Source: Siphonodentalium dalli (Eukaryota; Mollusca; Scaphopoda; Gadilida; Siphonodentaliidae). From it: 64,000 nt of DNA. Under the pieces are notes generated by a model that saw nothing but the letters and a program-made list of their open reading frames with translations, had not been told where the DNA came from and ran no database searches. The position numbers and the translations under genes were made by a program. This document shows, piece by piece, positions 1 to 64,000 of this stretch (positions are counted from its first letter, which is position 1; the number at the start of each line of letters is the position of its first letter). The stretch spans positions 7,022,036 through 7,086,035 of the forward strand of contig CP136069.1 of the NCBI GenBank assembly GCA_032622095.1, written 5' to 3'.

Positions 1-75
1 AACGAGTTATGTTGGGATATAAGATTTTATTAAACGAGTTATGTTGGGATATAAGATTTTATGAAACGAGTTCGC
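1..75. repeat. Tandem pair of a 33-bp unit (AACGAGTTATGTTGGGATAT)
   Basis: Two near-identical units starting AACGAGTTATGTTGGGATAT follow each other at the window edge. The same sequence recurs at 28371 as the edge of a longer repeat family that also includes the hairpin at 1515-1631, so this is the border of that dispersed element. Confidence 0.6.
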
Positions 76-295
76 CAAATATGATTAAAACACACAGAAT
101 TAATGCATGAAAGTTCCGATGTGGAGAAAGATCAACCATCGAAAATTCAGTCTAGATCAGTAAGCAAAGTATCGTCAATGACGTCACGGGAAATGACATA
201 ATTCACTAGTGACCATTTTTAATTAACAGTGTTTTCAATGTAAATCGTGCATAGGAGTGTAATAAATTCTTATATCTCACTAGTGTGTAATGGGC

Positions 296-540
296 ACGTG
301 CTTCCCAGGATACTTGGCATCGTGCCAAGTAAATTACCATGCGGATTAATACTATTTAGAAAAGCCACACTTGACACCACTACCAGACATTGCAAATGAT
401 TGCTTCATTCAATTATTGTCCAACTTCTTTGCACTAACGAAAATAGGCACAAAAACAAAGAGGCAAATTGGGGGCTATATGTTTCGTCGTAAGGCAGAGC
501 ACACAATACTGTCATATATGGTTGTTGTATCGCACGGCGA
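296..540 (-). pseudogene. Non-LTR retrotransposon C-terminal fragment, copy 1
   Basis: On the minus strand this piece is homologous to 1742-2030 and 31270-31521: shared tracts read like RGLILFRKA, KMIALFIK and NKNKEANW, the part just before the zinc-finger-like tail of a reverse transcriptase polyprotein. Here the frame is broken. It lies in the intron downstream of the last mucolipin exon in the window. Confidence 0.5.
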
Positions 541-1514
541 TAGTTAACTACTGGTTGGTGTAATGTGGTGTGACAGGTTTGTCAGTTGTTGCCGTGTACA
601 GTGTATTCATTGGTCGCGAACGCGTTGTAGTGGTCCCTAGTCACTGTGACTGAAAACAAAACAAGAATATTATGGGATAACATTCCCGCCATGAACTGAG
701 GAAAGGATTCACGACTGGATTCCTGGATATCATCGCCTGATTCGATAAAAATCCTCACACGAACTGAACTAGCATTCGTCTTTGCTTCCCGCCAATGCGT
801 AAGTGTTCGAGAACTTCGTCATAGAATAACTGCAATGACTGAGAATTCATGTGAATATTTCTGAACAACTGTACAGAGTTATGTGTAAAATAATACCATG
901 GTTATTGACTATTCGTACGAGGAATTGTGTATTTTATTGGATTCCTAATATGGACACATTCGCTGTAACTCATGTTCTACTATTATCTTGTCACTTCTCT
1001 CTCACTCGCGATCTCTATCTCAGTATTTCTCAACTGTCCATTCATCTGCAACTTTATCCTCACGCTACTGTTTACTTTTCATGTCTTCTGATCCTCCTTT
1101 TTTTCCTATTCACCATTTCCAGGTCTAGAGGATTTGTGATCGGTTGCATTCAGTATATTGTTTTGCATTGGACATATTGATACATTTACATTTATTCAAA
1201 GTTTATCATTTATTGGAATAGTGTTGTAAATATTCAAGGCTGGTTTTGAATTATTGCTGCTTTCAATGTATGGACTAGCTCATTATTTATTTCAAATTTG
1301 GTGTCACATGCAAATGGCTTTGTTATATTTTCTGTGACCTATGTCACACGCTTATGGTCTGTGGCACATGTCACACTCGTGTGACCATATCACTTATATA
1401 TTGTTTGTTCAACTTTCAGGTTGAAAATAAACCAATTTAGACAACCTTGGCGTGGATTTCATCCCCAGACGAAACAGTTGTGAAGCATCTCAACCATCGC
1501 CGTGCATGTATGAT
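541..1514. other. Intronic stretch without recognisable gene
   Basis: AT-rich sequence with a short run of CAC/GTG-containing direct repeats around 1330-1390 (variants of GTCACACG). An open frame of 109 codons on the plus strand at 851-1180 is hydrophobic by composition only and has no family features I recognise. Confidence 0.5.
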
Positions 1515-1631
1515 TTTATCAATTTTATGAAACGACGTTTGATAAATTTGATTCACAACTCATCTATGACGCGTTGTGAATCAAATTTATCAAACTCGTT
1601 TCATAAAATCTCTTATCCAAACATAACAAGT
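1515..1631. repeat. Palindromic MITE-like hairpin
   Basis: Two arms containing TTTATGAAACGA and GATAAATTTGATTCACAAC pair as inverted repeats around CTCATCTATGACG. The same arm appears at 28395-28430, so this is a dispersed foldback repeat belonging to the family that starts at base 1. Confidence 0.7.
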
Positions 1632-1741
1632 TGAAGATCTTGTATATCACATAAAAACTAGAGCTTTATGCCTTTTTAACAAATCAAAATCTTTAAAAGA
1701 GGCTGAAAATGCATGTAAAATAAAAACATGCACTGCGCTGG

Positions 1742-2030
1742 CTGAGACGCTACACAACCGTATAAGACAGTATTGCACGCTCTGCCTTGCGATGAAAAAT
1801 ATATAGTCTGCCAATTTGCCTCTTTGTTTTTGTGCCTGTTTTCATTTGTGTTACGAAGTTGAACAATAACTGAACTTTAATGAACAAAGCAATCATTTTG
1901 GAATGTCTGGTATTGGTTTCAAGCACGGCTTTTCGAAATAGTATTAATCCCCGTGGTAATTTTGTTGGCGTGATGCCAAGTATCCCAGGGAAACACATGA
2001 CTATTCGTCACTAGTGAGATATAAGGAAAT
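1742..2030 (-). pseudogene. Non-LTR retrotransposon C-terminal fragment, copy 2
   Basis: The minus strand encodes an uninterrupted 82-residue remnant with RGLILFRKAVLETNTRHSKM and ALFIKVQLLFNFV, homologous to 31270-31521. It stops before the Cys/His cluster and instead joins GCTGAGACGCTACACAACCG, a flank also seen at 28482. Its other edge, CACTAGTGAGATATAAG, also matches the 31.5-kb copy, so both are parts of one larger dispersed repeat. Confidence 0.6.
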
Positions 2031-2056
2031 ATCTAATGGCTTTTTTTAATGATATA

Positions 2057-2264
2057 CAGTAATGCCCTAAATAATCGACTCCTTAACCACAGCAGAATTA
2101 TGGGTAATTTTTCAGGATTTAGTCGGAAATATGGCTTGTTGCCATTCATAGGAAAGCTCTCACTGCTTTCAGATGAATGGCAACAAGCCATATTTCCGAC
2201 TTAATATGAAAAATTACCCATAATTCTGCTGGGGTTAAGGAGTTGATTATTTAGGGCATTACTG
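2057..2264. mobile_element. TA-MITE (CAGTAATGCCC family), full palindrome
   Basis: A near-perfect foldback: begins CAGTAATGCCCTAAATAATC, ends in its complement GGGCATTACTG, flanked by TA on each side. The arms carry TCCTTAACCACAGCAGAATT and GGATTTAGTCGGAAATATGG. At 31551-31575 the same surrounding repeat lacks this insert. TA target and CAGT ends suggest a Tc1/mariner-mobilised nonautonomous element. Confidence 0.85.
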
Positions 2265-2381
2265 TAGTACCGGTAGGGGTTTCATGTGATATATAGAGAT
2301 CCAGGAGAGATGGGAACGCCGCAGTATACAGGGACAACTTGTCTTCGGTAACATGAACAAAGGCATATAATAAATAGAGGA

Positions 2382-2523
2382 TCTCACATGAGTTTCTATT
2401 TTATACGGAATTTATCAACCGAGTTCACTAAATTCGATTTGAGCCGAGGTTTACCGAGGCTCAAATAGAATTTAGAGGACGAGGTTGATAAATTACGTAT
2501 AAAATAGGACGAGTGTGAGATAC
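2382..2523. repeat. Long inverted repeat (hairpin)
   Basis: Arms ATCTCACATGAGTTTCTATT and the complementary AAAATAGGACGAGTGTGAGAT enclose a second complementary pair TCAACCGAG / CGAGGTTGA and a centre GAGCCGAGGTTTACCGAGGC. It looks like a single foldback element. Confidence 0.7.
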
Positions 2524-3187
2524 CTTTTATCACATGATCAAATAAACCCGAAGCAATGCGAAATATTCATCGAAAACAACAATCATAAACTACAGCGATC
2601 TCAAGTTATTTGAAGAACGCCGTGACGTCATCGCACGCGCTGATATTAAATGTGTCTATTACCGATAATTATGAAACTGCTTTTATGGCCAAATTATGTG
2701 ACAAATCTAGATACACATTCCGAAGCGCCAAGTGGACAATTTATAAGTCAAATAAATAACAGAAGAATGCTTGGTGTTTTGAAATTTAGGAAATAAGAGC
2801 ATTCTATATGACAAGCATATGTGTACCAGTATCGTAGAATCATGCATCATTGTAATTAAAATGCATGTGTGTCATAAAAGTTTAAGAAGCTTCAGCAACA
2901 TGATTGTCCTATACCGGCAGTTTAGATAAAGATGGGACTGTGGAACATAGTGGGGTTTTACCAATTTTGAAATTCAGAACATATGTGAAGGTCGCAAGGT
3001 ATCGAAATGGTTAATTTAGAAATTTAGAGTTATGTACATGAGTAAGCAAGTGTAGATATGTAAATAATAGTGCAGGTATGTAGTAATATATACAAAATTT
3101 CACTGGAATTGTTGTCAGTTCTGTACCTGGTGATGGAGCATTTAAGCAACGTACCATCGCTTTTCGGCACTTTTAAACAATACATAG
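2524..3187. other. Intronic stretch, no gene or repeat recognised
   Basis: AT-rich intron sequence between a hairpin and the 27-bp satellite. I looked on the minus strand for the missing mucolipin pore exon (a NGDD-type signature) and did not find it. Confidence 0.4.
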
Positions 3188-4791
3188 CCATATGTGTTAC
3201 ATTAATCACATAGCCCGGAGTGTTACATTAATTACATAGCCCATATGTGTTACATTAATCACATAGCTTGTATGTGTTACATTAATCACATAGCCTGTAT
3301 GTGTTACATTAATCACATAGCCCGTATGTGTTACATTAATCACATAGCCCGTATGTGTTACATTAATTACATAGCCTGTATATGTTACATTAATCACATA
3401 GCCCGTATGTGTTACATTAATCACATAGCCTGTATGTGTTACATTAATTACATAGCCCGTATGTGTTACATTAATCACATAGCCTGTATGTGTTACATTA
3501 ATCACATAGCCTGTATGTGTTACATTAATTACATAGCCTGTATGTGTTAGATAAATTACATAGCCCGTATGTGTTACATTAATTACATAGCCCGTATGTG
3601 TTACATTAATTACATAGCCCGTATGTGTTACATTAATCACATAGCCCGTATGTGTTACATTAATTACATAGCCCGTATGTGTTACATTAATCACATAGCC
3701 CGTATGTGTTACATTAATTACATAGCCCGTATGTGTTACATTAATTACATAGCCCGTATGTGTTACATTAATTACATAGCCCGTATGTGTTACATTAATC
3801 ACATAGCCCGTATGTGTTACATTAATCACATAGCCCGTATGTGTTACATTAATTACATAGCCTGTATGTGTTACATTAATCACATAGCCCGTATGAGTTA
3901 CATTAATTACATAGCCCGTATGTGTTACATTAATCACATAGCCCGTATGTGTTACATTAATTACATAGCCTGTATGTGTTACATTAATCACATAGCCCGT
4001 ATGTGTTACATTAATCACATAGCCCGTATGTGTTACATTAATTACATAGCCCGTATGTGTTACATTAATCACATAGCCCGTATGTGTTACATTAATTACA
4101 TAGCCTGTATGTGTTACATTAATCACATAGCCCGTATGTGTTACATTAATCACATAGCCCGTATGTGTTACATTAATTACATAGCCTGTATGTGTTACAT
4201 TAATCACATAGCCCGTATGTGTTACATTAATCACATAGCCCGTATGTGTTACATTAATTACATAGCCCGTATGTGTTACATTAATCACATAGCCCGTATG
4301 TGTTACATTAATTACATAGCCTGTATGTGTTACATTAATCACATAGCCCGTATGTGTTACATTAATCACATAGCCCGTATGTGTTACATTAATTACATAG
4401 CCTGTATGTGTTACATTAATTACATAGCCCGTATGTGTTACATTAATCACATAGCCCGTATGTGTTACATTAATTACATAGCCTGTATGTGTTACATTAA
4501 TCACATAGCCCGTATGTGTTACATTAATCACATAGCCCGTATGTGTTACATTAATTACATAGCCCGTATGTGTTACATTAATCACATAGCCTGTATGTGT
4601 TACATTAATTACATAGCCCGTATGTGTTACATTAATTACATAGCCCGTATGTGTTACATTAATCACATAGCCTGTATGTGTTACATTAATTACATAGCCC
4701 GTATGAGTTACATTAATCACATAGCCTGTATGTGTTACATTAATTACATAGCCTGTATGTGTTACATTAATTACATAGCCTGTATGTGTTA
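3188..4791. repeat. 27-bp satellite, about 59 copies
   Basis: Unit TGTTACATTAATCACATAGC plus CCGTATG, repeated head to tail with two alternating variable sites (AATCAC/AATTAC and CCCG/CCTG). Because 27 is a multiple of three and no stop falls in the frames, both strands stay open: (VINVTHTGY)n on minus, (MCYINHIAR)n on plus. This is a property of the repeat, not evidence of a protein. It lies in the intron after mucolipin exon 11. Confidence 0.95.
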
Positions 4792-4836
4792 AGATTAATT
4801 ACAATAAAACACATCAAAACACGAACCGACATCTTA

Positions 4837-4951
4837 CAGTAATGCTCTCTAAGTAATCGACATCTTAACCACAGCAGAATTATGGGTAACTTTTCAGGAT
4901 TTAGTAGGAGATATGGCTTGTTGCCATTCATTGGAAAGCTCTCCCCGAGAG
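4837..4951. mobile_element. TA-MITE, left half only
   Basis: CAGTAATGCTCTCTAAGTAA through GGAAAGCTCTCCCCGAGAG, i.e. one arm to the hairpin tip; the return arm is absent. Probably a deletion derivative. Confidence 0.75.
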
Positions 4952-5222
4952 TGGTTGATACAATAATTGGTTGCATTTGTTAAACCTTTCTTGATGGCAG
5001 CTGTGCTGGTGCAGCATTAAAGATCCTGTGCCAGTGCATTATCTTATATATGCGAGTATTTTGTCTTCTAGGGTGAGAATGCACTGGCTTACAAGGTCGA
5101 GATAAATATTTTGTTAGGCAATACATTGGCAAAATTTCAGGAAGCTCCAGTCATGAGAGGGTTTAAATAGATTTTGTATGTTGTTGTTGTAACTGGTGGT
5201 CTGGAATGCATCTTTAATTTAC

Positions 5223-5345
5223 CTTTATGTGATAAGGTCCCAGCACTATCCACCCACAGAAAACAAAACCAAAATACAGCATGAATGTACAAGCCAGGAA
5301 TCGCAGTATGCTCGGTGTGCTGTTCTGTAATGTTAGAACCAACAC
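5223..5345 (-). CDS. Mcoln: Mucolipin exon 11: S5 helix
   Basis: Acceptor TTCATTTGCAG, donor AAG|GTAAAT, 41 codons, phase 0 at both ends. Encodes VLVLTLQNSTPSILRFLACT followed by a hydrophobic run ending FCGWIVLGPYHIK. The last block is a near-invariant TRPML signature directly before the pore loop, which makes the assignment secure. The following exon (pore with NGDD-type filter, S6) was not found between here and base 1. A GATAA-rich tract begins only about 20 bp upstream of the acceptor and forms its pyrimidine side. Confidence 0.93.
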
Positions 5346-8300
5346 CTGCAAATGAAGACGTTAACTGATAAGATAAGATGATAAGATAAGACATGATAAA
5401 GATGATAAGATAAGATAATAAGATAAGATAAGATAAGATAATATAAGATAAGATAAGATGATAAGATATGATAAGATAAGATGATAAGATAATATAAGAT
5501 TTATTTGCATAAACATCAATAAAGGCAGTATGCTATTAACACAATGCATAATAAAACAATAATTAATAAATAATTACATGTGAACATGGCATGTCTATAT
5601 AACTATATGTGTTTTATTGTGTGATGGCGTGCATAATATTCATTCAGAATGCTTATCAAAGAAGTGCCGGACCATGTTGCAGATTTTGCTGCTGATGTCA
5701 GGGTTATCATTCGTCATTATAGAATTAAATTTCTGATCGTTTGACATACTTGTAAAATTACTGAGATAACTACCAACAATGTGGAAAAGTTCATTTCTGA
5801 GATAGAAATACCGGTAGTGTGGACATTCCATAATGAAGTGATACTCATTTTCTATATTAGAATCGGTCCTACATTTAAGGCACAATCTCTTCCCTTCCTT
5901 AATTATAGACTGATGATGTCTACCTTTCGCGATACAGAGTTTTGTAAAATTAATCCTATCTTTTACAGAAAGGGTGTTTGTTAAGTAAGTCTCTAAGACA
6001 TAACCATTTTTATGCATCACATGAATTCTAATGAGCAAAATTCAAGATTGAAATGGCAAAGAAAAGTAACTTCAACTATATGAGATTACAAAGGACATAA
6101 ATTTCCAAGAAATACTGAGCTAAACTTAATTGAATATAGTGATGCAATCCAACACAGTGAGCGGGCATCACCAAATTCACCCTCTGGGAACCTCATTCTG
6201 CCGGGGACTCAACTGCTATGGGAAGCCTAGGATCAGATTGCAGTTCCCAGTTGAAGTTGGTGATGTTCACCCATTAGTCACTACAATTATGCATTTTATC
6301 TTCTGCAAATTGGGGAAAACAGAAACTGAACAGAAAGGGGAAAAGCAACTAATTTAAGACTATAGATACTTCCCAGAAGAGGCCTGAGCCAAATGAGGTC
6401 CCAGAAGGAAAATTTAACGAAGCTAGCCCTCTGTATGGGTAGCGTCACTAAATTAACCCTCTGAGGACCTCATTCTGCAAATGACAGACACACTATTCCA
6501 ATGCCTGTTGTCAATGGCATGGTGATTTGATAAGATTTTTCTCAAGGAGAAATCATTTCTGTTATGAATACCTCAAAGATAAATTGATTGTTTAGTTAAC
6601 CCTTTACCCAACAGAACGGCCCTGTGCCAATACATTCTCTTATATATGCGAGTCGACCATAGGTCGCCTTGCATATATAAGAGAATGCATTGGCTTAACA
6701 CATATTAAAAATGATAAAAGTGTCAAAGAATGTAGAAAAATATTATCAATTTTTTTTTAGGCCAATGCATTCTCTTATATATGTGAGGCGACCTATGGTC
6801 GACTCGCATATATAAGAGAATGCATTGGCACAGGGCATAACTGTAACCATCACAATGTGGTCAATGAACCGGTTCCAATGATATCCATATTTGTATGGTG
6901 TTATTGAGACAGACCGAAGATATTTTAGGCTGTTGAAGCTTTATTTGGGCGTTTTTGGCCGTTTTGTTGGGTAAAGGGTTAACAGATTGGCTATCATTTC
7001 TGTTATGAATACCTCAAAGATAAATTGATTGTTGATTTAAGAAATAAATGCACTGCGCATTATGTGTATAGTACAATTTGGCCACAAAGAATTTGGTTGT
7101 AGGACGATGTGACGCGGAGTTCTACAATCAGTTTCTGTCATCAAATTTGACTATACACACCGATGCTCAATGCATTTATTTCTTCTGTAATTCGACTGTA
7201 TATTATCGTCAAAATTGTTGTGACAGACATGTGTAGATTTTCGTTTCCGAAACCGCTTTATAATAGCCCAGTTTAGATATGTGTAGTATGATTTTCCACC
7301 AAACAGCTCTTCTTTTGAAACTGTAACCTAAAAATGATGTAACTATTGAACAGTGGCTCTTTTTCTTTGGCAAAAATTTTGCATGGTAAGACTTATTTTT
7401 CTTCTATATTATACTAGAGGTGTGACTGTCCCAATGGGACTAAGGATACCCCCCGTTGTTTTTAAAATACTAAGATGTTTCACATGTCAGTAAACATTTA
7501 GTTAAAATAATAAAATAACAGTTCCCATTGCAGGTGCACAACCCTAACCCTAATCTTAAACCTATTGACCGAAAAAAAGTAGGAATAAAAGCTCGGACAA
7601 AATTATGCATGTTGCAAAAATGTTGTAAGTAAAAAAATGGGAATAATTCCACAAAAAAAGTCGGACAGACATCATGGGGTGGTGGTAAAATAAGAATCAG
7701 TGTTAGTAGCTAGTAATTTTATGTCTCTTTCTTCAGTCTAGTATGCTATTAACCAATTCATCTGTGGTTTGAATTATGAGCATTCTGATGTTTGAGGCAT
7801 TGGCAGCATTGCATTGATTGCACCATGATGTTGTGGTACAATTCAGAATATCTAGAATTTCAGAATATCTAGAATTGTAGTACTAAACGATGTTCCTTTA
7901 TCCATGGGTACACAGGCTACTGTGAAAGTGGTAGCCCAGTGGTTGGAGTGTTGGATTTGTAATGGTGTCAATGCACCGGCATGAGTTCACGCCCTGTCCG
8001 CACTGGACCAAAATTTACTTTTGCCAAATGAAAAATATTTCTTGCCAAATTATTTTAGCATTTATCAAATGATATCCCCGATACATGTAGTATCATTTTC
8101 TGCAACATTAAGTCTTATGTTTTGACACTCGACTTTTGATATCGATAGAAAAGCAGTTAGTTAAAAATTAATTACACTCGCATCTCTATTGTGGTGTATC
8201 ATATAACAATAAGCCAATCACCGAACAATACAATGGTAGAAGGGTTGCTTCATCACACCACACTAAATATACTAGTAATCCCTCCAACCATCAGTACTAA

Positions 8301-11300
8301 TGCTATGAGATTAATTGTATATTAATAGAGGTGCTAACTTTTTCTAAACCTTATAAAACACAACTAATATAATTATGTTGTAAGAGTTTCCTGAAATGAA
8401 TGATATTGATTGACCAATATTTTTCAACTTTCTTGAGGAATTAAAAAGTGACTTGCCAAAATTTTTGCCAAATTACATATTTTTTGCCAAATGTGAACTA
8501 TTTTTGCCATTGACAAATTTGGCAAGTGGCAGCGCAAACCCTGCAGTGGACTATCGTCTCCACAACAGTGGCTTGGCCGGATTAAGCGGTAAGTGTGCTA
8601 TATATAGCCACATGCTGTTTCAAATCCCGTGTCAGGTTGTGACCCTTGGGCAAGGTCACTTGTACTGTGCTAGCTTCGTCATAACTAGATGAGAAATAGG
8701 GACATGGTTGTTGGGCATGTGTAAGCCGCTCTTGTGAAGTACGTGCCTATAAAAATGCATGGCTGCATGCAGAAGACTCAGCATTATTCAACAGCTGGGG
8801 TAATAATGTGAAGCGCTTAAGGCCCTCGCGGGGATAGGCGCTATATAAGTATCATTATTATTATTACTGACCAATCAGGACGAGCCTTGTATGCAGGTTT
8901 AGGCAAGGTCGTATTACAATTAATTATGCACAATGCTAATATGGATTTCTAAAGATTAAGTACAGCCCTGTCACCGGCATTAAAACTCACATTGTATTTT
9001 TTGAAGAACTTTAGATATCTTAGTACTCCGAACCAGGCGAACAGACAACCTGTCCCCAACATCAATCCACAGAGGTCAAATATATTGGAAGAGCTCATCA
9101 CTTTCTGTAACAAAAAACAAGACAGTCAATGACTGTGGGTCGCTCACCAGACTATCAGGACTGATTAGACTCGCACTATGAAGACTACAACAGTCATTAC
9201 CCTGCAGGGAGCCCCACACATATATAGAAGCATATAGAAGAGTGTAGTCTGCTCATGTTTGTCTGGGGCTCTGTATGGGTGAAATTATAAAATTGTTAAA
9301 GAATACAAGAAAAAATTATTAAAATTGTAAAAAATTGTTAGGCCAATGCATTCTCTTATATATGCGAGGCGACCTATGGTCGACTCGCATATATAAGAGA
9401 ATGCATTGGCACAGGGTAAAAAAATCCCGACTTACGACTGGATTTGATATGGCGGGTCACAATTGATCACCCTAATGAAGTGTTTTATTTTAGAACTATA
9501 CACTCAGCTTAGAAATTACAGTGTTCACAGTGTCATACATGCACATCCTTAATTCAATTAATTTGAAGGCAGAGTACTAAATCTGCAAGGACTGCCCCTT
9601 CTTGAACAACCAACCCAATTTTATGGGAGGCCAAATTCACATTTAATAATTAATTGTGCTTAAGCGCAATCAATTGCGCTTAAGCGCAATCATTGCGCTT
9701 AAGCGCAATTAATTGCGCTTAAGCGTAATTATTTGCGCATAAGCGCAATCAATTGCGCTTAAGTGCAATTCATGGTTATATGTAACAAAACACCCCTGGT
9801 GAATAAATAGGTTTCTCCATAACTTAGCATTAACTCCTATTGACATGTCACTTCTTGGTTTCATTGGTTTGGATGGGTAGGGAGCTAGCCCAACTTCTTT
9901 ATCAAAATGGCTGACTCGCAATAGTATCACCTTCTGTTTTAGTTGGAGCGATTCATGATAGCATTATATTATCTTCGGTATATATTAGTTGGGGCTACTT
10001 GCAATAGCATTACTCTCTGTATTAGTCGGGGCGACATTGATTTTCTTCAATTTTCGAGTATACAGGCACACCATATGAGGGAAGCAAGCCCTCGGTGACA
10101 CCACATTCACACTATATGATCATGGAAATACTATAGATTTGTGCAAGAGCTGCTGATTTAATAAGAAAAACTAGAGCTTCAGGACTGAGACACCAAAGCT
10201 CCAGTAATTACACACCATTTTTTGGACAGGGATGCTGATAATATGAAAATAGGGTTTTTTCCCCCTGATTTAAGTCAATAAGTAAACCATACAGTAATGC
10301 TCTAATTAATCGACTCCTTAACCACAGCAGAATTATGGATAACTTTTCAGGATTTAGTTGGAAATATGGCTTGTTGCCATTCATCGGAAAGCTGTCGAGA
10401 GCTTTTCGATGAATGGCAACAAGCCATATTTCTGACTAAATCCTGAAAAGTTACCCATAATTCTGCTGTGGTTAAGAAGTCGATTAAATAGAGCATTACT
10501 GTATGAGGTAAGAAAGCCCTCATGCAGTGACACCGCATGCATGTATAGGATATTACCATAGTAAAGGCTAAAATCTGTGCAAAAATACATTAAAAACATC
10601 ATACAAAACATTACTAGAGTTCCGGGAAGGCGACATCAATTCTTTGGATAGAGGGATGCTGATAATATGTAATTAGGGATTCTCCTTGTTGAACACATAC
10701 TCACAGTTTGACTGTTGAGTACAGGTCAAAATTAGCCCAATGCTCATGTTGTGTTGCTAGGTGATACACCAGGTCATGCTAATAGTTGATGGGTAGGTTA
10801 GATAGTAGTCACAATTACGCTTAAGCGCAATTAATTGCGCTTAAGCGTAATTAATTACGCTTAAGCGTAAATGCCCTATTTGCGCTTAAGCACAATATGT
10901 GGTATTTGCGCTTAAGCGCAATTGATTGCGCTTAAGCGCAATTCATTATTAAATGTGAATTTGGCCTCCCATACAATTTGAGCAAACCTGATATGAGATT
11001 CAGGTGTTGATATTTAATATGTGCACATGTGTTGGAAGAGAAAAAATTGCATTACAGTAACATTCATCAGAAGATTTATTTAAATCTGAAAAGTGAATGT
11101 TATCAGGAACTAAATTCTACAGGTAGTTCATACTCAAATTTAAATGTTAAAATAGTAGGATAAAACATACAAAGGGAATGAAAGGTTTTAGATAACCATA
11201 CCAGTCAGGTAAGCTTAATGAAACTGTTCAATGGTGTCCTCATCAGAAGCTGAACCCAACCCCATAATATTGTGTTATAAAATAATATATATGGGTAAAA

Positions 11301-14300
11301 TATTACAACTGGGAGCCCCTTCTCTTGATTTATATTGGGAGCCCCTCCTCTTGATTTATATTGGTCTATAATTTTAGATTCATTTTGGTATTTATAATTG
11401 ATTTTGGAAAAAAAATTAAATGTCATTGAAAAAATATGCAACCAACTGGCCATCCCCTCCCTTCCTGTTGGCACATCCCTGTGAGAAAATGACATTTGGG
11501 ATGATTTATTTGGATGCCTGACTTCTAACTCAGACAGGCAATTCAACACCAACCCCCATGTTCTATTTGAGTCAATACATGTGTGCCCCACTATGAATAC
11601 ACATAGAGATATAAATCAAGACTTTGAAAATAAACTAAGCTAGTGAAATCGGTAGGGATACTACTGGTTTACGTCAAAGTATGGTTGCCTTAACCCTTTA
11701 CCCAACAGAACGGCCCTGTGCCAATGCATTCTCTTATATATGCGAGTCAACCATAGGTCGCCTCGCATATATAAGAGAATGCATTGGCTTAACACATATT
11801 AAAAATGATAAAATTGTCAAAGAATGTAGAAAAATATTATAAAAATTGTAAAAAAAATGTAAGAACAAATTATAAAATTGTTAAAGAATGTAAGAAAAAA
11901 TGGTAAAAAGTGTTAAAAAAAAGAATTTGTTTAGGCCAATGCATTCTCTTATATATGCGAGGCGACCTATACTCGCATATATAAGAGAATGCATTGGCAC
12001 AGGGCATAACTGTAACCATCACAATGTGGTCAATGAACCGGTTCCAATGATATCCATATTTGTATGGTGTTATTGAGACAGACCGAAGATATTTTAGGCT
12101 GTTGAAGCTTTATTTGGCCGTTTTTGGCCGTTTTGTTGGGTAAAGGGTTAATCTTCTATAGCGGAATTTAAGCGTAAATCACCCAGTCATCTAAAATCAC
12201 CAATGATGGTATTAAAGGTACTCAATCCAATCAGATGCTCCTAAATTACTATTTCATTGGCTTCGGGGGTAAAAAATATTTAATTCGAGTTGAGGAACCC
12301 ACCCATCAAAGTTCTGAGTGATCAGATATTGATTTTTGAAGCTTGTTATTTCTCGAGATGTGTAATAATATGTGGCCCAGAAACATGTGGTCAAACGGAG
12401 GACTCGGACAAAATTGCGGATAAAGATGGATAACTCTAAAATCAATTGGTAATACAGTCAAATTTTGTGATATTTTAGTGATAATACAGCCATATTTTGT
12501 TGAACAAAATGTTGATAAATAACAAGTTTTGGAAAATTTATAACATATAATAAGTTTACAGTGGTTAGCATTATTTTGTTGCAATAAATCAATTCTGATA
12601 TCTAAAGCATAAATTGAAGAAATGTTGTTGTTGTTGTTTTATCTTGATGATATGGGACCGTCTGATCATTTTGAGTACCTTTAAAATATATCAATTGTGT
12701 ATGTAACCTGATATATTCCTTAGAAAACATCTAAACATTACAAGAATTGTCAACTGAAAGAAACAATTTAATATTAAAAATATATTTTATCACAATGTTT
12801 ACATAATTTCAAAAGAATACGAACTCATTTGACAGATTTCCACCACAAAAGTTTTATACATAAATAAACAATGTAACTAAGGCCAAACAAAAACAGAATT
12901 TTGGTTCTCGGGCAATTTGTTTTTCAAAACAATGAGGGAGGGAGGGTTTTATTTTTATTTTTTATTTTTTTCTGCACATAGTAAGCATGGACAAAGATAC
13001 CTTCCTCTGTCTAGTAATAACCATAAAGGTAGAGGGAACTGTTATGCATATAAACTCATTTAATCTTATATAAAAATGACATTGTACTACCAGTGTATGA
13101 CTGGGATTACCTAACATTATATAATGCCCCTGACATTAACTACTGTTATTATTGTCTAAAAAGACTGCAATTCACTTTTAACACATTACATGTTAGAGCT
13201 CAATGCACACTAATATTCAACACATATCTACTATGGACATGTTTATAAAAAAAAAAGTTTTTTTGTCATAACATCTGGCAAAAGGCCTAATGCAGCCCTT
13301 TTTATTCAATGTGGCGGGACCTGAGAACCAAAACTCTTTTTTTTGGCCTAATATTGTCACTTAAACTGCTTATGTCAGCTCTGGGATTAGGCATCTATTG
13401 GACATGGCAGAGCCTCGCCCAATAGATTCTCAAATCCCCCTCACAGACATAAAAAGTTTAAGCCACGACACTAGCTACAGCAATGCCCTAAATAATTGAC
13501 TCCTTAACCACAGCAGAATTATATGTAATTTTTCACGGTTTTCTGATGAATCCTAAATCCTGAAAAATTACCCACAATTCTTCTGTGGTTAAGGAGTCAT
13601 TTATTTAGGGCATTACTGTACATATTCTATCTAAATGAGTGTCATACATACCCTGTTTTCTATCTGGATTTTTAACGATGAGCCAATGACTGTGACAGTG
13701 TCGTTGCATATAATCAGAAGAAACCAAAAGTTAAGGAAATCTAGTCTGTCAGCTAAACACAACTTCTTCCCAAATCTGCGTAGGAAAAACTTCACGGTTT
13801 CCTGAGGAGAAAGGAGGTGTGATGATATAAAGAAAATAATGAAAGGGTCAATGACGCTGTAGTTCAAAATGGAGAGGGGATAATTTCATGTGTCACAGTC
13901 AATGGAGCGATTAGGAATGCAGAAACTTGAAATTTTTTCTTATTATCTAGTAATACTAGATGTCAACATGAAGATATATATATATAAATTAAAATCCAAG
14001 ATGCAGCCATGTTTTTCCAAAAAAATCCATGTTTTTTTATCAAATTTCGGAAAAAATTTATGGCTCCCATCTAGAGGTCATATCAACGATCCATATGAAG
14101 CTTTGTGATGATTGGATGAGGGGGTGGCCTGTAGGGTGTGGCAAAGGATTTTGTCATGCAAAGAGTAATATCCAAATTGACTATTGGTGGCCATGTTTTT
14201 TGACGAATTTTGAAAACATTTGATGGCTCCCATCTAGAGGTCACCCCAAAGATCCATATGAAGTTTGGTAATAATCAGATGATGGATGTGGCCTGTAGGG

Positions 14301-17300
14301 TGTGCCAAAGGATTTAGTCATGGAAAGAGTAAATTCCAAGATGGTGCAGGAGAAATGACACAAAATTGGGAGTCTCCCGCCGAAATCGGGAAAGCAAACA
14401 GGTCTGCTTACTACACGATTTGCAATTTTTGTTTTCAAATCACTGTACCAGTTTGTTTACATATCAATGGTTTCGACACATGAAATTTAGTTCTTGGAGA
14501 ACTATGAATAACTAGCTGTTGTGCCCGACTTCGTCTGGGCTATTTAGGGATTTCTTTGTGATCGCCTCCGTCTGGGCAGAATATACAGCATCCAGACAAA
14601 CTATTGTTCAATCGGTCTAGAAACATGTCTATATGAACATATATGAGCAAGGTCAAGGACACAGTTACACGTGAAATTGGACCCGCCCATATTGTTCCCG
14701 GGATCAAAGTAGGCCTACATACCAAATTTGAGTCGGATCAGTCGAGGTCCAGAAACATGCCTATACGACCATAATTATATGAGTGAGGTCAAGGACACTG
14801 GTCGCATGTGAAATTGGACCCGCCTATGTTGTTCCCATGATCAAATTTGAGTCGGATCGGTCGAGCAGTTTTTGAGTCTATAAAACACACACAGACAGAC
14901 AGAAGTTCCAAAATTTATAATAGATAAATATTGATATGAAGTACATGTATATAGAGAGTAATCAATTGGTTTCCGAGAATTACGTTAAATAATTCACGAT
15001 AGGCGAGCGACGTCGGTAAAAAACGAGTGTGCATTAGCGCACGAGTTTCTTACCCAAACGTCTCTCGCCTCGAGTGAATTATTGAACTTAAATCTCGGAA
15101 CTAATTGATTACTCTATTTATTAAAATTCTGCATCAATTTGGTTCGCCAAATATGATTAAAACACACATAATTCACTAGTGACATTACCATTTTCAATTA
15201 ACAGCGTTTTCAATAGAAATAGCGCAAGGAGTGTAATAAAGGAGTGTAATAAATTTATTTATTCATGTTCTTCTTAGGTATAATTTACATTCGCTGTGCT
15301 GTCCGCCGGTTATCGATCTAAGCGGGCCATGCATTACCCAGTGTAAGCTACTGCAGACCGTATACAGATGAGCGGGGGCGGATAAGCATAGATGCTATCA
15401 AAATTATTGCTCTCAAATGTTTGTTAATCTTTGGTAATTATTGGCCCCAGATAAACACATGACTTCACTGCAGAGCGAATAACAATCCATATCGCAACCA
15501 GGTGATGATTCTGAATAATTTTATCCCGAAGATGAAAACCAGTTTGATGCAACCCCGAGTAGCTTCAATTCTTACTCGGGGCAGTATAAACACTTTATTG
15601 TTATCGCTGAACAACTAAAGCAGATAGGATCTTATCTGGCTTATGTATAAACACCCCCTTAGTGGTGAATTATTTACAGGGTTTGCACATTTACCCACTG
15701 TGTTTGCCTTGGGTCAATTTTGTGGTGATCTTTTTACAGACTTCCATAGATTTTGCACATTTACCGACCGTGAGTGCCTTGGGTCGATTTAGTGGTGATA
15801 TTTTTTACAGACTTCTACATTTTTTGCACATTTACCAACATTTGAGTGCCTTGAATCCCTTTAACTCATATACTGATCACGAAAGGTCTCAAATTGATAC
15901 AAATAAAGAAGAGAATAGTACATACCCGTTTGAGGCGCTGTGCCCTGATAATCGACCGAGTGCATAGGATTACGGAGAGCAGACAGGCTGCAATGACGAA
16001 ACTATCATAAATCGTCTGTGTTAACTGGATACTGATATCATCTGCAAAAAGTCATAAAAAATGGAATAATTTAGAACTTTTTACACATCAGTTAAAATGG
16101 TCACATGTAGGATGAACATGCACCCATTTGGCACCTCGATTATACATTGTGTCGTCTGGCAATTTGGGGAAATATAGAGAAACTAAATTAAAAAATGAAA
16201 ACCTACTTTCTAAAGAAGTTTCTAAAGAAGATATAGAACTTGTTAATTTGCTAATAAAGATACTTTCCAGAGAAGAATGAATGAGGTCCCCAGAGGGTGA
16301 ATTTACTCTTAAACTGTTTAGTTTAATTTCTCAATATCACAAAATTGGCAGAAGACAGAATGCACAAATAAGGTGCCCAATGGGTGCACACCACCAACTT
16401 CAGCATCTGGGAACTTAAATATGTGTTTAGGTTTCCCATAGCAGATAAGGCAATGCAGAATGAGGTCCACAGAGAATGAATTTGGTGACTCTAGCCAGCT
16501 ATACTTTTGGCTGACAAATTAAATAAGTCGCTCTTCAAAAGCTTTCGCCTTAGGGCTTCTTCAGTTGAAATTATTCAGACAAAATCATTTGATGGCATTC
16601 AGATAAACATACAAATAACAATGGCGATATTTCACAATGACGTTAAAGGTCTTTCGTCAGAGAACGTCAACACCAAGCAACGCTATCGCAGCATAGACAT
16701 CCAGAAGTTGGCACCATTTCCTCTATCGTTGAAACTGTGGCCAGTCCGGGTTTTCAACTTAGCTATCCAACGGTCTTCACTTATCAGTCTCAGCTGTTTG
16801 TTCCTTTTCTAAAACCGATACCCTTATGTTGTCAATGGAATGTCCTGGTTGATTAAAATGTTCATAGGCCGGCTTATCGTCGTGAAGTCGAATGTCCCTC
16901 AGATGTTCCACAATCCTTTCTGACAATTGTCTCTCTGTCTTGCCAACGTACACAGCGTATACTTTTTTAGCTCGACATTTGATATATTTCACAACAAACA
17001 AAAACATAAAGTGATTTGGACAGAGAATTTTGCACCAAGTAACCAGGACAACACATAAAATTGTGGGAAACTATGCATTAAATATTCTAAATATCACTAC
17101 AGTAATGCCCTAATTAATCGACTCCTTAACCACAGCAGAATTATGGGTAACTTTTCAGGATTTAGTCGGAAATATGGCTTGTTGCCATTCATTGGAAAGC
17201 TCTCACCGAGTCGATTACTTAGGGCATTACTGTAGGTACAAAGGATGAAAATAAAAGTATAATCCTTTTAATAATTTCGACTGGAATTAAAGCATTTAAT

Positions 17301-20300
17301 TAGCAATTTTCCGGAAAATTCAGCAATGGTTTTATTTGGCAAAACTTTTAACAAAGAAAACGGTTAAGCCAAAATGAACAGGCCAGTGCTTTATATAATA
17401 CTGTGCAAATTATATTGGAAGTAAAATAATTGTAACATTCTAACCGTGATATAAATACCTTCATTGATGACTATTCCACTACATATGAACTCTTTCAGCT
17501 TTACTTCCAAAGTGACGAGAATCTGCCCATCCATATCATTGTTGTCATAGTGTACCTATAGAAGAAGAGCCATACAGTAATGCCCTAAGTAATCGACTCC
17601 TTAAACACAGCAGAATTAAGGGTAACTTTTCAGGATTTAGTCGAAAATATGGCTTGTTGCCATTCATCGGAAAGCTCTCAGGGAGAGCTTTCTGATGAAT
17701 GGCAACAACCCATATTTCCGACTAAATCCTGAAAAGTTACCCATAATTCTGCTATGTTTAAGGAGTTGATTATTTAGGGCATCACTGTATATGAGATACA
17801 TGTAGTTATTTTATTACAGTAGTGTCGAAGAAGAGCCAAATAGCAGATACATTAATGCATTAACCCTTTGAGTGCCAGGGGCCGATCTCATCGGCCCTAA
17901 ACCTACGCAATAAGTCTGTTAAAGAATATAAGAATAAATTATTAAAATTGTAAAAAAATTGTAAAAAAAAAAATATTGTTAGGCCAATGCATTCTCTTAT
18001 ATATGCGAGGCGACCTATGGTCGACTCGCATATATAAGAGAATGCATTGGCACAGGGTATATGGGTTGATACACAAATCTACTTGGCACTCAAAGGGTTA
18101 ATAACCACAGCAGAATTATGAGTAATTTTTCAGGATTCAGTCGAAAATATGAGAGCTTTCTGACGAATGGCAACAAGCCATATTTCCGACTAAATCCTGA
18201 AAAATTACCCATAATTCTGCTGTAGCTAACTAAGCTAAGGAGTCTATTATTTAAGGCATTACTGTAGACCTGGTGGGACGTATACTGGGCTTCATGTTCC
18301 TACCACAAATTGATTATTTAGGGCATTATACTGTAGCAGATAGTCATTTTATTACACAACTTTTGCAAGCCTTGAAATAGTGTGTCTGTCATTTGCAGAA
18401 TTAGGTTCCCAGAGGGTGAATTTAGTGATGCTACCATCCTGCTTACAACTCATGTTCTGTGAAGTATCTATTGGTCTCAAATTAACATTGTTTTGCAGAA
18501 GGTAAAATGCATAATCGAGGTGACTAATGGGTGAACATAACCAACTTCAACTGGGGAACTTTAGTCTGATCCTAGGTCTGAGAATGCACTGGCTTACAAG
18601 ATCAAGGTAAATATTGTTAGGCTAATGAATTCTCTTATATATGCGAGGCGCCCTATGGGCGACTCGCATATATAACAGAATGCATTGGCACAGGGTTTTT
18701 GCAAAATTTCAGGAAGCTCCAGTCATGAAAGGGCCAACAGTTAACTGTGAACTATGCTTAGAGGATGAAGAAGATTTGAACACTTTCTACTGAACTGCCC
18801 AAAGCTTGCTAACAACAGATCTGTTCTATCTCGAATGGGCACTTTATACCAATTTATGCACAATGAGGAGACCTCTAACAGAGAAATAATTCGCGTCTAC
18901 AGTACACCCAGCCAAAAAAAAAAATCGGCAGCGTGCTTATGAACCCCACAAAATCCATTTCCTAGTCATTTGCACACTATGGGTGTCTATCACATTGAAG
19001 CATGCGAGACTACAGTAATATTCTTCTGGAAACAATAAGAATGCAAAAAAGTTTTAAAAAAATACCCTAAACTGCATACATGTCCAAAATGCAGATGATT
19101 GCGTTGACAGTATATATTACGTATATGTACTATACGCTATGTACAAGGCAAAACAACTATTTTATTATATATTTACGTCCATCAACATTTGGTTTCAAAA
19201 AGAGCTGTAGTGGTACATACTCATAAAATTCATAAAGTCCATTTGCAAACACCATGAATACGATCCGTGTCAAAGGTGTGGTTTTATTTTGTTGTCAGCC
19301 AGGGACTATTTTATACAGAAAAACATTCGTATACTTCTCATTTATCGAGATTCATTAATGAATTTTTCAACTGTATAAAAGTAATTTCTCTTTCTATATT
19401 ATAAAGTTTAAGTTGATTAATTGACTCGCGACTGTGGACATTAGAAAACTAAATTGTCTCACTCTTTAGGCTCAACCATCTAGTTTCCAATAGCTCGTCC
19501 ATTAACCTTGACCTGAATGTGACCTAATTATAATATCTTGGGAGAAAATACTCTCTGGATAAATAAAATACTCTCTGGATATATAAAATACTCGCTGGAT
19601 AAATAAAATTTTATCTCTTTGCAAAAACAATTCTATTAGGTAAACATGTTCTGTCTGATCATTACCCAATCATGCATTGACGTACATTAGATGTATTTTG
19701 CACTGACAACGGGTAGAATGGGTCGATTAAAATGAGACTTGTTGTGATTTGAATGAGATTGCTCTACATATGAGGCCAAGAATTTTATCTCCGCCTTCCA
19801 CAGCATCCCCTATAAACAACGCAGTGGAAGTGGAAAATATCTGTCGGTCTTCAGTTAGTTCCGAGCTTTGTTTATAAACAAAAGTTTCTGTAATGTTTTT
19901 AATGTTTGTTTACATAACAAAGCATACAAAAGTGACAATAACATGCAATGTTTGTGATATTTGTGATTGGTATAAGATTAAAATCTGTCTATTATATAAT
20001 ATATAATTCTGTTTATGGTGGTTTTAGCGATGTGACTATTTTAACAGCAATAACCACCGCGAAGGCCACTCGTCAAGCCTATCTGTCATTTGCAGAATGA
20101 GGTCCCCTGAGGGTGAATTTAGTGACTCTACCCCGCATAGCGGGCTAGCATCACTAAATTCACCCTCTGGGGACCTCATTCTACTCAGGCCCTCAACTGC
20201 TATGGCAGACCTAGGATCAGATTGAAGTTCCCCAGTTGAAGTTGGTGATGTTCACCCATTGGGAGCCTCGATTATGGATTTTATCTTCTGCAAATTAGGG

Positions 20301-23300
20301 GGATATAGAAACTTCCCAGAAGGGAAAATATAACTAAAAACAATGTTAATTTGATACCATAGATATTTCCCATAAGATGAGGCCTAAGCAGAATGAGGTC
20401 TCCAGAGGGTTAATTTAGTGATGCTAGCCGACTAAATTCACCCTCTGGTTCCCAATGGGTGTATCTCACAATATTCACCATTTGGGAACTTCAATCTGAG
20501 TCTAGCAGATAAGCACATGCAGAATGAGGTCCCCAGAGGGGGAATTTAGTCATGCTATCCCCCATAGCGTGAGCAGACTAGCATCACTAAATTCACCCTC
20601 TGGGGACCTCATTCTGCAAATGACAGGCGCACTAAACTCAGGCTTGTTTGGAGGCTACAGTAATGCCCTAAGTAATCAACCTCTTAACCAAAGCAGAATT
20701 ATGAGTAACTTTTCAGGATTTAGTCGAAAATATGGCTTGTTGCATTCATCGGAAAGCTCTCGCCGAGAGCTTTCCGATGAATGGCAACAAGCCATATTTC
20801 CGACTAAATCCTGAAAAGTTACCCATAATTCTGCTTTGGTTAAGAGGTCGATTACTTAGGGCATTACTGTATATAAGTGAAACAGCCTCTGTTAAATAAT
20901 GCAATGCATGTGTTGCAATAGATATTGCAGATACATCAATCCGAATTACCAGTTTGATTTATAAAGTATACGTACTGTAACTTTCTGTAAGAAGCATATG
21001 GGTCTTAGTCTGGTCTCTAGCTCAATATCGAATGTATGGAAAGCAAACTCCAAGTCAAATTTGATGAGTCTGTAAAACATGACCAAATCATTCATTAAGA
21101 CATAGTATGGACTTAAAGACATAGTATGTACTTGTTGTGGTGTGTGAATCTGATCTGTTGGTATCCAGGCGCTATGCCAACCGGAGGAATATAGCATTCT
21201 ACTAACATTGCCGAAAATCTTAAGCAAATCGACCATACCACTCCATAGAAAACATAGTCTGAACTACGCTCAATTGTGAATATTTACTACTCGATTCGGG
21301 CCGCATCTATCGGCGATAAACTAACGAAAATGATTTCGCCACCGAAAGTCACTGCATTTAAGTAATATATAAGAATGACGGTGTGTGTTGTCAATCTGGA
21401 TATAATATTTGTAAAAATTACTACTTTGAACAAGATTATTCTCAAATTATATGTGATCGCTTTAACCAATAGTACTTACTTATAAAAACAATGAGGATTA
21501 TATCTGCAAGAACAGTTTACTTTAAATTAAGTGACACTAAATAATCGACTCCTTAACCACAGCAGAGTTATGGGTAACTTTACAGGATTTAGTTGGAAAT
21601 ATGGCTTGTTGCCATTCAATGAGAGCTTTCCGATGAATGGCAACAAGCCATATTTCTGACTAAATCCTGAAAAGTTACCCATAATTCTCTGGTTAAGGAG
21701 TCGATTTTTTAGAGCATAACTGTATGTGAGCATCTATTTGGCTCACCTATGCGGATATTCTCAATTTATCCATATCATTATTCATTCCAATATTGAAAAG
21801 CTACATACACAAAAGTCTGAAACATTCCAATATCCTTCGTATTACCACTGTAATATAGGGCTTTCCCTGCCTCTGCCAACATTTTGCATTTAAAATTCCT
21901 TGCGACTATCTTCTGATTGGCTCGACTGAGGCCTGTCGATATTTTTGGTTGCTGACAGATGTAATATTTTTTTAAAGGTCCACTTAATTTTCGAACCCCC
22001 AGATCAAATATATAAAATATATGCCATATTATATACCATTTGAAAGAGGAAGCTCCAAAATATTATATTATCAACTTATTCAGTGTGAACATGTCTATTT
22101 TTTTAGTTACACTCGTGTTTTTGTGCTTAAGTTATATCTGGATTGCAGTGCAAAGTGTATAATTTTCAATGGAGGGGGAATAACTTTATATTTTAAAGAT
22201 AGAGTTATTCCCCTTCCAATGAAAATATATTTTTAGTTTGAATTATGTTGCATTCAGGGAGCCATAATGGGGGAAATCTTTCTATGATTTCAGCTGTTTT
22301 CTATTTTTCTATGGGCATCATCTGAGACACAGATGTTTCAAATGGTGATGAATTATAGTATTTTAATTATATTTTATGGCATAGATTGTTATTAAAACCG
22401 TATATCAAGGCACTATAAAAAAAATGAAAAGTCTAAGTAACACTAGATTATCAATCCAAGATGGTTGCTGATGGCTATGTTTTCCAATGAAATTCAAAAA
22501 CATTTGATAGCTTCCATCTAGTAGAGCAATATCAAGATTAATATGAAGTTTGGTGATGATCGGAATGAGAGAAGTGGACTGTAGGGTGTGCCAAAGGATT
22601 TAGTCATGCAAAGAGTAAAATTCAAGATGGCTGCTGGCGGCCATGTTTTATGGCCGATTGACCCCAAAATGACTCGTTAACATCTACATGTCAATATTAA
22701 CATTCATGACAAATTTCATGATGATCCGACCAAAGGTATGTCCTGTAGCCCATGCCAAAGGATTTGGTCATACAAAGAGTAAAATCCAAGATGGCTGCTG
22801 GTGGCCATGTTTTTTGGCCGAATGACCCCAAAATGACTCGTGCCCATCTATATGTCAATACATGTATTAACATAAATGACAAATTTCATGATGACCAGAC
22901 AAACAGTTCGGCAAATGGATTGAATTTTGAAATCTAAGATGGCCACTGGCAGCCATATTTTTTCGACGAATGAGCCCAAAATGACTCGTTTCCCATTTAC
23001 ATGTCAATGTTAACATCCATGACAAATTTCATGATGATCTGACCAAAGATGCGACCTGTAGACTGTGTCAAAGGATTTAGTCATGCAAAGAGTAAAATCC
23101 AAGATGGCTGCTGGCGGCCATATTTTTTGGCCGAACGACCCCAAAATTATTCGTTCCCATCTGCATGTCAATATTAATTTCCACGACAAATTTCATGATG
23201 ATCAGACGAACACTCCGGCCTGTAGCCCGTGCTAATGGATTGAATTTTGTAATCCAAGATGGCCACTGGCGGCCATGTTATTTTGCTGAATGAACCCAAA

Positions 23301-26300
23301 ATGACTCGTTCCCATGACAAATGTCATAATGATCTGACCAAAGGTATGACCTGTAGCCAGTGCTAAAGGAATTTGTTGACGAATCACGCCCACACACACA
23401 CGCACACAAACATGCACACACGGACCACGGATACTAAACCATGGCAATAGCTCAAACTTTACAAAGTAAAGTTGAGCTAATAATCAGCGACTCGAAAATT
23501 AAATGGGCCTTTAAGTAATGTAATGCCCAAAGTAATCGACCCCTTAACCATATCAGAATTATGGGTAACTTTTCAGGATTTAGTTGGAAACATGGCTTGT
23601 TGCCATTCATCGGAAAGCTCTCCCCGAGAGCTTTCCGATGAATGGCAACAAGCCATATTTCCGACTAAATCCTGAAAAGTTACCCATAATTCTGATATGG
23701 TTAAGGGGTCGATTACTTAGGGCATTACTGTAATGGGACTCCCTGTGTGATATTTCAGACTATCAAACACATAACACAGTGACTCCAAGCCTTGAAATGG
23801 TGTGTCTGACATTTGCAGAATGAGTTCCCCAGGGGGTGAATTTAGCAACACTATCCTGTACATTGGTCTAGCATCACTAAATTCACCCTTTATGAACCTT
23901 ATTCAACTTAGGCCTCAACTGCTATGGGACACCTAGGATCAGACTGAAGTTTCCCAGTTGAAGTTGATGCATGAAGTTGATGCATGTTGGGTAGCATCAC
24001 TAAATTAACCCTCTGGGGACCTCATTCTGCATACGTCAGACATATTAAAACTCTTGGTACACTGAGACAGTGACTATGTGTGCAATATTTGATGAGGAGT
24101 GAGGTGATGACAAGGAAATGTGTGAATTATTAATCCTTTATGGAACCCCAGACACAGAGATCAATGCACTGATGACTGTCGTCTGTTTGGGTATATGTGA
24201 GGCTCCATATGGGAGTGTTAATTCACTGTTATATAATTATCGCTTTCATGACAGGAGCCACGCTGATGCAGCATCAAGCCTTGAAATAGTGTGTCTGTCA
24301 TTTGCAGAATGAGGTCCCCAGAGGGTGAATTTAGTGATGCTACCCCGCATATCGGGCTAGCATCACCAAATTAACCCTCTGGGAACCTCATTCTGCTGAG
24401 ATGTAAGCAGAATGAGGTCCCCAGAGGGTGAATTTGGTGATGCTAGCCCACTATGCGGGGTAGCATCACTAAATTCACCCTCTGGGGACCTCATTCTGCA
24501 AATGACAGACACACTATTTCAAGGCTGGTGCAGCATTAAAGATCCTGTGCATTCTCTTATATATGCAAGTTTCCGATATGGAGCCTTGTATATATAAGAG
24601 AATGTACTGGCTAACAAGGTCAAGGTAAATATTGTTAAGCCAATGTATTCTATTATATATGTGCTCATATATGCGAGGCTCCCTATGGGAGGCTCCCTAT
24701 GGGAGACTCGCATATATAAAAGAATGCCATGACACAGGGTGAACATTTTTTTTTGCTTATTTGGGGAGGAAGGACACCAGTCTAACCGGTCACCCTGGAA
24801 TCTGTAGTGCCTAGAGTGAAGTGCAGTGAAGGGGATTCCAATGAAGTTTGCGACATGAGCCATGAAATGTTTTCCCCATGATGTAGACCGTATGAGTAAT
24901 AGCGCTACATTACTGTGGACTCAGACCACTGGCTGAAATGTATGAAGTCCCATATCGATATAATCCAACTCTTGGTCTGGTGTCGGATAGACTTTTTTTT
25001 TCACTAAGAAGTCCTATCATTTGCCCTGATCCCAACCTCCATCTGTCCGTACTGTTGATGGGCTGTTATGAGAAGCAGGATTCCGAGCATGCCACTGACT
25101 GAGTCGGTAAACAAACTGTTTTTCATTAGGATTCAAACTAAACTGAGAAGTCACTGGCTGCTGTCTCCTTGATCTGAAGGCAGCCAGGAACTGAGATGAT
25201 TTAACCCTTTATGGTGCCCCAGACAGAGAGAACAATGCACTGATGACTGTCGTCTGCTTGGGTCTGTGTGAGGCTCCATATGGGAATGTTATATAACCCT
25301 TTATGGAGCCCCAGACAGAGAGAACAATGCACTGATGACTGTCGTCTGCTTGGGTCTGTGCACAGGGGTTAATATAGCTATTCGAGTCGGGTTTACCCAG
25401 AACTGGTCATGTTCAAATATCACAAAAATCAGACTTGGCACTGAAAGGGTTAAACACTCCATGGAGTTGGAGGAGGAAAATATTATAGAAGCATGCACGT
25501 TTATTGTGGCTCCAGCCCAAAACCAGCAGGGACAGAGGGCATGTAGGAAGTGACATACAGAGGACAAGGAGCACCATGCGCCAGCGGCTCTTGCCGCTTC
25601 TTGCTGACCCCTGGATACAGATGAGTAGCTACGATTGATGCAGCTTGATTTCGAGTACCACACAGGCAGTGGGTATGCCAATGGAATGCCATGAGGGAAC
25701 AGATTGGTGTCCCTGTCGGGTCGATGGTCCAAGGTACCACTTCTGGGATGGATGGGTTGCCACTCCAATTGCACCTAGTTTTTGGATAACCATTGGCCTG
25801 AAGTGCTAAACTAGTGAGCGGATCCCTATTATCTGGTGTCTTACATCCAATGGTAGATGAAATCTTGCAGCGAGGGGAAGCAGCCTCCAGTGATCTGTTT
25901 CTCTGTCTGTAGGAAGAGCACACAACGTCGTTAACCTGTTGCCACCTAGGCCTAACATTGTCCTGTTAGTGGGGATCTCAGAGATCAGCAATTGACCTTG
26001 TTAGAATACGCTGACCATGTTTCGATCCCCGGTCTGCTAGCAAGAGAGACCAGTATGCTACCTCTCAGCTACCGACTTCACTTGTGTTGTATATGTATAT
26101 TGGATGAGTCAACTTTCCGAACTAATCACGATCACACGAAAGCCTTTGTGTACCAACATCGGAAACCGCCTGTTACTTATTAGAATGCAAAATTCTTTCT
26201 CAAATGATTCCGCATTGTATCATTAAACTTACCGTATTCTCGCGGGTATAAGCCCACTTTCGGGCATAAGACCACCCCAGTATTTTCACTAGAAGTAAGT

Positions 26301-29300
26301 TTTCCGGGGTATAAGACCAACCCCTCCCTGGCCCTAACCATAACCCCTCCAAAACGGGTTTATATACCAGTATTTGAGAAAAATTACTCCCCCAACACCT
26401 GTCTTATACCTGCGAGAATACGGTAGTGGTCATCCCAACTGGCTGATCAAGGAGAAATTCATAATTATGAGGATGTGTATTGAATTGCGTATTAAAAGTC
26501 ATTCATGTTAGCGAATCATATCGTGACTGACTGATCATCCAAATAAAATTTTCACGAAGACTATCGACACAGATGACACTCTATTCCATCAATGAATATG
26601 ACCTCTCAGAAGCCGGATGATATATCGAAAGAGGCAACACCTTATAAAGCAAGGAGCTTTACCCTGCAGGGAGCCCCACACATATATAGAAGCATATAGA
26701 AGAGTGTCGTCTGCTCATGTTTGTCTGGGGCTCTGTATGGGTGAAATTATAAAATTGTTAAAGAATACAAGAAAAAATTATTAAAATTGTAAACAATTGT
26801 TAGGCCAATGCATTCTCTTATATATGCGAGGCGACCTTATAAAGCAAGGAGCTGGACTCCGCAAATATGCGACCTGCCATATCAAATCCAGTCGTAAGTC
26901 GGGATTTTTTTACCCTGTGCCAACGCATTCTCTTATATATGCGAGTCGACCATAGGTCGCCTCGCATATATAAGAGAATGCATTGGCCTAAAAATAATTA
27001 TCTTTTTTTTTAAATAAATGTTTCTTACAATTTTTAGGACATAAAATAAAAAACATCCATTACCCTGCAGGGAGCCCCACACATATATAGAAGCATAAGA
27101 AGTGTGTCGTCTGCTCATGTTTGTCTGGGGCTCTGTATGGGTGAAATTATAAAATTGTTAAAGAATACAAGAAAAAATTATTAAAATTGTTAGGCCAATG
27201 CATTCTCTTATATATGCGAGGCGTAACATAGGGTTTTACATACAAGTTATGACCACTTACCTCACGGTTACATCTCCATAAAAAACAGTCCACATGACAG
27301 TTAATCCTTATATTTATATACATTTAGCGAAAAAGCCACTTTTGTAAATGTATTTAAATCGAAAAGTGTATCGTGACAAAACCAGCCCAAAATATCCCAT
27401 AGCACCCTTGGCAAAAGTTAACAGGAACAACGAGGCGCTTTGTATTGAAACCCGATGATTTATTAAGTCAATCCTGTGCGAGTCCAAATGTGCCCAAAGC
27501 ATTACGCGTTCTTCTTTCCGAAATTGATGACGTGTCGATGTAATTATGGGGTTGCAGTTATGAGCTGTTGCGCGTTCACCGAGAAATAACTGCAACTAGT
27601 CAAGTGGGCGCCGACCAATCGGAATGCTGGATTTAGTGATAATCACACTTAGTATGTAAATATAATGAAATAAAGGTAAGAGAAGGTGCAGAATGAATAT
27701 TATAACAAAAGTAATTTGCTGCCAAACCCCTTATTATACTGAATCAGCTTTAGTGATACAAGATATAGAGGACTATAACCAAGCCATATTCCCCCATTCA
27801 AACTATTTCTTATTTACTTTACTTCATATTCATTTCTTCTCAAATCTGTTCATTACTTTCAATCAATCATGCCTCAATTGTTCTTTATCTTTATCATCTT
27901 AACTAGGGCTTGCCATGTTAATTGCTAATTCTCCAATTAAGCTTCATATAACTCTTATCAATTGACATAAATCTTTACACCTATTATTCTAAATGTCCAG
28001 GTGGCAAGTCCTGCTGTTAATTAGTATGCTTCAGGCTTTCACACGTCTTTGGCTAATCAAATCTATTGTTTCACTAAGTTGTATATATATATCAAAACTT
28101 CTAAATGTAAGTTAAGTAATTCATCTTTAGACTTCACTCTTCACGGCACCCGGTTCTTATTCTCTCTTCACGGCACCCGGATTATATATTGCATTTCATC
28201 GGCACCCGATAGACTGTTCAATACTTGTGTACCTAATATATGCTTGGAATTCAACAATAAATACTGTTATTACTATATGTCTGGAGTCCATTGATCATCT
28301 TCATATCAAAACCTACCAGAGCTAATTGACCCCGTGATATCAATTTCCAGTCCGTGTTAGGACCTCCAACGAGTTATGTTGGGGGATATAAGATTTTATG
28401 AAACGAGTTTGATAAATTTGATTCGCAACGAGTCGTAAACGAAAATCAAAATCCTCTAATATAACAGAAGCTTAAAAATTGTTGGCTGAGACGCTTCACA
28501 ACCGTATAGATATTTTGAAAGTGTGGAGAGCGCGGGCACAGGTCGGAATCCGATTTCTTATGTAATTATTTCTATGGAACTAGCTAAATTTTGTTAGGTT
28601 GTGTCGGAAATTGACATAAATTTTGTTAGGTTGTGTCAGAAATTGACATAAATTTTGTTAGGTTGTGTCGGAAATTGACATGGAATAGTTTGTTGAGCAT
28701 TGTTGCCATTCAAAGATGGAACTAGCTAAATTTGTTTGTGTTGTGTCGGAAATTGACATAAAATATGTGTTGAGCACAAACAAAGGATAATGGTGTTGAC
28801 ATAGCTAAAAGTTAATTAAACTGCGTGTTAATCAAGGTCTGAGTCTAGATCGAACGAGCAAATCTCTCAAACTGGGATTTTTCTTGTAGGCAATAATCAC
28901 CCGTTTGTCGAGAGGCTCGGTCAATTTAGTGTTTAATAATGCAAAGTTTTTTCGGAAAATGCTTGCGATTTCAACATTTCTACGATTGTAGATCAGAGGA
29001 AAGCACAAGAAATTTTGAGAAACACCTTTGTAGTCAATGTTAAGTCCGAACGGAAGATATGTTTTAAGTACGCCCATCCAATGATTTTCGCGTTCTAGGC
29101 GTATTGAATCGGTTTGGTCTTCCTCGGCTAGAATTGGTGTCTGTTCTATTGGCTGAAAGCTGAAATGGGATTTAATGTTATGATTAGATGAGTTGAAATG
29201 ATCTGAAATTTGCGTGTCAAGTTCTTGGCGGACACTGGAAAGATGATTAGACATTCTAACTGTGAGAGCGGTTTTTGTTTGTCCAACATATTGTATACGG

Positions 29301-32300
29301 CACCTTTTGCATGTGATTAAGTAAATTACGTTTTTAGAATCACAATTAAGTTTGCTCTGCATTTGATACGATATGCGTGTTTGTTCGCTGGTGAAAGTGT
29401 TACCAGTATTGATATATTCCATTGTATTGATGTAACATCGTTTTCTGTGACAAAATGAGGCTGAACCATTACCCGACACCGGCCGATTGTGCCGTATCCT
29501 TGTTGGCTCAGTCGATGTTGGGTCATGGCGTAACGATTCCAATTCTCTGAGAGTTTCGGACTTTACTTGGCGCAGTAATCTACTAGAGTAGCCGCGCGGT
29601 CGTAAAGCCTGGAAGAGCACCGAACAAGCTTGATTTAGGTCGCTTCTGTTCGTGCAGTTCCGGTGATATCGAATGATTTGAGATTTAATCAATCCATTGA
29701 AAAGTTTTGGCGGATGGAAAGATTTACGATGAAGTAGCTGGTGAGAATCCGTTGGTTTCGTAAAAAGTTTTGTATCTAAAATGTTGCATGATGTAAATTG
29801 TGGGCCCTTAAATATTGTTAAATCAAGGAAATCAATGCTGGTTTGCGATATTGATTCTTTGAGTTGGATTGATTCGTCATGACTGTTCAAGATGTCCAAG
29901 AACACCCTAAACTCATCCAGACCATGAGTCCAAATGATAAATATGTCGTCCAAGAATCTATAATAGGCTAATGGTTGTTTATCAGATTTGGCTAGGGCGC
30001 CTTTCTCCCACTCTGCAACAAAAATTGAGGCAAAATTAGGACTAAACTTCTTGCCCATACTGCAGCCGGAGACCTGTAAATAATATCGTCCATAAATTCA
30101 AAGTCATTCCCTTTAAGAGAAAGTTCTAATAATTGAAGTAGTTCATCTCCAGGTCTATCAGGATCATGGTGGAAATCAAATGCATTCTTAATTGACTTTA
30201 ATCCGGCATCGATTCCAATATTTGTATACATAGATTTCACGTCGAGACTAATTAGGTAAGCAGAAGATGGAACTTCAATTTTCGACAATTTAATGAGGAA
30301 GTCCTCCGTGTCTTTTAGATAGCTCGGATGGCGGGTAGCAATTGGTTTCAAATAGAAATCAATAAACTCCGAAATGTGGTACGACTCCGAAGCCACGTCG
30401 CTGATGATCGGGCGACCGGGTGGTGTGTATGGATTAGTCCAACAGCTCAAAGGTTTGTGTATTTTAGGTAGCAAATAAAATGTCCTATTATTGGATTCAG
30501 GTTTTGCAATTAGATACTGAACATGTTTTTTCTTTAAAACGTCCTGGTCCAGCAAGCTTTTGAGAATGAGATTGAATTTTAAAACATTGGATTTCCAAAT
30601 TGGCTCATCCAATGGTTTGTAATATTTAGTGTTGCTTAAATGGCGCGTCGCTTCTAGAATGTAATTTTCTTTAGACATGATGACGAGCGAGGAGCTGCCT
30701 TTGTCACAATGTTTGATTACAATGTTTTTATTGCTGCGAAGAGTTTTTAGTGCAGTTCTTTCAACTTTAGTAAGGTTATCCTCGTTGTGAAATTTTGGTA
30801 AATTTGTTATGTCGGTTTTGACTAAGCCAGCGACCTCGGGAATGGAGTGGTCAATCTGGCGGTCAGAGGGGGGTCCACATCGAAGGTTCTTTAAATAGAT
30901 AGATAGATACTTTATTGCGCAATCGCTATACGGATACAGGATATGGCAAAGAAAGAAAAAAAATAAACATGCAAATAAAATATATGACTAGAATATTTGT
31001 GCTGAGTGATTACAGTGTTATTGTCGTAATATTTCGGCTTCAATTAAATATTTACTTAGAGATCTGCTCAGTTGTTTATCATTAGATTTGAATATTTCTT
31101 GAAGCTTTTGGCGCTCGTCTAACACATCGTAATTTGATATCACATTCTTCGCGTAACTGCTAAAGACTTGCCTAGGATTGTGGTACTTCGGGCAGTGTAA
31201 TAAAAAGTGAGACTCATCTTCGATAGGTTTATCTTTAGCGGGCATATTATGACTACATTGTTTGCAAGTTCGTTCCTCTATACAACAGTATTGCGTGCTC
31301 GAGTTGCCGATGGAAAATCTAGTCCCCCAATTTGCCTCTTTGTTTTTGTTTCTATTTTGGTTAGGAACAAAGTTGGACAATAATTTAATTTTAATGAACA
31401 AAGCGATCATTTTGCATTGTCTGATGTTGTTGCCATGTGCAGCTTTACGAAATAGTATTAATCCACCTGATTCAATGTAAAAGTCATCTGTTGGCGTGCT
31501 GCCAAGTTGGCAGGAAACCACTAGTGAGAGATAAGAAAATATCTAATGGTTTTTTAAATGATATAATAGGGGTTTCATGTGATATAAAATAATTAATGAG
31601 CATTGTGTGCAGATATGCATGCATGGTTGTGGACCGCCAACATTGAGTCCTACCTGCACCGATTAAATTCCCATGATAACAATGGGCTACTGTTAGGAAA
31701 CCAGTGATAACTAAATAAGAAATGAAAAATCAAACGGAAAATGAACTCAAATATTCAGACAGTGTACATGCACAAAAGTACTGTGCAATTGAGTATGAAA
31801 TAAGGTAAACAAATGTTAAAAGGGATGGAAATCCAGATAAAGCACATGGTATCACTAGGTTACATCAAGTATTAATCCACTTCTCCCTGACGTCATTTCA
31901 GGGAAGACTTGCGGCCACACAGGGCGACTATTTCGCACACGTCGCCCCCTAGGCTGGTCCCTGCCTAGAGATTTCAAATTGGGAGAAATGACTTCTCCCT
32001 GTTGGGCTGTTATCATACACCCCAACATCACCCTTCTATGATCAATTAAGTATTACTCGACACAAGAGGCAATTTATAAACACATTATAGTAAATACACA
32101 GAACGACACGATGTGTAAATGGGTTTGTCGATACGACACTCATGCTGTCGCGGAAGGATAGAACGAGAGGCGCAAGCAAGCAAGCGCCTCTCGTTCTATC
32201 CTTCCGCGACAGCACGAGTGCCGTATCGACAAACCCATTTACACATCGTGTCGTTCTGTGTTTAATCCATGCTTCGCGTCCTAGAATCCGTGCATTAAAA

Positions 32301-35300
32301 ATACAGACTTAGAAGGTTTATTTAGGCACATAGAGGGCCAGTCTGGGTGAACGTCGACTCTATATTTGAAATCTAGAGTCTGGAGCTAATGTCGCCAAAA
32401 CCATTTCTATTCAGTGAAGGGCTTCCCCAAAATGACGTCACGGATTTTAAAAAATACATCGATGATTGACAGGTGTCCCCACGTGTTATTTGTTGTGCTT
32501 CGCAATAACAATGGCCGACTCATCAACCCCTAGAAGGCCTGTGTCGTGACATAAACTTACAGAAGATAATATTTGTTGTGTGTGCGACTATTCTTTTTCG
32601 GGAGATGAACTCGCCGCATCAACGGGAAAGCTGCACCCGAGAGCAAAAAATAAGGTCGTCATGAAAAAAAATGATGCTTTTGAACTATTTAAAAGCATAA
32701 AATTAAGTGATTTCCTCGGTGTTTCAGATGACTTTTTTACGACAAATAATTTGATTTGCAAACCATGTTACAATAAAGTAAATCAAATACACGGACATGA
32801 GTGAGTTCTATTTATATTTATGGGAGGCAAAGTTTGTACCATACGCAGGTAGGGCTTCACGATATGATCAAAAATATTATCGATACGATATCCAAATTAT
32901 TATCGCGATATGGGTATATATCGATAATCTAAAGTTTTGAATTCCAAACTAATGTAATTTTAAATTGTATGCTTTCATGAAAAGTCGCGAACGAGCGTTA
33001 GCAATTTGCGTATTTTCGTTGTATACATAACATTTCCATGTTACTTCCGGTTGTAATTGAAAGTAAGAACTAAACGATAAGTTTACGTAATATAGTAATG
33101 TTTATTGAATTAACACAGCATTTGAATGAAAGAACATACAGTAAAACAATAATAACAAAAATGGCTAACAATATGAAGGTGACTTGCACAGAGACATATT
33201 TACATGTTTGACGCTAAGACCGCGCTGAATAACTATTAAGTTGCGTCGACGTATCCAGCTGGTCGAGAAAGCAGACACTATCCCGCGGCAAATACTAAGC
33301 AATCTACTAACACGTTTGTCGTCTTTCATAGAGTTGTTAACAGCCAGATTCAAATTGTGCCCGAAGCAGGAAAGGTGTTGCCATCTGAGTATGTCAACAG
33401 CTTTGATACTGTTTGACCCATTGTCTGTTGTGATGCACGACAGCTGATCGGGATTGAGACCCCACGACTTTAAACAATCAGGCAACACTTCCGCGATATT
33501 CTCGCTAATTTAATGACAACAATGACTCTGCTTTAGGGACACGCCAACATCGAACTTATAACTTAAATGGCTTCACGCCAGATTATCCACACGCAATACA
33601 ACCTGTGAAAACACTGCTTATATCACCACAACAGTGTTTAATCAACGAACTCAATTACTGAATGAGTAGCCTTCTTTTCACGTTAATTATTTGTAACGCC
33701 TTTAGCAATACAGCGGACTCTTTGTCTAGCCAGCCACCAATGCGGGTGACAGTCCCGCTATTTGCACGTTATCACACTGTTGGCTAGAATGCGCCTACAT
33801 TAAACTTTTTGTTTTATTTAATTCAAATTTATTAAACTTTGGAAATATATCGTTGATGACGATAATTTAGTTTTGGGTCGATACGATACGATAATTTAAA
33901 AATATATCGACATTCGATAATATATCGATATAGCGTGAAGCCCTATACGCAGGCCTATCTATCAGGTCTAGAACATCCTTCAAATTAATCCGAATCGTAC
34001 CGAATATATAATTTCGAAGCCATTTTTTCTGTCTCTGTTGTATTGCAAGCCTCGCTTTCGATCGGAGAAATACCGACGAAATTCCGCTCTGTTACTATAT
34101 TTAGAGGTGACATTATGGGACAGTCTCTGCCCATTAACACTTGTTTATTAACCCATAACGGTTTCATTGGACGGAAAATAATTTACGCAATCAATCAGAT
34201 TACGGAATCCCGAGGACTTGGAAATGAGATAGCGATATTATCCGTCAGACCTAATATTCTATGTTGTTATGAATATTTAGGTATGAGTTTATTTAGACTG
34301 ATAGAGGGCATGTTTTGTCATGTGTGATGATGCTTTTATTTTATAGTTCCGGTTTCATGGTTCAGGCGAACATCATGTTCGTCATTTTATGTCAACGAGA
34401 TGCGTATGGAACGTACGTTCCATGCGTATGGAACATACGTTCCATACGTATTTGTAAATATGGAACAGCAATAACACTGTACTTATGGGAACAAGCATGT
34501 AATAAATATACTTTTAATGTGCTGAGAGCTTTCCGATGAATGGCAACAAGCCATATTTTCGACTAAATCCTGAAAAATTACCCATAATTCTGCTGTGGTT
34601 AAGGAGTCGATTATTTAGGGCATTACTGTATGAGAGAGAAGTCACTTCTTCCTGGGATAAAAATAGGGAGAAATGGTAAATATGGAAAGATATCTCTCAA
34701 GTTGCCCTCTGGGCTGGTCCCTGCAAATGCCCAATTAAGAGATAAATAAGGCCCTCTAGGCCTTGAAATAGTGTGTTTGCCATTTGCAAAATGAGGTCCA
34801 CAGAGGGTGAATTTAGTGACACTATCCCAAATGGTGGGCTAGCATCAGCAAATTCACCCTCTGGGAACCTCATTCTGCTGAGGCCTCAACTGCTATAGGA
34901 GACCTAGTATCAGGTTGAAGTTTCCTATTTGAAGTTGGTGAAGCGCACCATTGGGCACTTTGATTATGCACAGCGGGCTAGCATCACCAAATACACACTC
35001 TGGAAATATCATTCTGCTTAGGTCTCATTTTTCTGGGAAGCATCTATAGTCTTTGTCCATTCTGTTCAGTTTATACACAATGTGTTTGTATCGATTTATG
35101 TATCGCGACAAGGCTAGTTTTCATGGCCATATAGCGACGAGGCTATCTTGGTCGCCAAGTCGCTATATGGCCACGAAAACTAGGCGAGTCGCGATACATG
35201 AATCGTTACAAACACAATGTGCATAACACATTTATCTATAATTGGTGTGACAGAATCCACCGCACAAATTACATTGTAGGAGTTTCTTAAATGCCAAAAC

Positions 35301-38300
35301 TGTTGAATTTGCGTCCGACGATTAGCTTTCTTGAGTATATTCTCCCAACCTGCAAAGGTATCTGTGCCACGCGATTAGCTCGCTTTGCTAAATTTTCACA
35401 ACCTGCAAGTTTACGCGCATATGCCTAACGGAAATTGTATTCAATGGACAACATCTCTTACACTTATAATAAATTCTGAACAAATACATATAATAGTTAC
35501 TTTGTGATATGTTATACCATAATACCCATGATGGAAGCCTGGTACGCAATCAAATAATGTTAAAACCTTGGAACTATTTGTTTATAGTACGCAAGAATAT
35601 ACGTTGGAATGTCGTTGGATTTTTTACGCGATTGATATGACGTCAGTTCATTCATGATTTTGAACCATGCAACGACGTAACGAGCGCCTTGTATCGCAAC
35701 TGCAGTAATGATACGGATGCTTTTATCGCCAATTCGTTATCGCCAATTGTATCAGGGAATTTCGTAGGAAATGGTAGATAGAATGTGTTATAGAGGTGAC
35801 TAATGCGCGCCATCACCAACTTCAACTGGGAAACTTCAATTCAATCCTAGGTCTTCTCCCATACATGTAGCAGTTGCGGCCAAAGCAGAATGAGATCCCC
35901 AGAGGGTGAATTTAGTTATGCTAGCAGGATAGCATCACTGAATTCACCCTCTGTGTACCTCACTCTACAAATGACAGAAACACTATTTCAAGGCTTGCCC
36001 ACAATAATAACATCATACCTTGGAAAGTGAAATGATTCGTTCTGAGATTGGGTGAATTCTGTGATATTATATCGCCATTCATAATTTCCAGTCGAACTGT
36101 TGTAGAATTTTGATTTATAAACATTGAAGCACACTGAAATGAGATGTAAATTCCATGATATTACAGTAATGCTCTAATTAATCGACTCCTTAAACACAGC
36201 AGAATTATGGGTAACTTTTCAGGATTTAGTCGGAAATATGGCTTGTTGCCATTCATCGAAAAGCTATCCCCGAGAGCTTTCCGATGAATGGCAACAAGCC
36301 ATATTTCCGACTAAATCCTGAAAAGTAACCCATAATTCTGCTGTGTTTAAGGAGTCGATTAATTAGAGCATTACTGTATATCGCCATTCTTATTGAAACA
36401 TGCTGAATTAATGTAGATTGGGTGAATTCTGTGATATTATATCACATATCATATGCATGGTTTATCTGTTGTAAAATTTTGATTCATAAACATTGAAACA
36501 TGCTGAAATGAGATGTAATTTCTGTGATATTATATCGCCATTCTTATTGAAACATGCTGAATGAATGTAGATTGGGTGAATTCTGTGAAATTATATCATT
36601 TCATATGCCCAGCTAATCGGTTTTCATTCTAATTCACTAATTCAACCTCCTGACAGGTAAGTCCAATTTTGGCGACGCTAATTGGTCAGATGCCCAGGTG
36701 TAGCTGTCGTAAAATCATATGAATTTACATAGCTTGGCGCATGTGGCGAGCTATAGACCTGCTCATTAATACAAAATTCTGAAACTTTACGCAATCCCCC
36801 AGTAGTACATTCATTCCAAGGGACAACATTGTACACATCGGGAAAGTGTGTTTGAATCGCACATCGGCTTAATATAACCCTTTCTCAACTAAAGCATCAT
36901 TGATGAGTAGTTATCCCATAGGAAATGTTCAGATAATAAGTGTAACCCTTTCTATACTAAAGCTTCATTGATGAGTAGTTATCCCTTAGGAAATGTTCAG
37001 ATAATAAGATTAACCCTTTCTATACTAAAGCATCATTGATGAGTAGTTATCCCATAGGAAATGTTCAGATAATAAGTTTAATCCTTTCTATACTAAAGCA
37101 TCATTGATGAGTAGTTATCCCATTGAAACGTTCAGATAATAAGTTTAACTCTTTCTCAACTAAAGCATCATTGATGAGTAGTTATCCCATAGGAAATGTT
37201 CAGATAATAAGTGTAACCCTTTCTATACTAAAGCATCATTGATGAGTAGTTATCCCATTGAAATGTTCAGATAACAAGTTTAACCCTTTCTATACTAAAG
37301 CATCATTGATCAGTAGTTATCCCATTGAAATGTTCAGATAATAAGTTTAACCCTTTCTCAACTAAAGCATCATTGATGAGTAATTATCCCATAGGAAATG
37401 TTCAGATAATAAGTTTAACCCTTTCTATACTAAAGCATCATTGATGAGTAGTTATCCCATAGGAAATGTTCAGATAATAAGTTTAACCCTTTCTATACTA
37501 AAGCATCATTGATGAGTAGTTATCCCATAGGAAATGTTCAGATAATAAGTTTAACCCTTTCTATACTAAAGCATCATTGATGAGTAGTTATACCATAGGA
37601 AACGTTCAGATAATAAGTTTAACCCTTTCTATACTAAAGCATCATTGGTGAGTAGTTATCCCATAGGAAATGTTCACATAATAAGTGTAACCCTTTCTAT
37701 ACTAAAGCATCATTGATGAGTAGTTATCCCATAGGAAATGTTCTGATAATAAGTTTAACCCTTTCTATACTAAAGCATCATTGATGAGTAGTTATCCCAT
37801 AGGAAATGTTCACATAATAAGTGTAACCCTTTCTATACTAAAGCATCATTGATGAGTAGTTATCCCATAGGAAATGTTCTGATAATAAGTTTAACCCTTT
37901 CTATACTAAAGCATCATTGATGAGTAGTTATCCCAAAGGAAATGTTCAGTTAATAAGTTCAACAAACGACCATAGTTAGTTTGTTGATCTTATTATCTAA
38001 ACATTTCCCTTAATAAATAGAGCTCCTTCAGCACTTTTATTTATCTGTCGTCTGCTTTTCTCACCTTACCATCCCTCCAAATGAATAATAGACCATTCCA
38101 ATGTACACTCTCTGACTGACTGGAAGAATCCACTTAGAATGGAAACGGTTAATTCAATGTTGAGAAATTTATTCAGACAACCTGTTTACTTGAAATAGGT
38201 CTTTCGAAACGAATCAATAGACGTCAAAATCTTGACGGAATGATGATGGGATTGACAGGACACAACATTGTTGAAACGGTTGTTCGCTATACTGTGAAGT

Positions 38301-41300
38301 TTGATGTGTTTACCTTGGCCACGAAACTTGTGAAGTTCAATGTGTTTACCTTGGCCACGAAACTTGTGAAGTTCAATGTGTTTACCTTGGCCACGAAACT
38401 TGTGAAGTTCAATGTGTTTACCTTGGCCATGAAACTTGTATTTACTTATATAATTTATGCATATCCAATGTCAAATGGATTTGATATGGGATTAGAGTCA
38501 ATATATTTCACAGTTTCCTCTCAGTTTATTTCTATTCGAAATATGGAACTATATTTTCATGGAGCCCGTAACCAATTAGTAACTAGACTAGTCTTGAGCA
38601 CAAGTCACGCTAGTCAGGTTCTTGCTATGCCGGGTGTGTCTGTTCTATTGTCTATACCTGAATAGGCTTATGTCATGGGGGTTTATTACTTATGTCATGG
38701 GGGTTTATTACTTATGTCATGGGGGTTTATTACTTATGTCATGGGGGTTTATTACTTATGTCATGGGGGTTTATTACTTATGTCATGGGGGTTTATTACT
38801 TATGTCATGGGGGTTTATTACTTATGTCATGGGGGTTTATTACTTATGTCATGGGGGTTTATTACTTATGTCATGGGGGTTTATTACTTATGTCATGGGG
38901 GTTTATTACTTATGTCATGGGGGTTTATTACTTATGTCATGGGGGTTTATTACTTATGTCATGGGGGTTTATTACTTATGTCATGGGGGTTTATTACTTA
39001 TGTCATGGGGGTTTATTACTTATGTCATGGGGGTTTATTACTTATGTCATGGGGGTTTATTACTTATGTCATGGGGGTTTATTACTTATGTCATGGGGGT
39101 TTATTACTTATGTCATGGGGGTTTATTACTTATGTCATGGGGGTTTATTACTTATGTCATGGGGGTTTATTACTTATGTCATGGGGGTTTATTACTTATG
39201 TCATGGGGGTTTATTACTTATGTCATGGGGGTTTATTACTTATGTCATGGGGGTTTATTACTTATGTCATGGGGGTTTATTACTTGTGATGAAATTACTG
39301 TTTTGACTTTACCGGCTTGCCTTGTCACAACTTCTGAATCCATTCTGTTCAAAACTAAATAAAACTAGAGGTGTGACTGTCCCAATAAAATACTGTTTAT
39401 TCGGTTGATTTTCAGTACAGTATAGTTCTGTTTTGTTTATGACCACCTCCAGGGTTAAGGCTTTTCAATGTCATTGGTGACTGAATTTCACAGCAATTTC
39501 TTAACTATTTTGAAGTTTTTCAAGATCTCCAAACCTTGTGGGAACCTGGAACCCTAACTCTAAGAGCTCTTTCCATCAATGTATCACATTATTATAATCA
39601 ATAAATTTGAAAAATGATAAAGGAAATATGGGTTGATACAAAAATTGGACTTGGCACTGAAAGGGTTAAAACACACAAAAACTTTGAGATCTTGTTGCTG
39701 AACATACCCAAGCCTTGAAATAGGGTGTCTGTCATTTGCAGAATGAGGTCCCCAGAGGGTGAATTTAGTGATGCTACCCCGCATAGCGGGCTAGCATCAC
39801 CAAATTCACCCTCTGGGGACCTCATTCTGCTTACACCTCAGCAGAATGAGGTTCCCAGAGGGTGAATTTGGTGATGCTAGCCCGCTATGCGGGGTAGCAT
39901 CACTAAATTCACCCTCTGGGGACCTCATTCTGCAAATTACAGACACCCTATTTCAAGGCTTGAACTCACCTGTCTCTTGCTCGCTATCAAATACATAGGT
40001 CTCGTTACTGAAGAAGTTGCCTAGTTCATAGTAAGTCTTGCATAAAACAGGTGGTGTAACTGTACCATTCTGTACATCATACGTGAATGCTGACAGCGAT
40101 TGGTCTGGAACTATACTGTACTGAAAATCAACCGAACAAACAAGAAAGTCTTGAAATACAGTAATGCCATAAATAATCGACTCCTTAATGACAGCAGAAT
40201 TATGGGTAATTTTTCAGGATTTAGTCGGAAATATGGCTTGTTGCCATTCATCGAAAAGCTCTCATGATGAATAGCAACAAGCCATATTTCCAACTAAATC
40301 CTGAAAAATTACCTATAATTCTGCTGTGGTTAAGGAGTCGATTATTTAGGGCATTACTGTAGTATGTCTGTCATTTGCAGAATGAGATCCCCAGAGGGTG
40401 ATTTAGTGATGCTATCCTGCACAGCTAGAATCAAAAATTTCACCCTCTGGTGACTGCATTGTGCTTAGCCCTCATCTGATGGGAAACTTCTGTTAATTAT
40501 ATCCCCTAATTTGCAGAAGATAAATTGCATAATCAAGGTGACTAATGGGTGAACATCACCAACTTCAACTGGAGAACTTCAATCTGATCCTAGGTCTCCC
40601 ATAGCAGTTGAGGCTTAAGCAGAATGAGGTCCCCAGAGGGTGACTTTAGTTATGCTAGCCCGCTGTGTGGGATAGCGTCACTAAATTCACCCTCTGGGGA
40701 CCTCATTCTGCAAATGTCAGAAACACTATATCAAGGCTTGCCCACAATAATTAACATCATACCTTGAAAAGTGAAATGATTCGTTCTGATATTGGGTGAA
40801 TTCTGTGATATTATATGGCCATTCATACTTTCCAGTCGAATTGTTGTAAAATTTTGATTTATAAACATTGAAGCTCACTGAAATGAGAATTTGGTAACGA
40901 GAGCCCGCTGTCACTAAATTCACCCTTTGTGGACCTCATTCAAGTAAAACAGGGTCAATAATACTCTCTGTTGATCAATGATTATTCCGTTAAAAAAATG
41001 TGTTTTTACAGGTAACAACTAGTGGGTGTTTGACCAGGCAACACGACTGTCATGTTATTAATGAACCTCATACCTAGCACACTAGTATAACAGAAACAAA
41101 GTCAAAATAATGGACGGACAGATTGACCAAAAGGCCTTTCAGATAGTCAAACAAGGAGATTATAGAAAAAAGTAAAACAGTTTAAAACATATTTGTCATG
41201 TAAAATTCCCCAACATAATATTGGCGGTGTAAAACAATACTTGGAAAGAAATAACTGGTTGACCCAAATATCTAAAAATCTATAGTAAAATAACAAGAGC

Positions 41301-44300
41301 TACATTCGATGATCTACGTTTCGTTAATTTTCCGCTATTTTATAGGCAAGCATGTAATAAATTATTAACCCTTTGAGTGCCAGGGGCCGATCTCATCGGC
41401 CCTAAACCTACAAAATAAGTCTGTTAACCCTTTACCCAACAAACCGGCAAAAAACGCCCAAATAAAGCTTCAACAGCCTAAAATATCTTCGGTCTGTCTC
41501 AATAACACCATACAAATATGGATATCATTGGAACCGGTTCATTGACCACATTGTAATGGTTACAGTTATGCCCTGTGCCAATGCATTCTCTTATATATGC
41601 GAGTCGACCATAGGTCGCCTCGCATATATAAGAGAATGCATTGGCCTAAAAAAAAAAAAATTTAACACTGTTTACCATTTTTTCTTACATTCTTTAACAA
41701 TTTTATAATTTTTTCTTACATTTAAAAAAAAAAATTTTAATATTTTTCTACATTCTTTGACAATTTTATCATTTTTAATATGTGTTAAGCCAATGCATTC
41801 TCTTATATATGCGAGGCGACCTATGGTCGACTCGCATATATAAGAGAATGCATTGGCACAGGGCCGTTCTGTTGGGTAAAGGGTTAAAGAATATAAGAAT
41901 TATTAAAATTGTAAAAAAAAAAATGTTAGGCCAATGCATTCTCTTATATATGCGAGGCGACCTATGGTCGACTCGCATATAAAAGAGAATGCATTGGCAC
42001 AGGGTATATGGGTTGATACAAAAATCGACCTGGCGCTCAAAGGGTTATCTCTTTATATGTACTTCTGAAATAAGATATATTTGTTTCTGGTGCATAACTA
42101 CCATCTAACCAAGCCTCAAAATATGGCGCTGGACATTTGCAGAATGAGGTCCCAAGAGGGTGAACTGAGTGATGCTACCCTGCACAGTGGGCTAGCATCA
42201 CTAAATTCACCCTCTGGGGACTTCATTCTGCTTAGGCCCATCTATAGTATCAAATTAACAACTTTTTGAGTTTCTTTAGAAACTTCTTCACATTGATTCT
42301 ATTTCTTTTTTAGTACAGTTTTTCTATATTCCCAAATTGGCAGACGACACAAAGCATAATCGAGGTACCCAATGGGTGTTCATGTACATCACAACTTTCA
42401 CCATTTGGGAACTTAAATCTGAGTCTAGGTCTTCAATAGCAGATGAGGCCATGCAGAATGAGGTCCCCAGAGGATGAATTTAGTGATGCTATCCCATTGT
42501 GAGGGGTAGCATCACTAAATTCACCCTCTGGGGACCTCATTCTGCAAATGACCAGCACCATATTTTCAGGTCTGATTAATTCACTATTTCAGTCAAAGTT
42601 AATTGTAAATGTTTAATAGACATTCGGTAGTAACTGTGTCCAGATCTGGAGTGTGGTAGATATAAGGCAGGATTTCGGGAGACTCCCACCTAAATCGGTA
42701 AATTAAGCATGTCTGCATAGTACTTTTATTTCATCGCTACCCACTTTGACTGAAACACGTATAGCTAACTTTGAGCAATATAAAATTATAATCAGTTTTC
42801 TTAGTCATGAAAAGGTGCATGAGGCGAGTCCACCGTGTTGGCTCGAAACATTTGTTGGGAGTATTGTCTAAACTGAACTGGATGATATACATATATATCC
42901 AGAATCAGCGACCGAATTGGAAATATCGGGAAATTAATGAAATTCTAGAATTATTATCGATAACGTTTGTTTCGAAGATTTGAATTTATTCTGTGATATA
43001 ATTTAATTCACATGGTTAATCTCTGGATTAGTCAACAACATTTCAGCGAGAAGAGCGCCTCTCTCTCTCTTGTGTGAACAATATAAAAACTGAAAGAATG
43101 CTAAATTTACTAACTAAGCCCCTGATAAAGATTGCTCAAGTTAAATTTCTGTTGTCCTAATCTTATTTTCAAAGCCGTCATAACATGAGTATCTTGTGAT
43201 ATTCCTACCTGGTTTAATGCAAAGTCTAAGTGCTCAATAAGAGACTGCCTCGTATATAGAGCATAGGCACCAGTCGCGGGAGGATAAGGTAAGGTCTCGT
43301 AGCTAGGATCCCAGTCTTTGAGCAGCAGATGTTTCATAGCAATCGAGTTCCTCTCAACGTAGTCAACAAACTTACATCTGTATTTACCAAACAGCACGAG
43401 CTAAAAATGAAAGACAATTCATCAGCAGAACGTAGTCAACAAACTTGCATCTGTATTTACCAAACAGCACGAGCTAATGAAAGTGTCAATGACACTGTAG
43501 CTCAACTTTGGTTAGAAGTTAAATTTGTGTGATGAGCAATGAATGGAAAGATTTGGAATTGAATTTTGAAATCCAAGATGGCCACTGGCAGCCATGTTTT
43601 TTGTCCGAATGACCCCAAAATGACTCGTTCCCATCTACATTCCAATTTAAACAGCCCTGACAAATTTCATGATGATCAGACTAAAGCTACGACCTGTAGC
43701 CCGTGCTAAAGGATTTAGTCATGCAAAGAGTCAAATCCAAGATGGCTGCCAGCGGCCATGATTTTTGGCCGAATGACCCCAAAATTACTCGTTCCCATCT
43801 ACATTCCAATTTCAACAGCCATGACAAATTTCATGATGATCAGACTAAAGGTACGACCTGTAGCCTGTGCTAACGGATTTAGTCATACAAAGAGTAAAAT
43901 CCAAGATGGCTGCTGGTGGCCATATTTTTTGGCCGAATAACCCCAATATGACTCGTTCCCAACTACATGTCATTGTTAACATCCATGACACATTATATGA
44001 TGATCCGACCAAGGGTACGACCTGTAGGCCGTGCCCAAGAATTTAGTTCCCATCTATATGAACATGTCAATGTTAACATTCATGACAAATTTCATGATGA
44101 TCAGACCAAAGGTACAACCTGTAGCCCGTACTAATGACTCGTTCCCATCTACAATCCAATTTCAACAGCCATGACAAATTTCATGATGATCAGACTAAAG
44201 GTACGACCTGTAGCCCGTGCTAAAGGATTTAGTCATGCAAAGAGTAAAATCCAAAATGGCTGCAGGCAGCCATGTTTTTTTGCCGATTGACCCCAAAATG

Positions 44301-47300
44301 ACTCATTCCCATCTACATGTCATTGTTAACAACCATGAAAAAATTTATGATGATCCGACAAAAGGTACGACCTGTAGGCCATGCCAAAGAATTTAGTCAT
44401 GCAAAGAGTAAAATCTAAGATGGCTGCCGGTGGCCATGTTTTTTGGCCGAACAACCCCAAAATTACTCGTTCCCATCTACATGTCAATATTAATATCCAT
44501 GACAAATTTCATGATGATCAGACGAACAGTACGACCTGTAGCCCGTGCTAATGGATTGAATATTGAAATCCAAGGTGGCCACTGGCGGCCATGTTTTTTC
44601 CCCGAATGAACCCAAAATGACTCGTTCCCATCTACATGTCAATGTCAACAGCTATGACACATTTTATGATGATCCGACCAAGGGTACGACCTGTAGGCCG
44701 TGCCAAAGAATTTAGTCATGCAAAGAGTAAATCTAAGATGGCTGCCGGCAGCCATGTTTTTTGGCCGAAAGACCCCAAAATTACTCGTTCCCATCTACAT
44801 GTCAATGTTAACATTGATGACAAATTTCATGATGATCAGACTAAAGGTACGACCTGTAGCCCGTGCTAAAGGATTTAGTCATACAAAGAGTAAAATCCAA
44901 AATGGCTGCTGACGGCCATGTTTTTTTGCCGAATGACCCCAAAATGACTTGTTCCCATCTACATGTCATTGTTAACATTCAAGACAAATTTCATGATGAT
45001 CAGACCAAATGTACGACCTGTAGCCCGTGCTAATGGATTGAATTTTGAAATCCAAGATGGCTGCCAGCGGCCATGATTTTTGGCCGAATGACCCCAAAAT
45101 TACTCGTTCCCATCTACATTCCAATTTCAACAGCCATGAAAATTTCATGATGATCAGACTAAAGGTACGACCTGTAGCCCATACTAAAGGATTTAGTCAT
45201 ACAAAGAGTAAAATCCAAAATGGCTGCTGGCGGCCATGTTTTTCTGCCGATTGACCCCAAAATGACTCGTTCCCATCTACATGTCATTGTTAACATCCAT
45301 GAAAGGTACGACCTGTAGGCCGTGTCAAAGAATTTAGTCATGCAAAGAGTAAAATCTAAGATGGCTGCCGGTGGCCATGTTTTTTGGCCGAACAACCCCA
45401 AAATTAGTCGTTCCCATCTACATGTCAATATTAACATGCATGACAAATTTCATGATGATCAGACGAACAGTACGACCTGTAGCCCATGCTAATGGATTGA
45501 ATATTGAAATCCAAGATGGCCACTGGTGGCCATGTTTTTTTCCCGAATGAACCCAAAATGACTCGTTCCCATCTACATGTTAATGTCAACAGCTATGACA
45601 AATTTCATAATGATCCGACCAAAGGTACGACCTGTAGGCCGTGCCAAAGAATTTAGTCATGCAAAGAGTAAATCTAAGATGGCTGCCGACAGCCATGTTT
45701 TTTGGCCAAACGTAGTCAACAAACTTACATCTGTATTTATCAAACATCACGAGCTAAAAATGAAAGACAATTCATCAGCAGAACGTAGTCAACAAACTTA
45801 CATCTGTATTTACCGAACAGCACAAGCTAAAAATGATTGACAATTCATATACAATAATGCCATAAATAACCGACTCCTTAACCACAGCAGAACGTAGTCA
45901 ACAAACTTACATCTGTATTTACCAAACAGCACAAACTAAAAATGAAAGACAATTCATATACAGGAGGCCCACACCCCCCCCCTTTTCGTACGCCGTATTC
46001 CATGCCCTGTTATGAGGTACGCCGTATTCCGGCCCCTCTGTTAGGAGGTATTCGGTATTCCAAAAATACCGGTATTCGTACGCCGACCTTCGACACCTTC
46101 CAAAAAATGATCATAATAATAATATAAATGCGATTTTTGCCACAATAAATTCACGGTTTGATATACAGATCGTCGATCATCGTCATTTTAGATCATTTTA
46201 GACGTGGACACTGCGGAATGACCGGCGTTCGTACGGCAATAGAAAATTTATCTGGAAAATTCCAATTGGCTGTTAACTGGTATTCCGTATTCCACCATCT
46301 GTGTTAAGTGGTATTCCGTATTCCAGGGGGTGGGGGCCTTATACAGTAATGCCCTAAATAACCGACTCCTTGACCACAGCAGAATTTGGGGTAATTTTTC
46401 AGGATTTAGTCAGAAATATGGCTTGTTGCCATTCATCAGAAAGGTCTCACTGAGAGCTTTCCGATGAATGGCAACAAGCCATATTTCTGACTAAATCCTG
46501 AAAAATTACCCATAATTCTGCTGGGGTTAAGAAGTCGATTATTTAGGGCATTACTGTATACCCATTTATTAGATGATTTTCACTGAAATAACAGAGTTTT
46601 GTCTGCAACATAATAAGGGGGAGGGGGAATTGTAGTTGAATATTTAAAGGTGAGCAATTGAGACCCTGTAGCCACGTCCCTGTTTACAAGTTTCAATTCA
46701 AATGGTCTAGCTATTCTTAATCCGTTTTGATATTCAGATGAAATATGCAAATAACCAACAGGGAAACATGGATTCATTTGCAGGGAAGGTCAATCCGTTA
46801 ATAAGAGTCCAAAGCTGTTGTTGAAGTTACTAGGGACCAGCCTAGAGGTTTCAAATTAGGAGCAGTCACTTCTCCCTAGACTGGTGCTCAGAAACCAGCC
46901 TAGAGGTTTCAAATAGGGAGAGGTAACTTACTAACTTAATCGGTAACTACTCAAGAAGTATTTGGTTATCAACAAGCCTGTCATTTGCAGAATGAGGTCC
47001 CCAGAGGGTGAATTTAGTGACGCTATCCCACATAGCGGGCTTGCATCACTAAATTCAACCTCTGGGGACCTCATTCTGCTTAGGCCTCATCTTCTCTGGA
47101 AAGTTTCTTTATTATCAAATTTCTATAGAAACTTCTAAACATAGATTCTATTTCTTTTTTAGTTAGTTTCTCTATATCCCCAAATTAGCAGATGACACAT
47201 TGCATAATCGAGGTTCCCAATGGGTGTACATCACAATATTCACCATTTGGGAACCTCATTCTGAGTCTATGTCTCCCACAGCAGATGAGGCCATACAGAA

Positions 47301-50300
47301 TGAGGTCCCCAGAGGGTGAATTTGGTGATGCTAGCCAGCTATGTGGGATAGCGTCACTAAATTCAACCTCTGGGGACCTCATTCTGCAAATGACAGGCAC
47401 ACTAAACTGAGGCTTGGTTATCAAAATGTTATAGTGCAGTTCTAAAATTTAGGAGATAATAAAAATAGATTGTCTATTAGTAATTTACCGTAGTTCATTT
47501 ACACATAAGGCTAAATAAGTTAAAATAATGTGCGTTCTCAGGCTCCTCCCTCGTCACCCAAAGTGAGCCTCTTAAAACAAATTAAAATAATGTGTTCTGA
47601 GGCACCTCCCTCATCACCCAAAGAGAGCCGCATAAAAAAATAAAAATAACGTTCTCAGGGACCTCCCTCGTCACCCAAAGAGAGCCTCATGAATAAATAA
47701 AAATAATGTGTGTTCTCAAGGATCTCCCTCATCACACAAAGAGAGCCTCATAAATAAATAAAAATAATGTGTTCTCAGGCACCTCCCTCATCACACAAAG
47801 AGAGCCTCATAAATAAATAAAAATAATGTGTTCTCAGGCACCTCCCTCATCACCCAAAGTGAGCCTCTTAAAACAAATTAAAATACTGTGTTCTCAGGCA
47901 CCTCCCTCATCACCCAAAGAGAGCCTCATAAATAAATAAAAATACTGTGTTCTGAGGCACCTCCCTCGTCACACAAAGAGAGCCTCATAAATAAATAAAA
48001 ATAATGTGTTCTCAGGCACCTCCCTCATCACCCAAAGTGAGCCTCATAAATAAATAAAAATACTGTGTTCTGAGGCACCTCCCTCGTCACACAAAGAGAG
48101 CCTCATAAATAAATAAAAATAATGTGTTCTCAGGCACCTCCCTCATCACCCAAAGTGAGCCTCTTAAAACAAATTAAAATACTGTGTTCTGAGGCACCTC
48201 CCTCATCACCCAAAGAGAGCCGCATAAAAAAATAAAAATAACGTTCTCAGGGACCTCCCTCGTCACCCAAAGAGAGCCTCATGAATAAATAAAAATAATG
48301 TGTTCTCAGGCACCTCCCTCATCACCCAAAGAGAGCCTCATAAATAAATAAAAATACTGTGTTCTGAGGCACCTCCCTCGTCACACAAAGAGAGCCTCAT
48401 AAATAAATAAAAATAATGTGTTCTCAGGCACCTCCCTCATCACCCAAAGTGAGCCTCTTAAAACAAATTAAAATACTGTGTTCTGAGGCACCTCCCTCAT
48501 CACACAAAGAGAGCCGCATAAAAAAATAAAAATAATGTGTGTTCTCAAGGACCTCCCTCATCACACAAAGAGAGCCTCATAAATAAATAAAAATAATGTG
48601 TGTTCTCAAGGACCTCCCTCATCACACAAAGAGAGCCGCATAAAAAAATATAAATAACGTTCTCAGGCACCTCCCTCATCACCCAAAGAGAGCCTCATGA
48701 ATAAATAAAAATAATGTGTTCTCAGGGACCTCCCTCGTCACCCAAAGAGAGCCTCATGAATAAATAAAAATAATGTGTTCTCAGGCACCTCCCTCATCAC
48801 CCAACGTGAGCCTCTTAAAACAAATTAAAATACTGTGTTCTGAGGCACCTCCCTCATCACCCAAAGAGAGCCACATAAAAAAATATAAATAACGTTCTCA
48901 GGGATCTCCCTCATCACACAAAGAGAGCCTCATGAATAAATAAAAATAATGTGTTCTCAGGCACCTCCCTCATCACCCAAAGTGAGCCACATCAAAAAAT
49001 ATAAATAATGTGTTCTGAGGCACCTCCATCATCACCCAAAGAGAGCCGCATAAAAAAATAAAAATAACGTTCTCAGGGATCTCCCTCGTCACCCAAAGAG
49101 AGCCTCATGAATAAATAAAAATAATGTGTTCTCAGGCACCTCCCTCATCACCCAAAGAGAGCCTCATAAATAAATAAAAATAATGTGTTCTGAGGCACCT
49201 ACCTCATCACCCAAAGAGAGCCTCATGAATAAATAAAAATAATGTGTTCTCAGGCACCTCCCTCATCACCCAAAGAGAGCCGCATAAAAAAATAAAAATA
49301 ACGTTCTCAGGGACCTCCCTCGTCACCCAAAGAGAGCCTCATGAATAAATAAAAATAATGTGTTCTCAGGCACCTCCCTCATCACCCAAAGAGAGCCGCA
49401 TAAAAAAATAAAAATAACGTTCTCAGGGATCTCCCTCGTCACCCAAAGAGAGCCTCATGAATAAATAAAAATAATGTGTTCTCAGGCACCTCCCTCATCA
49501 CCCAAAGAGAGCCTCATAAATAAATAAAAATAATGTGTTCTGAGGCACCTCCCTCATCACCCAAAGAGAGCCACATCAAAAAATATAAATAATGTGTGTT
49601 CTCAGGCTCCTCCCTCGTCACCCAAAGAGAGCCTCATGAATAAATAAAAATAATGTGTTCTCAGGCACCTCCCTCATCACCCAAAGAGAGCCTCATGAAT
49701 AAAAATACTGTGTTCTGAGGCACCTCCCTCATCACCCAAAGAGAGCCTCATGAATAAAAATAATGTGTTCTCAGGCTCCTCCCTCATCACCCAAAGAGAG
49801 CCGCATAAAAAAATAAAAATAACGTTCTCAGGGACCTCCCTCGTCACCCAAAGAGAGCCTCATGAATAAATAAAAATAATGTGTTCTCAGGCACCTCCCT
49901 CATCACCCAAAGAGAGCCGCATAAAAAAATAAAAATAACGTTCTCAGGGATCTCCCTCGTCACCCAAAGAGAGCCTCATGAATAAATAAAAATAATGTGT
50001 TCTCAGGCACCTCCCTCATCACCCAAAGAGAGCCTCATAAATAAATAAAAATAATGTGTTCTCAGGCACCTCCCTCATCACCCAAAGAGAGCCTCATGAA
50101 TAAAAATACTGTGTTCTGAGGCACCTCCCTCATCACCCAAAGAGAGCCTCATGAATAAAAATAATGTGTTCTCAGGCTCCTCCCTCATCACCCAAAGAGA
50201 GCCTCATAAATAAATAAAAATAATGTGTTCTCAGGCACCTCCCTCATCACCCAAAGAGAGCTGCATAAAAAAATAAAAATAACGTTCTCAGGGATCTCCC

Positions 50301-53300
50301 TCGTCACCCAAAGAGAGCCTCATGAATAAATAAAAATAATGTGTTCTCAGGCACCTCCCTCATCACCCAAAGAGAGCCTCATAAATAAATAAAAATAATG
50401 TGTTCTGAGGCACCTACCTCATCACCCAAAGAGAGCCTCATGAATAAATAAAAATAATGTGTTCTCAGGCACCTCCCTCATCACCCAAAGAGAGCCGCAT
50501 AAAAAAATAAAAATAACGTTCTCAGGGACCTCCCTCGTCACCCAAAGAGAGCCTCATGAATAAATAAAAATAATGTGTTCTCAGGCACCTCCCTCATCAC
50601 CCAAAGAGAGCCGCATAAAAAAATAAAAATAACGTTCTCAGGGATCTCCCTCGTCACCCAAAGAGAGCCTCATGAATAAATAAAAATAATGTGTTCTCAG
50701 GCACCTCCCTCATCACCCAAAGAGAGCCTCATAAATAAATAAAAATAATGTGTTCTCAGGCACCTCCCTCATCACCCAAAGAGAGCCTCATGAATAAAAA
50801 TACTGTGTTCTCAGGCTCCTCCCTCATCACCCAAAGAGAGCCTCATGAATAAATAAAAATAATGTGTTCTCAGGCACCTCCCTCATCACACAAAGAGAGC
50901 CTCATGAATAAAAATAATGTGTTCTCAGGCTCCTCCCTCATCACCCAAAGAGAGCCTCATAAATAAATAAAAATAATGTGTTCTCAGGGACCTCCCTCAT
51001 CACCCAAAGTGAGCCTCTTAAAACAAATTAAAATACTGTGTTCTCAGGCACCTCCATCATCACCCAAAGAGAGCCTCATAAATAAATAAAAATAACGTTC
51101 TCAGGGACCTCCCTCATCACCCAAAGAGAGCTGCATAAAAAAATAAAAATACTGTGTTCTGAGGCACCTCCCTCATCACCCAAAGAGAGCCGCATAAAAA
51201 TATAAAAATAACGTTCTCAGGGACCTCCCTCGTCACCCAAAGAGAGCCTCATGAATAAATAAAAATAATGTGTTCTCAGGGACCTCCCTCGTCACCCAAA
51301 GAGAGCCTCATAAATAAATAAAAATAATGTGTTCTCAGGCACCTCCCTCATCACCCAAAGAGAGCCGCATAAAAAAATAAAAATAATGTGTGTTCTCAAG
51401 GATCTCCCTCATCACACAAAGAGAGCCACATAAAAAAATAACAATAACGTTCTCAGGCACCTCCATCATCACCCAAAGTGAGCCTCTTAAAACAAATTAA
51501 AATACTGTGTTCTCAGGCACCTCCATCATCACCCAAAGAGAGCCTCATAAATAAATAAAAATAACGTTCTCAGGGACCTCCCTCGTCACCCAAAGAGAGC
51601 CTCATGAATAAATAAAAATAATGTGTTCTCAGGGACCTCCCTCGTCACCCAAAGAGAGCCTCATAAATAAATAAAAATAATGTGTTCTCAGGCACCTCCC
51701 TCATCACCCAAAGAGAGCCGCATAAAAAAATAAAAATAACGTTCTCAGGGATCTCCCTCGTCACCCAAAGAGAGCCTCATGAATAAATAAAAATAATGTG
51801 TTCTCAGGCACCTCCCTCATCACCCAAAGAGAGCCTCATGAATAAATAAAAATAATGTGTTCTCAGGGACCTCCCTCGTCACCCAAAGAGAGCCTCATGA
51901 ATAAATAAAAATAATGTGTTCTCAGGCACCTCCCTCATCACCCAAAGAGAGCCGCATAAAAAAATAAAAATAACGTTCTCAGGGACCTCCCTCGTCACCC
52001 AAAGAGAGCCTCATGAATAAATAAAAATAATGTGTTCTCAGGCACCTCCCTCATCACACGGACATTTACAGAATAAGGTCCACAGAGGGTGAATTTAGTG
52101 ACGCTATCCCGGCTAGTGGACTAGCATTACTAAATTCACTTATGTGGACCTCATTCCGCTTAGGCCTCACCTTCTCTGGAAGGTATCTTAATTATTAAAT
52201 TAAGAAGTTTTTTGGTTTCTTAAGATATTTCTTCAGAAGGTTTCTCTTTTTCTTTTTTAGTTTTAAGTTTCTCTATTTCACCAAATTGGCAGATGACACA
52301 ATGCATTTATAATCAAGCTGACCATTGAATGAGTGCAGATCACCATCTGGAAACTTAAATATGTGTCTAGGTCTCCCATAGCAGATGAGGCCATGCAGAA
52401 TGAGGTCCCCAGAGGGTGAATATGATGTGGAGTAGCATCACTACATTTCCCCTGTGGTAAATAATATGTTGTGTATAATGTAATCTGGTCATTCGAAAAT
52501 TAAGTGGGCCTTTAATCTAAGGAATATAATATGATTATTCGGCGCACCTACAGTTACGGAAATCGGCTCTTATCAGGGAATGGATTTGGAAAGTCCACAT
52601 CGTATCCATTGTTGGTTTTCGCACAAGCCCCAGAGTGAGTACTTAATCATATTAAAGGTATTCAACTGTGACATTTTACAAATGTCTGGCATCTTATTAT
52701 CAGGCCTGCTGTGAATCATAATAACTAACCTGATATGTGACTAACCTGATATGTGACTAACCTGATATGTGACTAACCTGATATGTGACTAACCTGATAT
52801 GTGACTAACCTGATATGTTACTAACCTGATGTTACTAACCTGATATGTTACTAACCTGATATGTGACTAACCTGATATGTGACTAACCTGATATGTGACT
52901 AACCTGATATGTTACTAACCTGATATGTTACTAACCTGATATGTTATTAACCTGATATGTTACTAACCTGATATGTTACTAACCTGATATGTGACTAAAT
53001 TGATATGTAACTAACCTGATATGTGACTAACCTGATATGTGACTAACCTGATATGTGACTAACCTGATATGTTACTAACCTGATATGTGACTAAATTGAT
53101 ATGTAACTAACCTGATATGTGACTAACCTGATATGTATCTAACCTGATATGTGACTAACCTGATATGTGACTAACCTGATATGTGACTAAATTGATATGT
53201 AACTAACCTGATATGTGACTAACCTGATATGTATCTAACCTGATATGTGACTAACCTGATATGTGACTAACCTGATATGTATCTAACCTGATATGTGACT

Positions 53301-56300
53301 AACCTGATATGTGACTAACCTGATATGTAACTAACCTGATATGTGACTAACCTGATATGTGACTAACCTGATATGTGACTAACCTGATATGTATCTAACC
53401 TGATATGTGACTAACCTGATATGTAACTAACCTGATATGTAACTAACCTGATATGTGACTAACCTGATATGTATCTAACCTGATATGTGACTAACCTGAT
53501 ATGTGACTAACCTGATATGTATCTAGCCTGATATGTGACTAACCTGATATGTGACTAACCTGATATGTGACTAACCTGATATGTATCTAGCCTGATATGT
53601 GACTAAATTGATATGTGACTAACCTGATATGTGACTAACCTGATATGTGACTAACCTGATATGTGACTAACCTGATATGTGATTAACCTGATATGTTACT
53701 AACCTGATATGTTACTAACCTGATATGTTACTAACCTGATATGTTACTAAATTGATATGTAACTAACCTGATATGTGACTAACCTGATATGTGACTAACC
53801 TGATATGTGACTAACCTGATATGTGACTAACCTGATATGTTACTAACCTGATATGTGACTAAATTGATATGTAACTAACCTGATATGTGACTAACCTGAT
53901 ATGTATCTAACCTGATATGTGACTAACCTGATATGTGACTAACCTGATATGTTACTAACCTGATATGTGACTAAATTGATATGTAACTAACCTGATATGT
54001 GACTAACCTGATATGTATCTAACCTGATATGTGACTAACCTGATATGTGACTAACCTGATATGTATCTAACATGATATGTGACTAACCTGATATGTGACT
54101 AACCTGATATGTGACTAACCTGATATGTGACTAACCTGATATGTGACTAACCTGATATGTATCTAACCTGATATGTGACTAACCTGATATGTAACTAACC
54201 TGATATGTAACTAACCTGATATGTGACTAACCTGATATGTATCTAACCTGATATGTGACTAACCTGATATGTGACTAACCTGATATGTATCTAACCTGAT
54301 ATGTGACTAACCTGATATGTAACTAACCTGATATGTAACTAACCTGATATGTGACTAACCTGATATGTATCTAACCTGATATGTGACTAAATTGATATGT
54401 GACTAACCTGATATGTGACTAAATTGATATGTATCTAACCTGATATGTGACTAACTTGATATGTGACTAAATTGATAAGTATCTAACCTGATATGTGACT
54501 AAATTGATATGTAACTAACCTGATATGTGACTAACCTGATATTGACTAACCTGATATGTGACTAAACTGATGTGACTAACCTGATATTGACTAGCCTCAT
54601 ATGTGATTAACCTGATGTGTGACTAACCTGATATGTAACTAACCTGATATTGACTAACCTGATATGTGACTAACCTGATATTGACTAACCTGATATGTGA
54701 CTAACCTGATGTTGACTAACCTGATATTGACTAACCTGATATTGACTAACCTGATATTGACTAACCTGATATGTGACTAACCTGATATGTGACTAACCTG
54801 ATATGTGACTAACTTGATGTGTTCATAGTGACTAAATTGATATGTGACTAAATTGATGTGTGACGAACCTGATATTGACAAACCTGATATGTGACTAACC
54901 AAGTAACTAACCTGAAATGTGACTGACCTGATATGTGACTAACCTGGTATGTGACTAACCTGATGTGTTCATAGTGACTAAATTGATATGTGACAAACTG
55001 ATATGTGACTAACCTGACATGTGACTAACCAGATATGTGACTAACCTGACATGTGACTAACCTGATATGTGACTAACCTGATATTGACTAACTGATATGT
55101 TACTGACCTGATATGTGACTAACCTGATAAGTGACTAACCATGTGACTAACCTGATATGTGACTAACCTGATGTGACTAACCATGTGACTAACCTGATAT
55201 GTGACTAACCTGGTATGTGACTAACCTGATATGTGACTAACCTGATATTGACTAACCTGATATGTTACTGACCTGATATGTGACTAACCTGATAAGTGAC
55301 TAACCATGTGACTAACCTGATATGTGACTAACCTGATATTGACTAACCTGATGTTACTGACCTGATATGTGACTAACCTGATAAGTGACTAACCTGATAT
55401 TTGACTAACCTGATATGTGACTAACCATGTGACTAACCATGTGACTAACCTGGTATGTGACTAACCTGATATGTGACTAACCTGATATTGACTAACCAGA
55501 TATGTGACTAACCTGATATTGACTAACCAGATATGTGACTAACCTGATATGTGACTAACCTTATATGTGACTAACCTGATATGTGACTAACCTGATATGT
55601 GATTAACCTGATATGTGACTAACCTGATGTGTGACTAACCATGTGACTAACCTGATATGTGACTAACCTGATGTGACTAACCATGTGACTAACCTGATAT
55701 GTGACTAACCTGATATGTGACTAACCATGTGACTAACATGATATTGACTAACCTGATATGTGACTAACCTGATATGTGACTAACCTGATGTGTGACTAAC
55801 CATGTGACTAACCTGATGTGTGACTAACCTGATGTGACTAACCATGTGACTAACCTGATATGTGACTAACCATGTGACTAACCTGATATTGACTAACCTG
55901 ATATGTGACTAACCTGATATTAACTAACCTGATGTGTGACTAACCTGATATTGACTAACCAGATATGTGACTAACCTGATATGTGACTAACCTGATATGT
56001 GACTAACCTGATATGTGACTAACCTGATATGTGACTAACCTGATATGTGACTAACCGTGTGACTAACCATGTGACTAACCTGATATGTGACTAACCATGT
56101 GACTAACCATGTGACTAACCTGATATGTGACTAACCTGATGTGTGACTAACCTGATGTGTGACTAACCTGATGTGACTAACCATGTGACTAACCTGATAT
56201 GTGACTAACCTGATATGTGACTAACCTGATATGTGACTAACCTGATATGTGACTAACCTGATGTGTGACTAACCTGATGTGACTAACCATGTGACTAACC

Positions 56301-59300
56301 TGATATGTGACTAACCTGATATGTATCTAACCTGATATGTGACTAACCTGATATGTGACTAACATGATATTGACTAACCTGATATGTGACTAACCTGATA
56401 TGTGACTAACCTGATATGTGACTAAACTGATATGTGAATAACCTGATATGTGACTAACCTGATAAATGACTAACCTGACGTGTGACTAACCTGATATGTG
56501 AATAACCTGATATGTGACTAACCTGATAAATGACTAACCTGATGTGACTAACCATGTGACTAACCATGTGACTAACCTGATATGTGACTAACCTGATATG
56601 TGACTAACCTGATATGTGACCAGAATAACCTTGATGAGCTGCAGCATGAGTTTGTAAGGCACTCTCCGTCGAGCTTTAAATTTCTGAATCGGGTCCATAA
56701 AATGAAACTTGAGCATTCTGCGGAATCGGTCTTCCATGTGAGGCGTATACGCTGACTTCATGTCATGATCGGCTCTCTGGATATCTTCCTCCTGTATGCT
56801 AGCATGAGATGCATCCCTCACGTCGAAATGACCCCCACTGTTTTCTTCTTCATCATCTAAAGTAAAATTAACCCTATCTTTACTAAGTTAATTCTGCCAT
56901 TCAGTAAATGTATACAATGGAATTGTTTTTTATCATCTGGAGGGATGTAAAATAAGCAGACGACAGATAATACAAAACAGAAGGATTCCTATTCATAGGT
57001 GGGAAATATTCATAAAATAAGTTCAACAAACAGCCTGTGTTAACCCTTTCAGTGCCAGGTCCGATTTTTGTATCAACCCATATACCCTGTACCATCTGAT
57101 ATATGCGAGTCGACCATAGGTCGTCTCGCATATATAAGAGAATGCATGGCCTAACAATTTTTCATCATTTGTTATTATTTTTTACAATTTTATACAATTT
57201 TAATAATTTTTTCTTATATTCTTTAACAGACTTATTTTGTAGGTTTAGTGCCAGGGAATCTTACGTTTTTTATGGGCATCAAAATTATTACTATGAATAC
57301 TTGGTGATAGTTTTGAGTTATAACATGCCCCTAAGGTTTTATCCAGTTTGTTTTTAAATTCGCTATAGCACACCCAAAAAAAATTCAACCCAAACAAATT
57401 AAAAAAAAAAATTTTAGGGCCGATTTTACAGACTGTAAATTAGGTAACCGACCATGTGTCCCCCCCCCCAAAAGGTGGCTTTTCTCCATGTATAAACAAG
57501 AGCATCGCTAGAGAATGTTAAAATACACCTGTTAGCCATTTCGAAATGCACTACAGCAAAAGCTTACAAAGAATATCTGATATACCCCTAATTTCAATGC
57601 CAAAATGTAGCCAATTTCTAAGTCGAAAAAGGGCCATAACTCATGTGAAAATAATTGGAATAACTTGGTCTGTGGTTTAGTTTGGAAACACACATACAAG
57701 CTTTGGTTCAGATCAAATAATCCAAACAGGAGTTATAGATCAGAAACCGAAATGTTATAAAATCGGTTAAATTCTAAGTCGAAAAAGGGTTGTACATGTA
57801 ACTCATGTAAAAATAATTGGACAGAACCCATATTCAAACTTGGACTACATGTACATATTTGTTCAGATAAAATGATCCAAACTGGAGTTATTGGTCGGTA
57901 ACCAACAATGTTAACACCCCGACTTGCGGACTGATGGAAGGACTAATTACATAATATGACAGTTTTTTTTCAAACGGGCGTATAAAGCGGGTTAGCATCA
58001 CCAAATTAACCTTCTGAGACCTCATTCTACTTAGGCCTCACCTAGTAGAAAATATCTATAGTCTCAAATTAACATTGTTTTTAGTTACTATTTCCCTTCT
58101 GGGAAGTTTCTATATCACATAATTTTCAGAAGATAAAATCCATAATCGAGGTGCCCTATGGGTCTCCCATAGCAGATGAGGTCTAAGCAGAATGAGGTCC
58201 CCAGAGGGAGAATTTGGTGATGCTAGCCCACTATGCAAGGTAGCGTCACTAAATTCACCCTCTGGGGACCTCATTCTGCAAATGACAGACACACTATAAT
58301 CATGCCAATGAATAGGTATTAACCCTATCTTTATTAAATACTCATTGACGCATAGTTCCTTTATGAAATTGCCAAATAATAGGTCCAATAACAGCATTCT
58401 ATCAAAAATCAGTCGTCTGCTTATATCCTGAAAACCCCTCAAAATGAATAATAGACCATTCCAATATACTCTATTATAACTAGGTGGGAGAATCAATTTA
58501 GTAAAGAAAGGGTTAAGTACTTCATATAAGGCCAATATAAATAAATAGCTAGATTTACATTTTCAGAAAAAATGTGGTGGGAGGGCAAATTTTATTTTTT
58601 ATATATTATAGCTGGGGTACCTGGCATTGCTCGGGTAAAGAATCAGTAAATTATTAGTGCCCCTTCAAGTCATTTAAATTAATTATTAGCCACTTAAGGT
58701 AAACTTTACAAATGCCCTTTATTGCTAATTATTAGTTCCTTTTTAATTCATCTGAGGTCAATGGCACCTATGGATGACACTCCCTGTGACACTTCCCCCA
58801 TATTTTCTGAGCTGATAATAAATGCTCTTTATTGAACATTTACATGTATGTTAATATAATTTACCTGTTTTACCTGACTATGAATTTTGCCGTCGACTAG
58901 TCAGAACATAGTGCATTAGTTACACGTATAACGCTTTCAAGATCGATTCCGGCATAAACGGTGTTAACTGCGCGTAAGTTACGGTAAGTATAACGTTTGG
59001 TGGCACCCGGAATTGACAGTATTACTAGTATAGACACATGGTGACCCGACTATTAATTGAAAAAATGAAATTGACAACACAATGTCTCACTCGTCGTTTG
59101 AGGTCAAAGACATCACTGCGACATGATGGCAATGATTGACGCAGCTTTATCGTTTGTCGGAGACCGCTTTGATCTAGACACTGTGTTTATTTCAATTCAT
59201 CTCGCACCGTCGGGTTATGATGTGACGCTGTGTGGAGGTCGCTTAAGGTGACGTCATTGGTGCTACCGTATATAAATGATACTGACATTAAAAACTGGCT

Positions 59301-61466: not shown

Positions 61467-61809
61467 TTTTTTTATTTATTTAAGTGTCAACATGTACAAT
61501 GTAAGGTTGTAGAGTACATTTGTAGATAATACTCAAAAACATATTGACATAGTAGACAAGATAAAATGTAATGGAAGCCTGATAGCTATCCTATCATGAG
61601 GTGATCTGTACTGTAAGTGATATTCATATCCAGTCCTCTGCTTACAACCATAATGTAAACAAACCAGAGAGAAAGTGCTAACACCTAATTAAACTATGCT
61701 CATATCTCTGTGATGTAAATCCATCTTCTCTAATTGTGTTTGGTTCAATGCATCCTGCAATGAGAAATCAGAGTTTCCGCTAGGTTTAACACTTTCAATA
61801 TGGGAGTGA

Positions 61810-62035
61810 TGCTGGTGCAGCATTAATGATCATGTGTGCCAGTGCGTTCTCTTCTATATACATGAGTCTCCCATAGGAAGCCTTGCATACATGTATGTAA
61901 GAGAATGCACTGGCTTACAAGGGCAAGGTAAATATTAATAGACCAATGTATTCTCTTATATATTCGAGACTCCCTACATGTATGGGAGACTTGCATATAT
62001 AAGAGAATACATTTGCACAGGGTTTTTGCAAAATT
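61810..62035. repeat. Two diverged B palindromes
   Basis: CAGTGCGTTCTCTTCTATAT / GTAAGAGAATGCACTGGC and CAATGTATTCTCTTATATAT / ATATAAGAGAATACATTTGC in tandem, as at 24.5 kb. A half copy is at 62670-62705. Confidence 0.65.
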
Positions 62036-62229
62036 TCAGAAAAAGTCATGGAAGGGTTAATGGGTCATAACCACCAACACTTCTCATTTGGAATGAATCG
62101 CGAGTGTTATTGGATGATTTTAATTTAAATTCATATCTGTTAATTTTGAAGTTAATGTTCGGATAAATTGATGTCAAGGTAGAGTTTGAGAAATTCTCTT
62201 CTTTGAAATAAATATTTTGATTTATAAAT

Positions 62230-62465
62230 AAAGTATTGCCCTAAATAATCGACTCCTTAACCACAGGAGAATTATGGGTAATTTTTCAGGATTTAGTCGG
62301 AAATATATATTGGCTTGTTCAAGTTGTTGCTAGCTATTATTCGGAAATTAAGCTCTCAATGAGAGTTTTCCAATGAATGGCAAAAAGGCATATTTCCGAC
62401 TAAATCCTAAAAAATTACCCATACTTCTCCTGTGGTTAAGGAGTCGATTATTTAGGGCATTACTG
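62230..62465. mobile_element. TA-MITE with changed tip
   Basis: AAGTATTGCCCTAAATAATC to GGGCATTACTG; an extra GTTGCTAGCTATTATTCGG near the hairpin tip and mutated left end. Confidence 0.78.
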
Positions 62466-62469
62466 TATA

Positions 62470-64000
62470 TGAAACATATGTGGTATCGGTATTGAAATTT
62501 CTATGAAATTGAGCTGTGGAACTTGTCACATTTTTTAGATGAAAGCTGGGACTAATATAACACTAATATAATATATTACTATTAGTCCCAGATGAAAGTA
62601 AATTAATCATGAGACCATAAAGGCATAAACCCTTTAATGACGGCTGCGCTGGTGCAGCATTAAATATATCCTGTGCCATTGCATTCTCTTATATATGTGA
62701 GCCTCCCATAGACTGTTGTAGCTGTATTCTCACATTTGCCAGACCTGGTCATCGGTTCATTGTGTGCATATTTACGCTGGTTCACTTTGCAAGTTGAAGT
62801 ATTGGAAGTTTCAAAAAGTTGACATTAAAGCCTAGCTCGAAGTAAGCTGGACTAAAACTAAAAGATCGCATATCTTTAACTGTAACTTACACTACATATC
62901 CATGTGCACAATAATACATGTAGCTACACTAAAATAAACAGATTTGTCAAAGATAACGACAACTTTTAGGGCGGTGTTTGTTTTTCCCTACAGCTGATGC
63001 GGGTTTTTCCCCCAACATCACGTGATTATTACCGAAAGTAGAAACTGAGCACGTGTCACTAGCGTAAAATATAACCAAAACAATAGTTGTCGCCGACAAT
63101 TGACCGCTTTATAATCAGATGTGAAGTTTTTTCATTTATATTGACGAGAAATGTCATTATATCTATGTGTTATATAAAACATAATTTCAATTATAAGTTT
63201 TAACGACATTCGATAAAATTTAAGAAATGTAGCTTGCAACTGCGTTATACGTGCAAGACATAATCCGTACCCTTTATGAGACTAAATTTGTATAGGCCGC
63301 CCATAACTGAAGTTATGCCGATTCATGCGATTGAATATTTCATCATAGATTATGCGGTCTGGATCGATATTTCTATGTAATAATTAGATAAAGGAATCTG
63401 TTTCAAAAATGAATATGCTGCCCAGAGAGCAAATATATATTTTGTCCGTGAGAGTTAAATCTTAGTTAGCAATTTTGTTTAAGTTTAATTAAAATTGAAG
63501 AAATATTAAATGAATTGTATAAAAAGACGTTAATTATTTCGCAAAAACATAATTATATAAAAATTCACTTTGATATATTCTAAGATGTCCAGACTCTTCA
63601 ACTGGTTTTGTTCTCGCCATCTAAATTCAGTATTAGAAGACATTTGTTTGATATTCTGACTGACAGCAAAGAGGCCTACATATAGCTGGTCACGGCAGTA
63701 TAATTATGTTGTCTTTGGGTAAACTGTTAAACAAACTGAGGACTGGTCAGCTGTTACAAGTGAACACGAGTAAAACAACACGAGTTAGCATACAGGGAGC
63801 TAATCAATTTCAAAACAAACTCACACCTTGACTGTATATGCCCTAATTAACAACCACTTTATTATATCTTATTATGCATCACATTATTGACAAGATTATC
63901 CAACAATCAACATTGAAAAACATGTACCGGTACTGTACTATATGGTGGATAAAGAAGGAATAAAATAAGCTGGGACCTTTAAACAGATTTATAGAGGTAA
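62470..64000. other. 5' flank of the mucolipin gene, no gene recognised
   Basis: AT-rich. Short foldback TGGGACTAATATAACACTAA / ATTACTATTAGTCCCA at 62548-62590. The promoter or a non-coding first exon may be here, but I see no convincing core element or donor that decides it. Confidence 0.35.

Follow-up and report, generated by a model that had tools for sequence, protein, structure and literature searches.

A 16-bp minisatellite of about 250 units repeats the exon 2 splice donor of a mucolipin gene

Amphioxus Adh3 reportedly contains mirages, described by Canestro et al. in 2002, and a minisatellite of the human 6-16/IFI6 gene is said, after Turri et al. in 1995, to provide multiple splice donors. 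In the available portions of two reports, mirages are tandem repeats over exon-intron boundaries in amphioxus (PMC3087553, PMC3902484), present in the globins BflGb6 and BflGb9 (PMC3087553) and in PGBD5 and troponin C (PMC3902484). The unit lengths given there are 150-160 bp for BflGb6, 157 bp for BflGb9, 60 and 108 bp for PGBD5 and 10-72 bp for Adh3. The authors of the globin report point out that the AG/GT signals which the repeats carry might act as cryptic sites, suggest that new introns could arise by way of such repeats and regard regular splicing as undisturbed, as globin RT-PCR and earlier Adh3 data suggest (PMC3087553, available portion). Likewise, no aberrant mRNAs are said to arise from the mirages of Adh and troponin C (PMC3902484, available portion). 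In human 6-16/IFI6, two downstream minisatellite units are used as donors, giving three mRNA species (PMC4526556, excerpt), and intron gain through tandem duplication of AGGT-containing segments has also been described (PMC4974935, excerpt).

The array that we describe here belongs to this kind and is apparently extreme in scale. It lies in the window (the whole stretch of 64,000 nucleotides that was analysed), at the start of intron 2 of a minus-strand gene that, judged from its sequence, is mucolipin (TRPML). Very probably it is a mirage-type minisatellite in which a duplicated segment over the exon 2 donor was amplified within intron 2, mainly as a by-product, and the exon-adjacent donor is the one used. 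Its anatomy is that of the amphioxus mirages, whose units, in the published portions available, keep AG/GT in many but not all cases; the same can be said of the splice signal in the exon 2 array. The array holds about 250 units, as against 2-7 in the BflGb6, BflGb9 and PGBD5 mirages, a comparison confined to these three genes and not extending to Adh3 and troponin C. Copies occur at three junctions of the one gene, unlike in the amphioxus mirage genes as far as the available text of those reports describes them. An earlier note on this DNA had drawn attention to the array. A view of the architecture as unprecedented is not supported, since the mirages and the 6-16/IFI6 donor minisatellite are already in print in the portions just cited; what may be new, measured against the same portions, is the scale and the occurrence of junction copies at three places of a single gene. 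The hosts of the mirages compared are, in those portions, all cephalochordates, and if the present host lies outside the lancelets, the phenomenon would have a wider range.

The assignment to mucolipin is drawn from several searches. A phmmer search with exon 2 picks up 11 mucolipins of solved structure (TRPML1, 2 and 3; E 5.3e-9 to 2e-8), the match reaching the last residue of the exon, Q, in all 11. The exon is also recovered by tblastn (E 7.9e-10) with a human MCOLN3 query sequence; Pfam gives no match to it at E up to 1. The encoded protein segment ends ...MLQLIKVILVTYQ, and the junction itself lies at 56609/56608. Exon 3 is recovered by the same MCOLN3 query (E 1.1e-5) and matches Pfam MCLN_ECD at E 6.7e-5 with 23.2 bits, short of the 27.1 bits that the curated cut-off requires; phmmer finds no match of exon 3 to solved structures at E 0.001. 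In our numbering, exons 2, 3, 7, 8, 9 and 10 are recovered in order on the minus strand with the MCOLN3 query (tblastn). Exon 1 is a candidate assigned by its position, its ATG, its open frame and its in-frame phase-1 join to the exon 2 acceptor alone, as it has neither homology support nor a Pfam match at E up to 1. The phases suit normal splicing, with exon 1 joining exon 2 in phase 1 and exon 2 joining, in phase 0, the LVLFG of exon 3. The features are collected in Table 1.

Table 1. Positions, within the window, of the gene features and junction repeats (a slash in a sequence marks the exon-intron boundary).
Feature	Position	Strand	Evidence or remark
Mucolipin exon 1, coding part	61217..61466	-	MNPSIYRN...LSDS; phase-1 donor CTCAG/GTACGT
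28-bp x 16 array, gene-proximal unit = exon 1 donor	60777..61224	-	TRF, sequence, unit list, U1 duplex energies
Mucolipin exon 2	56609..56856	-	phmmer to TRPML chains; tblastn; ends KVILVTYQ (CATATCAG/GTTAGT)
16-bp x ~250 array of exon 2 donor (mirage-type minisatellite)	52724..56620	-	TRF, unit parse, unit string, reading frames
Intron 2	43401..56608	-	13,208 nt; 82% in TRF arrays
Exon 3 acceptor copy	45891..45957	-	exon-like start 45935; blastn 97%
Exon 3 acceptor copy	45782..45848	-	exon-like start 45826; blastn 94%
Exon 3 acceptor copy	45709..45783	-	exon-like start 45753; blastn 97%
Exon 3 acceptor copy	43429..43483	-	exon-like start 43473; blastn 93%
Mucolipin exon 3	43209..43400	-	LVLFGKYRCKFVDYV...FALNQ; Pfam MCLN_ECD; tblastn
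Exon 4	39970-40120	-	weak: Pfam E 0.0013; tblastn E 0.029
Exon 8 donor	13652	-	

It is conceivable, though very improbable, that the locus is dead or misassembled, either as a pseudogene copy or with an array whose length or position is an assembly artefact. Exons for MCOLN3 residues ~185-285 are not securely found, the best candidate of a focused search (within 20949-21263, E 0.41) being excluded from all counts, and tblastn recovers no MCOLN3 residues after ~440 in the window; the latter probably lie beyond its left end. However, the eight assigned exons are open and AG/GT-bounded, with compatible phases wherever the neighbours are known, and the 51 distinct unit types among 249 in the array speak against looped assembly.

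Tandem Repeats Finder (TRF) reports the exon 2 array with a period of 16, 250.1 copies and a score of 5764, which bears out the proposal in the earlier note that the satellite consists of copies of the mucolipin exon 2 donor. In gene sense the array begins within exon 2 as GTCACATATCAG/GTTAGTCACATATCAG/GTTAGT and repeats onward, so that the authentic junction, GTCACATATCAG/GTTAGT at 56609/56608, is the first, gene-proximal unit: exon 2 ends at 56609 and the array edge is 56620, the real junction being, as had been claimed, the terminal unit of the array. The 16-bp unit spans the exon-intron boundary head-to-tail with 12 exon bases and the start of the intron. It had been described as the last 11 exon and first 5 intron nucleotides; the junction-spanning character stands, but TRF takes in 12 exon bases, in a register that is ambiguous by one base. 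Anchoring the units on the gene strand with at most four mismatches of nine to CAGGTTAGT yields 250, the true donor counted, among which 173 carry the exact CAG/GTTAGT and 229 keep GT at the donor position; the 228 GT-bearing units that follow the true donor agree with the couple of hundred expected. Spacing is exactly 16 in 196 of 249 intervals. Variation is uneven, with 18, 30, 16 and 8 distinct types in successive blocks of 60, 60, 70 and 59 units counted away from exon 2, the intron side being the most uniform, and the units turn over locally. The array data cover one haplotype. Two joined 16-bp units found no match among viral, bacterial and archaeal contigs, a scope that makes the negative little informative.

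The direction of events can be read from the coding content of the unit. Its exonic part encodes VTYQ in frame, where both printed TRPML3 alignments have VTIQ. Since the VTYQ of the unit aligns with this VTIQ, and all 11 solved mucolipin matches run to the same last residue, the exon predates the array, which expanded from the exon's end; the coding copy is the older and the array derived from it. The same alignment does away with the idea of an unrelated satellite that came to adjoin exon 2 by chance, a reading that we regard as extremely unlikely. Other arrays do abound in the gene, whose span holds 29 after merging of the TRF rows, but the unit holds 12 coding bases, aligned to other mucolipins, in the exact register of the junction, and the chance neighbour was rejected on these grounds.

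For the origin of the mirage-type array we propose that a 16-bp segment over the exon 2 donor, made up of about 12 exonic and 4 intronic bases, underwent tandem duplication, and that amplification would then have brought it to about 250 units inside intron 2; the state before the duplication is one that we infer. A duplicate would be harmless because the original donor stays beside the exon and the copy goes into the intron, and each duplication could be tolerated in this way. The exon-adjacent donor would be used, favoured by exon definition, transcripts from later donors would carry an early stop and be lost, and further copies could accumulate while the exon-adjacent donor is the one chosen. 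Use of the exon-adjacent donor and tolerance of the copies would be consistent with the amphioxus mirage reports in their available portions. As in the case of intron gain cited above (PMC4974935, excerpt), splice-site sequence has been tandemly duplicated in a gene; there the duplicate creates a new intron, whereas in mucolipin an existing intron has been lengthened. A junction-spanning minisatellite can attain 3.9 kb and several junctions in one gene can be hit, which bears on intron lengthening and on the possible origin of new introns. A literature search on mucolipin, introns and minisatellites returned a single paper, which concerned a cannabinoid receptor.

Junction repeats occur at two further places in the gene. 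After the end of exon 1, TGACTCAG/GTACGT, comes an array of this junction with a 28-bp unit, in which GT is retained in 12 of the 15 further units and predicted U1 pairing is better than that of the authentic donor in 10 of the 15. Read-through past exon 1 would give GTFSVIS and then a stop, 23 nt into the intron and ahead of the first further donor. Upstream in intron 2, the exon 3 acceptor, TTTCATTTTTAG/CTCGTGCTGTTTGG..., recurs in four additional partial copies, with 93-97% identity over 58-75 nt (blastn), and the frame from each runs into a stop, after 28, 29, 41 or 55 codons. Intron 2 carries hundreds of donor copies at its start and a few acceptor copies at its end. Neither the exon 1 array nor the copied exon 3 acceptor figured in the earlier note. 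A blastn comparison (E up to 0.05) of the eight assigned exons, each extended by 30 bp on both sides, brought up no further tie between an array and an exon. Exon 1 has 15 matches outside its own array, and the 8 listed are all 19-nt matches between its AT-rich 5' flank and a 59-bp array; exon 4 has 6 matches in which its intron-4 flank hits a dispersed element, plus one inverted copy, exon 2 has 3 short matches elsewhere, and exons 7-10 match themselves alone. A 36-bp array at 38293-38439 contains AAG/GTAAAC, and no adjoining exon was recognised.

What use of the exon 2 copies would entail follows from the reading frame. All 228 GT-bearing units 3' of the true donor are predicted to lead to a premature stop. 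For 227 of them this is VSHISG followed by a stop, as had been foreseen for any shifted donor; the exception is the first later unit, where 16 nt would be retained and the frame would read into exon 3 as VSHISARAVW before stopping. Pairing with the U1 5' end is predicted at -8.2 kcal/mol for the true donor, and 175 of the 249 units scored pair as strongly or more strongly; without the true donor itself, the figure is 174 of 248. The final array unit is too short to score. Across the donors of the gene, that of exon 8 left out, duplex energies run from -5.5 to -12.7. Predicted U1 pairing does not set the true donor apart, so that the choice would have to depend on another factor, nearness to the exon for example. 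The locus thus presents a natural competition between one authentic donor and 228 GT copies nearer the 3' splice site, none of them frame-preserving, and the suggestion that the array is a natural donor-competition construct is upheld by the junction copies and by the stops predicted for the later GT units. RNA reads from the animal would reveal how sharply exon proximity sets donor choice. The minisatellite of human 6-16/IFI6 is alike in that its units carry splice donors, which in the present array are predicted from sequence; it differs in that downstream units are used there, as stated in the excerpt of PMC4526556, whereas in mucolipin a stop would follow from every later GT unit. We counted this downstream-unit use in 6-16/IFI6 against the by-product reading.

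It is possible that the copies serve regulated unproductive splicing, such that controlled use of array donors would cut mucolipin output through stop codons, as the earlier note had offered as one option. The uniform outcome of the 228 later units is in keeping with this proposal, and so is the exon 1 array, where a stop precedes the retained further donors. However, any out-of-frame unit with TAG would bring stops anyway, published mirages are reported without aberrant mRNAs (PMC3087553, PMC3902484, available portions), and the donor positions are not consistently cleaner than the other positions of the 196 16-mer units. We consider regulation very unlikely, as nothing speaks for it beyond the stops that any such out-of-frame unit would bring. 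The array seems to be a tolerated mutational by-product, a regulatory role being without support here.

Another scenario takes up the fact that full units end CAG/GTTAGT, which is both acceptor-like and donor-like. The intron could then be removable stepwise and mistakes within the array would self-heal: the sequence implies that joining exon 2 to any full unit recreates the CAG/GTTAGT donor, much as Drosophila ratchet points, in the available part of PMC8605326, are juxtaposed acceptor and donor sites. The AG/GT juxtaposition that regenerates a donor is the shared feature; the array differs in its weak acceptor part and its tandem arrangement. Array AGs (n=203) are preceded by 6-9 pyrimidines in 15 positions, against 9-14 in 15 for all seven real acceptors, a crude measure whose ranges touch at 9, and their longest pyrimidine run is 2-3 as against 4-13. 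Array units do not have a good pyrimidine-tract acceptor directly before the donor, as a ratchet point does, and we give stepwise removal very little credence. The chance is similarly slight that self-healing combined acceptor-donor units act as about 200 U1 docking sites that shield the true junction and the long intron, leakage to later donors ending in stops. A role of the U1 sites against premature polyadenylation was also considered and set aside, there being little visible need: the gene strand of the 13.2-kb intron 2 carries only two AATAAA and one ATTAAA, all outside the array.

Whether junctions are preferred sites for such repeats can be approached in two ways. Arrays over a junction number 2 of the 29 in the gene span, where 5000 random placements gave 0.10 or 0.26 on average (P for two or more, 0.004 or 0.027, with 15 or 40 exon bases of overlap permitted), in a test that was post hoc and used array limits merged by hand from TRF rows. 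Nearby copies, defined by a 24-base window with at least 19 matches within 15 kb, occur at 3 of 15 junction 24-mers (8 donors and 7 acceptors); of 1500 positions drawn at random from this repeat-rich gene 42% have them, and of 347 exon-interior positions 10. The nearby-copy control was counted against special junctions and the random-placement test for them. The evidence for a junction preference is mixed, and the repeat itself is plainly beyond chance.

The array built from copies of the exon 2 donor is one of two donor-junction arrays in the mucolipin gene, the second being formed from the end of exon 1. Two copies within this exon 1 array read CAG|GTAAGT, for which the predicted U1 pairing is -12.1 kcal/mol, as compared with -7.9 kcal/mol for the authentic donor. 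Acceptor junctions are also copied. The exon 3 acceptor recurs together with the first part of its exon, and a 164-bp array of 2.1 kb separates the nearest of the extra copies from the remaining three, while an inverted copy of the exon 4 acceptor sits in the following intron, about 0.55 kb past exon 4.

Among the further arrays in the gene, the 59-bp-unit array is close to the 16-bp donor array and is apparently unrelated to any assigned exon, and no exon adjoining the 36-bp array was recognised. It is possible that the weakly scoring candidate on the gene strand, whose reading includes LVMFYRLIKFDLEFAF, is the missing extracytosolic-domain exon of mucolipin. The open frame with an endonuclease domain, in which the reverse-transcriptase match is weak (E 0.046, below the cut-off), is presumably a Penelope-like element.

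Features in and around the mucolipin gene (window positions)
Feature	Position	Strand	Details
Second donor-junction array, exon 1 end	60777-61224	-	28 bp x 16
59-bp-unit array, intron 2	47512-52057		4.5 kb
Exon 3 acceptor plus first part of exon 3, four extra copies	43429-43483, 45709-45848, 45891-45957	-	
Exon 4 acceptor junction, inverted copy	39394-39428	+	35 nt, 97%
36-bp x 4 array with AAG|GTAAAC on gene strand	38293-38439	-	
Open frame with GIY-YIG endonuclease domain	28835-30097	-	Pfam E 4.6e-8
Candidate extracytosolic-domain exon	20949-21263	-	weak score, E 0.41
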